Program-made: the position numbers and the translations under genes
The notes under the pieces: model-generated
The model's input: the letters and a program-made list of their open reading frames with translations, nothing else
The model's database searches: none
Told to the model about the DNA's origin: nothing
In this document: positions 1 to 64,000 of the stretch, one piece after another
Numbering within the stretch: position 1 is the first letter of the stretch
How the letters are laid out: every line of letters starts with the position of its first letter
NCBI GenBank assembly: GCA_040757775.1
Contig: JBFLWQ010000014.1
Location: 1-64,000, forward strand
Length of the DNA: 64,000 nt
Source: Thermodesulfobacteriota bacterium
GTDB lineage: Bacteria; Desulfobacterota; UBA8473
Direction of reading: 5' to 3'

Positions 1-48
1 TTCAAATCGCATCTTCCGAACCTCCTGTAATATCTCTGTCCGTCCCAT
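1..48 (-). CDS. transposase N-terminus (partial, runs off the window)
   Basis: Only the first 16 codons are inside the window. They read MGRTEILQEVRKMRFE on the minus strand and follow a good ribosome site, GGAGGTGA, a few bases upstream of the ATG at 46-48. This start is typical of the integrase-core transposases of the ISNCY/IS1202 type, whose N-termini carry a close variant of this string before a helix-turn-helix. The identification rests on recall of that N-terminal pattern and on the IS-end-like sequence upstream; the catalytic part is not visible. Confidence 0.55.
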   Translation of the reverse strand, partial: MGRTEILQEVRKMRFE

Positions 49-118
49 ACGTCACCTCCACTGGTGACCATTGTAAACCGGACAGATTATGTGCTACAAT
101 ACAGGACAGTTTATTTGT
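1..118. mobile_element. end of an insertion sequence (ISNCY-like)
   Basis: The bases between the partial transposase start (48) and the next gene contain a short directly repeated core, CTGTCC on the minus strand, at about 76-81 and 104-109, spaced as in the tip of an IS. The outer boundary is placed after the second copy. No target-site duplication can be tested because the other end is outside the window. Confidence 0.4.
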
Positions 119-248
119 TTCTGACATAATCAACTTTTCTTATTGTCATCACGTTCTTTCTCTGTTAACATCATATCCAATCTGTTTTCAGGGTTAAATT
201 TCACAAAACTCACTGACTATTTTTTTGATTATAACGTGGAGGTTTCGG

Positions 249-869
249 GTGGGACCAATCCTTATGCTTTTCAAGAATCCAGGGGCTTTTTTCCTTTTGA
301 TGATTCCTCTTTTATATTCTGTAATAATCCATGAAGTTGCCCATGGCTGGGTAGCGGAAAAAATGGGGGACACAACCGCCAGATGGATGGGAAGAATAAC
401 CTTTAACCCGATTAAACACTTAGACCCCATTGGCACACTGATGCTCCTTCTCTTTGGTTTTGGGTGGGCTAGGCCAGTCCCTGTTAATTTTTCAAATTTT
501 AGAGACTATCGGAAAGGGATGATTTTGGTATCTGCCGCCGGCATTACTGCAAATATCATTCTGGCTTTCTTGGCACTTTTAATCATAAGTATAAATATAT
601 TTTCTCCTTGGGGGACGATGGCAGCCATATTATCAGTCCTTGCCAAGATAAATATCATTTTGGCAGCCTTTAACCTGATACCTATCCCTCCTTTAGATGG
701 CTCTAAGATATTGATGGGTTTTGTTTCTAACAGAACTCAATACCAACTGATGCAATTAGAACCATATGGGATGTTTATCATCATAGGGCTACTCTTCTTT
801 GGCTTGTTAAATCCATTGATCACATTCTTTGAGCAGATAATAGTAAGTATTATAAATTTGATTCTGTAG
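249..869 (+). CDS. site-2 protease family (M50) membrane metallopeptidase
   Basis: A 206-residue polytopic zinc protease of the short M50 class that cleaves substrates within the membrane. HEVAH at residues 28-32 gives the two zinc histidines and the catalytic glutamate. Asp150 in PPLDGSKIL is the third zinc ligand. At least four hydrophobic segments lie around these motifs. The reading frame is open further upstream to a TTG at 225, but GGAGG at 238-242 sits six bases before the GTG at 249, which I take as the start. The substrate is unknown; short M50 proteins are often housekeeping genes with no partner. A 7 bp stem-loop follows the stop codon. Confidence 0.88.
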   Translation: MGPILMLFKNPGAFFLLMIPLLYSVIIHEVAHGWVAEKMGDTTARWMGRITFNPIKHLDPIGTLMLLLFGFGWARPVPVNFSNFRDYRKGMILVSAAGITANIILAFLALLIISINIFSPWGTMAAILSVLAKINIILAAFNLIPIPPLDGSKILMGFVSNRTQYQLMQLEPYGMFIIIGLLFFGLLNPLITFFEQIIVSIINLIL

Positions 870-876
870 TAGTAGT

Positions 877-894
877 GGCACGGTACGCCGTGCC
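877..894. repeat. short stem-loop between the M50 gene and the GalT-like gene
   Basis: GGCACGG and CCGTGCC form a perfect 7 bp stem around the four-base loop TACG. There is no T-run after it, so it is more likely a small repeat or processing site than a terminator. Confidence 0.5.
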
Positions 895-926
895 CATTAG
901 GGTAAAAACAAAAAAGGAGGGCACCT

Positions 927-1976
927 ATGACAGTGGAGTTTAAAAAAATTAAGAATACGGTTTCTATTCTGAATCCGATGAATGCATTTAAAGAGGACAA
1001 ACAGCATACTGAGATACGTTTTGACCCATTAACAGGCGTAAAGAGGCTCTTCAATATGGGTTTAATAGAAAAAGCGAAAATGTTCTATCAGCCTGTCGAT
1101 GAAACCCTATTGGAAATGATAGCAAACAGGACAAAAGAAACCTGTATCTTCTGTCCCCAAAACCTGGAAAAGGTAACACCAAAATTTCCGCCGGAACTTT
1201 TACCTGAAGGAAGATTTAGGAAAGGTGACTCATGGGTATTTCCCAATCTATTTCTGGTTTATGAAATCATGGCTATAGGTGTTATCGGTAAAGAACACTT
1301 TTTAAGGATCGATGAATTTTCTCCGGAGATATTAAAAAACTGCTTTAGTACGATTATTGATTTCCTTAGGGCAGTAAATAGAAGAAAGCCAGAACTTAAA
1401 TATGCCATCTTTGGGATGAACTATCTTCCGCCTGCTGCATCATCTCAAGTCCACCCTCATAACCAGATTTACATGAGCAAAAATCCCTTTTATTATGTAG
1501 ACTGGATGATGAGAGAAAGTAAGACTTACCTTGACAAAAAGTCTAAAAACTTCTGGAATGATCTCATAGAAACAGAGAAAGAACTGGGGGAAAGGTATGT
1601 GGGTAAAACAGGAAATGTGGAATGGATGGCCTCATTTGCCCCCATGGCAAGCAATGAATTTATAGGAATAGTACCTGGAAAGTCAAATTATTTTGAATAT
1701 GATGATAAAGACCTGGATGGTATCGCCGAAGGGTTGAGCAAGATTCTTTGCTTCTATAAAAAGGACCTGCAAATGGAGTCTTTTAATTATATCTTATATT
1801 CGGGTCCATTAGGAGGCAAAACTGATAGCTTTCGGGCAAGCGTAAAGATAGCCACAAGACCTAACTTTAATGGTAATTATATTAATGACATCCATTTCGC
1901 ACCGCTTTTTAACATGGAAAATTGGTTTGCAAATCCACCGGAGTATCTTGCCGGTCGGCTAAGGGCATATTTTTAG
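927..1976 (+). CDS. galactose-1-phosphate uridylyltransferase-like protein (HIT superfamily)
   Basis: A 349-residue nucleotidyltransferase of the GalT/HIT fold. The diagnostic active-site string is HPHNQ at residues 176-180 (HxHxQ), with His178 the expected nucleotidyl-carrying histidine. Cys73 and Cys76 in CIFC may bind zinc or iron as in GalT. The start follows a strong AAGGAGG. No galK or galE lies nearby, so the substrate may be another sugar or nucleoside phosphate: the GalT family also contains ADP-glucose phosphorylases and similar enzymes. The gene converges with pdxA, with about 20 bp between the stop codons. Confidence 0.75.
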   Translation: MTVEFKKIKNTVSILNPMNAFKEDKQHTEIRFDPLTGVKRLFNMGLIEKAKMFYQPVDETLLEMIANRTKETCIFCPQNLEKVTPKFPPELLPEGRFRKGDSWVFPNLFLVYEIMAIGVIGKEHFLRIDEFSPEILKNCFSTIIDFLRAVNRRKPELKYAIFGMNYLPPAASSQVHPHNQIYMSKNPFYYVDWMMRESKTYLDKKSKNFWNDLIETEKELGERYVGKTGNVEWMASFAPMASNEFIGIVPGKSNYFEYDDKDLDGIAEGLSKILCFYKKDLQMESFNYILYSGPLGGKTDSFRASVKIATRPNFNGNYINDIHFAPLFNMENWFANPPEYLAGRLRAYF

Positions 1977-1995
1977 GTGTATGTGGCGTTCCTTG

Positions 1996-3018
1996 TCATA
2001 TTTTTTGAGGATTCCTGCTTTTATCTGTCATAGATGAGGCGAGTCTGATAGCGTTCTTCAGACTTGTCTCGTTGGCGCTTCCTGTCCCTGCTATATCGTA
2101 TGCAGTCCCGTGATCTACAGATGTCCTTATAATGGGCAGTCCAAGGGTTACGTTTACCGCATCCTGAAAACTCAGTAATTTCAAAGGGATAAGCCCCTGA
2201 TCGTGGTACATGCATACAACCACGTCATAGTCTCCCCGGGAGGCATAGTAGAAAAGGGTGTCTGGGGGAAGAGGACCTACTGCATCGATCCCTGCAGCCT
2301 TAGCTATATTAATTGCCGGGATGATTATCCTTTCTTCCTCATCCCCAAATATTCCGCCTTCCCCACCATGGGGATTTAAAGATGCCACGGCTATTCTGGG
2401 CTTTGAGATGGCAAAGTACTCCTTAAGAGAATTGTTTGTCATCTTGATAATGGTGAATATTCTTTGGGTATTTAAGAGGTCTGCTACATCTCTCACTCTG
2501 CAATGGGTCGTTACCATGGCAACTCTTAGCTTTTCTCCTGTAAGCATCATAACATAATCTTTCGTATGGGTTAGTTCAGCAAAGAGTTCGGTGTGCCCTG
2601 CATAGGCATAACCTGCTCTGTTTATCACCTCTTTGTTTATGGGAGCAGTGGTTATGGCATCAATCTCTCCATCCAGTGCAAGTTTAGTCCCTGTCTTTAT
2701 ATAGTCCACAACGGCTTTACCAAATCTTTCATCCGGTTTTCCCCAAGCAACTGCGTTAACGTCAAGATGGGAAAGGTTTAAAACGTTTATATATCCAGCG
2801 TGGTATCTCTCCGCCCTTATGTTCGTAATAGTATTTACCTTAACCTCCATGCCAAGCATTTGGACAACCGTTGAGATTAGCCCGTGGTCCCCAAGGACAA
2901 CAGGCCTGCAGATTTGGAATATCCGTGGGTCAGAGAGTGCCTTTACGATTATTTCAGGGCCTACCCCTGCGGGGTCTCCCATGGTAATCCCAATCACAGG
3001 AAGTTTCATATTCTTCAT
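1996..3018 (-). CDS. pdxA: 4-hydroxythreonine-4-phosphate dehydrogenase
   Basis: NAD-dependent oxidation of 4-phosphohydroxy-L-threonine in the DXP-dependent pathway to pyridoxal phosphate. The 340-residue length is normal. The N-terminal GITMGDPAGVGPE, the central AGHTELFAELT and the late MYHDQGLIPLK are PdxA signatures, and their histidines bind the metal. It lies 44 bp after the SurA-like gene on the same strand; surA next to pdxA is a common bacterial arrangement, so the two are probably cotranscribed. Two in-frame ATG codons (M1 and M4) are available for the start, and the first follows a GGTGAGGA ribosome site. Confidence 0.95.
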   Translation of the reverse strand: MKNMKLPVIGITMGDPAGVGPEIIVKALSDPRIFQICRPVVLGDHGLISTVVQMLGMEVKVNTITNIRAERYHAGYINVLNLSHLDVNAVAWGKPDERFGKAVVDYIKTGTKLALDGEIDAITTAPINKEVINRAGYAYAGHTELFAELTHTKDYVMMLTGEKLRVAMVTTHCRVRDVADLLNTQRIFTIIKMTNNSLKEYFAISKPRIAVASLNPHGGEGGIFGDEEERIIIPAINIAKAAGIDAVGPLPPDTLFYYASRGDYDVVVCMYHDQGLIPLKLLSFQDAVNVTLGLPIIRTSVDHGTAYDIAGTGSANETSLKNAIRLASSMTDKSRNPQKI

Positions 3019-3062
3019 TTCCTCACCTGGTTATTTTTTTTTCGGAGTAAGTTGATTCTATC

Positions 3063-4046
3063 TCATAGCTTCACCTTAATAAAAGACTTCTTTCTTAACC
3101 TCTCAAACCATTCTTTAAATTCCTTCTCCACCCTTTTTGCATAAATGGTGTCTTTTATTTCATCCTTAACCTCTTCAAAGGGTCTAACCCCTCCTTCCTT
3201 TCTGTCCATAAGCTTAACTATGTGAAGACCTAAACTGCTGGTAATTATGTCACTAACCTCTCCAACTTTAAGACTAAAGACAACCTTTTCTAAAAACGGT
3301 GTTACTTCCCCCTTCTTAAACCACCCCATGTCACCACCTGAATCTGATGAAGTGTCCTGAGAATACATTTTAGCCAGCTTTCCGAAGTCCTCCTTATTAC
3401 CTAACTTTACTAATAGATCTCTGGCTTTTTCATAGACATCTTTTATTTTTGCTTCATCCGCGTTTGGGGGAATTGGAAGAAGTATATGTTGAACTCTTAC
3501 CTCTGTTACCATCCTAAAAGAATCCATATTATCCGTGTAATAATTTTTCAGTTCATCTTCATTCACCACTATCCTGGATTTAATTTCACGATTTACAAGC
3601 ATCATCTTCTCCATCCCCTGCCTGATCTGCTCTTTATACTTTTCAAGACTCAACCCCCTGGATTCCAACTTTTTAACCAATTCTTCCTTTGAGATAGAGT
3701 TTTCTTTCTGCATATTCTCCAGGGCATTATCTACCTCCCTTTCAGACACAACTATCCTTACCCTCTTTACTTCCTGCTCTATCAGCTTGTTATCAATAAG
3801 CCGATCCAATACTTTCCTTTTAATTTCGGCCGGGTCTTTTTCTGCACCATCAAAATTTATTATGCCTTCAGTATCCTTTAATATGAAATTTACCGCCTCG
3901 TTCAATTCTGTAAGGGTAATAACCTCACCGTTAACTATGGCAACTACCTTGTCAATGGTTTCTGCGATTGTTTTAAGGCTTAAGCAAGAGATACTAAAGG
4001 AAAGGATAAGAAACAGGATTAGAATCTGTTTTTTGGGAATGTTCAT
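3063..4046 (-). CDS. surA: SurA-like periplasmic peptidyl-prolyl isomerase/chaperone
   Basis: A 327-residue exported protein. Residues 1-30 are a lysine-led hydrophobic signal segment. A SurA N-terminal helical domain begins at IDKVVAIVNGEVIT. One parvulin (PPIC) domain spans about 180-285, with the typical VQHILLP, SGGDMGWF and GLHIVKL strings. Proteobacterial SurA usually has two parvulin domains, so this is the short one-domain form. It would escort outer-membrane proteins through the periplasm, which points to a cell with an outer membrane. GGAGG precedes the ATG. mfd is upstream and pdxA downstream on the same strand. Confidence 0.85.
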   Translation of the reverse strand: MNIPKKQILILFLILSFSISCLSLKTIAETIDKVVAIVNGEVITLTELNEAVNFILKDTEGIINFDGAEKDPAEIKRKVLDRLIDNKLIEQEVKRVRIVVSEREVDNALENMQKENSISKEELVKKLESRGLSLEKYKEQIRQGMEKMMLVNREIKSRIVVNEDELKNYYTDNMDSFRMVTEVRVQHILLPIPPNADEAKIKDVYEKARDLLVKLGNKEDFGKLAKMYSQDTSSDSGGDMGWFKKGEVTPFLEKVVFSLKVGEVSDIITSSLGLHIVKLMDRKEGGVRPFEEVKDEIKDTIYAKRVEKEFKEWFERLRKKSFIKVKL

Positions 4047-4111
4047 TATACCTCCACCTGTGATAGTGGCTTAAGTTAATTAATCAAGACGAAACTACCA
4101 CGTGATAACGA

Positions 4112-7100
4112 TTATTTCAATACGTTTTTAATCTCATTCAGGATACTTTTCCAGTCGCCATCAGGGAAGGTTATGCTTAGCTTTAAATCAGGAGAAAACC
4201 TACATCTTTCTCCGTAACTGGCAATGAGTTGGAGGATTTTCTCAAGAGATGCTTCGGCACTTGGATGAAATGACAAAATGATTTCACTCCCATTGTAATC
4301 AGCACTGGTAATAAGAAACCTTTTAAACAGAATTTTAATCCCCACCACTTCAAACAGATTTTCAACCAGGGTGGGTATTTTACCAAATCTGTCAGTAAGC
4401 TCTCTTCTCATCTTTTCTGCTTCCTCATCTGAGCTGATAGATGCAAGTCTCTTATAAACTACCAGCCGCTGATTGGTATCTCTAATATAGTCTTCAGGTA
4501 TATAAGCTGGTATCTTAATGTTAATCTCAGGCTGGATTTCATTGGTAACCTCTTCCCCTTTAAGTTCCTTAATGGTCCTTTCCAGTAATCTGATATACAT
4601 ATCATAGCCAACGGTAGCAATATGCCCGGACTGAGAGGTGCCCAGAATGTTACCCGCTCCCCTTATTTCCAGATCATGGGCTGCCAGCCTGAACCCAGAA
4701 CCCAGCTCAGTGAGTTCAGAGAGTGCCTTCAGTCGTTTCAAGGCATCTTTGGTTACTAAATGCTTTCCTGGTACCAGTAAATAGGCATATGCCTGTTCTT
4801 TCGCCCTTCCTACCCTCCCACGAAGTTGATACATCTGGGCTAAACCCAATTTATCGGCACGATTAATCATAATCGTATTTGCAGAGGGAAAATCAAGTCC
4901 TGATTCAATTATGGTAGTACAAACCAAAAAGTTGATCTCTTTATTGATAAAGGAGAGCATTACTTTTTCCAGGTCATTCTCTTCCATCTGGCCATGGGCA
5001 ACACCAACACTGGCTTCGGGGACTAATTTTCTCAGATACCTTACCATTGCAGGTATACTCTCTACCCGATTATGAACAAAGAATATCTGTCCTTCCCTCT
5101 CAATTTCTCTAAGTACAGCCCTTCTGATGATATCATCTTCGAATTTAGTAATATAGGTCTTGATTGCCAGGCGATCCTCGGGCGGCGTATTAATTACACT
5201 TAAATCCCTGACCCCCATCATAGACATATAAAGGGTCCTCGGGATGGGAGTAGCGGTCATTGTAATCACATCCACTAGTTTTCTTAGTTTCTTAAGCTTT
5301 TCTTTATGGGAAACACCAAACCGGTGTTCCTCATCTATAACCAACAACCCCAAATTCTTGAAGCTCACGTCCTTTTGAAGCAAACGGTGAGTCCCAATTA
5401 CAATATCGATCTCTCCATCCTTTAGCTTATTGACAATAGTTTTTTGTTCTTGACGGGTTCTGAAACGGCTAAGCATACCTATAAAAACAGGGTATGGTTT
5501 GAGTCTCTGGACAAAGGTTTGATAATGCTGGTAAGCAAGTATTGTGGTTGGAACCAATACTGCTACCTGTTTCCCATCCATTACTGCTTTGAATGATGCC
5601 CTTAGTGCAACCTCGGTCTTGCCAAAACCCACATCACCGCATATAAGTCTTTCCATAGGCTTTTCGTCTTCCATGTCCCTCATCACACTTTCAATAGCCT
5701 CCAGTTGATCGGAAGTCTCCTCATATTGGAAAGCAGCTTCAAACTCTCTGTAGTAATGGTCCTTTTTTGAGAAGGCAAAACCCTTTTGCACATTTCTTAA
5801 TGCGTATAACTTTAAGAGCTCTTCAGCCATCCCTTTAATGGATTCTTTAACTTTTTTCTTTTTGTTTTCCCAGGAACGCCCCCCCAGTTTATCCAATTTA
5901 GGGGAATGCCCTTTAACTCCCATGTACTTCTGGAGGAGATTTAATCTGGTAACTGGAAGATAGAGCTTATCCCCATCCATATACTCCAGTAGAAGGTAGT
6001 CATTTTCTATTCCATCTACATCAAGCTTTCTCAATCCAAGGTATAATCCAACTCCATGGTCTATATGGACTACATGATCATCTACTTTGAGGTCACCAAA
6101 GGTCGATATTCTATAATCATCCTCAAGCTTGGCTTTAGGATGTCGCCTTTTTCTCTCACCAAATATCTCTTCTTCTGTTACTATTATAATTCTTGTGTGA
6201 GGCCAACGGAATCCTGATAGAAGACTACCAAGCTGAATCCTCATCCCTGGTGCTGACCCAGGCAGATTGACTTCCTTTATCCGGGATTGAAAGGATGACT
6301 CAAGTTCAAGCCCAAAGGGTAAACTATAGTCTTTTAAGATTTCAAAGAGCCTCTTAGCCTGAGAATCGGTATGGCATACCAGAAAGATCTGATGGTTATC
6401 CTCCAGCCAGATTCTAATCTTTTCTGCAAAAACACCAAGTATTCCTTCATATGACCTTAACTGTATGGACTCCTTTCTTATATCTTCATTCCCTTCCGTA
6501 TAAAACTCAATGAGAGTCTCATCGGGTTGGTGAATATCAAATCTCTCTAAAAATACAATCTGAAACCTTTCGAGGTTCGAATTAATCTCATCCGGAGTCA
6601 GGTATAATTCGTAAACTTCAGGATAAAATTCTTTTCGCCTGATGTACTTTTGATGGCATTCCTTTATCTCGTCCACATATATTTGTTGTTCTTTTTCTAT
6701 ATCCCATCTCTCACTCATCATTAAAATAGCATCCTGAGGTAAATAATCGAAGAAGGTATCCAGTTTTGGATAAAAGAAAGGAAGGGAAAAGTCAGCATAA
6801 TCGGCAGTCGTGCTATTTAAGATGATCTCCCTGAAGGGAAGGATTGTAGCTTTTTCCAGAGAGTTTAAGGAACGTTGAGATATCACATCAAAGTGCCTGA
6901 CGGATTCTATCTCATCTCCCAAAAACTCCAGTCTTACAGGATTTTCAAAAAGGGGAGGGAAGATATCAAGAATACCCCCGCGAACACTGTATTCTCCCTT
7001 CGCTTCAACCACACTAACGTGGGTATAACCGCCTTCAACTATCTTTTCGATCAGCCTGTCCCGATTGATCTCCTGTCCAGTATATATACGTTCTGCAGCA

Positions 7101-7549
7101 TTCTCGAGAATGCCCTTAGCTATTACCCTTTGCATTAATGCGGAAGGAGTAGTAATAATAATGGGGTTAAAACCCATTGTAAGAGAGTAAAAAACCTCCA
7201 GTCTCTTACATACAATATTTGGTGAAGGTGAGATGGTATCGAATGGAAAGGTATCCCACGGAGGGTATAGAAGGCATTTAAGCTGTTCTGGTGAAGCATT
7301 GGAATCTTCTTCACCTAAAAAAAACCTTAAATCATTACAAAAAACATGGGCATCTGCTATAGTCGGGGTGATTATGACAAAGACTCTGTTCAGCTTTTCT
7401 TTCAGAAGGTACACAAGAAATGCCCTGGAAGAGCCTTTTAAGCCTGTAGTCCATATTTTCCTTTTTCTGTCATCTATTGCCTTTAATAATTTGGATATAG
7501 ATGGCTCTTCATAAAATACCCTTTCACCAGATAAATTCACATCCCGCAT
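4112..7549 (-). CDS. mfd: transcription-repair coupling factor
   Basis: A 1145-residue DNA translocase that removes RNA polymerase stalled at lesions and recruits UvrA. The order is the standard one: UvrB-like N-terminal module, RNA polymerase interaction domain (DDHVVHIDHGVGLYLG, near residue 480), and helicase domains with the Walker A string GDVGFGKTE, the DEEH box (VIDEEHRFGV) and the motif region QLRGRVGRA. A C-terminal TRCF domain follows. The length is normal. It sits between the cyclic-nucleotide-domain gene (23 bp gap) and the SurA-like gene in one minus-strand series. Confidence 0.97.
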   Translation of the reverse strand: MRDVNLSGERVFYEEPSISKLLKAIDDRKRKIWTTGLKGSSRAFLVYLLKEKLNRVFVIITPTIADAHVFCNDLRFFLGEEDSNASPEQLKCLLYPPWDTFPFDTISPSPNIVCKRLEVFYSLTMGFNPIIITTPSALMQRVIAKGILENAAERIYTGQEINRDRLIEKIVEGGYTHVSVVEAKGEYSVRGGILDIFPPLFENPVRLEFLGDEIESVRHFDVISQRSLNSLEKATILPFREIILNSTTADYADFSLPFFYPKLDTFFDYLPQDAILMMSERWDIEKEQQIYVDEIKECHQKYIRRKEFYPEVYELYLTPDEINSNLERFQIVFLERFDIHQPDETLIEFYTEGNEDIRKESIQLRSYEGILGVFAEKIRIWLEDNHQIFLVCHTDSQAKRLFEILKDYSLPFGLELESSFQSRIKEVNLPGSAPGMRIQLGSLLSGFRWPHTRIIIVTEEEIFGERKRRHPKAKLEDDYRISTFGDLKVDDHVVHIDHGVGLYLGLRKLDVDGIENDYLLLEYMDGDKLYLPVTRLNLLQKYMGVKGHSPKLDKLGGRSWENKKKKVKESIKGMAEELLKLYALRNVQKGFAFSKKDHYYREFEAAFQYEETSDQLEAIESVMRDMEDEKPMERLICGDVGFGKTEVALRASFKAVMDGKQVAVLVPTTILAYQHYQTFVQRLKPYPVFIGMLSRFRTRQEQKTIVNKLKDGEIDIVIGTHRLLQKDVSFKNLGLLVIDEEHRFGVSHKEKLKKLRKLVDVITMTATPIPRTLYMSMMGVRDLSVINTPPEDRLAIKTYITKFEDDIIRRAVLREIEREGQIFFVHNRVESIPAMVRYLRKLVPEASVGVAHGQMEENDLEKVMLSFINKEINFLVCTTIIESGLDFPSANTIMINRADKLGLAQMYQLRGRVGRAKEQAYAYLLVPGKHLVTKDALKRLKALSELTELGSGFRLAAHDLEIRGAGNILGTSQSGHIATVGYDMYIRLLERTIKELKGEEVTNEIQPEINIKIPAYIPEDYIRDTNQRLVVYKRLASISSDEEAEKMRRELTDRFGKIPTLVENLFEVVGIKILFKRFLITSADYNGSEIILSFHPSAEASLEKILQLIASYGERCRFSPDLKLSITFPDGDWKSILNEIKNVLK

Positions 7550-7572
7550 CTAACATTAACCCCTAACACCCT

Positions 7573-7998
7573 TTATTCTGAAATCTTACCACTTTCTTTA
7601 TCCTTAGATGACAGAATCTCTATTTGTCTGTTGGCTTCTTTGATTCTCTCCGCCAATGTTCTCAGTATCTTCATAGCAATATCCGAGTTTGTCTGAATCA
7701 ATGCCTCAAATGTCTCAGGGTTAATAACCAGCACCTCACTGTCCTCAACCACCTCTGCTGTCGCTGAACGAGGACCATCGGTCAGTACTGCCATCTCTCC
7801 TAAAAAATCCCCACCGGATATTATAGCCAGAGTTTTGTCCGCACCTCCTGCTTTTTTTGTTATCCTCACTTTTCCAGATTGGATAATGTACATCTCTTTG
7901 CCAGATTCCGATTCCCTAAAAAGGAATGCCCCCTTAGGAAAACTTTTCCCAAATTTTCGGAATAGCTGTTTTTGCAGACTGGTTTTTTTGTCTTTCAT
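7573..7998 (-). CDS. stand-alone cyclic-nucleotide-binding domain protein
   Basis: A 141-residue protein consisting almost entirely of one cNMP-binding beta-roll. The phosphate-binding cassette is visible as GEMAVLTDGPRSATAEV, with the arginine that normally contacts the cyclic phosphate. A helix rich in charged residues ends the protein. There is no DNA-binding helix-turn-helix, so it is not a CRP-type regulator, although databases often label such proteins that way. It is packed between mfd and the YihY-type gene (6 bp gap). The partner or effector is unknown; it could act as a cAMP or c-di-GMP-responsive regulatory subunit. Confidence 0.85.
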   Translation of the reverse strand: MKDKKTSLQKQLFRKFGKSFPKGAFLFRESESGKEMYIIQSGKVRITKKAGGADKTLAIISGGDFLGEMAVLTDGPRSATAEVVEDSEVLVINPETFEALIQTNSDIAMKILRTLAERIKEANRQIEILSSKDKESGKISE

Positions 7999-8004
7999 AA
8001 CCCC

Positions 8005-8883
8005 TCACATAAAAGCCTTCCTTAGCAGGGTAACATCCCTTCTATAATATGCTGAAACAAGTTCAGCACAGAACAGTAAAATACATGAAGAATAAAATAT
8101 CCATAATACCAAAATTATTATAGCTTCAAGTGATCCATAGACTACCCCATAATTGGGATTTCTGCTCACATACCACGCGAACAAGTACTTGGCTCCTTCC
8201 CACAGGAAAGCGCATAGGCTTCCCCCAATCATGCAGTGTCTAAGACGAATCTTAGTGTTTGGAATAACCTTGTAGATTAAAGTAAAAATAGAGATTGTAA
8301 GCAAAAATGGAAAGAGATATCTGATGAGTATATTACCTGCGAAGAAGATACGCAGATCAATTCCGTAAATAATGAAAGAGCCTGCCTTATCCAATGCCTT
8401 AGCAAAGGCGGTTATCAGAACTGAAACAATGGCTATTACACATCCAAAGGGTATCATTGTGAATGTCAGGAGTTTTGAATAAAAGAAGTTCCTCTTCTTC
8501 TTTACTTTGAATATTGTGTTCAGTGCAAACTCAAGCGAGGTAAAGACCAGCGTAGCCGTCCAAATCAGAGACAGCACCCCCACCCAACCCAGCACTTCAC
8601 TTTTATCCATTATTCTCTTTGTCTCATCAAAAACCATCGTGTTCATTTGCGGAATAAAGTCTCTGGTAAAAGAAACAGCAGCTCTATATATCTCTTCCGA
8701 GGATCCAAGTACATATCCTGCCAATGACAGCATGAGAAAAAGAAAGGGGATTATGGACAGTATCGAGTAGAATGCTATGGCAGCCGACAGATTCAGCCCC
8801 CCGTTTAGTCTGTAGGAACGAAAGGATTCTATGATTATATCCCAGAAGTTTCTAAAATGATAAACAACGTCACTTTTAAACAT
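8005..8883 (-). CDS. YihY/virulence factor BrkB family membrane protein
   Basis: A 292-residue inner-membrane protein with about six hydrophobic segments. The early string LSAAIAFYSILSIIPFLFLM and the later GSLCAFLWEGAKYLFAWYV are typical of the YihY (formerly mis-called RNase BN) family. The biochemical role of the family is not settled; export or polysaccharide-related functions have been suggested. It begins 4 bp after nadA on the minus strand and probably belongs to the same transcript. Confidence 0.9.
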   Translation of the reverse strand: MFKSDVVYHFRNFWDIIIESFRSYRLNGGLNLSAAIAFYSILSIIPFLFLMLSLAGYVLGSSEEIYRAAVSFTRDFIPQMNTMVFDETKRIMDKSEVLGWVGVLSLIWTATLVFTSLEFALNTIFKVKKKRNFFYSKLLTFTMIPFGCVIAIVSVLITAFAKALDKAGSFIIYGIDLRIFFAGNILIRYLFPFLLTISIFTLIYKVIPNTKIRLRHCMIGGSLCAFLWEGAKYLFAWYVSRNPNYGVVYGSLEAIIILVLWIFYSSCILLFCAELVSAYYRRDVTLLRKAFM

Positions 8884-8887
8884 ATCC

Positions 8888-9817
8888 CTATCCCATTAAA
8901 ACCTGGTCTCGGGGGACGGCAAGCATTCTATCAAGGGCTTTTTTGGCTGGAAACCTTGTTCTTTCCGGGACCTTTACTATATTCTTCATCTCTATTATGG
9001 CATTTAAAACACTGTCCAGTGTAGTTAATTTCATGTTTGGGCATACTAAACTCTTTGAAGCAAGAATGAATTTCTTTTCAGGGTTCTCTTTTCTTAATCG
9101 GTACAGTATCCCCGCTTCAGTCCCTATTATAAACTCCTCATTATCTGTCCTTTTAGCATACTCATACATCCCTGAAGTGCTGCAAACATGATCTGCCAGT
9201 TCAAGTACCTCAGGCCTGCATTCCGGATGTGCCACAAAAAGGGCATCGGGGTGTTTTCCCTTAATCTCCAATACTTCCTGTACTTTCAGGCGATCGTGTG
9301 TAGGACAATAGCCTTCCCACCAGAGAACCTTTTTGTCGGTAAATCTCGATACATATTTTGCCAGGTTTTTATCAGGGGTCATCAACACCGTATCGCTTTT
9401 TACAGAGTTCACCACCCGGACAGCATTGGCAGATGTGCAGCAGATATTACTTTCTGCCTTTACCTCAGCCGACGAATTGACATAGGTAACAACAGTAGCT
9501 TCAGGGTTTTCTCTCTTTTTAGCCACAAGAATATCGGCAGAAATCATATCCGCCATGGGGCACCCTGCATCAAGCCTGGGAAGGATTACCGTTTTATCAG
9601 GAGACAGAATAGAAGCGCTTTCAGCCATAAAATGGACACCACAGAAGACTATAATATCACAATCCGTTTTAGCAGCCTCTATACTTAACCCCAGAGAATC
9701 ACCGGTAAAATCAGCCAGTTCCTGAATTTCGTCTCTTTGGTAGTTATGTGCCAGCAGAATACCGTTTATCTCTTTTAAGAGTCGTTTTATCTCTCTTTGC
9801 AGCTCAATATTTTCCAA
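8888..9817 (-). CDS. nadA: quinolinate synthase
   Basis: Condenses iminoaspartate with dihydroxyacetone phosphate to quinolinate, the first dedicated ring of NAD synthesis, using an oxygen-sensitive [4Fe-4S] cluster. At 309 residues it is the short form. The three cluster cysteines are visible: Cys86 in DAGCPMAD, Cys171 in GYCPTH and Cys259 in LVCPNMK. No nadB or nadC is present in the window. It is the first gene of the minus-strand series that runs on to pdxA, so NAD and PLP synthesis genes lie at opposite ends of the same probable operon. Confidence 0.95.
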
Positions 9818-9865
9818 TCTATTTTCCCCTGTCCTCTTCAGCTTTAGCTTGGCATTTTACGTTTA

Positions 9866-9894
9866 ACGCTATCTTAAATCTAAACTTTTGTCAA
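9866..9894 (-). promoter_or_regulatory. possible sigma-70-type promoter for the nadA operon
   Basis: On the minus strand TTGACA (9889-9894) is followed after 17 bases by TAGCGT (9866-9871). The -35 box is perfect and the -10 box weak. It lies about 50 bp upstream of the nadA start, in the divergent gap to yebC. Nothing else coding is seen in this 285 bp gap. Confidence 0.35.
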
Positions 9895-10102
9895 TTCAAA
9901 AACCCCGAAGCCTTGCTTAAGGAATCCCGTCCCAATCAGTTTCATTGCCCCTTCTTCTTTCAAGGAATAGTGCCCAAATGTTTTTTCTTTTAAAACACAA
10001 GATTCTGTGATATATACTTGGCAAAACCATAAAGATTAAAGGTGTCAAAGATTCGAGTGAAATAAATAGAAGGCGTAAAACCCTAGAGTTCAGGGGGCTT
10101 AA

Positions 10103-10855
10103 GTGTCTGGACATTCCAAATGGAGTACCATCAAACGCAAAAAGGGCAAAGAAGATGCAAAGAGGGGAAGAATATTTACAAAACTGATAAGGGAAATAAC
10201 TGTTGCCGCCAAAACGGGAGGAGGCGATGCAGAAGGAAACCCTCGTTTGAGAACTGCCATTGCTAATGCCAAGACTCAGAATATGCCGGCTGAAAATATA
10301 GATAGAGCTATTAAACGAGGTACCGGGGAATTAGAAGGCGTGAGCTATGAAGAGCTTACATACGAGGGATACGGCCCGGGAGGGGCTGCTGTGCTGGTTG
10401 ATATATTGACTGACAACAAGAAAAGAACAGTAGCAGATATAAGGCATGCATTTTCCAAGAATAACGGGAATCTGGCAGAAGCAGGGAGTGTCGCATGGGT
10501 TTTCGAAAAAAAAGGGATAATAGTATTCGATAAAAACAAAGTAGAAGAAGATAAACTGATAGATTTAGCCCTTGAAGCCGGTGCAGAGGACGTACGAGAA
10601 GGAGAAAACGAGTACGATGTTGTAACGGCGCCAGGAGACTTTGAAAAAGTAAAAGAGGCTATTGACAGGGCAAACTTGAAGTATGAGCTTGCCGAGGTCA
10701 GTATGATTCCGAAGAGTACAGTCAAGTTGGATGAGAAGGAGGCGCAACAGATACTCAGACTTATGGAAATGCTGGAAGAAAGCGACGACGTTCAAAAGGT
10801 TTATTCCAACTTTGATATCCCGGATGAGATTATGGAAAAGTTGGGTGGTACCTAG
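10103..10855 (+). CDS. yebC: YebC/PmpR family protein
   Basis: A 250-residue protein of the conserved YebC family. The N-terminus [17 protein letters not shown] is almost invariant across bacteria. Family members have been described both as transcriptional regulators and, more recently, as factors that relieve ribosome stalling, so the cellular role is best left open. The start is the GTG at 10103 behind CAGGGGG. The gene heads the ruvCAB cluster, a usual neighbourhood, but a 190 bp repeat separates it from ruvC. Confidence 0.95.
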
Positions 10856-10862
10856 TTCATAT

Positions 10863-11060
10863 TGAAGAATGAAAATTTCCTTTGGAGCGAACATGGGCAG
10901 GATTTTTGGGGTACCCATCTTGACGAAGCGGAAGATAAGCATTTTCAGGTGTTTGAGCCCGAAGGGTGAGTTTCTGAAAATGCCTGAAGCGAATCATAGA
11001 TGGGTCAAAAAATCTGCACTGGAGAGCGGAAAAGGGAACTTTTCATCGCGAATTACTTAA
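10863..11060 (+). repeat. family A dispersed palindromic repeat, copy 1
   Basis: About 190 bp, imperfectly self-complementary. Landmarks in order are TTTCCTTTGGAGCGAACATG, GGGGTACCCATCTTGACG, an inner hairpin between CATTTTCAGG and CTGAAAATGC, then ATAGATGGGTC and GGAGAGCGGAAAAGGGAA. Copies 2 (12182, inverted), 3 (27997, inverted, diverged) and 4 (53371, same orientation) share these landmarks. It fills most of the yebC-ruvC gap. A 63-codon reading frame crosses it but is an accident of the repeat, being broken in copies 3 and 4. Confidence 0.85.
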
Positions 11061-11078
11061 TAAAAGGTAGTTGGCATT

Positions 11079-11573
11079 ATGCGAATATTGGGGGTTGACC
11101 CGGGGAGCTCGGTTACTGGTTACGGGATAATCGAAGAACTGGAAGGCACACTTCTCCATATAGAGAATGGGGGCATATCGTCTTCCTTAAATAATTCATT
11201 CCCTTACTGCTTAAAGAAGATTTATGCTGACTTAGAAAAGGTCATCTCCGATTACTCTCCTGATGTTATGGCAATTGAAAATCTCTTTTTCCACAAAAAT
11301 GTAAGGACAGCGCTAAAGTTGGGGCATACCCGTGGAATAGCCATCTTAGCAGCTCTTAACGCCGGGCTGGATGTGTACGAATACAGTCCCATGGAAATAA
11401 AACAGGCAGTAGTTGGCTATGGAAGAGCCACTAAGAATCAGATACAGTCAATGGTGAAAGAACTCCTGAACCTTCCGGAGATTGTTCCTTTTGATCCCTC
11501 CGATGCTCTCGCTGTGGCGATCTGCCATATACACTCTACAAATATGAGGGAAGCCTTAAAAAGGTCGAGATGA
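11079..11573 (+). CDS. ruvC: Holliday junction endodeoxyribonuclease RuvC
   Basis: The nuclease that resolves Holliday junctions after branch migration by RuvAB. The 164-residue length is typical. The four acidic catalytic residues are visible: Asp7 in GVDPGS, the glutamate in AIENLFF near residue 68, and two aspartates in DPSDALAVA near residues 140-143. Its stop overlaps the ruvA start (ATGA), indicating translational coupling. The repeat upstream leaves only about 18 bp for a leader. Confidence 0.96.
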   Translation: MRILGVDPGSSVTGYGIIEELEGTLLHIENGGISSSLNNSFPYCLKKIYADLEKVISDYSPDVMAIENLFFHKNVRTALKLGHTRGIAILAALNAGLDVYEYSPMEIKQAVVGYGRATKNQIQSMVKELLNLPEIVPFDPSDALAVAICHIHSTNMREALKRSR

Positions 11574-12178
11574 TTGCTCAGATTCATGGAATACTGGTCC
11601 ATAAGTCCCTCGATCATCTGATCGTTGATGTTAATGGTGTAGGCTATAAAGTTCATATCCCCCTTTCTACCTTTTATCAACTTCCTGAAATAGATAGCAC
11701 TGTTAAACTAAACACGTATACCCATGTCAGGGAAGACCTTCTCCATCTGTATGGTTTTTTTACCAGACAAGAAAGGGACATCTTTGAGCTCTTAATAAGC
11801 GTTTCCGGCATAGGACCCAGGTTGGCTATTAATATCCTTTCAGGGATTCCAGTGGGAGATCTCTGTAAGGCATTATCAGAGGGTAACGCAGGGAGGTTAA
11901 GCGCTGCGCCGGGTGTTGGAAAAAAGACGGCAGAGAGAATGGTATTAGAGCTGAGGGATAAAATCGGAATGATACCATTTTCAGATGAACCTCCAATTGC
12001 AGTAGAAGCAGACAGGGGCGAGGTTGAAAAAGATGTTATTTCGGCATTAATAAACCTGGGTTATAAAAAGGCGGTGGCAGAAAAGGCACTGGAGACTGCA
12101 AAAAACACCCTGAAGACCGACACTTCAGTCCTTGAAGAGTTGTTAAAAGAGGCATTAAGGGTATTATCAAAGTCGTAA
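11570..12178 (+). CDS. ruvA: Holliday junction branch migration protein RuvA
   Basis: The 202-residue junction-recognition subunit. An N-terminal OB domain (about 1-62), two helix-hairpin-helix motifs (SGIGPRLAINIL and PGVGKKTAERMVLEL) and a C-terminal domain that touches RuvB (about 150-202) are all visible. The start overlaps the ruvC stop by four bases. An inverted family A repeat follows four bases after the stop, so ruvB may need its own promoter or read-through across a hairpin. Confidence 0.96.
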   Translation: MIAQIHGILVHKSLDHLIVDVNGVGYKVHIPLSTFYQLPEIDSTVKLNTYTHVREDLLHLYGFFTRQERDIFELLISVSGIGPRLAINILSGIPVGDLCKALSEGNAGRLSAAPGVGKKTAERMVLELRDKIGMIPFSDEPPIAVEADRGEVEKDVISALINLGYKKAVAEKALETAKNTLKTDTSVLEELLKEALRVLSKS

Positions 12179-12181
12179 GTA

Positions 12182-12380
12182 GTTCATCCTGAAAAATTCC
12201 CTTTTCCGCTCTCTGGAGCAGGTTTTTTGACCCATCTATGACTTGCTTCAGGCATTTTCAGAAAATCGCCCTTCGGGCTCAAACACCTGAAAATGCTTCT
12301 CTTCCGCTTCGTCAAGATGGGTACCCCAAAAATCCTGCTCATGTTCGCTCCAAATGAATTTTTCATTTTTCAGGATGAAC
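12182..12380 (-). repeat. family A dispersed palindromic repeat, copy 2 (inverted)
   Basis: Nearly the same sequence as copy 1 but in the opposite orientation, so ruvC-ruvA lies between inverted repeats about 1.1 kb apart. Its own ends are an 11 bp perfect inverted repeat: GTTCATCCTGA at 12182-12192 and TCAGGATGAAC at 12370-12380. The inner hairpin CAGGCATTTTCAG / CTGAAAATGC is also kept. A 60-codon frame on the minus strand encodes nearly the same peptide as the frame in copy 1, as expected from the DNA identity. Confidence 0.85.
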
Positions 12381-12432
12381 TAAGTAGTTAAACCACTAAC
12401 GATTTACGATATACGATATAAGGTGAGTATAG

Positions 12433-13452
12433 ATGACAAAACGGGATGTTACACCGGAACCCTATGAAGAAGATGTGTTTTACGACACCAATCTCAGACC
12501 TAAAGTTCTGGATGAATATATAGGGCAGGAAAAGATCAAGGAAAACCTCAGGGTGTTTATTCAGGCAGCAAGGGAGAGAGGTGAAGCACTTGACCATGTA
12601 TTGCTCTATGGACCGCCGGGGCTGGGTAAGACTACACTGGCATACATAATATCCGAGGAAATGGATACCAGTATCAAGGCTACATCAGGCCCGGTAATTG
12701 AACGACCCGGTGACCTGGCAGCTATCCTTACCAATCTTAAGGAGCACGATATACTGTTTGTTGATGAAGTACACCGACTGAATCATGTGGTTGAGGAGAT
12801 TCTCTATCCTGCCATGGAAGACTATAAACTGGATATAATCATAGGACAGGGCCCAAGCGCCAGGTCTATAAAGCTGGACATCCCCAGGTTTACCCTCGTA
12901 GGGGCAACAACCAGAGCAGGGTTGCTCACCTCTCCGTTAAGAGACAGATTCGGAGTAATTGCCAGACTTGATTTTTACTCACCTAGCGAACTTCAGATCA
13001 TTATCGACCGTTCTGCCAGAATCCTGAACATTAAAATTGAGCCCTTCGGCGCTGTAGAGATAGCAAAAAGATCCAGAGGGACTCCAAGGATAGCCAATCG
13101 GCTGCTTCGAAGGATTAGAGACTATGCCCAAGTAAGGGCAGATGGAGTAATTACTGAAGAGGTGGCAAATGAAGCCCTGAATATGCTTGAGGTAGACCAT
13201 AAGGGATTCGACAAGATGGATCGAAAAATCCTTTTGACCATAATCGATAAGTTTGGCGGTGGCCCCGTAGGTATTGATACCCTGTCTGCCGCTGTTAATG
13301 AGGCAAAAGATACCATTGAGGATGTTTATGAGCCTTTTTTAATCCAGGAAGGGTACCTCTCCCGTACTCCCAGGGGCAGGGTAGTTACAAAACAGGCATT
13401 TGAACACTTTGGAAGAGATTTCAAAGAGGGGTTACAGGGAAGGTTATTTTAG
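12433..13452 (+). CDS. ruvB: Holliday junction branch migration ATPase RuvB
   Basis: The hexameric AAA+ motor that drives branch migration on RuvA-bound junctions. Walker A is GPPGLGKTT near residues 61-69, Walker B is LFVDEVHRL near 110, and sensor/arginine-finger sequence GATTRAG...LRDRFG follows. A winged-helix DNA-binding domain closes the protein ([16 protein letters not shown]). The 339-residue length is normal. The TPR gene starts 15 bp downstream and may share the transcript. Confidence 0.97.
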
Positions 13453-13467
13453 GGAAAGAGGTTTCAA

Positions 13468-14673
13468 ATGGATTCCAGTAGCAAACACAGGCTAAAAAAT
13501 TTTCTATTATGTTCACTCAGTATCTTGATGGTCTTACTCTCCACTGACTTATCAATAGCTAAACAGGTAACCTTTGAAAGAGAGTACACCTATCAGGCAA
13601 GTGAGGCTGACAGTAAACTTTCATGCAGGGCTATAGCACTTGCGCAGGTAAAACGGCTCTTGCTGGAAGAACTCGGCACATACCTTGAAAGTTGCACTGA
13701 GATAAAAGACTATAAATTAACTAGAGACCAGATTACAACCCTGACCGCAGGTATAGTCCAGACGGAAATTATTGACGAGAAATGGGACGGAAAGGCTTAT
13801 ATTTTAAAGGCAAAGATAGTAGCTGACCCTGACAGCGTGCTAAAAGCCATTGATGAATTAAGGAAGGACAGGTATAAGGAGAAAGAGTTAAGGAAATCAA
13901 GAGAAGAGTCTGAAAAGATATTAAAAGAACTAACAATACTCAGGGAAGATTTGAGAACGACAAAAGAAGAATTAAAAAAAGTTAAGATTCAGAAAGAGTA
14001 TACAGAGAAATCAACAGCACTGACTGCATGGGAGTGGCTTGATAGGGGATATGCCTATTTTATAGCTGGGAAAAATCAGGACGCCATATATGCATACACC
14101 AGAGCAATCCAACTAGGCTTAGGTGTTTATACCCTGCGAGGGCTTGTTTTTAGTCGTTTGAAGGATTACCAAAAAGCTATAATAGACTACACGGAAGCCA
14201 TAGAATTAGACACTAAAGATGCAAGGGCTGGGGCTTATTACAGTCGAGGGGATGCCTATAGCGAATTAGGCAACTACAATCAGGCTATTGCAGACTACAC
14301 CAGGGCCATAAAACTAGACCCTAAATTTGCATCGGCTTATGCCGGTCGTGGGTTTGCTTATGATAAATTAGGTAATTACCAGCAGGCTATAGCCGACTAC
14401 ACCATAGCCATAGAACTAAGTCCTAAATATGCGTGGGCTTATTTCAGTCGTGGGTTGGTTTATGAAAAATTAGGTAACTATAATCAGGCCATAGTTCAGT
14501 ACAGCAAAGCTATAGAACTAGACCCTAAACTTGCAGGGGCTTATTTCTTTCGTGGGGCTAGTTATCACGAATTAGGCAACTACCAAGCGTGGATTAGTGA
14601 TGTTAAAACAGCAGCTCGATTAGGCTTTAAACCAGCCCAGGATTATTTACGAGAAAAGGGGATTAGCTGGTAA
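13468..14673 (+). CDS. exported TPR-repeat protein
   Basis: A 401-residue protein with an N-terminal signal segment (about 1-31, hydrophobic core LLCSLSILMVLLST). Residues about 33-130 form an unassigned domain that resembles the N-terminal regions of secreted LPP20/flagellar-assembly-type proteins only in general character. A charged coiled coil covers about 133-178. Six tetratricopeptide repeats then run from about 187 to 390, with near-identical copies around LGNYNQAIADYTRAIKLDP. The three central repeats are also similar at DNA level, suggesting recent tandem amplification. It is probably a periplasmic scaffold; its partners are unknown. Confidence 0.8.
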   Translation: MDSSSKHRLKNFLLCSLSILMVLLSTDLSIAKQVTFEREYTYQASEADSKLSCRAIALAQVKRLLLEELGTYLESCTEIKDYKLTRDQITTLTAGIVQTEIIDEKWDGKAYILKAKIVADPDSVLKAIDELRKDRYKEKELRKSREESEKILKELTILREDLRTTKEELKKVKIQKEYTEKSTALTAWEWLDRGYAYFIAGKNQDAIYAYTRAIQLGLGVYTLRGLVFSRLKDYQKAIIDYTEAIELDTKDARAGAYYSRGDAYSELGNYNQAIADYTRAIKLDPKFASAYAGRGFAYDKLGNYQQAIADYTIAIELSPKYAWAYFSRGLVYEKLGNYNQAIVQYSKAIELDPKLAGAYFFRGASYHELGNYQAWISDVKTAARLGFKPAQDYLREKGISW

Positions 14674-14788
14674 AAGTATCTCGATAAATTCAGGAAGTAT
14701 AAGACGGGAGCAAGGAAGAAGGTGGGGGGATAGATAGAAGAAAATTTTGGGAAGATAATCAAAAGGATATTTTGAGTGGAGTATAAGT

Positions 14789-15460
14789 ATGAATATCTTA
14801 GATGTATTGTTTGGATGGATACTCGGTATTCTTAGCCCTCTTGTCGTTGAAAAGGTTAAAAAACGTCTTCAAAGGGAGGAATTAAAAGATGGTCTCATTA
14901 TTGAGCTTGAGGAAGTACAGATCAAATTGATTAGCTTAACCTATTTAATGAACTCAGACTATGGAACTTTTGATCGACAATTTTTACAATGGATTGAGCC
15001 ACTTGTAAGAAAATATAAAGGGATAGAGATAAGTCGTGTAACAAATATTTCGAAGCATATAAACTCCTTATTGCTGTTAACTGATGGGCTGCTCTCTGAG
15101 CATGTCGAGCAGTCGAGACGAGAGAGTCCCACTGGTGCCTCAGTCAAGAAGTTTTATTTGCCTTTCTTGAATTCTAAGCTAGATTCTCTATCTTTGTTTG
15201 ACTGTGAGTTTCAACGTAGGATTCTTGACATCAATGCGCAACTTCTGACTCTGAATGGAGAAATAGAACGTGCTCAATTTTACCATGCTAAAACCTTTGA
15301 CTCATCTTTGGGCGAAAATAATTACAATATAGTTAACAAAAACCTTGATATGACTTATCGAAATATAGGGGATATGTCTCGTAAGTTAGTGGACAGAATA
15401 GATATTGTAATATCTGAAAAACTCACTTCCCATAACACTCTTAAGCACCATAGTACTTAA
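14789..15460 (+). CDS. hypothetical membrane-anchored protein
   Basis: Not recognised. The 223-residue protein starts with a hydrophobic segment (LDVLFGWILGILSPLVVEKV) that would anchor it to the membrane, followed by a basic stretch and a mainly helical soluble part. The reading frame contains a GC-richer patch at about 15088-15140 encoding LLSEHVEQSRRESPTGAS, unlike the AT-rich codons around it and possibly a repeat inserted in frame. GGAG-like sequence precedes the ATG. It is followed by another small membrane protein. Confidence 0.6.
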   Translation: MNILDVLFGWILGILSPLVVEKVKKRLQREELKDGLIIELEEVQIKLISLTYLMNSDYGTFDRQFLQWIEPLVRKYKGIEISRVTNISKHINSLLLLTDGLLSEHVEQSRRESPTGASVKKFYLPFLNSKLDSLSLFDCEFQRRILDINAQLLTLNGEIERAQFYHAKTFDSSLGENNYNIVNKNLDMTYRNIGDMSRKLVDRIDIVISEKLTSHNTLKHHST

Positions 15461-15489
15461 AAAGGGGACTGAAGAAAAGAGTTAAAGTT

Positions 15490-16167
15490 ATGAGTAACAA
15501 AACCTCTATCAAATATTGTCCGTTTTGTGGACACTGGATTAACAACACAGCGAAAAAATGTAATTCTTGTGGCGAATTTATGGTAAAAAGATGGTGGTTT
15601 TCCTCCCCTCCTTGGATTTCAGCTTTTGCCTCTTTTTTGGCCGCTGTTGGTGTCGTAATTGGGGCATGGAATGTTAAGGATATATTAAAGGAGGGAAGAG
15701 TAAAGGCAATAGAAAACCACTTAACATGGATTGAAGTTAGGCCTGTTGACTTTAAGTCAACAGGAAATAAAGATTCTGCCGATCCTACTAGCACGTTCTG
15801 GTATATTGAGATACAAGTCGAAAATTTGGGCAAAGAAACAGGTCTTGTTCGTTTGAAAAATTGGTCATTTGCATCACAAAAAAGAGGCAAAATTACTGAA
15901 AAAGATTATAATCCAAAAGAATTAGAATTTTCGTTATCTCCTAGCAAAAGAGTTAAAGTATTTTTTACTTTCGTAATGAATTCAGACTATCATATTCCAC
16001 TCATAACAAAAGGGGAGGACGTATTAACTATTGAAGCTAGATTCAATGCTAAAGATATGTCAAATACCGAGATATGTGAATATAAGGCTCTGTGGGGATA
16101 CACTAGAGGGAAATTTTCCTTGATTGAAGACGACCGCCGCTATGAAAGAGGCGATAAAGGGTATTAG
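15490..16167 (+). CDS. zinc-ribbon membrane protein
   Basis: A 225-residue protein. An N-terminal zinc ribbon is formed by CPFCGHW and CNSCGEF (residues about 9-27). A single transmembrane segment follows (about 43-58, FASFLAAVGVVIGAW), then a ~165-residue soluble domain rich in beta strand pattern. Not assigned to a named family. Its final codons overlap the left 31 bp repeat that flanks the vapBC cassette, so the C-terminus may have been altered by insertion. AT-rich codon use matches the preceding orphan. Confidence 0.6.
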   Translation: MSNKTSIKYCPFCGHWINNTAKKCNSCGEFMVKRWWFSSPPWISAFASFLAAVGVVIGAWNVKDILKEGRVKAIENHLTWIEVRPVDFKSTGNKDSADPTSTFWYIEIQVENLGKETGLVRLKNWSFASQKRGKITEKDYNPKELEFSLSPSKRVKVFFTFVMNSDYHIPLITKGEDVLTIEARFNAKDMSNTEICEYKALWGYTRGKFSLIEDDRRYERGDKGY

Positions 16168-16190
16168 CGGGACAGTTCTCAAATATATTA
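16160..16190 (+). repeat. left 31 bp direct repeat flanking vapBC
   Basis: GGTATTAGCGGGACAGTTCT followed by CAAATATATTA. It matches the right copy at 16873-16903 at 27 of 31 positions. The stop codon of the zinc-ribbon gene is inside it. Confidence 0.75.
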
Positions 16191-16231
16191 TGTGTAAAAT
16201 AAAATGGCATTCCAAATAGCTCCGTGAATGT

Positions 16232-16253
16232 GTATAATAGGGAGTATTTATAC
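16232..16253 (+). promoter_or_regulatory. vapBC promoter/operator palindrome
   Basis: GTATAAT (16232-16238) and ATTTATAC (16246-16253) form an imperfect inverted repeat centred 25 bp upstream of vapB. The left arm contains a perfect -10 hexamer, TATAAT. VapBC complexes normally repress their own promoter by binding such a palindrome. The -35 region is weak. Confidence 0.6.
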
Positions 16254-16269
16254 ATATGGGAGGTGACTA

Positions 16270-16464
16270 ATGAGAACGAATGTAGTTATAGACGATGAAT
16301 TGATGGAATCCGCGCTCAAGGCTTCGGAAAAAAAGACAAAGAAAGATGTGATAGAAGAGGGCTTAAGACTTCTGGTAAAGATAAAGGGCCAGGAAAGAAT
16401 AAAGGGTTTTCGGGGAAAACTTAAATGGACTGGCAACCTTGACGAGATGCGGTTAGACAGATGA
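16270..16464 (+). CDS. vapB: type II antitoxin, VapB family
   Basis: A 64-residue antitoxin. The N-terminal MRTNVVIDDELMESALKASE is a ribbon-helix-helix DNA-binding motif, and the basic, extended C-terminus would wrap the toxin. GGGAGG precedes the ATG by six bases. It overlaps vapC by four bases (ATGA), the usual coupled order antitoxin then toxin. The pair would repress itself through the upstream palindrome. Confidence 0.9.
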   Translation: MRTNVVIDDELMESALKASEKKTKKDVIEEGLRLLVKIKGQERIKGFRGKLKWTGNLDEMRLDR

Positions 16465-16856
16465 TCTTCGTTGATTCTTCCGTCTGGATCGACTACTTTA
16501 ACGGCAAGAAAACACCTCAAACGGATTGGCTTGATTCCTCACTTGGGAATACCCCTCTCATCATGGGCGATTTGGTACTGACCGAAGTGCTCCAGGGATT
16601 TCAAAGCGATAAGGACTTCAGTATCGCAAGAGACCTCCTCTTGGGAATGCCATTTATGGCAATGGGTGGCCGTGCCTTGGCTTTACAGAGTGCTGTTAAT
16701 TACAGGACTCTCAGGAGAAAGGGCGTTACCGTGCGGAAGACAATAGACGTCATGATCGGAACCTTCTGTATTCATTACGGGTTGCCTTTATTACATGACG
16801 ACAGAGATTTTGATCCGATGGTTAAATTCTTAGGACTGAAAACAATCGACACATAA
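16461..16856 (+). CDS. vapC: type II toxin, VapC family PIN-domain ribonuclease
   Basis: A 131-residue PIN-domain RNase. Asp5 in MIFVDSSVWIDYF, the glutamate in LTEVLQGF (near 42), Asp in TIDVMIGTF (near 97) and the HDDRDFD cluster (near 115-121) supply the acidic metal-binding site. VapC toxins cut tRNA or rRNA when the antitoxin is degraded. The length and gene order are normal, so the module looks intact. The 31 bp direct repeats on both sides suggest it arrived as a unit. Confidence 0.92.
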   Translation: MIFVDSSVWIDYFNGKKTPQTDWLDSSLGNTPLIMGDLVLTEVLQGFQSDKDFSIARDLLLGMPFMAMGGRALALQSAVNYRTLRRKGVTVRKTIDVMIGTFCIHYGLPLLHDDRDFDPMVKFLGLKTIDT

Positions 16857-16872
16857 CCGCGTTAGGCAACAA

Positions 16873-16903
16873 GGTATTAAAGGGACGGTTCTCAAATATG
16901 TTA
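16873..16903 (+). repeat. right 31 bp direct repeat flanking vapBC
   Basis: GGTATTAAAGGGACGGTTCT followed by CAAATATGTTA, 713 bp after the left copy and 27/31 identical to it. The GGGACGGTTCTCA core resembles sequences often seen beside mobile or REP-associated elements in anaerobic proteobacteria. Confidence 0.75.
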
Positions 16904-16960
16904 AGTAATATAAATAGTTAGAAGATATGTAATTCTGAACAACCGAAGGGAGAGATATAA

Positions 16961-19153
16961 ATAAAGACAAAACATACCTTTACAAACGCAATACTGTACG
17001 GCACAGTCCTGTCCCTCAAGCTTCTGGAAAGATTTATAAAAGCGGACATACATATAGCCGGCGATAAAAACATACCTGATAACCCCATCCTCTATGTTGT
17101 AAACCATTTTACCAGGGCTGAAACCTTTCTTCTCCCCTACATAATTAAAAAGACAACAAACAATATGCCCCATTCTCTGGCAGATTCATCCTTTTTTAAA
17201 GGAAAGTTTGGAGATTATTTAACGGCTGTAGGCGCCCTGTCATTGGATGACCCAAATCGAAACAACATCATAATAGGTGACCTTATCACCGGCAGAAATA
17301 ATTGGGTTATCTTTCCTGAAGGGGCAATGATAAAGACCAAAAAGGTTATCCGTTCCAGAAATTTCATGGTCAATTACCCCGGAAGAAAGGGACCGATACA
17401 TACGGGGTCTGCTTACCTGGCGCTCCTTTCGGAGTTCTATAAGAGAGAGATTATATCTGCCCATAAAAAAGGGGACAGGGAAAAGGTCTCGGATTATCTG
17501 AATAGGTTTAACATTGAAACAATAGACGAAATCTCTGATAAGGAAACCGTTATCATCCCCACCAACCTGACTTACTTTCCCATAAGGCCAGGGAAGAACA
17601 TCATCCAAACCCTGGCATCAAAGTTCGTAAAAGGGATACCGGAACGTCTGGAAGAGGAATTGGAGATAGAGGGTAATCTGCTTTTTTCGGATTCGGATAT
17701 ACATGTGACTTTTGGGACACCGGCAAGGGTAAGGGATTTTTTGGACCGTTACTATTTCAGGAAGAATAAACCCTTCTCTTCCTTAACAGAATACCTGAGA
17801 AGGCTGCTTTACGGCGATGACCCCGCAGGTTTTAATCTGGCACGTATTTCCCGTCGGTTGACCAATCATTTTATGGATAGAATATATTCAATGGTAACTG
17901 TCAACATGGACCACCTCTTTTCATGCGGGTTACTCTCTCTGAATAAAAAAAAGACATCGGATTATCTCTTTAAATGCAAACTGTTTTTAGCCTGTGAGAA
18001 GATTAAGAAGGAGAAAAGGTTCAATCTTCACCCTTCCCTCGATAATCTGCCCATCGAGCTGGTAGCGGATGAAAGGGAAAAAGACTATGACAATTTTGAA
18101 GGGCTTGCTATAAAAGAAGAAATCATTAAAAAGAGCGATGGCACCTATTTCATTGATACCCATAGACTTGAAATGCCCCATGAATTCCACAAGATACGTA
18201 TAGAAAACACCATCAGGGTTATAGTTAACGAGATAGAGAATGTAAAGGATTTGTGCAGAACCATCAAGAAGGAATTTGGCCGTTCCCATAAGAAGGTCAT
18301 GTCCAAAATGGTAAACCTTCTTTCCAAAATGGATAAGGAAATGTTTAGAGAGGATTATGACAGGTATTATAATGAGGAACTGTCGAAACCTCAGGAAGTG
18401 GGGGCACCTTTTTATTTAAACCCGGGGAAATCAAAAACAGGTGTGCTCATCTGTCACGGTTACATGTCGGCACCCGAAGAAGTGAGACTTCTGGGAGATT
18501 CTCTTGCCAAATCCGGATATTCTGTCTATGGCCCGCGCCTGAGGGGGCATGGCACCTCACCTTACAACCTGGCGGATGTTACATGGAAGGATTGGTACGA
18601 TTCTTTTAACAGGGGTTATACGGTTCTAAGGAATGCCTGTGAACGCGTAGTAATCGGTGGATTTTCCACAGGAGGTACCCTGGCTCTTTTGGCTGCTGCC
18701 AACAAAGAAGGTAAGATTGCAGGTCTTTTTACCGTTAATGCTCCCTTACAGCTCAAGAGTATAAAGACGAAGTTAATAGGCCCTATTCACTTCTGGAATG
18801 AACTGCTGGAGAAGTTCAATATAGAAGAGGGGAGACTGGAATATGTGGACAACCAGTCTGAGAATCCTGAAATCAATTACTCCAGAAACAGCATCAAAGG
18901 CCTGAGAGAATTGAGCCTTCTCATGGACAAAACCAGAGACTCTCTGGGCAAGGTCTCTGTTCCTGCTCTTGTAATCCAGGAGAAAAACGACCCTATTGTA
19001 GACCCGCGAAGTGCATCCATTATCCTTGATGGTATTATTTCAAAGAAAAAAGAGTCCCGTACGTTCGAGTTTAACCGACATGGCATCCTGCGTCGGAATG
19101 GATGTGAAGAGGTATTTGCCAAGATAAAGGAATTTATTGAGAGAGTTGCTTAG
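16961..19153 (+). CDS. acyltransferase-alpha/beta hydrolase fusion, probable AUA start
   Basis: Two enzyme domains in one protein. The first ATG in frame is at 17165, but the same frame is open upstream to a TAA at 16958 and encodes conserved acyltransferase sequence there, including NHFTRAET (block I, NHx4E, residues 48-55). No ATG, GTG or TTG occurs in that stretch. GGGAG at 948-952 of the 16 kb line sits eight bases before an ATA at 16961, which I propose as the start (730 residues). Block III is FPEG at about 118-121. The C-terminal part (about 490-730) is an alpha/beta hydrolase with HGYMSAPEE, RLRGHG and the nucleophile Ser569 in GFSTGG; a late HG near the end may carry the catalytic histidine. 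It probably remodels glycerophospholipids. cvpA follows. Confidence 0.75.
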   Translation: MKTKHTFTNAILYGTVLSLKLLERFIKADIHIAGDKNIPDNPILYVVNHFTRAETFLLPYIIKKTTNNMPHSLADSSFFKGKFGDYLTAVGALSLDDPNRNNIIIGDLITGRNNWVIFPEGAMIKTKKVIRSRNFMVNYPGRKGPIHTGSAYLALLSEFYKREIISAHKKGDREKVSDYLNRFNIETIDEISDKETVIIPTNLTYFPIRPGKNIIQTLASKFVKGIPERLEEELEIEGNLLFSDSDIHVTFGTPARVRDFLDRYYFRKNKPFSSLTEYLRRLLYGDDPAGFNLARISRRLTNHFMDRIYSMVTVNMDHLFSCGLLSLNKKKTSDYLFKCKLFLACEKIKKEKRFNLHPSLDNLPIELVADEREKDYDNFEGLAIKEEIIKKSDGTYFIDTHRLEMPHEFHKIRIENTIRVIVNEIENVKDLCRTIKKEFGRSHKKVMSKMVNLLSKMDKEMFREDYDRYYNEELSKPQEVGAPFYLNPGKSKTGVLICHGYMSAPEEVRLLGDSLAKSGYSVYGPRLRGHGTSPYNLADVTWKDWYDSFNRGYTVLRNACERVVIGGFSTGGTLALLAAANKEGKIAGLFTVNAPLQLKSIKTKLIGPIHFWNELLEKFNIEEGRLEYVDNQSENPEINYSRNSIKGLRELSLLMDKTRDSLGKVSVPALVIQEKNDPIVDPRSASIILDGIISKKKESRTFEFNRHGILRRNGCEEVFAKIKEFIERVA

Positions 19154-19174
19154 TTTAACCGGGGGGCTAAAATC

Positions 19175-19639
19175 ATGAACTGGCTGGATTTCGTAATCAT
19201 TTTCATAGTAGGCATCAGCATCATCTTTGGGGTAAAAAGGGGACTGATTAAGGAGAGTTTCTCCCTCCTCGCTCTGATCTTAGGCATAGTCATTGCCAGC
19301 AGGTCATATATAGGTGGGGCAAAGATATTGGGGAAACTGATTCATAACCCTAACGTCGCCAATATAGTAAGCTTTATTGCAGTATTTCTCCTGGTAGCGG
19401 TCTTTCTGACCCTCGTTGGTATATTGCTCAAGAAGTTGATAAGGTTGGTTCAACTGGGCTGGATCGACAGGCTGGGTGGGGCAGTCTTTGGTTTTATAAG
19501 GAGTTCCATTATTGTAGGTGTATTACTGGTACTTATAACCAAATATCCTGTCCTTGGTTGTGACAAATGGGTTAAAGGGGCAAAAACAGCCCCCTTTTTC
19601 CTGCACTTTATCGAATCTCTGAGAAAATTGGTTCACTAA
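19175..19639 (+). CDS. CvpA family membrane protein
   Basis: A 154-residue inner-membrane protein with four hydrophobic segments. The opening NWLDFVIIFIVGISIIFGVKRG and the loop SRSYIGGAK fit the CvpA/colicin V production family. The family is linked to colicin V production and envelope stress resistance, but its molecular function is not settled. It starts 21 bp after the acyltransferase fusion and probably shares its transcript. Confidence 0.85.
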   Translation: MNWLDFVIIFIVGISIIFGVKRGLIKESFSLLALILGIVIASRSYIGGAKILGKLIHNPNVANIVSFIAVFLLVAVFLTLVGILLKKLIRLVQLGWIDRLGGAVFGFIRSSIIVGVLLVLITKYPVLGCDKWVKGAKTAPFFLHFIESLRKLVH

Positions 19640-19680
19640 GAATGTAACTATTCAGCTTTTATTTAAAGCTCTGTATCTTA

Positions 19681-19706
19681 GACAGCCCCGATTTATCGGG
19701 GTTGTC
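19681..19706. terminator. hairpin between convergent genes, possible terminator
   Basis: GACAGCCCCG and CGGGGTTGTC pair (one G-U) around ATTTAT in the gap between cvpA and the M16 gene. No clear T-run follows on either strand, so it may be a bidirectional weak terminator or a small repeat. Confidence 0.45.
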
Positions 19707-19751
19707 CTACGTAGTAGATGGTTATTTAATCCATTTACTATAAATATATTT

Positions 19752-21206
19752 CTACTCATCCTTCAACTCTATCTCATGAACTTTACCAAACTCAGACAGT
19801 GGTCTGTCAAAATCCTTACTTTTGCCTACCACGACAAGAATGGAGCTATCAGGGTAAAGATACTTTGCCACCCTTTTAATATCCTCAAATGTAACCCTGG
19901 ATATGTTTTCCTGATACTTCTCTAAGAAATCCTCCGGCAGGTTGTCATAGTCTATGCTCATCTGCTGGTTTACTATACTGGCAGAAGAAGTAAAAGAAAA
20001 GATGAATTTGTTAATGATAGACTCCTTTGCCCATTGAAGCTCTTTTTCTGTAACACCGTTCTTCTTCAGGTCTTTTATAATGTTATAGATCAGGGATATT
20101 GCCTTGGAGGTAGTAACGGATTTGGTCTGGCATATAACGGCAAACACCCCATATTCCACATCACCTCTGTAAATACTCCCCACACTGTATGCAAGACCCC
20201 TATTAGACCTGATCTCTGAAGTCAACCTGGAATTGAAACCGGATTCTCCTAGGATAAAGTTCAATACCTTAAATGGAAAGTAGTCAGGATGGGTTTTTCT
20301 AACTGACAGATGCCCAAGTACAATTGTGGACTGAGGTACATCCTTAAAGGCATAATTTATAGATTTTTCAAAGGAATATGAAGGGGGAAGTTCTCTGGGT
20401 ATCTTGACCCCGGTTTTTTCCCAGTTCTGAAAAGCCTTTTCGACCTTTTTCACCATCTCATCCCTCTGAAAGTCTCCGGAGATAGCAAGCATTACATTTT
20501 CCGGGTGGAAGAACCTGTTGTGAAACTCAATCAAATCTTTTCTGGTAATCGCGTTAATCGATTTGACCGTGGATACCCTGCCCCTGGGGTTATCCTTGTA
20601 TAAAAGCCTTCTGAATTCCCTGAAGGCTATACTGTCAGGATTGTCGTTCCTGCGCCTTATAGCCTCAATCTCCTGTTTTTTAGCCAGGTCTAGCTTTTCC
20701 TGATCGAATCCCGGGTTCATCATAATGTCAGCAAATATCTTTATACCAATGTCTGTATCCTTCTTCATCACAGAAAGGGAGGCAGACCCGGATTCGCTTC
20801 CAATACCTATTTCTACAGCGCCTGCAATATACTCCAGTTGGTCGTTTATCTCATCCGGCGTCATAGAACGGGTGCCCCCTGTCCTCATAACTCCACCGGT
20901 TAACTCAGCCAAACCTGCCTTATCCGCAGGTTCATAAACCGAGCCGGTCCTTATAACCGCAGACAGATTCAATACGGGAAGCTCATGGTCCTCCAGAATA
21001 TACAGAACCATACCGTTATTTAGGAGTACCCGTTCCCCTTTTGGAGGAGAAAACACCAGGGGTTTAAAAATCATATCCCTGGGGTGCTGTGGTGTATTAG
21101 CATCCTCTGCAAAAGATGCCAGTCTGCCTGCGGCTACGACGCACAGGCAGACTGTTACTGCTATGATTATCAAATACAGTGAAATAATCGCCCTTTTCAC
21201 TATCAT
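19752..21206 (-). CDS. M16 peptidase-like subunit lacking the zinc motif
   Basis: A 484-residue exported protein of the M16 (pitrilysin/processing peptidase) family. Its signal segment begins at MIVKRAIISLYLI; the frame is open 48 codons further up but that part overlaps the preceding gene, and AAGGGGACG precedes the ATG at 21206. Where active family members have HxxEH this protein reads GLAELTGG, with no histidine, so it should be catalytically inactive. The RGLAYSVGS string, typical of the partner subunit, is present. It follows its active paralogue by 11 bp; the two would form the usual heterodimer, with this subunit supplying substrate-binding residues. Confidence 0.88.
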   Translation of the reverse strand: MIVKRAIISLYLIIIAVTVCLCVVAAGRLASFAEDANTPQHPRDMIFKPLVFSPPKGERVLLNNGMVLYILEDHELPVLNLSAVIRTGSVYEPADKAGLAELTGGVMRTGGTRSMTPDEINDQLEYIAGAVEIGIGSESGSASLSVMKKDTDIGIKIFADIMMNPGFDQEKLDLAKKQEIEAIRRRNDNPDSIAFREFRRLLYKDNPRGRVSTVKSINAITRKDLIEFHNRFFHPENVMLAISGDFQRDEMVKKVEKAFQNWEKTGVKIPRELPPSYSFEKSINYAFKDVPQSTIVLGHLSVRKTHPDYFPFKVLNFILGESGFNSRLTSEIRSNRGLAYSVGSIYRGDVEYGVFAVICQTKSVTTSKAISLIYNIIKDLKKNGVTEKELQWAKESIINKFIFSFTSSASIVNQQMSIDYDNLPEDFLEKYQENISRVTFEDIKRVAKYLYPDSSILVVVGKSKDFDRPLSEFGKVHEIELKDE

Positions 21207-21217
21207 CTCGTCCCCTT

Positions 21218-22720
21218 CTATTCTTTTTCCTTTTTTACCAGCTCTGCCACTGTTCTGTTGTCCTCGGCAAGATACTTTCTGACAGCCTTCAATATATCCT
21301 GAGGGGTTATTCGTTCTATTACATCCAACTGATCCTCTATATATCTCCAATCTCCTGCAACAGTCTGGTAATAAGAGAGCTTACTTGCTAACCCGGAATT
21401 GGAGTTAAGCGCTCTTATAAAACCAACCTGTAACTGGTTTTTTATCTTCCTGAGTTCCCTTTCGTTTACTGGCTCTCTTTTCAATCTTTCTATTTCCCTA
21501 TAGATGGCCTGTTCCAGCTCAGTAGTGGTATGGGGGTGTCTTGGAGCAGCAAATATAGCAAAGAGATTTGGGTACCTTGCACCTGGAAGCCCGTTTGCTG
21601 TTTCTACACTTACGGCAATCTTTTCCTCATCTATCAACCTTTTATAAAACCTGGAGGTTCGACCACTCGACAGTATGCCATCTATAATATCAAAAACGTA
21701 ATCGTCAAAATCAGGCACAGTGGGTTTGTGGTAACCTATAATCAGGCTGGGATTCGCATCGAATTTTACCTTTAGCCTTCTCTCTCCCATTTGCTCTGGC
21801 TCTTTTGTGGGAATAAACGACGGAATAGGTTGAGAAGGGATATGTTCAAAGTATTTTTTGATAATCTCTAAAGTTTTTGAGGTGTCTATATCACCTACTA
21901 CTGCAACTACAGTGTTATTTGGGGCATAATAGGTCTTAAAAAACCTCTCAGTGGTTCTCTTTTTTAAAAACATTAAATCTGACATCCAGCCAATTATCGG
22001 TCTTCGATACGGATGGGCTATAAATGCTGCTGCCATAAAGTTTTCATAGAGTTTCCCATCAGGGCTGGAATCGATCCTCTGTCTCCTCTCTTCCGTGACT
22101 ACGTCTCTCTCGGAATAAAACTCCCTGAGTACCGGGTTCAACATCCTGTCCGATTCTATTTTAGCCCAGAGATCAACCCTGTTCGATGGAAGGCTAACCA
22201 TGTACCTTGTAATATCATAGCTCGTTGAAGCATTTAAACCAACCCCCCCGTTTTTTGAATATATCGAATCTATCTCATCCTTTACCACATATCTCTTATG
22301 CCTTTTCTGTAATCTTCCCAATTCAGCTTTTAACTTGTTTATCTTAGCCTCGTCTGCTTTCTTTCCCTTAAGTATCTCATTATCAAGCCTCAAAGCTACC
22401 TGGTCGATTTCATCCAATATCTTCTTTTCCTTTAGGTAGTCCCTTGTCCCCAACATCTTTGTGCCTTTAAACAGCATGTGTTCCAACAGATGGGCTGTCC
22501 CGGAAATCCCGGAATACTCATCTGCTGAACCAACTTTAAAGCTCATGAAGAAGGATACTGTAGGAGAATACTGCCGCTTAAGTATGAGAATCTTCATACC
22601 GTTTTTCAGGGTATGTTCCTCCACCCGACCTTTAAGACTGAGTGCCCATGTTACAGAGGCGGTCAGCAAGAACACAAACAAGATAAAGAAAACAACTATA
22701 TACTTTTTGATTCCCTTCAT
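21218..22720 (-). CDS. M16 family zinc peptidase, catalytic subunit
   Basis: A 500-residue exported protease. The signal segment covers about 1-27. HLLEH at residues 77-81 gives the two zinc histidines and the catalytic glutamate, and a downstream glutamate in DVVTEERRQR is the likely third ligand. An insertion of charged helix (about 95-145) separates the motif regions. It is the first gene of a two-gene unit with the inactive subunit. It probably degrades peptides in the periplasm. Confidence 0.92.
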   Translation of the reverse strand: MKGIKKYIVVFFILFVFLLTASVTWALSLKGRVEEHTLKNGMKILILKRQYSPTVSFFMSFKVGSADEYSGISGTAHLLEHMLFKGTKMLGTRDYLKEKKILDEIDQVALRLDNEILKGKKADEAKINKLKAELGRLQKRHKRYVVKDEIDSIYSKNGGVGLNASTSYDITRYMVSLPSNRVDLWAKIESDRMLNPVLREFYSERDVVTEERRQRIDSSPDGKLYENFMAAAFIAHPYRRPIIGWMSDLMFLKKRTTERFFKTYYAPNNTVVAVVGDIDTSKTLEIIKKYFEHIPSQPIPSFIPTKEPEQMGERRLKVKFDANPSLIIGYHKPTVPDFDDYVFDIIDGILSSGRTSRFYKRLIDEEKIAVSVETANGLPGARYPNLFAIFAAPRHPHTTTELEQAIYREIERLKREPVNERELRKIKNQLQVGFIRALNSNSGLASKLSYYQTVAGDWRYIEDQLDVIERITPQDILKAVRKYLAEDNRTVAELVKKEKE

Positions 22721-22787
22721 AAAAACCTTTCCCGGTATTCTATTTTCCTCTTTCCATTTCTGACAAAGCCTATCGGCAGGTATCTCC

Positions 22788-23381
22788 CTACCCTATCAAA
22801 ACCATCCCTGCCATCATTCCCATGGGGACATCATCCGGATTGCTGTCTTTTGTGATTTTGCTTATCTGCCAGCCTAGCACCTTACTCAGTTTAAAGAAGT
22901 TCACTCCTAACCCCGACAGGGATGGCCTTGCCAGGTCAGGAAACCTGCAATAAACGCCCTCATTTAAAGCACAGCATTCATCATATCCGCTACAAAAAAT
23001 TCGCTTGCAAGAACCTGCGGCAAGCCCTTTTGAGTTTGTATGTCCGTCATTTATTGCAAACTGCTCAATAGTTGCAGCAGTTTCATGAATAATTCTGGCT
23101 ACATCAAGCCGGTCATCGGTAAGAAGTATCTCTGTGGGGACATCGAGCTTAAAGACCAGGGCAAGCTTATACTGTCCAATATATTCTCTGAACCTATCAG
23201 GCTTCATAACATGAGGCGGACAGTTTATTGTCTGTCCATAGCCATCACATCGTGGTTCTTCACACATTTTTGCAAGATGGTCTTCGACAGAAATCGCTTC
23301 AACAGATACAATCTTAGCGTCACTGACCCCAAGATTGATGGCATGTTGAATCAGCTTGTCTACAGGATGTCTTTTCTCCAT
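22788..23381 (-). CDS. DUF2284 cysteine-rich metal-binding protein
   Basis: A 197-residue protein with the DUF2284 cysteine arrangement: CEEPRCDGYGQTINCPPH in the first third and CKRIFCSGYDECC...YCRFP later. At least nine cysteines are placed to hold one or more Fe-S clusters or zinc. The family occurs mainly in anaerobic bacteria and archaea and has no proven function. It lies upstream of the M16 pair on the same strand, 67 bp away, and is probably not functionally linked. Confidence 0.8.
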   Translation of the reverse strand: MEKRHPVDKLIQHAINLGVSDAKIVSVEAISVEDHLAKMCEEPRCDGYGQTINCPPHVMKPDRFREYIGQYKLALVFKLDVPTEILLTDDRLDVARIIHETAATIEQFAINDGHTNSKGLAAGSCKRIFCSGYDECCALNEGVYCRFPDLARPSLSGLGVNFFKLSKVLGWQISKITKDSNPDDVPMGMMAGMVLIG

Positions 23382-23413
23382 TTAAATAAATCCGCCTTTT
23401 TTGCACACGGTGC

Positions 23414-24058
23414 TCATCCGTGTAATATGCCTTCAATAATATTGCTAAAGACTTTTGCAAGATTTACCCTGGTCTCAGTTTCTTTTTTGTAGATAACCAT
23501 TTTGCCTTTATCAAATGACGGGCCAAAATATTGTTCACCACGCTTTGAAAATATATGATATAAGCTTAGTAAGGTAGCATGACTGTAGTTGTGATTGTAT
23601 TCATAAATTCCCTTTAAAGTTTCAATTGATTCTTTAATTATATTTAGTTTTTCAGCGTTCTTCAAAACACAATTCAAAGCTGCATTTGCTGAAAATTTAT
23701 TTTGTTCTATTTTTTCATAATAAGGTAAGCTTTTGTCTGAACATAAAATAGCCAAACATAATGATTCTAGTGTATAACGCAAGAGGTTGCCAGAAGGTAT
23801 GATATAACCTGACAGAAATAATTTCATTGATAATGTTAGACTATCTATAGCATTGTAAAGGAATGCTGAAACATATGCTTTCCTTATATCCGTATCGATC
23901 TTAGAATCATATTCCTCCCATTTATAAAAAGCATCTGTTAAACCGTCAATAAAAGCCGATACTTCGCCTTTAAAACTATCCATAAATTGACTTCGGGTTT
24001 TAATATCATCTTCATGGATTTCTTTTTCAATAATTTCTTTTATATTTATTGTTGACAT
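23414..24058 (-). CDS. hypothetical helical protein
   Basis: Not recognised. A 214-residue, mainly helical, soluble protein with AT-rich codon use compared with its neighbours. It has a moderately hydrophobic central helix pair (YVSAFLYNAIDSLTLSMKL) and a conserved-looking YNHNYSHATLLSLYH near residue 155. The histidine-rich helix and overall size resemble HEPN-like or abortive-infection proteins in character only. Flanked downstream by DUF2284 and upstream by repeat-filled DNA, consistent with an accessory gene. Confidence 0.55.
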   Translation of the reverse strand: MSTINIKEIIEKEIHEDDIKTRSQFMDSFKGEVSAFIDGLTDAFYKWEEYDSKIDTDIRKAYVSAFLYNAIDSLTLSMKLFLSGYIIPSGNLLRYTLESLCLAILCSDKSLPYYEKIEQNKFSANAALNCVLKNAEKLNIIKESIETLKGIYEYNHNYSHATLLSLYHIFSKRGEQYFGPSFDKGKMVIYKKETETRVNLAKVFSNIIEGILHG

Positions 24059-24080
24059 GCAATATTCCTTTTATACAGAT

Positions 24081-24194
24081 GTAAAAAGTTGGGAAACACC
24101 CTTTTCTGTCATTCCCGTGAAAACGGGAATCCAGAAAAGTCAACGAGTTCTGGACTCCCGCTTTCGCGGGAGTGACGGCTATAGGGGCTTTTTA
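24081..24194. repeat. nested palindromic repeat (CCCGTGAAAACGGG type)
   Basis: Outer arms GTAAAAAG and CTTTTTAC enclose two smaller hairpins: CCCGTGAAAACGGG and CTCCCGCTTTCGCGGGAG, within the sentence TGTCATTCCCGTGAAAACGG and its continuation GGAATCCAGAAAAG. This is a widespread intergenic repeat type in proteobacterial genomes. It is non-coding. Confidence 0.75.
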
Positions 24195-24357
24195 CGAGAC
24201 CGTCAACTTTAAATGACAATTCCTTTTACAGAGATTAACAAATTACATATTTTTTTAATAATACCACAAAAACCCCGTAACTTACAAGTTCAAGTTGACA
24301 TGTTGCTGGCATTTTATTATTATCTACGCTAAATTAGCCGAATAACACCACTTATAA

Positions 24358-24617
24358 GACCTTTGAAAAATAGCCAATAGTGTCATTTCGACCCCATTCG
24401 CTTTGCTCAGAGCATGCTCTTTCGCCTGTCATTCCGAGCGAAGCGAGGAATCCTGTCTTTTAGTTTTCTGGATTCCTGTGCCTGCCCCGTACTTGATACG
24501 GGGTTCGCAAGGGGAATGACTACTGAAACCCTGTAGCAAGCTACAGGGAATTATCAAATTAAAACCATTAAGATTTCTCGTCGCTATTGCTCCTCGAAAT
24601 GACAAAACTCAAAGGTC
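24358..24617. repeat. nested palindromic repeat (GAGCGAAGCGAGGAATC type)
   Basis: Outer arms GACCTTTGA (24358) and TCAAAGGTC (24609) enclose TCATTCCGAGCGAAGCGAGG, a second hairpin GCCCCGTACTTGATACGGGG and a third CCCTGTAGCAAGCTACAGGG. The right part carries the complementary form, ATTGCTCCTCGAAATGAC. With the repeat at 24081 it fills nearly all of the 622 bp between 24059 and 24680; no gene is seen there. Confidence 0.75.
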
Positions 24618-24680
24618 ACAATACCCCTCCAAAAACAAAGGCAATGCTTTTTATGTGCATTTTATCACTGGAGAATACCT

Positions 24681-24905
24681 TTGACTAAAAAAATCTATAT
24701 AGAACAGTACATAAACTTTGATAAGAGTATCGATATAATGGTATATAGAGATGGAAAGCTTATGGATTATTATCATGATTGTCCATACAGAAACATTTAT
24801 GAAATCCTGAAGAAAATAAAGGAAGAAAATGAAGATGCAGTTTTCGAACATTTTTGCTCAGGAGAGCTATGCACAGGTGGCTGGATAAGGTGGGAAATAA
24901 ATTAA
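24681..24905 (+). CDS. small hypothetical protein
   Basis: Not recognised. A 74-residue soluble protein starting at TTG (24681), with GGAG eight bases upstream. Two cysteines pair up at the end (FCSGELC). The amino-acid composition is protein-like and the opposite-strand frame is only a shadow. Its 3' end overlaps the start of the next gene by 37 bp, so the two are probably translated together. Confidence 0.5.
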   Translation: MTKKIYIEQYINFDKSIDIMVYRDGKLMDYYHDCPYRNIYEILKKIKEENEDAVFEHFCSGELCTGGWIRWEIN

Positions 24906-25639
24906 TTATATCATCAATAATCTTGATCTGTCTCTTTGTCAGTACAATTTATAACTTAGCAGATGAGGCATTGAGTGAAACAGAAAGGAAACTCCAAATC
25001 CCCCCTTCCGTATTATCAGGCACTGACAGAGATAAAGATAAGATTATAAAGGTCGTTGAGGATTGTACTGTATTCAAGAAAATAGGAGGTGTAAGGTTTG
25101 AAACCAACCCATCAATATATAAATATCTCATGGACAGACTCCCTTTAGCAACGAACATCATACGAGGATTGAATATTCGTAACCTCGTCATCACCAAGAA
25201 CAAAGACCAGTCTTTTCATTTTAAAGATGGAGGAAGTATAATCGGGGACTTCAGATTGATACATAAGGATCCAAGAACCATTGTATTTTATTGTAATGGA
25301 CAATACAACGGGAAGGTCATTAAGAAACTCATGGGGAAGGCAGTAGTAATTGTGGAATACCAAGAAGACCATAATGGAGAATTCATTGAAAATATCTTCC
25401 ACATCTATCTGAAGGCAAATAACAGGTTTGTCGAGTTGATAATTAAGGTTTTTAAACCTCTGGTAAGTATTGTTATAGAAAGAAAAGTATTATCCTATAT
25501 GTATGCCGTCAGAGAGGTATGTGAAAGGATAACTAAGGATCCAGAGGAGGTATATAAGAGCATAAAAGATAGCAAAGAGGTTAGCAAGAATGACTTAGAC
25601 GAATATAGAAGGTTTTTTCTTTACAAAAGGAGGAATTGA
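24869..25639 (+). CDS. hypothetical membrane-anchored protein
   Basis: Not recognised. I start it at the ATG at 24869, four bases after AGGAG, giving 256 residues. The first 35 residues form a signal anchor (KLIISSIILICLFVSTIYNL). The rest is a soluble alpha/beta-looking domain with GGSIIGDFRLIH and KVIKKLMGKAVVIVEYQ, possibly a START-like lipid-binding fold, but this is a guess from pattern. It overlaps the preceding small gene and is 3 bp from the TIGR04076 gene, making a likely three-gene unit. Confidence 0.6.
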   Translation: MHRWLDKVGNKLIISSIILICLFVSTIYNLADEALSETERKLQIPPSVLSGTDRDKDKIIKVVEDCTVFKKIGGVRFETNPSIYKYLMDRLPLATNIIRGLNIRNLVITKNKDQSFHFKDGGSIIGDFRLIHKDPRTIVFYCNGQYNGKVIKKLMGKAVVIVEYQEDHNGEFIENIFHIYLKANNRFVELIIKVFKPLVSIVIERKVLSYMYAVREVCERITKDPEEVYKSIKDSKEVSKNDLDEYRRFFLYKRRN

Positions 25640-25642
25640 GTC

Positions 25643-25927
25643 ATGGCAGAGGAGTATGAATATCCAAAAATCACCTTGAAGATTGTATCCCAGAAGGGGA
25701 CCTGTACCTATGGACATGAGGTGGGACAGGAATTTGACGTGAGCGGTACGACACCGGGTGGGATGTGTCCATCCGCTTTCTATAGTGCCTACCCTTGTAT
25801 TATGGCATTAATGGTGGGAGGCAGTATGCCATGGGAGAAGGATAAAGACACAGCCCATATAGCCTGTCCTGATCCAGAGAACCCTGTTGTAATGGAATTA
25901 ATTAGAGAAAAGAGTTATGCTAAATAA
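25643..25927 (+). CDS. TIGR04076 family protein
   Basis: A 94-residue protein with the family pattern: KGTCTYGHEVGQEFDVSG, then GGMCPSAFYSAYPCIMAL and an ending with a conserved ACPD. The cysteines are likely to bind metal. The family is common in anaerobes and has no known function. A good GGAGG precedes the ATG. It may share a transcript with the two upstream orphans. Confidence 0.8.
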   Translation: MAEEYEYPKITLKIVSQKGTCTYGHEVGQEFDVSGTTPGGMCPSAFYSAYPCIMALMVGGSMPWEKDKDTAHIACPDPENPVVMELIREKSYAK

Positions 25928-25956
25928 TCCCCCAGAAAAGAGAGGAAAGCGGTTTT

Positions 25957-27147
25957 ATGGACGAAAGGTACCGATGGAATATTCTGGTCTTAACTTACAC
26001 ATCTATGCTCGCCTTCGCTTTTGTATTTCAAGCTATACCCCCTATTTTAAGTCTTATTATCCAGGAATTGCACATCTCTCACACCCAGGCAGGACTTCTT
26101 ATGGGTTTCTTTGCTCTACCGGGAATATTCCTGTCCATACCAGGGGGAATACTATTTGATCTCTATGGAACAAGGAAGATAGCCGCTTCCTGTTTTATTT
26201 TGATGATTATTGGCACCCTCACAGTAATTTTTGGCAAAACCTTCTTCCTTCTGGCCCTGGGGAGGACAGTCTCAGGAGTTGGCGCTTTAATTCTTGCAAT
26301 AGGTCTGCCTCAATTTCTCGCTCAATGGTTTAATGGGAAAGAGTTGGGCGTAGCCATGGGAATATATAATACCGCCATGCCACTGGGTACAATAATATCA
26401 TTTACCACTCTGGGATGGTTAGGGAAGAATTTGGGTTGGCAGGCGTCCGTTTCAGTTAGCGGCATTCTCACCTTTGTAGCTCTGATAGTCTTCCTTCTCT
26501 TCTATAAACCAGCTCCCCCCATCACAGGCAAGCCTTTCAGTGAGAAAAGGATAGGGCTAGGCAACTTTAAAGAAGCAGGTATTTCAATATGGCTTGTAGG
26601 GATTGCATGGATGTGGTTTAATGCATCAACAATATCTTTTACTACCTTTGGACCAGACTTCTTTATAGCGGATAAGGGTTTTAGCATAGAGTTTGCCGGG
26701 TTTCTTGCCAGTTTCATCATGTGGGGCTCCCTCATTTTCAGCCCTGTGGTTGGCTACCTTATAGATAAAATCGGCTTTAAAGAAACTCTGATAGCCATGG
26801 GGGGACTTGCTTTAGCAGTTCTTATGTTCTTCATTCCCTATGCTACTACTCTACTCATATTCTTGATGGCACTAATCGGGGTTTCAGTGGCATTAGTCCC
26901 TGCCCCGGTGTTTTCTCTGCCATCGGATCTTATGAAACCCCAAAATCTCGGCTTTGGCTTTGGTGTTATATCCACCTGTTTAAGTATTGGTATGGTGCTG
27001 GGTCCTTACTTTGTGGGGTTAATTAGAGATTGGACAGGTTCTTACAATATGAGTTTCGGAGTCATGGCCGGTTTTGCCCTCTGTGTAACCATAACCATGC
27101 TGATTCTTCGCTCCCCGGTCTTTTCTAAAGTGAATCGTAAATCGTGA
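25957..27147 (+). CDS. MFS transporter, CynX/NimT-like
   Basis: A 396-residue major facilitator with about 12 hydrophobic segments. The loop 2-3 motif of the superfamily is visible as GGILFDLYGTRKIA near residue 66. The C-terminal half repeats it as GYLIDKIGFKETL. Such transporters move small anions or drugs. The gene begins 29 bp after the TIGR04076 gene and ends convergently with the MaoC-like gene. Substrate unknown. Confidence 0.88.
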   Translation: MDERYRWNILVLTYTSMLAFAFVFQAIPPILSLIIQELHISHTQAGLLMGFFALPGIFLSIPGGILFDLYGTRKIAASCFILMIIGTLTVIFGKTFFLLALGRTVSGVGALILAIGLPQFLAQWFNGKELGVAMGIYNTAMPLGTIISFTTLGWLGKNLGWQASVSVSGILTFVALIVFLLFYKPAPPITGKPFSEKRIGLGNFKEAGISIWLVGIAWMWFNASTISFTTFGPDFFIADKGFSIEFAGFLASFIMWGSLIFSPVVGYLIDKIGFKETLIAMGGLALAVLMFFIPYATTLLIFLMALIGVSVALVPAPVFSLPSDLMKPQNLGFGFGVISTCLSIGMVLGPYFVGLIRDWTGSYNMSFGVMAGFALCVTITMLILRSPVFSKVNRKS

Positions 27148-27277
27148 ATGGGTTTTTTAGATATACCTTATCCACCATATATAGTTCTTCATAAAAACCC
27201 TATAATGAAAAGTACAACTACTTTCCCCCTAATTATCAGAACCATCAATAAAAGGCAAAAGCAGACTTGCCCACTTT

Positions 27278-27745
27278 TTATTGTTTATTTACCTCTCCGA
27301 TGAGAATCCTGCTTGTATATTCTACAACCAGTCCATTACGCTGGTTATAGGTTTTATTTTTGTATGATAATACGCTTCGCACCGGGTTTTTTGTTGGTCG
27401 CACCTCTATTACTTCCACATCTGCCCTGAGCGTATCACCAGAAAGCACGGGTAGGGTGAACCGAACACCGTCTATGCCCACATAAGCTATAATCTCTTTC
27501 CCGTGCTTTTCCAGGAGTTCATTAAGTCCCCCACGGACGTGGACGAGGCCATCGGCAACAGCCAATATGGCTGGAGCAGCTAAATTACGTTCTCCTGAAA
27601 ATGATTGCTTGGCATACTCCGCATCTACATGAATTGGTTGAATAAGCCACAAGAAGCTGTTCAATAGAGAAAGATCTCCTATGTCAACTGTTCGGTTGAC
27701 CCCGCAAGAAATTTTGGTACCAATAAGTATCTCTTTACTAAACAT
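27278..27745 (-). CDS. MaoC-like hot-dog-fold protein
   Basis: A 155-residue member of the MaoC/hydratase hot-dog superfamily. The PIHVDAEYA string (residues about 37-45) takes the place of the NPxHxD hydratase motif, followed by the long central helix and GVRFTLPVLSGDTLRADVEV. Likely activity is reversible hydration of an enoyl-CoA or a related thioester. AAAGGAGG precedes the ATG. No fatty-acid genes lie next to it, though two acyl-CoA-type ligases are 6-8 kb away. Confidence 0.78.
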   Translation of the reverse strand: MFSKEILIGTKISCGVNRTVDIGDLSLLNSFLWLIQPIHVDAEYAKQSFSGERNLAAPAILAVADGLVHVRGGLNELLEKHGKEIIAYVGIDGVRFTLPVLSGDTLRADVEVIEVRPTKNPVRSVLSYKNKTYNQRNGLVVEYTSRILIGEVNKQ

Positions 27746-27996
27746 CCTTTCCTCCTTTAAATTTAAGAATAGGTCAAAATTTTGAATTTAGGTTTGACAG
27801 TTCAAAGGTAAGTTATTATAAAAAGGCTAAAGAGTCAATAACTTTCAGGTTTTTGCTCAGTTAACAGTACCTCTAGCCTCCGTTGATATAAGACTTATTT
27901 TCTTGACCAGAAGGCACCTTTCTGCTAGCTTATGTTAGCTTCAAAGAAAATTTCCCAGTTTTAAGGATGAAGTATTGGTAAATTAGCAGGAATGAG
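27746..27996. other. gene-free gap upstream of the MaoC-like gene
   Basis: AT-rich sequence with no open frame of note. Together with the following repeat it separates the MaoC-like gene from the divergent MFS transporter by 490 bp. I see no convincing promoter with correct spacing. Confidence 0.5.
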
Positions 27997-28183
27997 AGCT
28001 TTGAAGAAGTACCCCTTTCGTTTCAGCATACATTTTTTGACCCATCTAAGCTCACTCCATTGAAAATTCACAAACTCCCCGCCTCTTGCGGGTCAAACAT
28101 GTGAATTTTCTACATTCCGCTCGCTAAGAAGGGTCTCCCAAAAAATCTATGAATTGGCTCTCAGGGGACTTCCCCAAAGCTCT
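27997..28183 (-). repeat. family A dispersed palindromic repeat, copy 3 (inverted, diverged)
   Basis: Outer arms AGAGCTTTGAAGAAGTACCC and its partner GGGGACTTCCCCAAAGCTCT close the element. Inside are TTTGACCCATCTAAGCTCAC, a hairpin between GAAAATTCACA and TGTGAATTTTC, the CCGCCTCTTGCGGG loop, and AAGGGTCTCCCAAAAAATC, the counterparts of the copy 2 landmarks. It ends about 50 bp before the MFS start, and the upstream-extended frame of that gene runs into it. Confidence 0.75.
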
Positions 28184-28235
28184 TGGCAGGTTATACAAAG
28201 ATATCGAATATTACTTGCCATTAAGGAAAATGAAT

Positions 28236-29606
28236 ATGGACAGTACTGTAAATAAAAGGGCTGCTTTACTCGTTGCTACCCTGGCATCTTTCCTTACGCC
28301 CTTTATGGGATCTTCTGTTAATATTGCCCTTCCCTCAATTGGGAAAGAATTTGCTATGGATGCGGTTTTGTTAAATTGGGTTGCCACCGCATATCTTTTA
28401 GCCGCCGCAATGTTCCTTGTCCCTTCCGGAAGGATAGCAGATATACATGGAAGGAAAAAGATTTTTACATACGGCATAGTATTTTTTACTGTTTCATCTC
28501 TTCTCTCTGCCATCTCAACATCTGCTATTGCACTTATAGCCTTTCGGGTTTTACAGGGAATAGGGAGTGCGATGATATTCGGGACCGGTGTAGCTATATT
28601 AACTTCAGTATTTCCTATTGGAGAAAGAGGCAAAGCTTTGGGGATAAATGTTGCTGCGGTTTATTCAGGGCTGTCTCTTGGCCCATTTTTAGGTGGATTT
28701 TTAACACAGCATTTTGGTTGGAGAAGCATTTTCATTATGACTGTTCCCCTAGGTGCGATAGTAATCGGCTTTATATTCTGGAAATTGAAAGGAGAGTGGG
28801 CTGAAGCACAGGGGGAGAAGTTCGATTTTACCGGCTCTATATTCTATGGTCTTACCCTTGTAACGATAATGTACGGTTTTTCTCTCCTGCCAACGATATC
28901 GGGTGTATGGCTGATTCTGATGGGTGCATTAGGGATATTTTCATTCGTCAAGTGGGAGATGAAGGTGAAAAACCCTATCTTAGATATAAAACTCTTCCTA
29001 AATAATACAGTCTTCGCTTTCTCCAACATGGCAGCCTTGATCCATTATAGTGCCACATTTGCCATAAGTTTCCTTTTAAGCCTTTATTTGCAATATATAA
29101 AAGGGTTCAGTCCTCAAAACGCAGGCTTTGTACTGGTATCCCAACCTGTTGTAATGGCTATATTCTCCCCTCTTGCAGGCAGGCTCTCAGACAGGATTGA
29201 GCCAAGAATAGTTGCTTCAATTGGGATGATGTTGACCTCTTCAGGGCTTTTCCTGTTTACCTTCCTGGATGGGGAAACGCCTTTAGCATTCATTGTAACC
29301 AGTCTAATCCTTGTTGGTTTTGGCTTTGCTCTTTTCTCATCCCCCAATACTAATGCAATTATGAGCTCTGTTGAAAAGAGATCCTATGGAGTAGCTTCTG
29401 GAATGGTTGGAACAATGAGACTCATTGGACAGATGCTCAGTATGGGAATTGCAATGCTTATATTTGCCTTGTACATCGGAAGGGTTCAAATTACATCTGA
29501 ATACTATCTGCTTTTTTTGAAAGGTTTAAAGGTGGTTTTCATCATTTTTGCTACCCTTTGTTTTGGAGGTATATTTGCATCTCTTGCAAGAGGTAAGCTG
29601 CGATAA
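28236..29606 (+). CDS. MFS transporter, DHA2 (EmrB/QacA-like) family
   Basis: A 456-residue drug/proton antiporter type transporter with about 14 hydrophobic segments. Motif A is GRIADIHGRKKIF near residue 70, and motif C is visible as GLSLGPFLGGFLTQHFGWR. The open frame begins at 28149, but its first 29 codons lie in the family A repeat; AAGGA at 28223 is eight bases before the ATG at 28236, which fits better. A second ATG at 28230 is possible. No regulator or membrane-fusion partner is adjacent. Confidence 0.87.
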   Translation: MDSTVNKRAALLVATLASFLTPFMGSSVNIALPSIGKEFAMDAVLLNWVATAYLLAAAMFLVPSGRIADIHGRKKIFTYGIVFFTVSSLLSAISTSAIALIAFRVLQGIGSAMIFGTGVAILTSVFPIGERGKALGINVAAVYSGLSLGPFLGGFLTQHFGWRSIFIMTVPLGAIVIGFIFWKLKGEWAEAQGEKFDFTGSIFYGLTLVTIMYGFSLLPTISGVWLILMGALGIFSFVKWEMKVKNPILDIKLFLNNTVFAFSNMAALIHYSATFAISFLLSLYLQYIKGFSPQNAGFVLVSQPVVMAIFSPLAGRLSDRIEPRIVASIGMMLTSSGLFLFTFLDGETPLAFIVTSLILVGFGFALFSSPNTNAIMSSVEKRSYGVASGMVGTMRLIGQMLSMGIAMLIFALYIGRVQITSEYYLLFLKGLKVVFIIFATLCFGGIFASLARGKLR

Positions 29607-29630
29607 CCTTAAAGCCAGGGGGCGGGTATA

Positions 29631-29999
29631 ATGAAATGCAGTAACTGTGGGGCTGAGTTGGATAGTGAATACAGGTACAAGATACGATGGGAAAGGGTCT
29701 GTGAAGACTGTTATATAAACGCTACACTACCTAAAAATCCTTGCGATCCAATAGCACAGATGGTAACAGAAAATTTTATGGAAACGTTTAAAAGATCGCC
29801 GATGGAAGAGCTTTCTGATATACAGAAAAAGATTTATGAATTTATTAAAGAAAAAGGCAATGTGTTGCCAGAGGAAATCGCGGAAGAGTTCGGTTTAGGG
29901 GAGTTAGACCTTAAGAAAAATTTTATCGTACTCAGAAGGCTTGGATTAGCCAAGGCAAAAAAGATAGGCAATAAGGTATATTACGTAATGTGGGAATAA
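29631..29999 (+). CDS. zinc-ribbon/winged-helix protein
   Basis: A 122-residue protein. The N-terminal CSNCGAE and CEDCYIN make a four-cysteine zinc ribbon (residues about 3-26). A winged-helix domain follows from about 55 to 120 (LSDIQKKIYEFIKEKGNVLP, EEIAEEFGLGELDLKKNFIV, LRRLGLAKAKKIGNKVYY). It looks like a small transcription factor. A strong GGGGGCGGG ribosome site lies ahead of the ATG. It is placed between an MFS gene and a methyltransferase, either of which could be its target. Confidence 0.7.
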   Translation: MKCSNCGAELDSEYRYKIRWERVCEDCYINATLPKNPCDPIAQMVTENFMETFKRSPMEELSDIQKKIYEFIKEKGNVLPEEIAEEFGLGELDLKKNFIVLRRLGLAKAKKIGNKVYYVMWE

Positions 30000-30063
30000 G
30001 TTGGACATTTAAGTCCCATGAAGGCATAGAAGGCAGCGAGGGCTGTGAAGACAGGTCATAATC

Positions 30064-30789
30064 ATGACAGAATTTGACAAGACCCGATGGGCAGAAAAGG
30101 CATTTGCCCATGAGTACCTGGAAACGGCAGATATCCGGATCTTAGAGAGGAGAAGATTGCTGGAAGTATTGAAATCTTTCTACAGGTATTTCCTCGGGAA
30201 CGATCAACAAAGCAGAGTTTTGGACATGGGATGTGGAGATGGTATTCTGATACATGAGCTTTTAAAAATTGATAGTTCTATATCAGCTACATTGATTGAC
30301 GGTTCAGAGAATATGCTGAACAAAGCCAGAGAAAGACTGGCTGGCTTTAAGAATATCCACTTCATTAAAGCAAGTTTTCAGGAGCTATTGTTATCCAAAG
30401 ATATTTCACTTGCAGATTTCAGCATGGTAGTTTCCTCCCTTGCCATTCACCATCTGACAATGAATGAGAAGAAATCAATCTTTAATTACATTTATTCCTG
30501 CTTAAGAGGGGGGGGCTATTTTGTAAACACAGATGTTGTCCTCTCACCAGCAGAAACCCTTGAGAAATGGTATCTGGAATTATGGAAGGAATGGATAATC
30601 AGGAGACAGACTGCATTGAAACTAGAAAGCAGGTATGAAGGTATTATCAGTAATCATACAGAAAAGGAGCATCATAGTAAGCTTGACACATTAACCGACC
30701 AACTGAATGCCTTGAAAGGTGCAGGATTCAAAGATATAGACTGTTTCTATAAATATGGAATATTTGCAATGTATGGTGGCAGGAAGTAA
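30064..30789 (+). CDS. class I SAM-dependent methyltransferase
   Basis: A 241-residue methyltransferase. Motif I is VLDMGCGDGILIHELL (residues about 54-69). An acidic residue follows in TLIDGSENML (motif II), and LADFSMVVSSLAIHHL is motif III. The first residues (FDKTRWAEKAFAHEY) are typical of tRNA or small-molecule methylases of the UbiE/CmoA style but no named activity can be assigned. The prohibitin-like gene follows after 20 bp. Confidence 0.85.
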   Translation: MTEFDKTRWAEKAFAHEYLETADIRILERRRLLEVLKSFYRYFLGNDQQSRVLDMGCGDGILIHELLKIDSSISATLIDGSENMLNKARERLAGFKNIHFIKASFQELLLSKDISLADFSMVVSSLAIHHLTMNEKKSIFNYIYSCLRGGGYFVNTDVVLSPAETLEKWYLELWKEWIIRRQTALKLESRYEGIISNHTEKEHHSKLDTLTDQLNALKGAGFKDIDCFYKYGIFAMYGGRK

Positions 30790-30809
30790 CATAAAGAGGA
30801 GGTAGTACA

Positions 30810-31679
30810 ATGAATGAAAGGGATGTTTACAGGGCTAAGGAGGCAATGGAGTCTGCAATGAAGAAAGGACCTATGAGGCTGGCATTGATTATTGGAGCGA
30901 TTTTCTTGTTTTTATTGCTTTTAAGGCCATGGGTTCAGATTGGGGCAGGTGAAAGGGGAGTTGTCCTTAATTTTGGCGCTGTTAAGAAGAATGTGCTTGG
31001 AGAAGGGCTGCATTTCAGGATACCCATAATGCAGGAGATTGTCCCGATGGATGTCAAGGTTCAGAAATCTTTGACAAATGCCGCTGCTTCATCGTCTGAC
31101 CTTCAGGAAGTGAGTTCAGAGGTTGCGCTTAATTATCATATAATTCCAGATAAGTCAAATATTGTCTATCAGTCTATCGGCATACACTTTAAAGAGCGAA
31201 TCATAGACCCCGCAGTGCAGGAGGTAGTAAAGGCTGTGACAGCCAGGTATACAGCAGAAGAGCTTATCACAAAGAGGCCAGCAGTAAGCGAGGCAATGAG
31301 AACAACCCTTACTGAAAGGCTCATGACGCACAACATAGCAGTTGATGCATTCTCTATCGTCGGTTTTAGCTTCTCCAAGATATTTATGGAAGCCATCGAG
31401 TCAAAGCAGACAGCAGAACAGCTTGCACTGAAGGCAAAAAGGGACCTGGAAAGGATAAAGATAGAGGCAGAGCAAAAGGTTACGGCAGCCAAGGCAGAGG
31501 CAGAGTCCCTTAGGCTGCAGAGAGCGAATATTTCATCAGATCTTATAGAGCTTAGAAAGGTAGAGGCCAATCTCAAGGCTATAGATAAATGGAATGGGAT
31601 ACTCCCACAGGTTACCGGTGGTGGAGCTGTGCCATTTATCGGCGTAGGTGAGACACAGAAGAGTAACATAAAAAGGTAG
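30810..31679 (+). CDS. prohibitin/SPFH family membrane protein
   Basis: A 289-residue bacterial prohibitin homologue. One N-terminal transmembrane segment (about 22-41) is followed by the SPFH domain starting QIGAGERGVVLNFGAVKK. A long charged helix with repeated KAxAE units covers about 205-260. Such proteins assemble into large rings in the membrane that chaperone proteins or regulate FtsH-type proteases. AGGAGG precedes the ATG. No FtsH or NfeD partner is seen in the window. Confidence 0.9.
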   Translation: MNERDVYRAKEAMESAMKKGPMRLALIIGAIFLFLLLLRPWVQIGAGERGVVLNFGAVKKNVLGEGLHFRIPIMQEIVPMDVKVQKSLTNAAASSSDLQEVSSEVALNYHIIPDKSNIVYQSIGIHFKERIIDPAVQEVVKAVTARYTAEELITKRPAVSEAMRTTLTERLMTHNIAVDAFSIVGFSFSKIFMEAIESKQTAEQLALKAKRDLERIKIEAEQKVTAAKAEAESLRLQRANISSDLIELRKVEANLKAIDKWNGILPQVTGGGAVPFIGVGETQKSNIKR

Positions 31680-31714
31680 AGAACCCCTTTGTTATATCTA
31701 TACAAGGAACAACC

Positions 31715-32653
31715 ATGAGAGTTAGCAGATTCCCTTCGTGGCTCAAGAAGGATATTTCCCGGGGGAAAGGTTTATTCAAGGTTAAAAATATACTCTCGGA
31801 TTTGAGACTGAACACAGTCTGTCAGAGTGCCAAATGCCCGAATATTGGTGAGTGTTTCGGGGGGGGGGCAGCCACTTTTATGATTATGGGTACTATCTGT
31901 ACCAGGGACTGCCGATTTTGTGCCATACATGGAGGAACTCCAAACCCTCTTGAGTTAGATGAACCATTAAGGGTAGCACAGGCAGCAAAGGTTCTGGGAT
32001 TAACCTATGTGGTTGTTACCTCTGTAACCAGAGACGACCTGCCGGATGGAGGTGCTGAACACTTTTCAAAGACCGTTACGGCTATACGAGAAGTTTTGCC
32101 AGATTCCAAAGTTGAAGTGCTGGTCCCTGATTTTAAAGGCAGCCATGATGCTGTACGAGAGGTGGTCAAATCAAGCCCCACTGTCTTTAACCACAACATG
32201 GAAACGGTTTCTCGCCTTTATTCCATGACCCGGCCTGGTGCAGATTACTGCCGTTCTTTAAATGTCCTGGGGTTTGCAAAAAACCTTGACAGTGACATTG
32301 TAACAAAATCGGGTTTAATGCTGGGCTTGGGAGAAACAAGGGAAGAGATTCTCTGCTCCATGAAAGACCTCAGGAATGTTGGATGTGATGTCCTGACTAT
32401 GGGGCAGTATATCAGCCCTTCTGATCGTCATTTTCCGGAAGAAAGATTTCTCTATCCCGATGAGTTCAAAAAGCTTGAATCAATAGGCAAAGAGATGGGT
32501 TTCCTGGGGGTGGCTTCGGGTCCATTTGTTCGAAGCTCTTACCATGCTGGTAGGCTCCTGGAAAGGATCCTTCAACAACAGGAGAAGGATAATGGAGAAA
32601 GACAAACCCTCAAAGTGGCGTCTATTGACCACTGGTTTTCTGAATGCGTTTGA
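31715..32653 (+). CDS. lipA: lipoyl synthase
   Basis: The radical SAM enzyme that inserts two sulfurs into protein-bound octanoyl groups. The auxiliary cluster cysteines are Cys36, Cys41 and Cys47 (CQSAKCPNIGEC). The SAM cluster cysteines are Cys62, Cys66 and Cys69 (CTRDCRFC). The C-terminal RSSYHAG serine contacts the auxiliary cluster. The 312-residue length is normal. Its last 62 bp overlap the next gene, the octanoyltransferase that makes its substrate. Confidence 0.97.
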   Translation: MRVSRFPSWLKKDISRGKGLFKVKNILSDLRLNTVCQSAKCPNIGECFGGGAATFMIMGTICTRDCRFCAIHGGTPNPLELDEPLRVAQAAKVLGLTYVVVTSVTRDDLPDGGAEHFSKTVTAIREVLPDSKVEVLVPDFKGSHDAVREVVKSSPTVFNHNMETVSRLYSMTRPGADYCRSLNVLGFAKNLDSDIVTKSGLMLGLGETREEILCSMKDLRNVGCDVLTMGQYISPSDRHFPEERFLYPDEFKKLESIGKEMGFLGVASGPFVRSSYHAGRLLERILQQQEKDNGERQTLKVASIDHWFSECV

Positions 32654-33452
32654 AAATATGGCTATAGATGAGGCTATATTAAAGTCCTGCAGTCAAGGTA
32701 AATCCCCGCCTACTATCAGATTCTACGGTTGGAAACCTCATGCAGTATCTCTCGGATATTCTCAACAGGTTGAAGGCAACATTAACTTACAGGTATGTGA
32801 AAGATTGGGGACAGATATTGTTCGTCGTCTTACTGGCGGAAAAGCGGTTCTTCACGATGAGGAGCTGACCTACTCTTTTGTCTGCTCGTCAGGCAACTCG
32901 CTTTTTCCACGAAATATCATGGGAACTTATAAAAAAATAAGTTCCTGTTTAATCGAGGGGTTTAAGAGGCTGGATATCGATGCCCAATTAATTACACCAA
33001 AAGGAGGGAAAGTCGGTTTATATGAAAAGAAATCCAACCCAAGCTGTTTTTCATCCCCTTCACGATACGAGATATCCGTATGCGGAAGAAAGATTTGCGG
33101 GAGTTCTCAACGACGGGTTAATGGTGCTTTTCTACAGCATGGTTCTATTTTAATTGGATTTGATGCCCAAAAACTTTCCCGGATAATGGTGTTTAAGGGA
33201 TTAAAGAGAGAGGTGGTGGTAGATTATCTGGCCAGAAATATAACTTCGGTGAGCGACCATGTAGGTAAAGACATAGATTTCTTTAAGCTCCAGGGAATAT
33301 TCGTAGAGGGCTTTCAAAAGGGATTGGAAATAGAATTGAGAAAGGGGGAACTTAGCCCTCAAGAACATCAATTAAAGGAGCGGTATCTAAAAGAACGCTA
33401 TCTGAAACCAGAGTGGAACCTTAGGATGTCAGGCGGCTATAGAAATTGGTGA
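32592..33452 (+). CDS. lipM: octanoyltransferase, LipM type
   Basis: Moves the octanoyl group from acyl carrier protein to the lipoyl domain, giving the LipA substrate. The 286-residue protein belongs to the lipoate ligase/BPL fold: RRLTGGKAVLHDEELTYSF (about 78-96) and GRKICGSSQ with the substrate-binding lysine (Lys167). Cys152 in CFSSPSRYEI matches the catalytic cysteine position of LipM, which separates it from LipB and LplA. The open frame begins at 32526 but GGAGAAGG precedes the ATG at 32592. It overlaps lipA, so translation is probably coupled. Confidence 0.82.
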   Translation: MEKDKPSKWRLLTTGFLNAFENMAIDEAILKSCSQGKSPPTIRFYGWKPHAVSLGYSQQVEGNINLQVCERLGTDIVRRLTGGKAVLHDEELTYSFVCSSGNSLFPRNIMGTYKKISSCLIEGFKRLDIDAQLITPKGGKVGLYEKKSNPSCFSSPSRYEISVCGRKICGSSQRRVNGAFLQHGSILIGFDAQKLSRIMVFKGLKREVVVDYLARNITSVSDHVGKDIDFFKLQGIFVEGFQKGLEIELRKGELSPQEHQLKERYLKERYLKPEWNLRMSGGYRNW

Positions 33453-33508
33453 CATAAAGGGTCTGACGAAAAACAAGGTTCTCCTCTAAAGAGGAAGGAG
33501 GTTATACC

Positions 33509-34798
33509 ATGGTAAAAGAAAGGAAATACTGGAACGAAGAATTAGAGACTATGCCTTTAGAAGACTTGAGGAAATTGCAGGAAAAGCTTCTCCAGGAGAC
33601 AGTGAGCCGTGCATATGAAAAAACCAAGTTTTACAGGCAAAAATTCGATGGTGCTGGGATAAAACCTTCGGAAATCAATACATTAGATGATCTGAAAAAG
33701 TTGCCCTTGATCCATTCTTCAGAGGACTTTCGCAAGGCACCGATACCGGATAGGCTGGCTGTACCTTTCGAAGAGGTAAAATACCTGGAATCAAGCTCAG
33801 GCACCACAGGGGTCCCTATGGCTATTCTGTGGAGCAGTAAAGACTGGAAGAATCTCATGGATGCAGAAGCAAGGGCAAGATGGACATTAGGGGCAAGACC
33901 TTCTGACGTGGTCCATGTTCTGACTGGCTTCCCATGCTGTCAAGGGGGTTATCAACACCTTGGTGCAATGGTCATGGCACTTAGTGCTGGGAGAGGAGTG
34001 TTAGATAACCAGATAAAACTCGGTCAGATGGTTGGTGTCTCAGTACTTGAATATTTGCCAAGTCTGGTACTAAAGTATTTCGAAAGGGCAACAGAGATGG
34101 GGTACGATATCAAGAATGGAAGTATTAGGCTCATTTCGGCACTGGGAGAAGGATGGGCAGAAGCATACAAGAGGAGAGTAGAAGACGACTATAATGTCAT
34201 CCTCAGAACTCTTTATGGTTCAGTAGATGCAGGTCTTATTGGTGCCCAGTGTGAATCGGGGGAGGGTCTACACACCTTTTTAGACCTGGTCATAACAGAG
34301 ATCATTGACCCGGAAACAGGAGAGGTCTTAACCCCTGGTCAGGAAGGGGAACTGATAATAACCCTTTTATGGCCAGATGCTACCCCTATAATAAGATACC
34401 GCACAGGTGATGTCACTAAAATACTCCCTTATGAACCATGTTCCTGCGGCAGGACTCACCCCAAGATATCCATGGTGAGAGGCAGAGCGGCTCATATCAC
34501 AAAGGTCAGAGGTAAAAACATCCTTCCTATAGACGTTGAAGAGATAATAGCTATTATCCCTGAATTGGCAACCGACTACCAGATAATCGTGGATAAACCC
34601 GGAGAGTTACAGGTATTAAAGGTAAAGATGGAATATAAACCTGATGTTAAAGACCTAAAGCCATTGAAGAAACGGGTTGAGGATGCCTTTAAGAAAAACC
34701 TAATTGTAGAAAGTGATGTGGAACTTGTTCCAATGGGAATTTTAGGACGCGAAAAGTTTAAGGCAACAAGGGTAATAAGAACCTACGATGAGAACTAA
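33509..34798 (+). CDS. paaK: phenylacetate-CoA ligase family protein (first of two)
   Basis: An adenylate-forming ligase of 429 residues that activates an aryl-acid to its CoA thioester. The nucleotide-binding string ESSSGTTGVPMAI begins near residue 91, the mid-region ALGEGWAEAYKRR is family-typical, and CSCGRTHPKI and the PIDVEEI string belong to the C-terminal lid. AAGGAGG precedes the ATG. A second, clearly related gene lies convergently downstream. In anaerobes such ligases can act on phenylacetate or other aromatic acids from amino-acid fermentation; the exact substrate is not visible. Confidence 0.88.
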   Translation: MVKERKYWNEELETMPLEDLRKLQEKLLQETVSRAYEKTKFYRQKFDGAGIKPSEINTLDDLKKLPLIHSSEDFRKAPIPDRLAVPFEEVKYLESSSGTTGVPMAILWSSKDWKNLMDAEARARWTLGARPSDVVHVLTGFPCCQGGYQHLGAMVMALSAGRGVLDNQIKLGQMVGVSVLEYLPSLVLKYFERATEMGYDIKNGSIRLISALGEGWAEAYKRRVEDDYNVILRTLYGSVDAGLIGAQCESGEGLHTFLDLVITEIIDPETGEVLTPGQEGELIITLLWPDATPIIRYRTGDVTKILPYEPCSCGRTHPKISMVRGRAAHITKVRGKNILPIDVEEIIAIIPELATDYQIIVDKPGELQVLKVKMEYKPDVKDLKPLKKRVEDAFKKNLIVESDVELVPMGILGREKFKATRVIRTYDEN

Positions 34799-34874
34799 TG
34801 GCTCATAGTAGGAAGATTTAGGTTAGAATGATTCCTTTTTCAGGGTATCATCCACGACGCCTTTGCCTATGGTT

Positions 34875-36155
34875 CTAATATGTCTTAATAATACGCTGTG
34901 CCTTATAGGTACCGGATACGATAGAACCTCTTTCTAACAGCTCTATTTCACTCTCCACACCTAAATTTTGATGAATGACCTCTTCGACGCGATTTCTCAA
35001 GTTATTTAAGTTCTCAATACCCGGTTGATATTCAAGTTTTACCTTCAATTTTTTTAATTCTCCTGGCATATCAATTACTATCTGATAGTTCTCTGCCAAG
35101 CCTTCGGTACTTGCCATCACCTCCTCTATATCCAGGGGCATAACCTTCTTTCCAGTTACCTTTACTATCTGCGAAATTCTTCCTTTTACCGGAGCCATCC
35201 TCGGATGGGTCCTCCCACAGGCACACGGCTCGTATGGATATATCTGGGATACATCACCAACCTTATACCTTATCAATGGGAATGCTTCGTTCATAAGAAG
35301 GGCAGTAACTACGATCTCACCTTCCTCTCCATCAGGAAGGGGGGTCCCCGTTTCCGGATCCAGGATTTCGAGATAAATCAGGTCTGAAAATATATGCATT
35401 CCACATCTCTTCTCACATTGAGCAGCAGCTACACCCAGTTCTACTGAACCCCACAGGGTTGTGAAAGGTATCCCATACTTGGTTTCGACTTTTTTCTTAT
35501 ATGCCTCAGCCCATGCCTCTCCAACACCGCTTACAAGTCTGAGTTTGCTCTTCCTCACATCGAAGCCCAACTCCTTTGCCCTTTCAAAGTAATTGAGCAT
35601 CAAACTGGGCATGTGTTCAATAATGCTAACACCAGCAGTCTGGGTAAGGCTGATCTGTTTGTCTATAAATCCCCTTCCGGCACTGAGCAAGAGACAGGTA
35701 GCCCCCATCTCCACATATCCCCGGTGGCAACAGTCAAAACCCGTAAGAACCTGAACCACATCATCTGGCCTTGCTCCCATTGTCCACCTGCCACGGGCTT
35801 CACCCTCAAAAAATGCCTTTACATCTCTTGTACTGTATGGGATGGGTTCGGGAATTCCTGTGGTTGTCCCTGATGTGGAGTGGTACATCTTGACTTCACT
35901 CAAAGGAACAGAGAGCTTATCCCCAAAAGGAGCATTGCGTATGTCCTCCACATCATCTGTCAAGGGAAGCTTCACTATGTCTCCCAGAGTAGTTATGTCC
36001 GATGGTTTAACCCCAGCCTCATCAAATTTCCGTTTATATACTCTACTATGCTCATAGGCGTGGGCTACAACAGACTGAAGCCTCTTTCCCTGTAGACTCT
36101 TCAGTTTATCCAGAGGCATTGTCTCCATTTCTTCATTCCAGAATTTCTTTTCCAT
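34875..36155 (-). CDS. paaK: phenylacetate-CoA ligase family protein (second of two)
   Basis: A 426-residue paralogue of the previous gene. The nucleotide loop reads HSTSGTTTGIPEPI, with an extra threonine compared with the first copy. GARPDDVVQVLTGFDCCHRG and CACGRTHPRMAPVKGR match the first protein closely. It is transcribed toward the first copy with 76 bp between stops, as after an inverted duplication, but the sequences have drifted well apart, so specialization is likely. Confidence 0.88.
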   Translation of the reverse strand: MEKKFWNEEMETMPLDKLKSLQGKRLQSVVAHAYEHSRVYKRKFDEAGVKPSDITTLGDIVKLPLTDDVEDIRNAPFGDKLSVPLSEVKMYHSTSGTTTGIPEPIPYSTRDVKAFFEGEARGRWTMGARPDDVVQVLTGFDCCHRGYVEMGATCLLLSAGRGFIDKQISLTQTAGVSIIEHMPSLMLNYFERAKELGFDVRKSKLRLVSGVGEAWAEAYKKKVETKYGIPFTTLWGSVELGVAAAQCEKRCGMHIFSDLIYLEILDPETGTPLPDGEEGEIVVTALLMNEAFPLIRYKVGDVSQIYPYEPCACGRTHPRMAPVKGRISQIVKVTGKKVMPLDIEEVMASTEGLAENYQIVIDMPGELKKLKVKLEYQPGIENLNNLRNRVEEVIHQNLGVESEIELLERGSIVSGTYKAQRIIKTY

Positions 36156-36442
36156 TTCTACCCCCTTTCATTATAAACAGGTTATTGTACCAGGATTTCG
36201 CTCTCCCCTAGCTGCTTTTATACTAAACTTTCTATATTTATTTGTTCAATTTAACAAAGCCTATGACTTTTGTCAATATGTACGTAAATCGTGCGCGAAA
36301 TCTTTATTGACATTTAGGTACCTATTTACAAAGGATCGCTATTGATGGAATTCAACAATCAGGCTTGATAGCCTAAATAATATATTTGTGGATAAGGCAG
36401 AAGGGATAAGGATTAGTATTTTTGCAGGGTACTTCAAATAAG

Positions 36443-36718
36443 TCACCCGACTTCCAGACGGAGCTCTTTACCAAGTGCATTTGCAAATTTTTTCAAAGTA
36501 GAGAGTTTGATATCCTCTGCATGATATTCAATTCTAGAGATGGCTGATTTTTTAGTATTCAATTTTGACGCAAGGTCTTCTTGGGTAAAACCAGCATCTT
36601 CACGTGCCTTTTTTAATAGTGCACCAATTTTAAACTGCTCGTAACCTGTATCATAGCCCAAGGCAAACTTTGGATCACGAGACTTCCTGTTTTTTATATA
36701 TTTTTGAAGATCGCTCAT
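36443..36718 (-). CDS. XRE-family antitoxin-like helix-turn-helix protein
   Basis: A 91-residue DNA-binding protein. The helix-turn-helix is clear in [20 protein letters not shown] and [20 protein letters not shown]. This pattern matches antitoxins of the HigA/RelE-partner type. Its start overlaps the tail of a toxin remnant by one base (TAATG), the usual coupled arrangement of toxin then antitoxin. The toxin is truncated, so the antitoxin is either free-standing or decaying. About 290 bp of gene-free AT-rich DNA follow to the second paaK. Confidence 0.82.
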
Positions 36719-36786
36719 TATTGTTTCCTCCGAAAATAGTCTTTTTTTCTTTCCTCAGCAATTTTAATGGCCTGCTTTGGCATTAA
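36718..36786 (-). pseudogene. C-terminal remnant of a HigB/RelE-type toxin
   Basis: In the frame that ends at the antitoxin start the minus strand reads [20 protein letters not shown] and a TAA. This is the typical basic C-terminus of phage-derived HigB/RelE toxins (KxPxxxIxxAxxRxxxYxxR). A stop codon lies just upstream (36787-36789) and no longer frame continues, so the catalytic part is gone. Confidence 0.65.
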
Positions 36787-36955
36787 TTAGTTTTCCGATC
36801 AGCTTAGACTTTTTCAGGTTGTCAATTTGATTCAGGTAATACTCAAAGGTGCCGGGAAGGATTTGTTTCTTGAAAAAGAGGGGGATGAAGTTTCCTTGGA
36901 AAGAGGGGCAGCACTATTACGATATCGCCTGCATTCTCTTGTTGGCCAGAGTTCC

Positions 36956-37345
36956 TTAATCCTTCTTCGCTTTTCTGTGGAGAAGTTTACCGGATTTCAG
37001 CCCCTTCTCGATCTCTTTCAGATTCTTGATGAAGGTGTATGGTTCCTTGTTTTTCCAGCCCCATGTTTTGCCAATTACGAAGTGTTTAATAGGCAAATCC
37101 GGGGCTGCCAGTTGCAACGAAGTCTCTACTGCCGAGATCACCTGCATGCCAATCATCTTCGGGTCTCGCGAAACGGTGGAAATAACCCAGAGCTCATTTC
37201 CTACCTTATGGACTTCGTCGATTGCAATAGTCCACGCTGAATCGGGAACAATCAGCTTGACCGTGATCTCCTTCTTGTCTGCTCCCAATGCGGTTGTGCA
37301 GAGAAGCAATACCAACGGCAATATTATTCTTTTTGCCATTCGCAT
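36956..37345 (-). CDS. hypothetical exported protein
   Basis: Not recognised. A 129-residue protein with a clear signal segment (MAKRIILPLVLLLCTTALGA) and a small soluble domain of mixed alpha/beta pattern containing IKHFVIGKTWGWKN. The overlapping plus-strand frame at 36827-37240 lacks a start site and a protein-like composition and is treated as a shadow. The neighbourhood is accessory in character. The 250 bp between this gene and the tRNA contain nothing I can name. Confidence 0.55.
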   Translation of the reverse strand: MRMAKRIILPLVLLLCTTALGADKKEITVKLIVPDSAWTIAIDEVHKVGNELWVISTVSRDPKMIGMQVISAVETSLQLAAPDLPIKHFVIGKTWGWKNKEPYTFIKNLKEIEKGLKSGKLLHRKAKKD

Positions 37346-37603
37346 TTCATTTCCTTGTTCTATTTGGTAAACATCCAGCTGTGGTATTTGGGGATAACCT
37401 TATATTCGTAAATAACTTTATTGAGAAGTGTAGATATTTAATTATTTAAGGTCGTCCCTCTTTTTTCCAATTGCACCCAACACTTATGACCCACAGTTTA
37501 TTATATTGAAAGACAAAATGCAACAGTGCAACAGGGAAAAATAAGAAAAGCCGCTTGTGCGTGTTTGTAGTAGTAGGTTATTGTATGTGTCGGATATGTT
37601 AAA

Positions 37604-37678
37604 TGGTGGAGATGGGGGGATTTGAACCCCCGACCCCTGCCTTGCGAAGGCAGTGCTCTCCCACTGAGCTACATCCCC
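37604..37678 (-). tRNA. tRNA-Ala (CGC), with encoded CCA
   Basis: The minus strand folds into a complete cloverleaf. The acceptor stem is GGGGATG/CATCTCC with a G-U at the third pair, the identity element of alanine tRNA. The anticodon stem-loop is CTGCC TTCGCAA GGCAG, giving anticodon CGC (codon GCG). The T loop reads GGTTCGAATCC within GGGGG/CCCCC. A 3' CCA is encoded at 37604-37606. Confidence 0.95.
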
Positions 37679-37679
37679 T

Positions 37680-37725
37680 AAAAGTTAGAGGGTTAAGGGT
37701 TAAAAGTTGAGGAGTTAGAAAGTGC
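37680..37725. repeat. family C short direct repeats (GGGTTAA-type)
   Basis: Loose tandem units of GTTAGAGGGTTAAGGGTTAA and AAAGTTGAGGAGTTAGAAAG, between the tRNA gene and the M20 gene. The complementary form recurs at 39098-39190 beyond the other end of the M20 gene. Confidence 0.5.
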
Positions 37726-37736
37726 AAATCTAAAAA

Positions 37737-39086
37737 TCATCTGCAAAAATCAAATACGACATCATATAATACCTTTATCCCATACATAAGACTTTCTACA
37801 GATATCCTTTCATTATGACCGTGCATCTTTTCGAGGTGAGATGAGAGGGATTCTTCTATTTTCAAAGGTGCAAATCCGTAAGCCGTAATCCCCTTTTCCC
37901 TGAAGAACCTCGAATCGGTTGCCCCAGATGATATAAATGGGATCAGTCTGGCATCAGGATCGTGTCTTTTGGTACATCTTTCGATAGTAGAATAGAGTTC
38001 GGAGGGGATTTTTGACTCTGTGGGTATGGATGAACCGAGGATCTCTAAATCAAAGTCCGTAAGATTCCCCAAAGCTGCTTTTAATTCCCCGATAATGCTC
38101 TCCGGATTCTCACCGGGAAGCATTCTGCAGTCTATTTCACAGTAGCATTCGCTTGGAATGACATTGGTCTTTTTACCACCCTGTACAACCGTGGGAACAA
38201 AGGTGTTGCGAAGCATTGTATTAAGTATGGTTTTCAATCCCTTATCAGGAATTTTATCTAGAACATCAGAAGACAGGGTCTCATCTAGCAACTCCCTGAA
38301 TACCTCTTCTTTCATAAAGTTCTGTTCTTTGGCAAGTCCCTCAACCAGTCTGACTGTTATAGGGGATTTCTGGAGTCGGGATTTGTACTTGCTTATCCTT
38401 TCAATAACCTTGCCCATAGCCGATATGCAGTTCTTTTCACTGGGCATAGATGCGTGGCCAGGGGTTCCTTTAAAAGTCAGCCTAATCCAACAGACACCCT
38501 TTTCTGCTGTCTGACACAAATAAAGGTTCTTATTATTAACAGAAAACCCGGCAAGTCCCCCTTCGTTTATAACAAAGCCTGTTTTCATTAAATCGAAATG
38601 GTTCTCCAGCATCCATTCAGCACCGTATTTGCCGCCTGCCTCTTCATCACTGGTTCCAGCGAGTATTATGTCTCTTTTGGATTTGAAGCCAGATCTCTTA
38701 AGTAACAACAGCACCATCAGCTCGATTACCCCAAGAGATTTACAGTCAAATGCCCCTCTCCCCCATATTTCTCCATCCAGCACTTTCCCTGAAAATGGAG
38801 GGTGAAGCCACTTATCGGTTTCGGCTGGCACTACGTCTATATGGTGTAACAGTAGAAGGGGTGAAAGGGTTCCATTACCTTTATACCTGGTAACGATATT
38901 TCCCCTTCCTTTTTCAGACTCTAAAACTACACACTCAAACCCTTCTCTTTCCAGGATTTCTTTTAAAAACAGCGCCCCCTTTATTTCGTTGCCAGGTGGA
39001 TTGGTCGTATCTATCTGGATGTATCTGCCCAGAATTTTTACAGCTTCGTCCTCTACCTGCTTCCAGTTGATTTCTCTTGTTTCCAT
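37737..39086 (-). CDS. M20 family metallohydrolase (ArgE/DapE-like)
   Basis: A 449-residue zinc amidohydrolase. LLLHHIDVVPA (near residue 79) gives the first zinc histidine and catalytic aspartate, WGRGAFDCKS the bridging aspartate, and TSDEEAGG the general-base glutamates. GHASMPSE begins the dimerization domain. Family members include acetylornithine deacetylase and carboxypeptidase G2. Its position next to argH and argG makes a role in arginine metabolism plausible but not shown; many such proteins are peptidases. Confidence 0.85.
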   Translation of the reverse strand: METREINWKQVEDEAVKILGRYIQIDTTNPPGNEIKGALFLKEILEREGFECVVLESEKGRGNIVTRYKGNGTLSPLLLLHHIDVVPAETDKWLHPPFSGKVLDGEIWGRGAFDCKSLGVIELMVLLLLKRSGFKSKRDIILAGTSDEEAGGKYGAEWMLENHFDLMKTGFVINEGGLAGFSVNNKNLYLCQTAEKGVCWIRLTFKGTPGHASMPSEKNCISAMGKVIERISKYKSRLQKSPITVRLVEGLAKEQNFMKEEVFRELLDETLSSDVLDKIPDKGLKTILNTMLRNTFVPTVVQGGKKTNVIPSECYCEIDCRMLPGENPESIIGELKAALGNLTDFDLEILGSSIPTESKIPSELYSTIERCTKRHDPDARLIPFISSGATDSRFFREKGITAYGFAPLKIEESLSSHLEKMHGHNERISVESLMYGIKVLYDVVFDFCR

Positions 39087-39097
39087 GGGATTATTAA

Positions 39098-39190
39098 CCT
39101 TTCAAGCCCTCAAACCTTTAGGGCAAACACACAGATTTGCCCCTACTTTAACCCCTTAACTCTTTAACCCTTCAACTCTTTAACTCTTCG
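39098..39190. repeat. family C repeats with an inner hairpin
   Basis: Units such as CCCCTTAACTCTTTAACCCT and TCAACTCTTTAACTCTTCGA run between the M20 start and the argH stop; GGGCAAA/TTTGCCC (39121-39142) forms a 7 bp hairpin in the middle. The last unit supplies the C-terminal residues of ArgH (EELKS and stop). The complement of this pattern is at 37680-37725. Confidence 0.55.
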
Positions 39191-40518
39191 AGCTTTGCTT
39201 CAAAACCTCTCTTTTCCTTTTCAACCCATTCTATCCTGCTGTCTATCTGATCCTTTAACATGTTAAGCCTCAGATTTCCGGCAGCACCAATGTGTTTTCT
39301 GGAAAGAATATCCTTGTATGAGGCAGTTATCTCCAGCTTATCTAAGTTGGCGGCAACCTCTCTATAGGCATCCCTGAAAGGCTTCCCTTCTTTCACCAAC
39401 TCCAGTGCTCTATCCGTTGCAAAGACTTCAGGGGTACACGACTGGTCTAAGACTTCCCTATTTACCTTCAAACGGGAGATAACAAGATTACAGACCTTAA
39501 TAGAGGATTCTACCAGGTCCATACCCTTTAACAACGGAGACTTGGTTTCCTGGAGGTCCCGGTTATACCCTGATGGTAATGCTTTAATAGTGGTAGTAAC
39601 CTGAAATACATACGAAAGCATGGTAGAGGTTTTTGCCCTTATCAGCTCCATACCAGCCGGGTTCCTCTTTTGAGGCATTATGCTGCTGCCACAGCATAGC
39701 TCTTCCGGCAGACTGAAATAACCGAATTCTCTGGTGCTGAACAGAATCAGATCCGTTGCCAGTTTACTGAAATCCAACATAACCTGGGAAAGAGCAAACA
39801 AGACAACTGACTCTATCTTTCCCCGGCTGTTATTTGCATATAGAACATTGTTCTGAACCTTTTCAAAACCTAAAAGGTCAGAGGTCAACTGTCTGTCAAT
39901 ATCTAAAGGCACTCCATAGCTTGCCGCTGACCCTAAAGGACATTGATTGTTTATATCGTAAGCAGTCCTTATCAGTATGAAATCATCTAAAAGGGATTCC
40001 AATAAAGCAGACGCCCATAATCCCACTGAAGACGGCATAGCTGGCTGTGTATGGGTACGCCCGGGCATTATAACCCCCTCATTTTCTTTACTGAATTCCA
40101 ATAGAGTTTCACAGAATCCCAGGAGAGACTTCAGTATCTCCAGAAGTTTTTCTTTGCTGTAAAGCCTGAGATCGACTATAACCTGGTCATTCCTTGAACG
40201 GGCTGTATGAATCTTTTTGCCAAGATCACCAAGTCTATCGGTCAGGTAGTTCTCAACCTTTGTATGAACATCCTCGTCTCCCACTTCGACATGAAATTTA
40301 TCCTCACTGTAGAGCCTCAGTATTTCCAATAATGCGCCTTTGAGTTTGGCAAACTCACCTTCTTTCAATATCCCTATCTTGGTAAGCATCCTCGCATGAG
40401 CTATACTTCCAATTACATCCATCCTTACCAGTTTCTGGTCCAGCAAAAAGTCATCTCCAACTGTAAATTTCTCCATCTCATCGTTTAATGAGTAACCCTT
40501 TTCCCATAGTTTAGTCAA
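39172..40518 (-). CDS. argH: argininosuccinate lyase
   Basis: Splits argininosuccinate to arginine and fumarate. The 448-residue length is usual. GSSIMPQKRNPAGMEL carries the catalytic serine loop of the fumarase/lyase superfamily, and TARSRNDQV and GRTHTQPAMP are further signatures. The start is TTG at 40518 behind AGAGGTAGAG. argG lies upstream on the same strand, separated by 308 bp that hold two palindromic repeats, so the two genes may be transcribed together through hairpins. Confidence 0.96.
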   Translation of the reverse strand: MTKLWEKGYSLNDEMEKFTVGDDFLLDQKLVRMDVIGSIAHARMLTKIGILKEGEFAKLKGALLEILRLYSEDKFHVEVGDEDVHTKVENYLTDRLGDLGKKIHTARSRNDQVIVDLRLYSKEKLLEILKSLLGFCETLLEFSKENEGVIMPGRTHTQPAMPSSVGLWASALLESLLDDFILIRTAYDINNQCPLGSAASYGVPLDIDRQLTSDLLGFEKVQNNVLYANNSRGKIESVVLFALSQVMLDFSKLATDLILFSTREFGYFSLPEELCCGSSIMPQKRNPAGMELIRAKTSTMLSYVFQVTTTIKALPSGYNRDLQETKSPLLKGMDLVESSIKVCNLVISRLKVNREVLDQSCTPEVFATDRALELVKEGKPFRDAYREVAANLDKLEITASYKDILSRKHIGAAGNLRLNMLKDQIDSRIEWVEKEKRGFEAKLEELKS

Positions 40519-40543
40519 TTTTCTCTACCTCTCTATTTACTTA

Positions 40544-40679
40544 TAGAGAGCTTTGTACAACCGCATTACAACTCTCTTTCGTCATCCCGCACTTGATACT
40601 GAATCCAGTTATTTCAAGCAGCTCTGGATCCCGGCTTCCGCCGGAATGACGTGGGGAGTGTGTTTTTCAAAGCTCTCTT
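40544..40679. repeat. palindromic repeat between argG and argH (first)
   Basis: Outer arms AGAGAGCTTTG (40545) and CAAAGCTCTCT (40668) enclose GTCATCCCGCACTTGATACT and the hairpin CCCGGCTTCCGCCGGAATGA. The type is the same as at 24081. Confidence 0.7.
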
Positions 40680-40717
40680 ATAATAAACGGCATAAATAAA
40701 GTGACATTCTGATGCTG

Positions 40718-40807
40718 GTCATTTCGAGCGAAGCGAAGCAATCTCTTTTCTATCCAGTGTTTTTTAAGATTGCTTCGCCCCGACCTAAAGTCGGGGCTCG
40801 CAATGAC
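40718..40807. repeat. palindromic repeat between argG and argH (second)
   Basis: GTCATTTCGAGCGAAGCGAA at one end and GGGCTCGCAATGAC at the other, with GAAGCAATCTC facing AAGATTGCTTC and an inner CCCGACCTAAAGTCGGGG hairpin. It ends 20 bp before the argG stop. Same type as the element at 24358. With the first repeat it accounts for the whole argG-argH gap. Confidence 0.7.
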
Positions 40808-40826
40808 AACTTTTTTTAACCGTTCA

Positions 40827-42059
40827 CTATAATTTCTTATTCCTCTTTGCCAGTATCTCAAAGGGTAAGCCACGGATGTGAGCAGCATCAGCACACATCC
40901 TCTGATCAAATCCCCCGGTCTTGATCGATCTGATCTCCGGATAGAACAACCCTGTATCGCTTTCTCTTTCTAAGATATCTATATTCCCCCTGTAAAGTTT
41001 TATCTTGTACCTGCCATTTACCACCTTTTGAGACTGTTTAATAAAAGCATCCAGATCCTCTTTCAGCGGATGGTATGCCATGCCGTGGTAGATCAGGTAT
41101 GCCCATTTCTGGTCAACTCCACTCTTAAACTGGACCTCGTCCTTAGTCAGACAAAACTGTTCAAGGTCTCTATGAAGTTTTAGTATTACAGTAGCAGCAG
41201 GGGCTTCATACAGCTCTCTGCTCTTTAGATCCATAATCCCGTCTTCAAACATGTCGATTTTGCCAATAGCATTCCTTCCACCAATCTTATTTAACTCCGG
41301 CACTATATCTCCAAGGGGCATATCTTTCCCATTCAAAGCAGCAGGAATCCCCCCCTTAAACTTCAATTCTACAATGTCAGCCTTATCCGGTGCCAGCTCA
41401 GGAGGCTTATACCACATCCATATGTCTGACGGCAGTTCTTGGTTTAAATCGATTGCTCCACTGGCGATGGATCTACACCACATGGTTTTGTCGTCTCCAC
41501 CGGTTATTTGCTCTGTTACAGGAATGCCCCACTCCCTGCATAACTCCATCTCTTCCAGTCTGGTAAGATCAAAATCCCTAACAGGAACCAGTATCTCCAG
41601 ATTTGGGGCAAACATCTTAAAGACATTGTGCATCCTATACTGGTCATTCCCCTTACCACTGGAGCCCTCCATAATAGCATCACAGTTATTGGCAACTGCT
41701 ACTTCCGCTACCTTTTTTGCTATTAACTGGCGTGTCATAGAGGTAGACACCGGGTATCCAAGGTAGTTTGAATTCGCCTGGATTGCCATTGCCACCCACT
41801 TTTCGGTAAACTCTTCCTTTGCTTCTAACCAGATGAGTTTGATGCCCAGCTGGGACGCCTTGGTCTTGCTTTCTTCAACCTCTTCTTCTCCCTGACCTAC
41901 ATCCACAGTAATTGGAACTATCTCCTTTGCCTTATATTTCCTTCTAAGGAGTTCTATACCTAAAGCGGAATCCAGTCCTCCGGAAAAGGCAACAGCAACC
42001 TTGTGTACTTCTGGAATCTCAGTATCCTCTATCTTCTTTAGTATGTCTTTTATGCCCAC
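40827..42059 (-). CDS. argG: argininosuccinate synthase
   Basis: Joins citrulline and aspartate using ATP. The 410-residue length is standard. The PP-loop AFSGGLDSALG (near residue 24) binds ATP, and the GSSGKGNDQYRMH string near 132 is an ArgG signature. The start is the GTG at 42059; AGGAGG lies nine bases upstream, overlapping the end of the DUF6282 gene. It is the fourth gene of a minus-strand run from pyrR. Confidence 0.96.
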   Translation of the reverse strand: MGIKDILKKIEDTEIPEVHKVAVAFSGGLDSALGIELLRRKYKAKEIVPITVDVGQGEEEVEESKTKASQLGIKLIWLEAKEEFTEKWVAMAIQANSNYLGYPVSTSMTRQLIAKKVAEVAVANNCDAIMEGSSGKGNDQYRMHNVFKMFAPNLEILVPVRDFDLTRLEEMELCREWGIPVTEQITGGDDKTMWCRSIASGAIDLNQELPSDIWMWYKPPELAPDKADIVELKFKGGIPAALNGKDMPLGDIVPELNKIGGRNAIGKIDMFEDGIMDLKSRELYEAPAATVILKLHRDLEQFCLTKDEVQFKSGVDQKWAYLIYHGMAYHPLKEDLDAFIKQSQKVVNGRYKIKLYRGNIDILERESDTGLFYPEIRSIKTGGFDQRMCADAAHIRGLPFEILAKRNKKL

Positions 42060-42064
42060 CTTTT

Positions 42065-42985
42065 TTAACCTCCTCTTATCCCAAGTATTGTTTCTGGGTT
42101 TTTTATCAACATCTTCTCAAATTGTGACTTCGTTATCCCCTCTTTTAAAAGCAATTTAACAAACTCCTTCAATGATTGACTGGGGCCTGGATTTCCCATT
42201 TGTCCTGCATCAGAGGTCAGGATACATTGGTCAGCACCCACCTCATTGATCTTATCTGCCATCTCATCCAATGGATAGTCATCCTTATTGTCTCTGTCAA
42301 GATACATTACATAACAGTGCTCTATATATGCTCCCTTCTTTGCCAGATCCTTTTGAATCCTTAAAGGCATTGCAATATCCTTTTGGTTCGGGTGAGTGAT
42401 TATTACCTTAATATCCTCCTTCAGTGCCTCTGTTGCCAGAACCTCTGTTTCCTCCCAGGATAGATGTCCTGTAGCCATGATACAACCCATCTTCCTGATC
42501 ATCTTTAAGACTCTTACGCACTTATCAAACAGGGAATTGTTCCAGTCTGTTACCCTTACAGCTTTAAGCTCTGTCTTAATCCGGGGTTTAAACTCTGGAT
42601 CTTTAACCCATTCAGGAGGAATTTCATAATTACTGTAGTTATGCCTCAGGTGATTTTCCGCATGTATAGTTGGAAACCATACTATAATCGGAAAATTCTT
42701 AGACATGGTAGATGAAGCATATATTGCACTGGGGTTAAACCCTCCCATAAAATAGTTCATAGTAACAGAGCCAAATAACTTCAGGGCACTTTTCCCCTCC
42801 CCAGAGGCAATTATACCGGTGATTGTTGGAAAACTATGGGACTTTAAAGCAATACCCGCTATTTTCCCCTGCTCCTGCTGAATTAAGTCCCGGACATTGT
42901 ATTTACGGGGGAGAATATCAGGCCCTATGTGAAAGTGAAGGTCATATGATTTTTGTATGATCTTGTCTATTTCATCATCACGCAT
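42065..42985 (-). CDS. DUF6282 family amidohydrolase-like protein
   Basis: A 306-residue protein with a metallo-hydrolase look: YDLHFHIGPDILPRKYN near the N-terminus offers an HxH metal pair, and ITHPNQKDIAM, EHCYVMYLD and LTSDAGQMGNPGP give later histidine and aspartate ligands. It matches the DUF6282 family, often found beside amidohydrolases. Its start is 10 bp after the deaminase-like gene and its stop 5 bp before argG, so it is firmly within the operon. Function unknown; hydrolysis of a cyclic amide or lactone is a reasonable guess. Confidence 0.72.
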   Translation of the reverse strand: MRDDEIDKIIQKSYDLHFHIGPDILPRKYNVRDLIQQEQGKIAGIALKSHSFPTITGIIASGEGKSALKLFGSVTMNYFMGGFNPSAIYASSTMSKNFPIIVWFPTIHAENHLRHNYSNYEIPPEWVKDPEFKPRIKTELKAVRVTDWNNSLFDKCVRVLKMIRKMGCIMATGHLSWEETEVLATEALKEDIKVIITHPNQKDIAMPLRIQKDLAKKGAYIEHCYVMYLDRDNKDDYPLDEMADKINEVGADQCILTSDAGQMGNPGPSQSLKEFVKLLLKEGITKSQFEKMLIKNPETILGIRGG

Positions 42986-42995
42986 ACAAACTCCC

Positions 42996-44252
42996 TTAAT
43001 TGCTCAAAACCATGGATACACTTACCACTCTTCCGTTCTTTACCACATAAGGTATAATTTCCTGGCTGCTTATTACCCCTCTCTTCGTAGCGGAATTGGT
43101 AATAAGCAGGTCAGCCTGTCTCCCTACGTCAACTCCATAATCCAGATTTAATATCTTGGCACCATTCGAAGATGCCATATCAAATATATGCTCTACATCC
43201 TCAACCCTGCTCATTCTGGTGGTAGTCGCCAAGACATGCATCTCTCTTATCATACTTCCATTACCCAACGGGTAAAAAATATCCCTTATATTATCAGTAC
43301 CCATTGCTACATTTACACCGTTCTCAACTAAATCCCTTACCCTTGTTATACTGTTATACGGTCGTGAGCCTCCAATCTCTGGGAAACTGGTTATCAGATT
43401 ACAACTGGGCGTTAGTATAATATTAATTTCTGCTTCTTTAGCCCCTTTTATTACTCCATTTGCTATTCTGTTCTCAACCTTGGAGAGAGAGATACAATGT
43501 GTAGCCGAGACCCTTCCCTTATAGCCTTCCTCAATCGTCTTTTTCACTAAATATGGCAGCATAAAATCTTCAGGGTTGTTGGACTCGTCTATTTGGACCT
43601 CCAGTTCCACATCATACTTCTTTGCAATTTGAAAGAGAATATCAATATGCTCCTTCTGTTCTTTTTCCGTCTTTTCCACCAAAGGAAGCCCACCCAACAG
43701 ATCAGCTCCATCATTTAATGCCTGTTCCAGTAACTCTCTCATCCCAGGTTTAAAAACCCCTTCTTGAGGAAAGGCACATATTTCAATATCTACTATACGG
43801 GCATACTCTTTTCTTAATTCACATATAGCCTTCAAGGGCAAGAGCTTTGCCGTAGGGTCAACATCAACCTGTGTCCTTATAGCAGTAATACCCCCTTTTG
43901 CCATCTCTCTTATTACCCTGCCCGCCCTCTCTTTCACCTCCGCAATCGTATAGTTTTCCTTAAACTCACGTATCAGTCTTCTATTTTCCTCTAAGGTACC
44001 ACCGAACTGAGAAGGTTTCATTTTAGAAAGAAGATCCGCTTTATCCAGATGGGTATGGGAGTTTACAAAACCTGGAATTACAAGGTTATGTTCTGCATTG
44101 ACCTCCCTGTCCTGGGACACTGTATCTTTTATATTTCCAATATTATGAATTTTACCGTCTTTTATACCGATGTCCACGGATGGTCCATGGTCTTTCAACC
44201 TGGCATTTCTGATAATCAGATCATATCCCTTATTTGTCACCTTTTCTTCCAT
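42996..44252 (-). CDS. amidohydrolase, cytosine-deaminase-like
   Basis: A 418-residue metal-dependent hydrolase of the cytosine deaminase branch. PGFVNSHTHLDKA provides the HxH pair, EVQIDESNNP and ATHCISLS the middle ligands and MGTDNIRDIF the catalytic aspartate. It starts directly after the pyrR stop (TAGGATG). The pairing with PyrR suggests pyrimidine salvage or catabolism; deaminases of creatinine or other cyclic ureas are alternatives. Confidence 0.82.
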   Translation of the reverse strand: MEEKVTNKGYDLIIRNARLKDHGPSVDIGIKDGKIHNIGNIKDTVSQDREVNAEHNLVIPGFVNSHTHLDKADLLSKMKPSQFGGTLEENRRLIREFKENYTIAEVKERAGRVIREMAKGGITAIRTQVDVDPTAKLLPLKAICELRKEYARIVDIEICAFPQEGVFKPGMRELLEQALNDGADLLGGLPLVEKTEKEQKEHIDILFQIAKKYDVELEVQIDESNNPEDFMLPYLVKKTIEEGYKGRVSATHCISLSKVENRIANGVIKGAKEAEINIILTPSCNLITSFPEIGGSRPYNSITRVRDLVENGVNVAMGTDNIRDIFYPLGNGSMIREMHVLATTTRMSRVEDVEHIFDMASSNGAKILNLDYGVDVGRQADLLITNSATKRGVISSQEIIPYVVKNGRVVSVSMVLSN

Positions 44253-44253
44253 C

Positions 44254-44802
44254 CTAGTTGCCCTTACCTTGAATGACCACCCTATCTACAGCCTCTTCTT
44301 CCTCAAGCATAACCCTCACCAGCTCATCTTTGGATGTGACAAGATTCTTGCCAATATAATCTGCCTGGATGGGAAGCTCTCTATGTCCCCTATCCACCAG
44401 GACCGCCAACTGGATAACCTCTGCCCGTCCAATGCTCATAAGCCCATCCAATGCTGCCCTGATACTCCTCCCTGTATTTAAGACATCATCTACGAGTACT
44501 ACCCTCTTACCAGTTATTGAAAACGGTATGTCCGTCTTGTGGATTATTGGCTGATTGGAATTAGAGCCGAGATCATCCCGGTAAAGGGTTATATCCAATA
44601 CCCCCACAGGTATATCCACATTCTCAATCTGATGGATATACGTAGCGATTCGCCTGGCTATATAGATACCCCTGGTCCGAATTCCAATAAGGACCAGGTT
44701 ATTAACCCCCTTGTTTCTCTCCATGATCTCATGGGATATACGGAGCAGTGCCCGTTCCATTTCAGCCTTGTCTATTACTTCTTTCTTTTCTGTATAATTC
44801 AC
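44254..44802 (-). CDS. pyrR: bifunctional pyr operon regulator/uracil phosphoribosyltransferase PyrR
   Basis: A 182-residue PRTase-fold protein. The PRPP loop is [19 protein letters not shown] and the N-terminal [18 protein letters not shown] is typical of PyrR. In Gram-positive bacteria PyrR binds pyr mRNA to cause attenuation; in other phyla the UPRTase activity may dominate. No pyrB/C genes are in the window and I see no PyrR-binding leader upstream, so a salvage role with the next gene fits. The start is a GTG behind AGAGGTAA. Confidence 0.93.
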
Positions 44803-44827
44803 GGCTTACCTCTTTATAAATTGTGAA

Positions 44828-44918
44828 AAGGGTTCCAGGATTCTAGGATTCAAGTGTTTGTTTTCTCCTTATCACTTTGTGGCGCTCGAATCCTTGACTC
44901 CTTGACCCCTCGAATCCT
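44828..44918. repeat. family B imperfect palindrome, copy downstream of lepB
   Basis: Left arm AAGGGTTCCAGGATTCTAGG ATTCAAGTG and right arm CTCGAATCCTTGACTCCTTG followed by ACCCCTCGAATCCT are imperfect complements with a ~28-base loop containing TTTGTTTTCT. A second copy lies on the other side of lepB at 45557. Confidence 0.6.
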
Positions 44919-44929
44919 CCTGATCATTG

Positions 44930-45541
44930 CTAATGAATTAAATTGCCAATCCTTCCCCACCTAAGACTGCTCTCCAGTCTATCCCATGACCAATATATAA
45001 TAAAGGCTTTACCCTTCACATCTTCCAATTTTACAAACCCCCAATAACGGCTATCGTAACTATGGTCTCTATTATCCCCCATTACAAAAAGAGAGTCTCT
45101 GGGAACAACCACTGGACCATAATTGTCCCGCGGCTGGATACCTTTGGATATAATAATATCATCACTATTCATTGCAAATGGGTTATTAAATTGGGAACCA
45201 TTAATATAGACCTTTTTGTTTATTATTTCAACCCTGTCACCTTCTACACCAACAACCCTCTTTATAAAGTCCTTTTTCCTATCCTCAGGGTAAATAAAAA
45301 CTATTATATCACCCCTCTGGGGCTTATTAAAGGTGAGAATCCTGGTACTGGTAAAAGGGATTTTTATCCCATAAATAAATTTATTAACCAGGAGATGATC
45401 GCCAACCAGTAATGTTGTCTCCATGGAGCCGGAAGGAATCTTAAATGCCTGAACTACAAAGGTTCTTATGGTAAGTGCCAAAATAACGGCAATTACAATT
45501 GCCTCAACCCATTCTCTGATTATCGTTTTTTGCTTCATCAA
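44930..45541 (-). CDS. lepB: signal peptidase I
   Basis: Membrane-bound serine protease that removes signal peptides from exported proteins. The 203-residue length suits the short bacterial type. One N-terminal transmembrane segment (about 10-30) is followed by KIPSGSMETTLLVGDHLLV with the nucleophile serine, KKDFIKRVVGVEGDR with the general-base lysine, and MGDNRDHSYDSR (box E). lepA is upstream on the same strand; lepA-lepB is a common pair. Family B repeats lie on both sides. Confidence 0.96.
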   Translation of the reverse strand: MMKQKTIIREWVEAIVIAVILALTIRTFVVQAFKIPSGSMETTLLVGDHLLVNKFIYGIKIPFTSTRILTFNKPQRGDIIVFIYPEDRKKDFIKRVVGVEGDRVEIINKKVYINGSQFNNPFAMNSDDIIISKGIQPRDNYGPVVVPRDSLFVMGDNRDHSYDSRYWGFVKLEDVKGKAFIIYWSWDRLESSLRWGRIGNLIH

Positions 45542-45556
45542 CTACCCTTTCCCTAA

Positions 45557-45678
45557 AAAGGGTTCGAGGATCCCAGGATTCGAGGGTTCGAGTGTTTGTT
45601 TTCTAAGGATTTAATAAGTTCCTTGTAGTTTTTTAACATTTCACTTGAATCCTTGATCCCTTGACCCCTTGAATCCTT
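45557..45678. repeat. family B imperfect palindrome, copy between lepA and lepB
   Basis: Left arm AAGGGTTCGAGGATCCCAGG ATTCGAGGGTTCGAGTG and right arm CTTGAATCCTTGATCCCTTG followed by ACCCCTTGAATCCTTTA mirror each other and match the copy at 44828, including the TTTGTTTTCT loop. The right arm overlaps the lepA stop codon. Confidence 0.65.
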
Positions 45679-47474
45679 TACTTCAATATTGCTAGGAATG
45701 CCTCCTGAGGGATTTCAACCTTTCCAATCTGTTTCATCCTCTTTTTCCCCTCTTTTTGTTTCTCTAACAGCTTTCTTTTTCTTGTAATGTCTCCTCCATA
45801 GCATTTTGCCGTAACGTTCTTTCTCAAAGGTCTGATAGTTTCTCTTGCTATAACTTTACTGCCTATGGCACCTTGAATAACCACTTCAAACATTTGCCGG
45901 GGTATTAACTCTTTCATTCTGGCAACCAGTCCTTTTGCCCTGAAGTAGGCATTATCCTTATGGGTAATCAATGAAAGAGCATCTATCACATCTCCGTTAA
46001 TGAGTATATCCAGTTTAACCATATCGGACTCGCGAAAATCAAGGTACTCATAATCAAATGAAGCATATCCACGGCTTACCGATTTCAACCTGTCATAAAA
46101 GTCAAATATTATCTCGTTTAAAGGCAGCTCATAGGTTAAAACAACCCTGTCCATGCTAAGATACTTGATCTGTCTCTGGATACCACGTTTCTCTTCACAC
46201 AGCTTCAGCAAAGCTCCTATATAACTATTAGGAAGATAGATGGTAGCTAGCACATACGGTTCTCTAATAGAAACAAGCTCTTGAAGCGGAGGGAATTTGG
46301 ATGGATTCTCTACATCCAATACCTGCCCGCTTATAGTGGTAACATGGTAAATCACATTAGGTGCAGTGGTTATAAGGTTTAATCCATACTCTCTCTCAAG
46401 ACGTTCCTGAATAATCTCCATATGCAAAAGACCTAAAAATCCACAGCGGAAACCGAATCCTAATGCCAGAGACGTCTCCGGTTCATATGAAAAAGAGGAA
46501 TCGTTCAGTTGGAGTTTCTCAAGGGCATTCCTGAGCACATCAAATTGAGCCGATGCAGTCGGATACAAACCACAAAAGACCATCGGCTTCATAACTTTGA
46601 AGCCCGGGAAAGGAACATCAGTAGGGCTTTCTGCATCTGTTATAGTATCGCCTATTCTGGTGTCTTTGACTTCTTTAATCCCTGCTATGACAAAACCCAC
46701 TTCACCGGTTGAGAGTTCTGAAACCTCTATCATATCTGGTGAAAATATACCAACCCTTGCAACCTCAAATATCTTCTTTGAAGACATCATCTGTATCTTC
46801 ATCCCTTTTTTTATTTTGCCATCAAACACTCTGATTAATACTATAGCGCCCTGGTAAAGATCAAACCAGGAATCGAAGATCAACGCCTTCAAAGGAGCAT
46901 CTATATTACCTCCCGGAAGAGGAATTTTTTCAATAATAGCCTCCAGTACTTCTCTTACACCAGTGCCCTCTTTGGCGCTTATCAGGATAGCCTCACCAGA
47001 TTCTATGCCAATAATTTCTTCGATCTCTCCTTTTACCTTGTCGGGATTGGCGCTGGGAAGATCTATCTTATTTATAACAGGCAAAACCGTCAGGTTAGAA
47101 TCATACGCCATATAGACATTGGCTAAAGTTTGAGCCTCCACTCCTTGAGAGGCATCTATCACTAACACCGCACCCTCACAGGCAGCCAGACTATGATAGA
47201 CTTCATAACTGAAATCTACATGTCCTGGGGTATCGATTAGATTCAAGATATATGTTTCCTCATTATCGGCGATGTAAGGTAGCCTGACTGTTTGTGCCTT
47301 AATAGTAATCCCCCTCTCCCTTTCTATATCCATTTTGTCCAGGAATTGAGGGGTTATTTCCTTTGAACCAAGAATACCCGTAATCTCGAGGAATCTATCT
47401 GCAAGGGTAGATTTACCATGGTCTATATGGGCAATAATAGAAAAATTTCGTATTCTTCGTTGATCCATTTTCAT
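45678..47474 (-). CDS. lepA: translation elongation factor 4 (LepA)
   Basis: A 598-residue ribosome-bound GTPase. The G motifs are [18 protein letters not shown] and NKIDLP. The C-terminal domain specific to LepA ends the protein ([20 protein letters not shown], then [13 protein letters not shown]). It starts at the ATG at 47474; an in-frame ATG two codons on is an alternative. About 280 bp of gene-free DNA separates it from the divergent pilin, including the pilin's promoter region. Confidence 0.97.
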
Positions 47475-47700
47475 CGTAAATTCAATAGGCTATATTATCT
47501 TGTTATCTTTGTCAAAGAAAAAAGGTTAGTTTTAAACCAAACGAAAACCTTTATTAATATGTACTTCAAATTTACAGAAAATTCAACTTCTATTTGCATT
47601 CATAGATATGAATCGGGGAAGATAGGGCTGAAGGAAGGACAGTATTCAACTGTACACAATAGAACGACTTTACATATGGACTAAAGGATTATTTGATTGT

Positions 47701-47716
47701 TTGGTATGATACTTGC
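47701..47716 (+). promoter_or_regulatory. sigma-54-like promoter of the first pilin
   Basis: TTGGTATGATACTTGC has GG and GC at the exact -24/-12 distance, with TTGC intact, about 40 bp upstream of the pilin start. The consensus is TGGCAC-N5-TTGC; the -24 part deviates only moderately. Type IV pilin genes in related bacteria are often controlled by sigma-54. Confidence 0.6.
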
Positions 47717-47757
47717 GGGATCCTAGACCAAAACTTTACTAGGATCATTATAATATT

Positions 47758-48190
47758 GTGGTTAATCCAGGGAAGGATGTTGAACTGATAATCACTCCTA
47801 AAAAATACACCAACTCTGAAAAGGGTTTTACCCTGATTGAATTGATGATCGTTGTTGCCATTATAGGTATTCTGGCAGCCATAGCCATACCTAACTATAT
47901 TAACTACCAGAAAAAATGCATGCAATCAGAAATAAAAGTTAACCTCTCGGGCATTAGAGTAGTAGAGGAAGCCTATTTAGCTGAGCATAGGACTTATTGC
48001 ACAACACTATCCGCTATGGGTTTTGTTGTTAAGGGAATAAACTAGATATACTTATGCTGTTAGCACTACCACTACAACAAATTATGTTGTTCAGGCGTTG
48101 GGCACTACCGGAGCTGTGAGCGGGGACAGATTGACCATAGATCAAGACGGAAATCTGACAGATTTAGATACATCTTCCTTTTCAAATTAG
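47758..48190 (+). pseudogene. pilA: type IV pilin gene with a frameshift
   Basis: The frame from the GTG at 47758 encodes a class III prepilin: leader of 23 residues ending NSEKG, then [20 protein letters not shown] and an alpha-helical stalk, followed by a stop at 48043-48045 after GFVVKGIN. From 48041 the +1 frame continues with the expected C-terminus (TRYTYAVSTTTTNYVVQALG, then a segment ending GNLTDLDTSSFSN) to a TAG at 48188. The second half aligns throughout with the intact pilin at 48550. One inserted base, or two lost, near 48030-48045 explains this; translational frameshifting is less likely because there is no classic slippery run. Confidence 0.82.
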
Positions 48191-48266
48191 ATATTATTTT
48201 CAAATAATCATTACAAAATATTGAACTGAGCTGCCAAAAATTGTCACTATATAGGGTTAATAGTAG

Positions 48267-48331
48267 CAAAGGCACAGGGTAACAAAGGCAAAAAATCATG
48301 CTGTCCTCTGCTTCGTGCATATGTGCCTTTG
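48267..48331. repeat. stem-loop in the gap between the pilin genes
   Basis: CAAAGGCACA (48267-48276) pairs perfectly with TGTGCCTTTG (48322-48331) around a 45-base loop. No T-run follows. The 359 bp gap between the pilins (48191-48549) holds this hairpin, a GTACGGGACGGGG stretch and the second sigma-54-like promoter, but no gene. Confidence 0.55.
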
Positions 48332-48403
48332 TCAGGTACGGGACGGGGTTATTTCCGCTCCTACTTGTTTGTGCCTGCATTATCCGCATACTTTAAGGGG
48401 TTA

Positions 48404-48420
48404 TTAGGCATAATATTTGC
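48404..48420 (+). promoter_or_regulatory. sigma-54-like promoter of the second pilin
   Basis: TTAGGCATAATATTTGC has GG and GC spaced exactly as -24/-12, with GGCA and TTTGC well kept. It is about 130 bp ahead of the pilin start, leaving a long leader with two GGAGG-like sites; the one at 48537-48544 decides the ATG. Confidence 0.6.
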
Positions 48421-48549
48421 GTCTCTGTTCTAATTAACAGTTAAAAGACAAATACAATCATTTGTCAATAATGAAAACAATCCAGGAAAGGAGGTGTTAT
48501 TTAAAGGTATCTTGATTGGATTATAGAACTATTTACAAAGGAGGTGTGA

Positions 48550-48954
48550 ATGTTAACCAAATTTAGAAAGTCTATGAAGAGCGAAAAAGGTTTTACCCTA
48601 ATTGAATTGATGATTGTTGTGGCTATTATAGGAATTCTGGCAGCCATAGCAATTCCTAACTTTCTGAGCTACCAGAAGAAAGCCGCGCAGTCAGAGGCAA
48701 AGACAAACCTGGGTGCCATCAGGACATTACAGGAAGCTTATGCGGCTGACCACGATACCTATGCTACGAGTTTGGATGCACTGGGTTTCTCTACTAAGGG
48801 AACGGCCAAGTATTCCTACTATGTTTCAACAGCAAATGCAACTACCTTTGAGGCAGTAGCAGAAGGAAAAACTGGATCCATTTCTGGTGACAAATGGACT
48901 ATGACCCATGGTGGTACATTGACCGATTTAGACCCTGCTTCATTTACAAACTAA
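48550..48954 (+). CDS. pilA: type IV pilin (major pilin, PilA type)
   Basis: A 134-residue class III prepilin. The short positive leader [14 protein letters not shown] ends at Gly14; prepilin peptidase would cut before Phe15 and methylate it. The conserved [20 protein letters not shown] forms the hydrophobic core helix, with Glu at +5. The C-terminal head is small (about 70 residues) with an alternating AT-rich/Thr-rich composition, similar to the short pilins of Geobacter-like bacteria but longer. AAGGAGGTGT precedes the ATG. A strong terminator follows, so it is a single-gene transcript. Confidence 0.93.
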
Positions 48955-48971
48955 TACCATTTTTTCTTTAA

Positions 48972-49022
48972 TTAAGCGGGCAGCAATCCTTTTTATTGGA
49001 GGGGGCTGTCCGCTTAATTTTT
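48972..49022 (+). terminator. rho-independent terminator after the pilin
   Basis: TTAAGCGGGCAGC (48972-48984) pairs with GCTGTCCGCTTAA (49005-49017, one G-U), the loop side closes further with ATCC/GGAG, and TTTTT follows. It is the strongest terminator in the window. Confidence 0.85.
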
Positions 49023-49033
49023 AAACCATACCA

Positions 49034-51154
49034 ATGCCATTCCTTATCTTTATCCTCACATTTCTCTTTTATCTTAATACGGCATCACCCGGGATTCTTC
49101 TTCCTGACAGCCCGGAGTTCGTTGCAGCATCTTTCGGCTTAGGGGTTGCCCATCCACCAGGATATTCCTTTTATCTGCTCATGGGAAGATTGTTTTCTCT
49201 TATTCCTGTCGGAAACTTAGCATGGCGAATGAATCTAATGTCGGCGCTTTTTGCTTCCTTTACTGTTGTCATTATCTATTTATCAAGTAAAAGAGTCCTC
49301 GAAGCTGTTTTCCCTGAAAAAGGATTGGGAAAACAAAATACGAAATGGGGACATATAAGAGAAACGATTTACAAGTCCTCCGCTTCGATAGTTGCCCTCC
49401 TCTTTGCTTTTTCTTCTTCATTTTGGTCCTATGCCATAAACACAGAGGCGTATTCGACAAATTGCTTCTTATTGGCTGCTACCCTTTTTTCCTTGATTCT
49501 ATATGTTTCCTCTAAAGAAAAACCGACAACAAATATGACTCTCTCCTTTCCAACGCAGAAAAGACAGAGATTTTTATATCTGACATCTCTTCTAATAGGG
49601 CTTCTTTTAGCTTTTCATACTGTAAATCTAATATATGTGGGATTATTTATTGGTTTTGTTGTTGTTAAGACAATATACATGAATGGTAAAAAAGAAATAA
49701 AGATAGAGAATTCGTTTTTAGCCTTATTCTTTTTCCTCTTAGGCATTTCTGTACTCTTTTACCTTCCAATAAGGTCTATGTCTCTCCCTTTTATTAATAT
49801 CGGTGATTCAGCCAATTGGTGGGATTTTTTCAAAACAGTTACGGGCAAAATTTATACGGGAGAGCTGTCTTTATTTTCCATACCTCTCAGGGAAAAAGCG
49901 TATAACCTTTTATACTCTCTTAAATCTATAGGGCATCAATTTACCCTTCCTCTGGCAGGTATAGGCTTGGTAGGTATCTATTTGCTTCTCAAGAAAAAGA
50001 TTATGACCTTTCTGATGCTCTTATCAGTGGCATTGGCTAATATTCTCTTCTTTGCAAATTATGATTTAGGGGCATCGAGAAATGAATCTTTCCCTTCCCA
50101 GCTTTTTTTGCCCTTTTATATTGTATTCTCAGTGTTTTTAAGTGTAGGGCTGGCAGGTATTGCAAAATGGGCAATCTCCAGGGTAAATTTCTCCACTGTT
50201 ACTAAATTCTCATCTTTATCCCTGATTATTATTCTGGTCATCAGGTTCCCGTTTTACGAAAACTATAAAGTGAGCGATTCCAGTTTAGACCGTTATTTTT
50301 ATGAATTCGGCAAGAGAAGGGTAGAGACATTCGAACCTAATTCTGTTTTTCTCTGCACAAACAGCAAAAACTCTCTATTCTTCTTGTGGTACTTCAACGT
50401 CATTGAAAACAGGAGACTTGATATTGATTCAATGCTGATTAACCCTTTTGTAAAAACCTCCCTTGAGAAAACTCTGAAAGAGCCTAAATTTGGAAATGTC
50501 TCAAAAGAGTTAAAAGGAAGAATCTTTAATAACACTATAGAGGTCCGTTCCATGATAATGGATTCGCTGTTAAAGAACTATCTCCCCAGATTTCCTTTTT
50601 ATATCAATAACCCGGAGGGATATATTGGCGAGGAATATGTAAGAATACCGGAAGGGAACGTGTACAGGATTCAGAGAGAAGCCCCGGAGACAATCGCAAA
50701 GAATCCTGCAATAGAAAAGACAGTTAATGCCGTATACAATGATAAGATCATGTTAATAGGCTATAATATGGATAGGTCATCCGCTCATATTGGAGAAACC
50801 ATCAAACTCTCGCTCTTCTGGAGATCTCTTCAAAAGATGGATAAAGACTACAAATTTATTGTCCTTATAACAGGTGAAGACAACAGGATAATAGGGAAAA
50901 AGTTCTCTGATCCATTTACCCATAAACCTGCTTATGGTATATATCCAACGAGCAGATGGAGAAATGGTGAAATCATAAAAGACAACATTGATATCCTGAT
51001 TCATCTCGGTTTTTCTCCTGGCATCTTTTATATAAATTTAGCGGTTGGGAGTGAAAAAAAAGGTGAGGAATTGTTGCCGATAACATCAGAGGATACTGTA
51101 ACTGAAGGAAGGTTTGTTCGGACAGCAAAGGTTGAGGTATTACCAGATTATTAG
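49034..51154 (+). CDS. DUF2723 GT-C-like membrane protein (first of two)
   Basis: A 706-residue polytopic protein of the DUF2723 family, which belongs to the GT-C glycosyltransferase clan (protein O-mannosyltransferase-like). LLPDSPEFVAASFGLGVAHP carries the acidic loop residues Asp25 and Glu28 expected of a lipid-phosphate-sugar user. About nine transmembrane segments cover the first 430 residues; a soluble domain follows, containing a beta-rich part near 590-690 (VMLIGYNMDRSS, SLFWRSLQ). No good ribosome site precedes the ATG, which lies just past the pilin terminator. It is 84 bp from its paralogue. Confidence 0.8.
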   Translation: MPFLIFILTFLFYLNTASPGILLPDSPEFVAASFGLGVAHPPGYSFYLLMGRLFSLIPVGNLAWRMNLMSALFASFTVVIIYLSSKRVLEAVFPEKGLGKQNTKWGHIRETIYKSSASIVALLFAFSSSFWSYAINTEAYSTNCFLLAATLFSLILYVSSKEKPTTNMTLSFPTQKRQRFLYLTSLLIGLLLAFHTVNLIYVGLFIGFVVVKTIYMNGKKEIKIENSFLALFFFLLGISVLFYLPIRSMSLPFINIGDSANWWDFFKTVTGKIYTGELSLFSIPLREKAYNLLYSLKSIGHQFTLPLAGIGLVGIYLLLKKKIMTFLMLLSVALANILFFANYDLGASRNESFPSQLFLPFYIVFSVFLSVGLAGIAKWAISRVNFSTVTKFSSLSLIIILVIRFPFYENYKVSDSSLDRYFYEFGKRRVETFEPNSVFLCTNSKNSLFFLWYFNVIENRRLDIDSMLINPFVKTSLEKTLKEPKFGNVSKELKGRIFNNTIEVRSMIMDSLLKNYLPRFPFYINNPEGYIGEEYVRIPEGNVYRIQREAPETIAKNPAIEKTVNAVYNDKIMLIGYNMDRSSAHIGETIKLSLFWRSLQKMDKDYKFIVLITGEDNRIIGKKFSDPFTHKPAYGIYPTSRWRNGEIIKDNIDILIHLGFSPGIFYINLAVGSEKKGEELLPITSEDTVTEGRFVRTAKVEVLPDY

Positions 51155-51180
51155 GATAACTCTAGTGGAACGTCCCTTTA

Positions 51181-51232
51181 AACAGCGCTTTAAACAGCGC
51201 ATTTAAGTGCGCTGTTGTAACTATGCGCTGTT
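51181..51232. repeat. clustered ACAGCGC palindromes between the DUF2723 genes
   Basis: ACAGCGC occurs twice in the forward sense and GCGCTGT twice in the reverse sense within 52 bp. AACAGCGCA (51193-51201) and TGCGCTGTT (51208-51216) make a perfect 9 bp stem with a TTTAAG loop. Confidence 0.65.
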
Positions 51233-51238
51233 GTCGGT

Positions 51239-53326
51239 ATGAATTGCTATATGTATATAATCTTTATTGTTTCTTTTTTAATTTACTTGTTTACTCTGGC
51301 ACCAACCATCATCTTCTCCGATGCTCCTGAGCTGGTGGCTGCCGGTTTTGGATTGGGCACTGCCCATCCTCCAGGCTATTCCCTATATCTCATTCTATTA
51401 AAGTTGTCTTCCTTTATTCCATTGGGGAGCCTCTCATGGAAAGGAAATATCCTTTCCGCTCTTTTTGGATCTTTGACTGTAGTAGGGGTATATCTATTGA
51501 TAAAAGAGGTACTTGCCATTCTTCATTCTGAGAACGGGGAGAAAACTGTAGAACCAGAAATAGATAATCGTAAAACAAAGATACTTATTTACTCTTTGGC
51601 TATAGCGTCATCTCTCCTATTTGCCTTTTCGAATAATTTCTGGGACTATGCCTTAGGCTCTGAGGTATATACCCTGAATTCCTTTATATTCTGTTTGGTG
51701 CTATTTTTCATTTTAAGGGAAGCCCGCTTTGCCATGGGTTTGTTTAAATCTTCCAGAGGAGACGAAAAGAGATACAGAAACCTTTTCTTTTTATCCTTCA
51801 CCATAGGTTTCTTTATAGCCCTTCATAGCACTAATCTTATATACATTCCCTTATTTTTTTTAACAATCCTTTATTTGAATTGGAAATTAATGCCTTCGCA
51901 AAAATATTTACTTCCTTGCATCTTCTTTCTTATCCTTGCTGTATCGGTTACCCTCTATCTTCCCATCCGCTCACAGATAGATGAAGTAATAAAGATTGGA
52001 GACGCATCCAACTGGAAAGATTTTTATAATACTTTAACAGGCAAAGTTTATACAAGCAGACTCCCCCTTCTCTCTATCTCTTTAAAGGAGAGATTGTTCA
52101 ATTTTCAGTATGCCTTTACCTCAATATCGTTTGAATACCAGCTTTTCTTTATGGTCATAGGAATATTTGGCATCTGGATACTATCCAGAAAATTCCCTCT
52201 TTTGTCTCTCTTATTTATACTGCTCATACTGGCCAACGTATCTCTATACGGCATCTTTGATCTGGGGGCAAAAAAAAATATCACCTTTCCCTTCCAGCTT
52301 TTCTTTAATTACTATATCCTCTTTTCTATTCTTATAGCCGTTGGATTAAAAACGATACTAGAGGTATTAATCTCTTTTAAGCCACTTAGGTTTCTAAGTC
52401 GTACACCTCATTGCTTGCTCTTACTATCTTTAATACCGCTATTCCCTTTGTATCAGAACTATCGCATCAATAACCCCTCTGATTACTACTTCTTTCACGA
52501 CTTTGGAAAAAATGTCCTTAGCTTTCTGGAACAGGGGTCCTATTTCTTGACTACGAACAAAGAGAACCTCTTGTTTTATTTCCTGTACTTTCAATTCATT
52601 GAGGGCAGATGGCAGGATGTCAATGTCCTGACGATCAATCCTTTTATACGGGCGCCTCTGGTAAAGCTGATAAAAACCCCGGAGCACAGAAAGGCACTAC
52701 AGATTCTAAAGAACGAGCATTTCGATAACAAAGGTTTGGGTATTATAAATGCCTTAGTAAAAAACTATGTGGACAAAGGGCCATTTTTTGCTAACATACA
52801 AAGGGAATATATAAGCGATGAATACATAAAAATTCCAAAAGGTTACATCTTCAAGATACAGAAAGAAGCAGAGGGTTTTATAGTCAAAGATCCTGAAATT
52901 GTTTATGAAACAATGGTCTCCTATGGCAATAAGATAGAACTTGTGGGCTATAATCTGGATAAAACGATAATAGCCAGAGGAGAGCCCCTGCACGTTACCT
53001 GTTTCTGGCAGCGTCTCAGTCAATTAGGAAAAAATCATAAGATAATAGTCGTAATAACGGATCAGTCTGGTAGAATCTTGAGGGAACTCTATAATCATCC
53101 CCTCTCTCACTACCCTGTCTATGGCGCCTATCCCACGTCTCAATGGAAGGAAAGTGAAATGGTTAAAGACGAGGGCTATTTTATGCCCCACTTTAATATA
53201 GCGCCAGGGAATTACTATATTAACATCGGCATATCAGATGGAAAGGAACTCTTACCCATAACCCAAAGCCAGACCAAAACTGAGGGAAGGTTCGCCAGGT
53301 TGGAGAAGATTACAATTAACCCATAA
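51239..53326 (+). CDS. DUF2723 GT-C-like membrane protein (second of two)
   Basis: A 695-residue tandem paralogue of the previous gene, colinear over its whole length. IIFSDAPELVAAGFGLGTAH holds the same acidic loop (Asp28, Glu31), followed by matching HPPGYSLYLILLKLSSFIPL. The C-terminal soluble domain (KIELVGYNLDKT, TCFWQRLS, GAYPTSQWKESEM) repeats that of the first copy. The two copies have diverged strongly, so this is an old duplication with probably different sugar or acceptor preference. The stop codon lies within a 21 bp-arm hairpin. Confidence 0.8.
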   Translation: MNCYMYIIFIVSFLIYLFTLAPTIIFSDAPELVAAGFGLGTAHPPGYSLYLILLKLSSFIPLGSLSWKGNILSALFGSLTVVGVYLLIKEVLAILHSENGEKTVEPEIDNRKTKILIYSLAIASSLLFAFSNNFWDYALGSEVYTLNSFIFCLVLFFILREARFAMGLFKSSRGDEKRYRNLFFLSFTIGFFIALHSTNLIYIPLFFLTILYLNWKLMPSQKYLLPCIFFLILAVSVTLYLPIRSQIDEVIKIGDASNWKDFYNTLTGKVYTSRLPLLSISLKERLFNFQYAFTSISFEYQLFFMVIGIFGIWILSRKFPLLSLLFILLILANVSLYGIFDLGAKKNITFPFQLFFNYYILFSILIAVGLKTILEVLISFKPLRFLSRTPHCLLLLSLIPLFPLYQNYRINNPSDYYFFHDFGKNVLSFLEQGSYFLTTNKENLLFYFLYFQFIEGRWQDVNVLTINPFIRAPLVKLIKTPEHRKALQILKNEHFDNKGLGIINALVKNYVDKGPFFANIQREYISDEYIKIPKGYIFKIQKEAEGFIVKDPEIVYETMVSYGNKIELVGYNLDKTIIARGEPLHVTCFWQRLSQLGKNHKIIVVITDQSGRILRELYNHPLSHYPVYGAYPTSQWKESEMVKDEGYFMPHFNIAPGNYYINIGISDGKELLPITQSQTKTEGRFARLEKITINP

Positions 53327-53367
53327 CCCCCCTGCCCCCCTTTGGGAAAGGGGGGCAGGGGGGTTAT
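53323..53367. repeat. perfect 21 bp-arm hairpin, C-rich
   Basis: The arms (53323-53343 and 53347-53367) are exact complements around a GGG loop; the left arm is ATAACCCCCCTGCCCCCC plus TTT. It begins in the stop codon of the DUF2723 gene. No T-run follows, so it may act as a strong RNA-stabilizing or transcript-ending structure rather than a classic terminator. Confidence 0.8.
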
Positions 53368-53370
53368 TGC

Positions 53371-53563
53371 GAAAAATTTCCTTTGGAGCGAACATTAGCT
53401 GGATTTTTGGGGAACCCTTCTTAATCCGCCAGAGGCGGATAGAAAATTAACATGTTTGACCCGCCAGAGGCGGGGAGTTTGTTAATTTTCATGGAGCGAG
53501 CTTAGATGGGTCGAAAATACTGCTCCAGAGAGCGGAAAAGGGAATTTTTCAGGGCGGACTAAT
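53371..53563 (+). repeat. family A dispersed palindromic repeat, copy 4
   Basis: Opens with GAAAAATTTCCTTTGGAGCG and ends GAGCGGAAAAGGGAATTTTT, as copy 1. The inside differs: CCGCCAGAGGCGG occurs twice, and GAAAATTAACA faces TTGTTAATTTTC. The short frame of copies 1 and 2 is not preserved here. It separates the DUF2723 pair from the glycosyltransferase operon. Confidence 0.8.
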
Positions 53564-53576
53564 TAAAGGAAACTCT

Positions 53577-54530
53577 ATGTATAAAGATAAAAAAATCGGC
53601 GTTGTCGTTCCTGCATATAACGAAGAGTTAATGATTAAGAAGGCACTCTTGTCCATCCCGGAACTTGTGGACATAGTTATAGTTGTGGATGATTGCAGCT
53701 TAGACCGAACGTCTGAGCTCGTGGAAGAATGTCAAAAAACATATGGCAGGATTATATTTATTCAGCATGACAAAAATCAGGGGGTTGGGGGAACTATTGT
53801 AACAGGGTATAAAAGGGCTATAGAGAAAGGGATTGACGTGGTGGTGGTAATGGCAGGGGATGGTCAGATGGACCCTCATGACCTGATCAGAGTGATAGAG
53901 CCAGTAGCAAATGGTGAAGTTGATTATGCCAAAGGGAATAGACTATTCAGAGGAGAATCCTGGGAATTAATCCCTCACTACAGGTATATAGGGAATTCTT
54001 TTTTATCGCTATTGACCAAGATTGCATCAGGATACTGGCATATCGCCGACTCTCAATGCGGTTATACAGCGGTCTCTCTCACGGCTTTAAAAAGGATAAA
54101 CCTGGACTCAATATACAAACGATATGGTATGCCTAACGATATGTTGGTCAAATTGAACATACACGATTTCAAAGTAAGGGATATCTCAGTAAAACCGGTT
54201 TATAACCAGGGAGAAAAATCAAACATTAAACTGTGGAGAGTTATCCCCACTATATCCTGGTTATTGACAAAGGGGTTCTTCAGGAGGATTTTTGAAAAAT
54301 ACGTTATAAGAGATTTTCATCCCCTTGTATTCTTTTATCTATTTGGAATTCTGTTCTTTCTAGTCGGTTCTGGTTTAGGTATATTTACTCTGATTATCGA
54401 CCAACTGAAGCTTTTTGAGATAGGATACGGCTGGATGATTCTGGGGGGTATGCTGTTTATGTCCGGGATACAACTCATCCTCTTTGCTATGTGGTTTGAT
54501 ATGGACAACAACAAAGACCTAAAAGGGTAG
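53577..54530 (+). CDS. family 2 glycosyltransferase with C-terminal membrane segments
   Basis: A 317-residue GT-A glycosyltransferase similar to dolichol/polyprenyl-phosphate sugar synthases. VVPAYNEE and the nucleotide-binding IVIVVDDCSLDRT (Asp38, Asp39) are followed by the DXD-type GDGQMDP near residue 97. Two transmembrane helices end the protein (about 242-305), as in the membrane-tethered subclass. It would charge a polyprenyl phosphate with a sugar for the GT-C-like proteins around it. It heads a closely spaced run of eight plus-strand genes. Confidence 0.87.
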   Translation: MYKDKKIGVVVPAYNEELMIKKALLSIPELVDIVIVVDDCSLDRTSELVEECQKTYGRIIFIQHDKNQGVGGTIVTGYKRAIEKGIDVVVVMAGDGQMDPHDLIRVIEPVANGEVDYAKGNRLFRGESWELIPHYRYIGNSFLSLLTKIASGYWHIADSQCGYTAVSLTALKRINLDSIYKRYGMPNDMLVKLNIHDFKVRDISVKPVYNQGEKSNIKLWRVIPTISWLLTKGFFRRIFEKYVIRDFHPLVFFYLFGILFFLVGSGLGIFTLIIDQLKLFEIGYGWMILGGMLFMSGIQLILFAMWFDMDNNKDLKG

Positions 54531-54538
54531 AAATTCAC

Positions 54539-56491
54539 ATGGAACAGGTAAAATTGTGGTACATGCCGCACAATTTATATAAGATATTTTTTATTATAGT
54601 CATTTTCTGGATATTCTCATGGAGTATTAATGGAATCCGGTTTTCCTATGATTCATGGAGCCATCTGTCCATTGGAAGGTATATCATTGACAATCTAACC
54701 ATACCGAAAACCTTTGTTTTTTCTTACTCCCTCCCACAGAAGGAATGGATAGACTATGAATGGCTTTTTCAGGTTATATTCTATCAGGTATTCCGCATTT
54801 TTTCCTATAAGGGTGCTCTTGTCTTTGGGGCTTTGCTTATTACAGCAACTTTTCTTCTTGTATGTCTACATCGTTCGTTTAGGGGGAAAACTTCGGGGAA
54901 AAACTTCGAAGATTGGTATGATTTACAGGATTACCTTAACAAAAGGGTTATCATCCATTTTATGGTTATCATGGTAGCCTTTCTGGTTATTGAATCCAGA
55001 TTAACCCTTCGTCCCCACCTCTTTGAATATCTATTTCTGGCATCATTTCTCATTATCCTGTTCAAGTACAATGCCAGTAAAAAGAGTTTCATAATGCTCC
55101 CCCTCATTCAGATTCTCTGGATCAATATACATGGGAGCGCTATTTTAGGACCCTCGATAATTCTAGCCTACTTAACAGGGAAAACGATAGATAATTCTAT
55201 TGCTGCCGATCAAGAAGGCAGGGGTTGGAATAACTTGGGGGGCTTATTTATGCTCTTTCTATTGGTCTCGATATCGACAATTGTTAACCCATATACGTAC
55301 AAAATTTTTCAGGTTCCTTACGAATCGGTGGTCTTCTATTTAAAGAATCCGGATATTCAACCTCTATTTGCGGAAAGGCAAAACATATTTGTTACCAGTT
55401 CTTTTATTGAGATACTCCCTTGCATAATCCTGCTCTTTGTGAGCGGGTACTCCTTTCTAACGCTGAGGAAAGAACAGAGGCTTTCGGATTTGTTGGTCTA
55501 CTTTCTTTTTGTCTCACTCCTGTTAGGGGGAAAAAGATTTATGGGAGAGTTCGTCATAGCAAGCTCATTTTTTTCTCTTGAAAATATGAAACGATATGAA
55601 GACAAAAAAGCTGCTGAGAAAACCGGAAGAGCACTTTCCAAATCTCCTGTGACAAGCGTTATAAAACTGCTTCCATCTGTCCTCTTTTTTTCCCTGCTCT
55701 TTGTCCCAAATATTCATTCAGAATGGAATATGAAAAGCGACCGGTTTCCTCTCCCGGTAAAGGCAGAGGAGTTTATAGAACAGACAAACCTGAAGGGGAA
55801 TTTGTTAAACTCATTAGAAATAGGGGGTTACCTGATATGGAGAACCTTCCCTGAAAGGCAGGTCTTCTACTGCGACGCTCAGGGCTTCTCTGACCTTTTA
55901 CCTGCATTTATCAGGGCACATATCGATCCCAGTTCATTGAATGCTTTGGAGCAAAGATATGGTTTTAACTATGCCCTGGTAGCCATTAAGGATCGCTTCG
56001 ATAAGTATCTCAGTGAAGAGAAAGGCTGGTACCTCGTTTACTGGGACAATAGTTTTTTGCTTTACGTTAAAAAAGATGGCATAAATGATGGTGTTATTAA
56101 AAAGTTTGGGTATAATTGGATCAGACCAAAACCAAATCTTTCATACCTTGACGGCTATTTAAAAACCCCTGATAGGCTATCTATGGTGATAAAGGAATTC
56201 CAAAGGGCACTGATCTTTAATCCTGATTTTAAGGAAGGATACTCTTCACTGGGTTATATCTATCTGAAGTTGGGAGACCTGGAACCGTCTCTTAAAAACT
56301 ATCTCTCTTTGCTTTCTATTGACCCTCAAAATATTTCGGCACTGACCAATATCGGAGTGATAAAAGCCAGGCAGGGGAGGTTAAAGGAAGCTATTGAATA
56401 CTGGAAAAAGGCTATTGAAATAGACAGCAAAAATGTCACTGCTATCCAAAACATACAGAGAGCAAAACAAACACTGAGCGATAAATTATAA
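54539..56491 (+). CDS. GT-C-like membrane protein with C-terminal TPRs
   Basis: A 650-residue protein. The N-terminal loop FSYDSWSHLSIGRYIIDN followed by QKEWIDYEWLFQVIF is the pattern of a large family of membrane proteins (D-x-WxH...W-x-EW) thought to be GT-C glycosyltransferases. About ten transmembrane segments reach to residue 400. A periplasmic domain then leads to two or three TPRs (about 555-645: FKEGYSSLGYIYLKLGDLEP, ISALTNIGVIKARQGRLKEA). It starts 8 bp after the GT2 gene. The acceptor is unknown. Confidence 0.72.
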   Translation: MEQVKLWYMPHNLYKIFFIIVIFWIFSWSINGIRFSYDSWSHLSIGRYIIDNLTIPKTFVFSYSLPQKEWIDYEWLFQVIFYQVFRIFSYKGALVFGALLITATFLLVCLHRSFRGKTSGKNFEDWYDLQDYLNKRVIIHFMVIMVAFLVIESRLTLRPHLFEYLFLASFLIILFKYNASKKSFIMLPLIQILWINIHGSAILGPSIILAYLTGKTIDNSIAADQEGRGWNNLGGLFMLFLLVSISTIVNPYTYKIFQVPYESVVFYLKNPDIQPLFAERQNIFVTSSFIEILPCIILLFVSGYSFLTLRKEQRLSDLLVYFLFVSLLLGGKRFMGEFVIASSFFSLENMKRYEDKKAAEKTGRALSKSPVTSVIKLLPSVLFFSLLFVPNIHSEWNMKSDRFPLPVKAEEFIEQTNLKGNLLNSLEIGGYLIWRTFPERQVFYCDAQGFSDLLPAFIRAHIDPSSLNALEQRYGFNYALVAIKDRFDKYLSEEKGWYLVYWDNSFLLYVKKDGINDGVIKKFGYNWIRPKPNLSYLDGYLKTPDRLSMVIKEFQRALIFNPDFKEGYSSLGYIYLKLGDLEPSLKNYLSLLSIDPQNISALTNIGVIKARQGRLKEAIEYWKKAIEIDSKNVTAIQNIQRAKQTLSDKL

Positions 56492-56493
56492 CT

Positions 56494-57906
56494 ATGAAAG
56501 TACTATTAATTTCACCACCTGCATTTAACACCATTCGGGGGGACTCGTCGGACATCTTTGAAGAGGAAAGCGGCATTTATCCTCCGTTAGGATTAATGTA
56601 TGTAGTTGCTTATCTCAAAGTACATACTGACCATTCTGTAGAAATTCTGGATACTCAGGCAAATGGTTTGACTTACCCAGAGATAGAAAAGGAGATAAGG
56701 CGAATATTACCGGATATTGTTGGTATAACTACTCTCACATTTACCCTGATTGATGTCATTAACATAGCAAAAATGGTAAGAAGAATTGATAGCAATATCC
56801 ACATCTGTTTGGGTGGACCTCATGTCTACATCTATCCCGATGAGACTATCCGATTTCCCTTTGTTGATTCCCTGGTTCTGGGGGAAGGTGAGATAGCATT
56901 TGCAGAACTGACTGACTCTTTGGCAAAACATATCCCCCTGGATAAGGTAAAAGGGATTGTGTTTAAAAATGGGGGAGAGATTATTCATACAGAATCCAGA
57001 GAATTTAACACAAATCTGGACTCCCTTCCTTTTCCAGAACGAGGGATGACCCCCTATAAGAGTTATAGTTCTGTTTTGTCTAAAGAGTCATTAATGACCA
57101 CCATGATGACCAGCCGGGGCTGTCCATTTTCATGCATATACTGCCATAGACCCCATATGGGAAAGAAGTACAGGTACAGATCCGCTGTCAATGTTGTGAA
57201 TGAGATGGAAGAGTGTGCAAATATGGGTATAAGGGGATTTATGATCTTTGATGATATATTTACTTTAAACAGAGACAGGGTATTTGATGTATGTAACGAG
57301 ATTATTAACCGTAGATTGAATATAAGCTGGGACATAAGGTCGAGGGTAAATACTGTTGATTATGAGATGCTTAAACAGTTGAAAAAGGCAGGCTGCAAAA
57401 GGATATCCTATGGCATTGAAGCGGGTACAGACAAGGTACTGAAAGCATTAAAAAAAGGGACTACTTTGAAACAGGCAGAAGAAGCAATAAAGATGACAAA
57501 GAAGCTGGGGATAGCTACTTTAGCGGACTTTATGATCGGTTCTCCTGAAGAGGAGCGGGAGGACATAATCAAGACTATTGACTTTGCTCTGAGGCTTAAG
57601 CCCGACTTTGCACAGTTTACAATAACGACCCCTTACCCTGCTACTGAACTCTATAGATTGGGGTTAGAAGACGGATTAATAAAGGATGACTATTGGAAGG
57701 GATTTGCGGAAGAGCCTGACCGTGGTTTCGAGACCCCTGCCTGGGAAGAAAACCTTTCCAGGAAAGAACTATTTGGATTGCTACTGCTTGCTTACAAAAG
57801 ATTTTATCTCCGCCCAGGTTATATTATGAAGAGTTTAATTAAGGTTCGGTCGTTCAAGGAACTCAAAAAAAAGATGAAAGCCGGGTTAAAAGTCTTTAAA
57901 ATTTAG
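56494..57906 (+). CDS. B12-binding-domain radical SAM enzyme (first of three)
   Basis: A 470-residue enzyme of the cobalamin-dependent (class B/BchE-like) type. Residues 1-150 form the Rossmann-like B12 domain with SPPAFNTIRG and LGGPHVYIYPDE, but the DxHxxG ligand motif reads DTQANG, without histidine, as in many family members. The SAM cluster is Cys210, Cys214, Cys217 (RGCPFSCIYC). GIEAGTDKVLKALKKGT and DFMIGSPEE are typical of the barrel. Methylation at an unactivated carbon or a ring-forming step is possible. It begins 2 bp after the TPR gene and is 18 bp from the next radical SAM gene. Confidence 0.88.
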   Translation: MKVLLISPPAFNTIRGDSSDIFEEESGIYPPLGLMYVVAYLKVHTDHSVEILDTQANGLTYPEIEKEIRRILPDIVGITTLTFTLIDVINIAKMVRRIDSNIHICLGGPHVYIYPDETIRFPFVDSLVLGEGEIAFAELTDSLAKHIPLDKVKGIVFKNGGEIIHTESREFNTNLDSLPFPERGMTPYKSYSSVLSKESLMTTMMTSRGCPFSCIYCHRPHMGKKYRYRSAVNVVNEMEECANMGIRGFMIFDDIFTLNRDRVFDVCNEIINRRLNISWDIRSRVNTVDYEMLKQLKKAGCKRISYGIEAGTDKVLKALKKGTTLKQAEEAIKMTKKLGIATLADFMIGSPEEEREDIIKTIDFALRLKPDFAQFTITTPYPATELYRLGLEDGLIKDDYWKGFAEEPDRGFETPAWEENLSRKELFGLLLLAYKRFYLRPGYIMKSLIKVRSFKELKKKMKAGLKVFKI

Positions 57907-57924
57907 GAAGGGGACGGTTAACCG

Positions 57925-59346
57925 ATGAGAGTAGTTTTAATAAATGCACCTTATTTAGATATATATGGTTCAATAAACGTTGGAAGGAATCATGGTTTTT
58001 CACTTGGACTGGGATATATAGCCTCAGTTCTCCGCGATGCTGGAAATGAGGTTTATCTGTTAGACCCTGAGCCGTTACAGATGGACCATAAAGACATAAA
58101 AAATTACCTCATCGAAAAAGACCCACAGCTCGTGGGCATATCCTGTGCTACCCCTAACTTTAAGGGCGCCTGTCAAATAGCACAGCTCATAAAAAGAGAG
58201 ATGGGGATTGCTGTGGTTCTTGGAGGGGTACATGCTTCCGGAGTACCGATGGAGATAATGGAAAACTATCCGGAGTTTGATATTGTAGTCGTAGGAGAAG
58301 GGGAAAAGACAATGGTTGAACTGTCCCAGGAACTTGATAAACCTAAACCCCATTTAGAAAGTGTTCTTGGTATCGTATACAGGGATAATGGAACTGTAAA
58401 GAGAACTTTACCACGCCCTTTAATTGAAGACGTGGACAGTATACCCTTTCCTGCCCGGGATCTGGTAGACCTGTCTAGATATCGATCTCAGGTACACTTA
58501 GACCGGGGAAAGAGGTTTGCAACCATGCTTACAAGTCGTGGATGCCCGGCACGGTGTACCTACTGCGCCACCAAATTGACTATGGGAAGAGGCTTCCGTG
58601 CTCATAGCCCTGAATACGTAATATCAGAGATAGAGCACCTTATTACTGCATATGGCATAGAACATTTTGTGTTTGTAGATGACACCTTTACCATTAATAA
58701 GAAAAGAGTAGAAAAGATATGCAGGATGATAATAAAAAGGAATTATAACATTATCTGGTACTGTTTTGCCCGTGTAAATACAGTTTCAAGAGACTTGCTT
58801 CTGCTTATGAAAGAAGCCGGGTGTTTTAGCCTGCTATATGGAGTGGAGTCAGCTAACGATAAAATATTAAAAAATATCAAGAAAGGGGCAAATGCTGATC
58901 AGGCAAGAAATGCACTAAAGATCAGTAACGAACTTGGATTTAAGACCCTTGCTGCGTTTTTGATTGGCAGCCCTGGAGATACTAAAGAAACAGTCGAAGA
59001 AAACATCAAATTTGCTATAGAGTTAAATCCTGTGATAGCTTCATTTAATCGCATTACTCCATTTCCTGGAACTGAGCTATATGAAACCCATTACAAGCCC
59101 AGATACGGAAACGTTACAGTTTGGGACGATTTTTTCCCAAAAGGCATTAACCCGATACTTGTCTCAGAAAACCTGAGTAAATCAGATTTACAGAAGTTAA
59201 CTGTAAAGGCATATCTCCGCTTTTACCTTCGCCCTAAACAGATAATACGGATCCTATTTAATCTTGGTTCCTTTTCTGAATTTATGGCATATGTTCGAGG
59301 GGCGTTTGGCTTGTTCAGGCGCATTTGGGAATGGAAACGAGCATAG
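57925..59346 (+). CDS. B12-binding-domain radical SAM enzyme (second of three)
   Basis: A 473-residue paralogue. The B12 domain (about 1-140) has LGGVHASGVPMEIMENYP and VVGEGEKTM; the ligand position reads DPEPLQ, without the DxHxxG histidine. The SAM cluster is Cys207, Cys211, Cys214 (RGCPARCTYC). GVESANDKILKNIKKGA and AFLIGSPGD follow. Differences at the substrate side of the barrel from the first copy suggest a separate reaction, possibly the next step in the same pathway. Same operon. Confidence 0.88.
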   Translation: MRVVLINAPYLDIYGSINVGRNHGFSLGLGYIASVLRDAGNEVYLLDPEPLQMDHKDIKNYLIEKDPQLVGISCATPNFKGACQIAQLIKREMGIAVVLGGVHASGVPMEIMENYPEFDIVVVGEGEKTMVELSQELDKPKPHLESVLGIVYRDNGTVKRTLPRPLIEDVDSIPFPARDLVDLSRYRSQVHLDRGKRFATMLTSRGCPARCTYCATKLTMGRGFRAHSPEYVISEIEHLITAYGIEHFVFVDDTFTINKKRVEKICRMIIKRNYNIIWYCFARVNTVSRDLLLLMKEAGCFSLLYGVESANDKILKNIKKGANADQARNALKISNELGFKTLAAFLIGSPGDTKETVEENIKFAIELNPVIASFNRITPFPGTELYETHYKPRYGNVTVWDDFFPKGINPILVSENLSKSDLQKLTVKAYLRFYLRPKQIIRILFNLGSFSEFMAYVRGAFGLFRRIWEWKRA

Positions 59347-59394
59347 AGGGGGAAAACTGAAAATTCAGAGGATAGGATAGGAAAAAAGACACCT

Positions 59395-60783
59395 ATGGAG
59401 AAGGCATTGCTTATACATGTTGGACAAGAGGATTTTAGCTATACACTGGCCAGTAAACGGGATTACGCATTTAAGCGAGAGGTACAGATAGGGTTTGCTT
59501 ATTTAGCCGCTGCCCTGGCACAGCATCAGGTTGATGTTGAGATACTCGACTTGACTCTCAACGACTGCACCTTTGATCATCTCATGGCTAAAGTAAATGA
59601 GGAATGCCCTGTTTTCATTGGTTTTTATGCTGCCACGACTATCAAAGAACGAGTAATAGATTTTGTTCGTTTCCTGGTAAAAAACTTGTCAGACAAAAAA
59701 ATCCTCATTGGCGGCCCGGATATCTTTAATGTTGATGACTACCTGACCGCTGGTGCAGATGCCTTTTGCATAGGTGAAGGAGAGAGGACCATTATCGAAC
59801 TGTTAGAATATTGCCGTGGACAGCGAGAGCTGGACAGCATAAAAGGTCTTGCTTACTGTCAAGATGGTCAGATTATTCACACTCCTCCCCGGAAGTTGAT
59901 TGAAGACCTTAATGAACTGCCTATACCTGCATGGGATAAGTATGATTTGAACTGCTACTACGATTTCCATGTTTTTGATATGAAAACTCCCTATACCTCA
60001 ATCATGGCTTCCCGGGGATGTCCTTTTAACTGTACTTACTGTGTTTCACATAAGATTTGGGGAAATAAGCTCCGTTATCGCTCTCCAGAGCATGTTATGA
60101 ATGAAATAGACTATCTCGTCAAGGAAAAAGGTGTACGATATATCACTTTTCAAGATGACATCTGGGGATGGAACAATGACGAATGGGCGCGTAGTATTTG
60201 CTTGAGCCTTATAGACCGCAAGTATGATCTCAAGTGGCGTTGTATCCTCCATCCATTCAGTTTCAAGGGAAGCCGGAAAGATATTTTGCCCTTGATGCGA
60301 CAGGCAGGCTGCACTTCTATTACTACCGGGCTTCAGTCTGCATCGGCAAGGATTCTCAAGAATATAAATCGCAGCCCCAAAGAACCCGAATCACTTGCTA
60401 ACTTAATCGGGATTGCCAAGAGGTTAGGCATCAACAACAACACAGCTTTCATTTTTGGGCTGCCAGGCGATACAGAAGAAAGCATAGAAGAGTCAATCCG
60501 TTATGCGATTAAGGTTAGACCGACTTTTGCCGCTTTTTACACCCTTTCAGTACTACCAGGCTCTGCTATTTGGTCTATGGAACAACATGGACATTTTTCA
60601 AGATTGCCACCGGAATTCCTGGAACGAAAATGCAGGGAAGCAGCCAGGCGTTTTTACACTAATCCTCGTATCTTATGGCAGCTTTTCTGCTCAGTTATTC
60701 GCACAAATCCTAAATGGTTTCTAAAAGCCATGAACAGAATGAGCTACTTGACACAATTTGCAGGCCTTTCCAGACAGAGGTAG
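59395..60783 (+). CDS. B12-binding-domain radical SAM enzyme (third of three)
   Basis: A 462-residue paralogue, more diverged. The B12 domain includes IGGPDIFNVDDYLTAGAD and IGEGERTI, and again lacks DxHxxG. The SAM cluster is Cys209, Cys213, Cys216 (RGCPFNCTYC). QSASARILKNINRSP and AFIFGLPGDTEES are the later signatures. The first 20 residues differ from the others (HVGQEDFSYTLASKRDYAFK). It is followed 15 bp on by the flippase-like gene. Confidence 0.87.
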   Translation: MEKALLIHVGQEDFSYTLASKRDYAFKREVQIGFAYLAAALAQHQVDVEILDLTLNDCTFDHLMAKVNEECPVFIGFYAATTIKERVIDFVRFLVKNLSDKKILIGGPDIFNVDDYLTAGADAFCIGEGERTIIELLEYCRGQRELDSIKGLAYCQDGQIIHTPPRKLIEDLNELPIPAWDKYDLNCYYDFHVFDMKTPYTSIMASRGCPFNCTYCVSHKIWGNKLRYRSPEHVMNEIDYLVKEKGVRYITFQDDIWGWNNDEWARSICLSLIDRKYDLKWRCILHPFSFKGSRKDILPLMRQAGCTSITTGLQSASARILKNINRSPKEPESLANLIGIAKRLGINNNTAFIFGLPGDTEESIEESIRYAIKVRPTFAAFYTLSVLPGSAIWSMEQHGHFSRLPPEFLERKCREAARRFYTNPRILWQLFCSVIRTNPKWFLKAMNRMSYLTQFAGLSRQR

Positions 60784-60798
60784 AAAGGATGGAAGGAA

Positions 60799-61746
60799 TT
60801 GACAATAAAAGGGTTACTTCAAAACAAAGGCATAGTAAGGTTAATAGGTGCCCTTATATTTATTGTTATCCTTACCAGAATAGATTTTTCTAAAATCATA
60901 GAGGCATTTCTCATCACAAACCTTTTCTATTACTTGGGAGGGCTGGCATTAACATTACCGGTTGTTGGATTAAGTGCAATAAGGTGGCAAAAGATTCTGA
61001 GCATCCTGAACATAAAGTACAGCCTGAAAGACTGTTTTGCAGTTTATTCCATAGGGTTATATATAGGGTTACTAACCCCTGGGAAATTGGGAGATTTCAT
61101 TAAAGTGCTCTATCTGGCTAAGGAAAAGTTCTCTGTCCGAAGGTCGCTTATAAGTGTAGCTGGAGATAAGGTTTTCGACTTTATTGCTCTACTGGTATTT
61201 GGGATAGCAGGTATGGCTGTTTTTTTTAAAGATTCCTTAAACTCATTATTCTATTTAACTTTATCAATGCTGATAGCTGGTATGGTTTTATATATCACCT
61301 GCTGCCGAAAGAGAGGCAGCACTCTATTGGCAAGGATAACCGATAGCCTGGTTCCAGAGAAGTACAAAGACAGTATTAAGGTAAACAATCTATTGGATGA
61401 TCTTAGATTATTTAAAGGAAGAGATGCAATATGGCTCTCTGTATTAACCCTGACAAGATGGTCAATCTTTTTTATCCTTAGTTATATCCTGGTACTGTCC
61501 CTTGATATAGATATATCATTTTTAAATGCAACAATTAGCATAGCAGTAGCTTCTATAGCAGCAGTACTCCCTATATCAATTGCAGGTATCGGGACGAGAG
61601 ATGCAGCTTTAATACTAATGTTTTCTGAACTGGGATTAAGCGCAGAAAAGGCTGTAGCCTTTTCTCTCCTTCATTTGTCTATATCCGTTCTAATGGTTAT
61701 AATAGGATTTGTATTCTGGATGCAAAGACCTTTAAAGGCTGATTAG
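60799..61746 (+). CDS. LPG-synthase-TM/AglD-like flippase-type membrane protein
   Basis: A 315-residue protein with about eight hydrophobic segments of the lysylphosphatidylglycerol synthase transmembrane family (UPF0104/AglD-like). LLTPGKLGDFIKVLYLAK near residue 92 is the family signature (PgrxGE-type loop), and IAGIGTRDAALILMF a second one. Members without the catalytic domain are often beside glycosyltransferases and are thought to move or anchor lipid-linked intermediates. The start is TTG at 60799 behind GGAAGGA. It fits a role in translocating the product of this cluster. Confidence 0.8.
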   Translation: MTIKGLLQNKGIVRLIGALIFIVILTRIDFSKIIEAFLITNLFYYLGGLALTLPVVGLSAIRWQKILSILNIKYSLKDCFAVYSIGLYIGLLTPGKLGDFIKVLYLAKEKFSVRRSLISVAGDKVFDFIALLVFGIAGMAVFFKDSLNSLFYLTLSMLIAGMVLYITCCRKRGSTLLARITDSLVPEKYKDSIKVNNLLDDLRLFKGRDAIWLSVLTLTRWSIFFILSYILVLSLDIDISFLNATISIAVASIAAVLPISIAGIGTRDAALILMFSELGLSAEKAVAFSLLHLSISVLMVIIGFVFWMQRPLKAD

Positions 61747-61792
61747 TCTACCCTGAAACGTGAAGAAGTATCTATTGGAGCAAATAAAACTG

Positions 61793-63127
61793 ATGGACAT
61801 CTTTGAGGCAATTCTGAAAAGAAGAAGCATCAGAAAGTACATGGACAAGGATATACCTGACGAGATTCTTGAAAAGATACTGGAGGCAGGTACATGGGCG
61901 CCTTCATCCTGCAACGAACAGTTGTGGAACTTTATTGTTGTTAAGAGTAAGGAGACAAGGGAAAGACTGGTGAGTGAAGCCGGTAGTTCCTCTCTGATAC
62001 TAAAGGCACCGTTACTGGTGGTAAATACCTATCATAACCAGAACTTAAAAGAGGCTTATACCTCTATGGCAGTTGCCATACAAAACACCTTTCTGACAGC
62101 ATTTGCTCTGGGTCTGGGTTCCCTGTGGCTGGATAGTATTGGTAAAGAACGGGTAGTTAAGGATATACTGGCTATTCCGGATGACCAGGTCATCGTCTGT
62201 TTCAGCCTTTTCGGTTACCCTAAAAAGACTATACTGAATCCTCCTCCAAGAAAACCGCTGGATAAGGTAGTACACAGAGAATCCTTTTTTCAAAAACAGC
62301 AAAACACCTTTTACCATGATCCAAATAAATGGACTATTGAAAGCATAAGGGAATACCAACGATTTTTCTGTCGAAAAACTGAATTGGGACATCCTGTAGA
62401 TGTGGTAAACAGACATGAAAAAGCCTTTATTGAGAAGCTGTTAAGTGGTGTTTCAGATGCCATCTTAGATGTCTTCTCTTATGACGGTTCATTACTGAAC
62501 CTCTTTCCTATGGAAGCCCAACTCTTTTCATTAAATCTGTCCGAACAGACGTCCATTTATACGAAGAATGCTACAGAACATGAAGTTGAACATTTGATAT
62601 ATGACGGTTCTATAGAACTTGAGAATGAGTCCATAGGCACTGCGACCTGTCTTTTCAAGCTGGAGCGTATCCCGACCGGAGATTACGGAAAACTGTTTAA
62701 AGAAATCAAACGGGTGCTAAGAGATGACGGCAGGTTTCTTATATTAACTAGAGAAAGCAGATCCCTTTACAACCTTTTTTACATGGTAATGAGCAAAATC
62801 TTCGGTGATAATGTGAAGAAGTCAGCCATATTCTCATTTTTTGGGCCTTACAAACCTCTTAACTCAAAAACTATCAAAACTGAATTGGAAAATAGCGGGT
62901 TCAAGGTTGTCGTTGAGAGGTTTTGTTTGTTCCCCCCAATTTTTGAGGATATTTTTCACCTGTTTTTACAATACAGGGCGTCTGGAGGGACAACTTTCTT
63001 ACATGCAATGGGTAGGAAAAGCTTTTTTCTTACAATCTTGAGAAAGATATTCGATCTTCAAAAGGTTAGAAGATCCAGGTCCGGTTCGTTGGCTTTGATA
63101 ACAGCGGGAAAAAATACAACGCAGTAA
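61793..63127 (+). CDS. nitroreductase-methyltransferase fusion
   Basis: The first ~175 residues are a nitroreductase-type flavoprotein: MDIFEAILKRRSIRKYMDKD, WAPSSCNEQLWNFIVVK and later SLFGYPKK. About residues 195-430 have the outline of a class I methyltransferase: the motif I position reads AILDVFSYDGSLLNLFP instead of a glycine-rich loop, and a later DGRFLILTRES matches post-motif III. The methyltransferase part therefore looks degenerate. GTG at 61760 is an alternative start; GGAG lies 12 bases before the ATG at 61793. I know no named protein with this fusion. Confidence 0.72.
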   Translation: MDIFEAILKRRSIRKYMDKDIPDEILEKILEAGTWAPSSCNEQLWNFIVVKSKETRERLVSEAGSSSLILKAPLLVVNTYHNQNLKEAYTSMAVAIQNTFLTAFALGLGSLWLDSIGKERVVKDILAIPDDQVIVCFSLFGYPKKTILNPPPRKPLDKVVHRESFFQKQQNTFYHDPNKWTIESIREYQRFFCRKTELGHPVDVVNRHEKAFIEKLLSGVSDAILDVFSYDGSLLNLFPMEAQLFSLNLSEQTSIYTKNATEHEVEHLIYDGSIELENESIGTATCLFKLERIPTGDYGKLFKEIKRVLRDDGRFLILTRESRSLYNLFYMVMSKIFGDNVKKSAIFSFFGPYKPLNSKTIKTELENSGFKVVVERFCLFPPIFEDIFHLFLQYRASGGTTFLHAMGRKSFFLTILRKIFDLQKVRRSRSGSLALITAGKNTTQ

Positions 63128-63142
63128 GTTACAGGTTTAATT

Positions 63143-64000
63143 ATGACAGGTGTAAAAAACGAACATGATATATATGCAGAGACAGCCATAGGGCAGATCC
63201 CCCGCTTGCTCAGCATGATGGATCGCAAAGAATTTTCGCTCAACTATGGATGCCTTGATCGTCCATATTGGCAGTACAGAATGATAGACTTTCCAGGGGC
63301 ATCCTTTCAGACCGCTGCCCTTTCTCTTGCCATGGCATATAAGAACAACTATCCACACAGCGTATACTTCAATAACCGAAGGGTAAAAAAATGGGCAATT
63401 GCCGCAATACAGTTTTTAGCAAAGATACAGAACGCAGACGGCAGCTTCAGTCATTTTTATCCAAACATCTGGAGTCTTGCTGTAGTGGCATTTCCTGTAT
63501 ATTCAGTCTCGGAGGCATATTTGCTGCTGGAGGATGAAATGGACAACAGAACCAAAGAAAGCCTGTACAGTATGTTCAAAAAGGCAGGAGACTGGATGGT
63601 CAGATGTGATGACATGGAGGTTACAAACCAGATGGCGGGGGCAGCCATGGCCCTTTATAACATCTATCTGATTACACAAGACAACAAGTATCTTGTTGAT
63701 TCTCAAGCTAAAATTGACAGGATTCTTACTACTCAAACCCCGGACGGCTATTTCTATGAATATGGCGGTGGAGATATTGGTTACTCTACAGTTACTATTG
63801 ACTACCTTGCCAAGTATTATCAAAAAACCGGGAAGGAATATCTGCTGGAACCTCTGGAGAGATTAATCGAGTACGTGAGTTACTTTTTCCATCCAAATTT
63901 TACCTCAGGTGGAGAGTATGCAAGCCGGAATAACGAATTTGTTATACCAGGCGGCTTTGAGATACTGGCAGACAGAATCCCATTGGCAGGAACGATCGGG
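63143..64000 (+). CDS. alpha/alpha-toroid protein (partial, runs off the window)
   Basis: The frame is open from the ATG at 63143 to the end of the window, 286 codons. Repeated helix-helix units with QNADGSFSHFYP and TQTPDGYFYEYGGG (a QxxDGxF pattern near residues 95 and 200) are typical of alpha/alpha barrels such as terpene cyclases, uronate or glycoside-processing proteins. The function cannot be assigned. It starts 15 bp after the nitroreductase fusion, so it is part of the same operon, and may be a glycan lyase or a cyclase acting on its product. Confidence 0.72.
   Translation, partial: MTGVKNEHDIYAETAIGQIPRLLSMMDRKEFSLNYGCLDRPYWQYRMIDFPGASFQTAALSLAMAYKNNYPHSVYFNNRRVKKWAIAAIQFLAKIQNADGSFSHFYPNIWSLAVVAFPVYSVSEAYLLLEDEMDNRTKESLYSMFKKAGDWMVRCDDMEVTNQMAGAAMALYNIYLITQDNKYLVDSQAKIDRILTTQTPDGYFYEYGGGDIGYSTVTIDYLAKYYQKTGKEYLLEPLERLIEYVSYFFHPNFTSGGEYASRNNEFVIPGGFEILADRIPLAGTIG

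Follow-up and report, generated by a model that had tools for sequence, protein, structure and literature searches.

Pilin-accessory cassettes of P. aeruginosa (pilA-tfpO and pilA-tfpW) have as their hallmark a terminator-like hairpin after pilA (PMC11841053). Three-component glycosylation systems (GtrA/GtrB/Gtr; pentofuranose GT136) follow a logic of polyprenyl-phosphate-sugar synthase, flippase and GT-C transferase (PMC11127046), and the O-mannosyltransferases TMTC1-4 and TMEM260 (GT105/GT117) combine seven transmembrane (TM) helices and an acidic residue in the TM1-TM2 loop with C-terminal TPRs (PMC11292533). Among the hopanoid hpnI/J/K/L products, HpnI adds GlcNAc, HpnK deacetylates, and HpnJ leads to the cyclitol ether (PMC12583986). 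AprD4 is the radical SAM (rSAM) 1,2-diol dehydratase of paromamine. A limited literature search found no described glycosylation pathway with a B12-type rSAM core.

We analysed a window of 64,000 nucleotides on contig JBFLWQ010000014.1 of a desulfobacterium from groundwater (UBA8473 lineage). As in the P. aeruginosa cassettes, glycosyltransferase genes lie behind pilA, a hairpin stands between them, and the content is strain-variable; unlike those cassettes, the locus holds about ten accessory genes, among them three B12-type rSAMs and a flippase-family protein, and its putative transferases are TMEM260-like proteins and a TPR membrane family, with pilin the presumed acceptor. The logic of three-component systems is also recognisable in a probable synthase, a putative flippase and candidate GT-C transferases, and the GT2 protein has the PF00535 domain and two predicted C-terminal TM helices by which their synthases are recognised. 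In contrast to these systems, there is no GtrA-type or MATE flippase, the sole candidate being an LPG_synthase_TM protein, and rSAM, nitroreductase and deacetylase tailoring and a TPR-bearing candidate transferase are added. With the hopanoid set the locus shares a GT2, an HpnJ-like B12 rSAM, a deacetylase and an LPG_synthase_TM protein; it differs in having no cyclase, scores far below the HpnJ and HpnL cut-offs, and a NodB-type deacetylase.

Gene content and extent of the locus

The initial annotation had described an operon of eight plus-strand genes at 53577-64000 spaced 2 to 48 bp apart. All eight are present there (intergenic gaps of 8, 2, 18, 48, 15, 13 and 15 bp), and the calls of a GT2, three B12-type rSAMs, a flippase-family protein and a nitroreductase are backed by Pfam. 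The run had been drawn too short, as genes in the same direction begin at 48550 and continue up to contig position 75483: pilA and two TMEM260-like genes precede the GT2 gene on the left, and listing the genes rightward past the window gave a deacetylase, pilGHI-like genes, pilD and minor pilins. The operon is part of a type IV pilin locus. Genome-wide, two PilT homologues scored over the cut-off.

The major type IV pilin gene pilA (48550..48954; this and all features below are on the plus strand) encodes 134 aa, matched the Pfam profiles N_methyl (2.7e-10), Pilin_GH and Pilin_PilA, and is 85% identical to the copy in the congener G004. Upstream of it, a pilin motif marks a short second type IV pilin-like ORF (47758..48045; 95 aa, GTG start). 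Between pilA and the following gene, folding energies gave an attenuator- or terminator-like hairpin (48970..49019) with a 15-bp stem followed by UUUUU, at -29.9 kcal/mol (z -5.9; equal stability in 0 of 200 shuffles). Three genomes have it in common: this one, G004 (same hairpin) and G001 (from its sequence). It probably limits expression of the sugar genes relative to the abundant pilin message.

Candidate glycosyltransferases

The two genes behind the hairpin, GTC1 (49034..51154; 706 aa) and GTC2 (51239..53326; 695 aa), encode members of the TMEM260-like protein O-mannosyltransferase family. Like TMTC1-4 and TMEM260, they carry PF11028 (6.1e-37 and 1e-32; 127.6 and 113.8 bits, cut-off 24.2); they are 40% identical to each other, and D25/E28 after TM1 are conserved in GTC1. 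PF11028 genes also follow pilA in the congeners G001, G002 and G004. Elsewhere in the phylum, 0 of 8 TMEM260-like homologues adjoin a pilin gene, which rules these genes out as general pilus markers. In G001, GTC1 is broken by a 17-bp insertion repeating adjacent sequence and a 28-bp deletion; these lesions are not a homopolymer switch, and phase variation of GTC1 was rejected.

The GT2 gene (53577..54530; PF00535, 1.6e-23) encodes the motifs DD and DGQMD, and its product has weak similarity to AglJ/PpgS; judging from these features, it is probably a polyprenyl-phosphate sugar synthase. It is followed by GTC_TPR (54539..56491), which encodes a polytopic membrane protein with C-terminal TPRs matched by Pfam, seven predicted TM helices, and invariant D38 (just after TM1), R158, E279 and R333. 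This layout, with its acidic TM1-TM2 loop residue, is shared with TMTC/TMEM260, whereas sequence homology to them, or to any Pfam family, is not detectable. The GT-C label given to this gene earlier thus agrees with topology only: a Pfam search of 18 homologues matched no family, a PDB profile search gave no match, and hhalign against TMEM260-like and PMT_2 proteins came back empty. An AF2 model from a two-row alignment gave no support either (pLDDT 38.6). Outside the genus, the homologue has a pilin gene at a distance of 42-252 bp in 7 of 18 loci (five other families), to be compared with a density of 9 pilins across 1.2 Mb of rSAM1 loci. We treat GTC_TPR as a candidate lipid-donor protein glycosyltransferase.

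Radical SAM enzymes and other tailoring genes

All three rSAM proteins contain B12-binding and Radical_SAM Pfam domains and a CxxxCxxC motif. The first, rSAM1 (56494..57906; CPFSCIYC), is HpnJ/BchE/AprD4-like. Its AF2 model (pLDDT 91) and its sequence both have AprD4 as nearest PDB structure (22% identity, TM-score 0.74-0.76), in a structure with an aminosugar substrate, although it scored far below the AprD4 model cut-off (123 bits, cut-off 500). Its best NCBIfam model is HpnJ (TIGR03471; 230.5 bits, below the cut-off of 577.6). The second, rSAM2 (57925..59346), is 56-58% identical to the congeners' proteins, against 83% for rSAM1. The third, rSAM3 (59395..60783), was found, at E<=1e-60, neither in the congeners nor in any of 297 genomes of the phylum; it is 55-58% identical to two Portnoybacteria proteins (locus L177), and its nearest solved relative is CysS.

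Downstream, FLIP (60799..61746) encodes an LPG_synthase_TM / AglD-like membrane protein (PF03706, 1.6e-42; TIGR00374 over cut-off) that weakly matches HpnL and is 37-39% identical to the congeners' copies; calling it a flippase is an assumption at the level of the family. NRMT (61760..63127) encodes a fusion of a nitroreductase and a degenerate methyltransferase-like domain. The nitroreductase half of this call held up (PF00881, 2.7e-27), and the methyltransferase half is weak (Methyltransf_11 20.0 bits, cut-off 21.2), its glycine-rich motif I reading DVFSYDG. We searched for the fusion among 99 relatives and found it in none, so that a conserved fusion was rejected; since the nitroreductase is moreover a separate gene of 217-218 aa adjoining GT2-rSAM1 in Patescibacteria, we regard the fusion as local.

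The last gene of the window, TOR (63143..64000, ending at contig position 64837; 564 aa), is distantly GH127-like. A sub-threshold match to PF07944 is the sole support for its previous alpha/alpha-toroid label, which is unproven, and among solved structures only chance-level matches to complement C3 were obtained. Homologues occur in 10 of 297 genomes of the phylum, several of them adjoining a GT2 and a FLIP gene. A NodB-type polysaccharide deacetylase gene follows (Polysacc_deac_1; contig positions 64851-65933).

Cassette replacement relative to congeners

The gene order in G001 and G004 is pilA-GTC1-GTC2-GT2-GTC_TPR-rSAM1-rSAM2-FLIP-MT-PDA-pilG-pilH-pilI-pilD; in G002, GTC1 comes after pilA. 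By blastn against G004, identity was 82% up to 58170 and 65% over the remainder of rSAM2, nearly nothing aligned from the end of rSAM2 to 66074, and identity beyond was 87%. Identity therefore breaks sharply inside rSAM2 (5' breakpoint at about 58170) and inside the pilG-like gene, delimiting a cassette of about 7.9 kb (58170..66074, contig positions) with the end of rSAM2, rSAM3, FLIP, NRMT, TOR and the deacetylase gene. This block is non-homologous or strongly diverged relative to the congeners, while the surrounding frame has about 80-93% nucleotide identity, and we therefore describe it as a glycan-type cassette that can be swapped within a pilus locus. The 3' half of the operon is a replaced, genome-specific cassette and not a fixed pathway. 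Such a block swap relative to sister species suggests that the pilus bears a sugar coat that can change.

The GT2-rSAM1 module across phyla

The GT2-rSAM1 pair was found in ten or more phyla, with Brocadia, Omnitrophota and Patescibacteria among its carriers, frequently with a methyltransferase (MT), a flippase, further rSAMs or a nitroreductase as partners. In 35 of 64 loci, the gene immediately before rSAM1 is a GT2 on the same strand, and most of these pairs overlap or are separated by no more than 16 bp. Out of 71 loci, 34 contain MT and 15 contain FLIP. Given this linkage, with MT, FLIP or a further rSAM close by, the genes are not scattered in other genomes; scattering in relatives would have counted against the single system proposed by the initial annotation. 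An Omnitrophota locus (L138) has the order pilin - 8-TM protein - 2 TPR genes - GT2 - rSAM1 - rSAM2 - MT - pilins. In most other phyla the module lies away from pilins, which occur in only 5 of 79 loci, and a pilus sugar is therefore not its usual product. Shikimate-type genes lie beside the module in Brocadia, and we took them as unrelated neighbours.

Discussion

The reading that we favour, with confidence evenly balanced, takes this for a pilin-accessory glycan locus that carries a swappable cassette; a lipid-linked sugar would be remodelled, flipped and put on pilin. By analogy, it would best be read as operating like three-component or TMTC-type protein glycosylation with an added rSAM tailoring module. 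For it speak pilA at the head of the run with pil genes behind, the PilT homologues, the gene order kept in congeners, the sharp identity breaks, the hairpin, the pilin-adjacent GTC_TPR family, the GT2-rSAM1 linkage, the L138 gene order and the AprD4-like fold of rSAM1. Against it stand the scarcity of pilins near the module in other phyla, the lack of pilin neighbours among TMEM260-like homologues elsewhere in the phylum, the broken GTC1 of G001, the unproven GT-C fold of GTC_TPR and the family-level basis of the flippase call. We infer the lipid-linked intermediate, its flipping, pilin as acceptor and all reaction chemistry as follows. At the cytoplasmic face, GT2 would load a sugar on polyprenyl phosphate; rSAM1-3, NRMT and the deacetylase would remodel the lipid-linked sugar by deoxygenation, C-methylation or ring rearrangement; FLIP may carry it across the membrane; and the TMEM260-like proteins and GTC_TPR would move it from lipid to acceptor, most likely the major pilin PilA encoded at the operon head. 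The cassette has been exchanged relative to sister species, in this reading via its conserved flanks, as at O-antigen or capsule loci. The lipid-linked product with rSAM tailoring proposed by the initial annotation is supported; the type IV pilin context and the 3' cassette replacement had been missed.

A possible but less favoured explanation is that the product of the operon is not a protein glycan but a surface polysaccharide or glycolipid that cooperates with pili, the operon being only co-regulated with them. The rSAM1-GT2-FLIP module does lie away from pilins in most phyla and at one locus (L151) adjoins a Bac_transf sugar transferase, the operon itself includes the deacetylase and the GH127-like protein, and an insert of 12 genes separates pilD from pilH in some geobacterial pil clusters (PMC6060248). 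However, the operon has no Wzx, Wzy or polymerase-type gene, and the TMEM260-like pair behind pilA and the pilin-adjacent TPR family favour a protein acceptor.

We consider improbable a hopanoid-style (hpnI-hpnK-hpnJ-hpnL) remodelling of the head group of a membrane-retained polyisoprenoid lipid, to which the four shared enzyme classes and the HpnJ and HpnL matches would point: the rSAM1 score is less than half the HpnJ cut-off, and the transferase-like membrane proteins and pilin context would be left unexplained. Squalene-hopene cyclase (PF13243) is absent from this genome and from the congeners G001, G003 and G004, which, with scores so far below the cut-offs, rules out a hopanoid cluster proper. 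Methylation of the pilin protein itself by at least one rSAM, like protein C-methylases such as MgmA (9ccb, among the structures nearest rSAM1), is very improbable, with the sugar enzyme AprD4 nearer to rSAM1 and rSAM1 tied to GT2 in many pilin-free genomes.

Returning to the pilin-accessory glycan locus, exchange of the cassette relative to sister species means that pilus sugar type would differ between strains. More tentatively, a widely transferred GT2 and B12-rSAM module (plus MT, nitroreductase, rSAMs and LPG_synthase_TM) may produce a radical-reshaped polyprenyl-linked sugar (deoxy, C-methyl or ring-contracted/carbocyclic). In this genus the module would have been inserted at the pilin locus, yielding pili that vary between strains and bear an undescribed glycan type; in anammox bacteria, Omnitrophota and Patescibacteria it would serve other surface glycoconjugates. 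The pilus locus offers a testable entry, PilA being an abundant, purifiable putative acceptor and the sister genomes differing by one swapped cassette. If the module makes rSAM-tailored lipid-linked sugars, its spread over at least ten phyla, from anammox bacteria to ultra-small Patescibacteria, would suggest that a class of surface glycans has gone unseen.

Gene content and pilus context of the locus

The eight genes described in the initial annotation as one plus-strand operon were all found on a single strand from 53577 to the end of the window, spaced 2 to 48 bp apart: GT2 (53577-54530), GTC_TPR, a polytopic membrane protein with TPRs (54539-56491), three B12-type radical SAM enzymes, rSAM1 (56494-57906), rSAM2 (57925-59346) and rSAM3 (59395-60783), the AglD-like flippase-family protein FLIP, the nitroreductase-methyltransferase fusion NRMT, and TOR, a distant GH127-like protein. 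We traced this run past the right window edge on its 83.9-kb contig, where TOR ends at position 64837 and is followed on the same strand by a polysaccharide deacetylase, a pilG-like gene, an ABC ATPase and permease, a TPR membrane protein, pilD, minor pilins and rfaE. Upstream lie pilA (48550-48954), encoding the major type IV pilin, and two TMEM260-like glycosyltransferase genes, GTC1 (49034-51154) and GTC2 (51239-53326). The frame around the eight genes is a pilus locus, and the genome encodes two PilT homologues above the curated cut-off. A pilin-like ORF of 95 aa with a GTG start and an intact prepilin motif (47758-48045), 5' of pilA, is either an additional, short pilin or a degenerated copy.

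Congeners G001 (whose contig begins within pilA) and G004 share the order pilA, GTC1, GTC2, GT2, GTC_TPR, rSAM1, rSAM2, FLIP, methyltransferase, deacetylase, pilG, pilH, pilI, pilD; gene order in the groundwater Desulfobacterales MAG JACQWO01, the nearest named congener in collections, is as in G004, and in G002 pilA is followed by GTC1. GTC1 of G001 (locus L056, 251-2342) is disrupted by a 17-bp insertion duplicating adjoining sequence and a 28-bp deletion, with the genes around it intact. The pilA-GTC1 gap contains a hairpin with a 15-bp stem and a U run (z = -5.9), kept in G004 and G001 and placed like the terminator separating pilin from accessory gene in P. aeruginosa pilin-accessory cassettes (PMC11841053). 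Another GC-rich, terminator-like hairpin (53460-53474) lies within the 250-bp gap 5' of GT2, which measures ~254 bp in G004 versus 22 bp in G001.

In GTC_TPR, a candidate transferase, 7 TM helices are predicted; Asp38, directly after TM1, is invariant, and TPRs lie at the C terminus. This arrangement is the one described for TMTC1-4 (PMC11292533), but sequence methods found no connection to any GT-C family, and structure prediction gave no usable model because the alignment was too shallow. The family is tied to pili: of 18 loci from five other families, 7 have a pilin gene at a distance of 42-252 bp, compared with a total of 9 pilins over 1.2 Mb of rSAM1 loci.

An exchanged cassette within the locus

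Nucleotide identity to G004 is ~80-85% from pilA to 58170, within rSAM2, and 65% over the rest of that gene; 3' of rSAM2, apart from one 172-bp stretch in FLIP (67%), none is detectable until 66074, within the pilG-like gene, beyond which it is 87%. The stretch 58170-66074, comprising the end of rSAM2, rSAM3, FLIP, NRMT, TOR and the deacetylase, has been exchanged relative to the congeners, which carry in its place their own FLIP (37-39% protein identity), a methyltransferase and their own deacetylase (35-36%). No close relative of rSAM3 was found among 297 genomes of the phylum, and relatives in Portnoybacteria (L177) are 55-58% identical. Exchanged cassettes of this kind are typical of type-determining surface-glycan loci, which the pattern here resembles.

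The GT2-rSAM1 module in other phyla

We scanned 85,000 species genomes with an rSAM1 profile and obtained 80 loci; they belong, among others, to Planctomycetota (many Brocadia), Omnitrophota, Patescibacteria, Nitrospirota, Nitrospinota, Myxococcota and Aminicenantes. Most of these phyla require several label changes on the rSAM1 tree, which is compatible with lateral spread and no proof of it. Of 64 loci, 35 have GT2 as the gene immediately upstream on the same strand, in most cases with an overlap or a gap of no more than 16 bp; within 6 kb of rSAM1 (n = 71 loci) we found a methyltransferase in 34, FLIP in 15 and another radical SAM gene in 13.

The closest sets are four from Patescibacteria (L161, L177, L178, L180), each with nitroreductase, GT2, rSAM1 and methyltransferase, the first three with an additional radical SAM gene and FLIP; Nitrospinota L135, with rSAM1, rSAM2, a further radical SAM gene, FLIP, a SPASM radical SAM gene and a deacetylase; and Omnitrophota L138 (6066-15106), where a pilin gene on one side and pilin genes on the other enclose genes for an 8-TM protein, two TPR proteins, GT2, rSAM1, rSAM2 and a methyltransferase, an independent link between the radical SAM module and pilins. 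Since such sets recur across phyla, the genes are not scattered in relatives, and the outcome that the initial annotation had named as counting against a single system did not occur.

Elsewhere in the phylum, L129 of G018 (1-19899) carries at least 7 genes for B12-type radical SAM enzymes, distributed over both strands and interspersed with methyltransferases and large ORFs. TOR homologues at L060, L062, L063 and L064 adjoin a flippase-family gene, mostly with GT2 too, as a separate small module away from pili.

Predicted chemistry and pathway

The predicted structure of rSAM1 (pLDDT 91) is nearest to AprD4, a 1,2-diol dehydratase acting on the aminosugar paromamine, then to TsrM, MgmA and OxsB; the nearest solved relative of rSAM3 is CysS, an iterative methylase. 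The deacetylase retains the conserved motifs HDVD and HxxxH; motif I is degenerate in the methyltransferase half of NRMT, which may be inactive. Among family models rSAM1 matches HpnJ best, though with 230 bits where the cut-off is 577.6. In hopanoid synthesis HpnI glycosylates, HpnK deacetylates and HpnJ rearranges the product to a cyclitol ether (PMC12583986), which suggests a parallel logic here, transferred to a polyprenyl carrier, but a search of the genome found no hopanoid cyclase.

We infer that a lipid-linked sugar would be formed, remodelled through radical chemistry by the radical SAM enzymes, flipped and transferred to pilin. On account of its flippase the system falls outside the GtrABC kind; by analogy, it would work like three-component or TMTC-type extracytoplasmic glycosylation to which a radical SAM tailoring module has been added.
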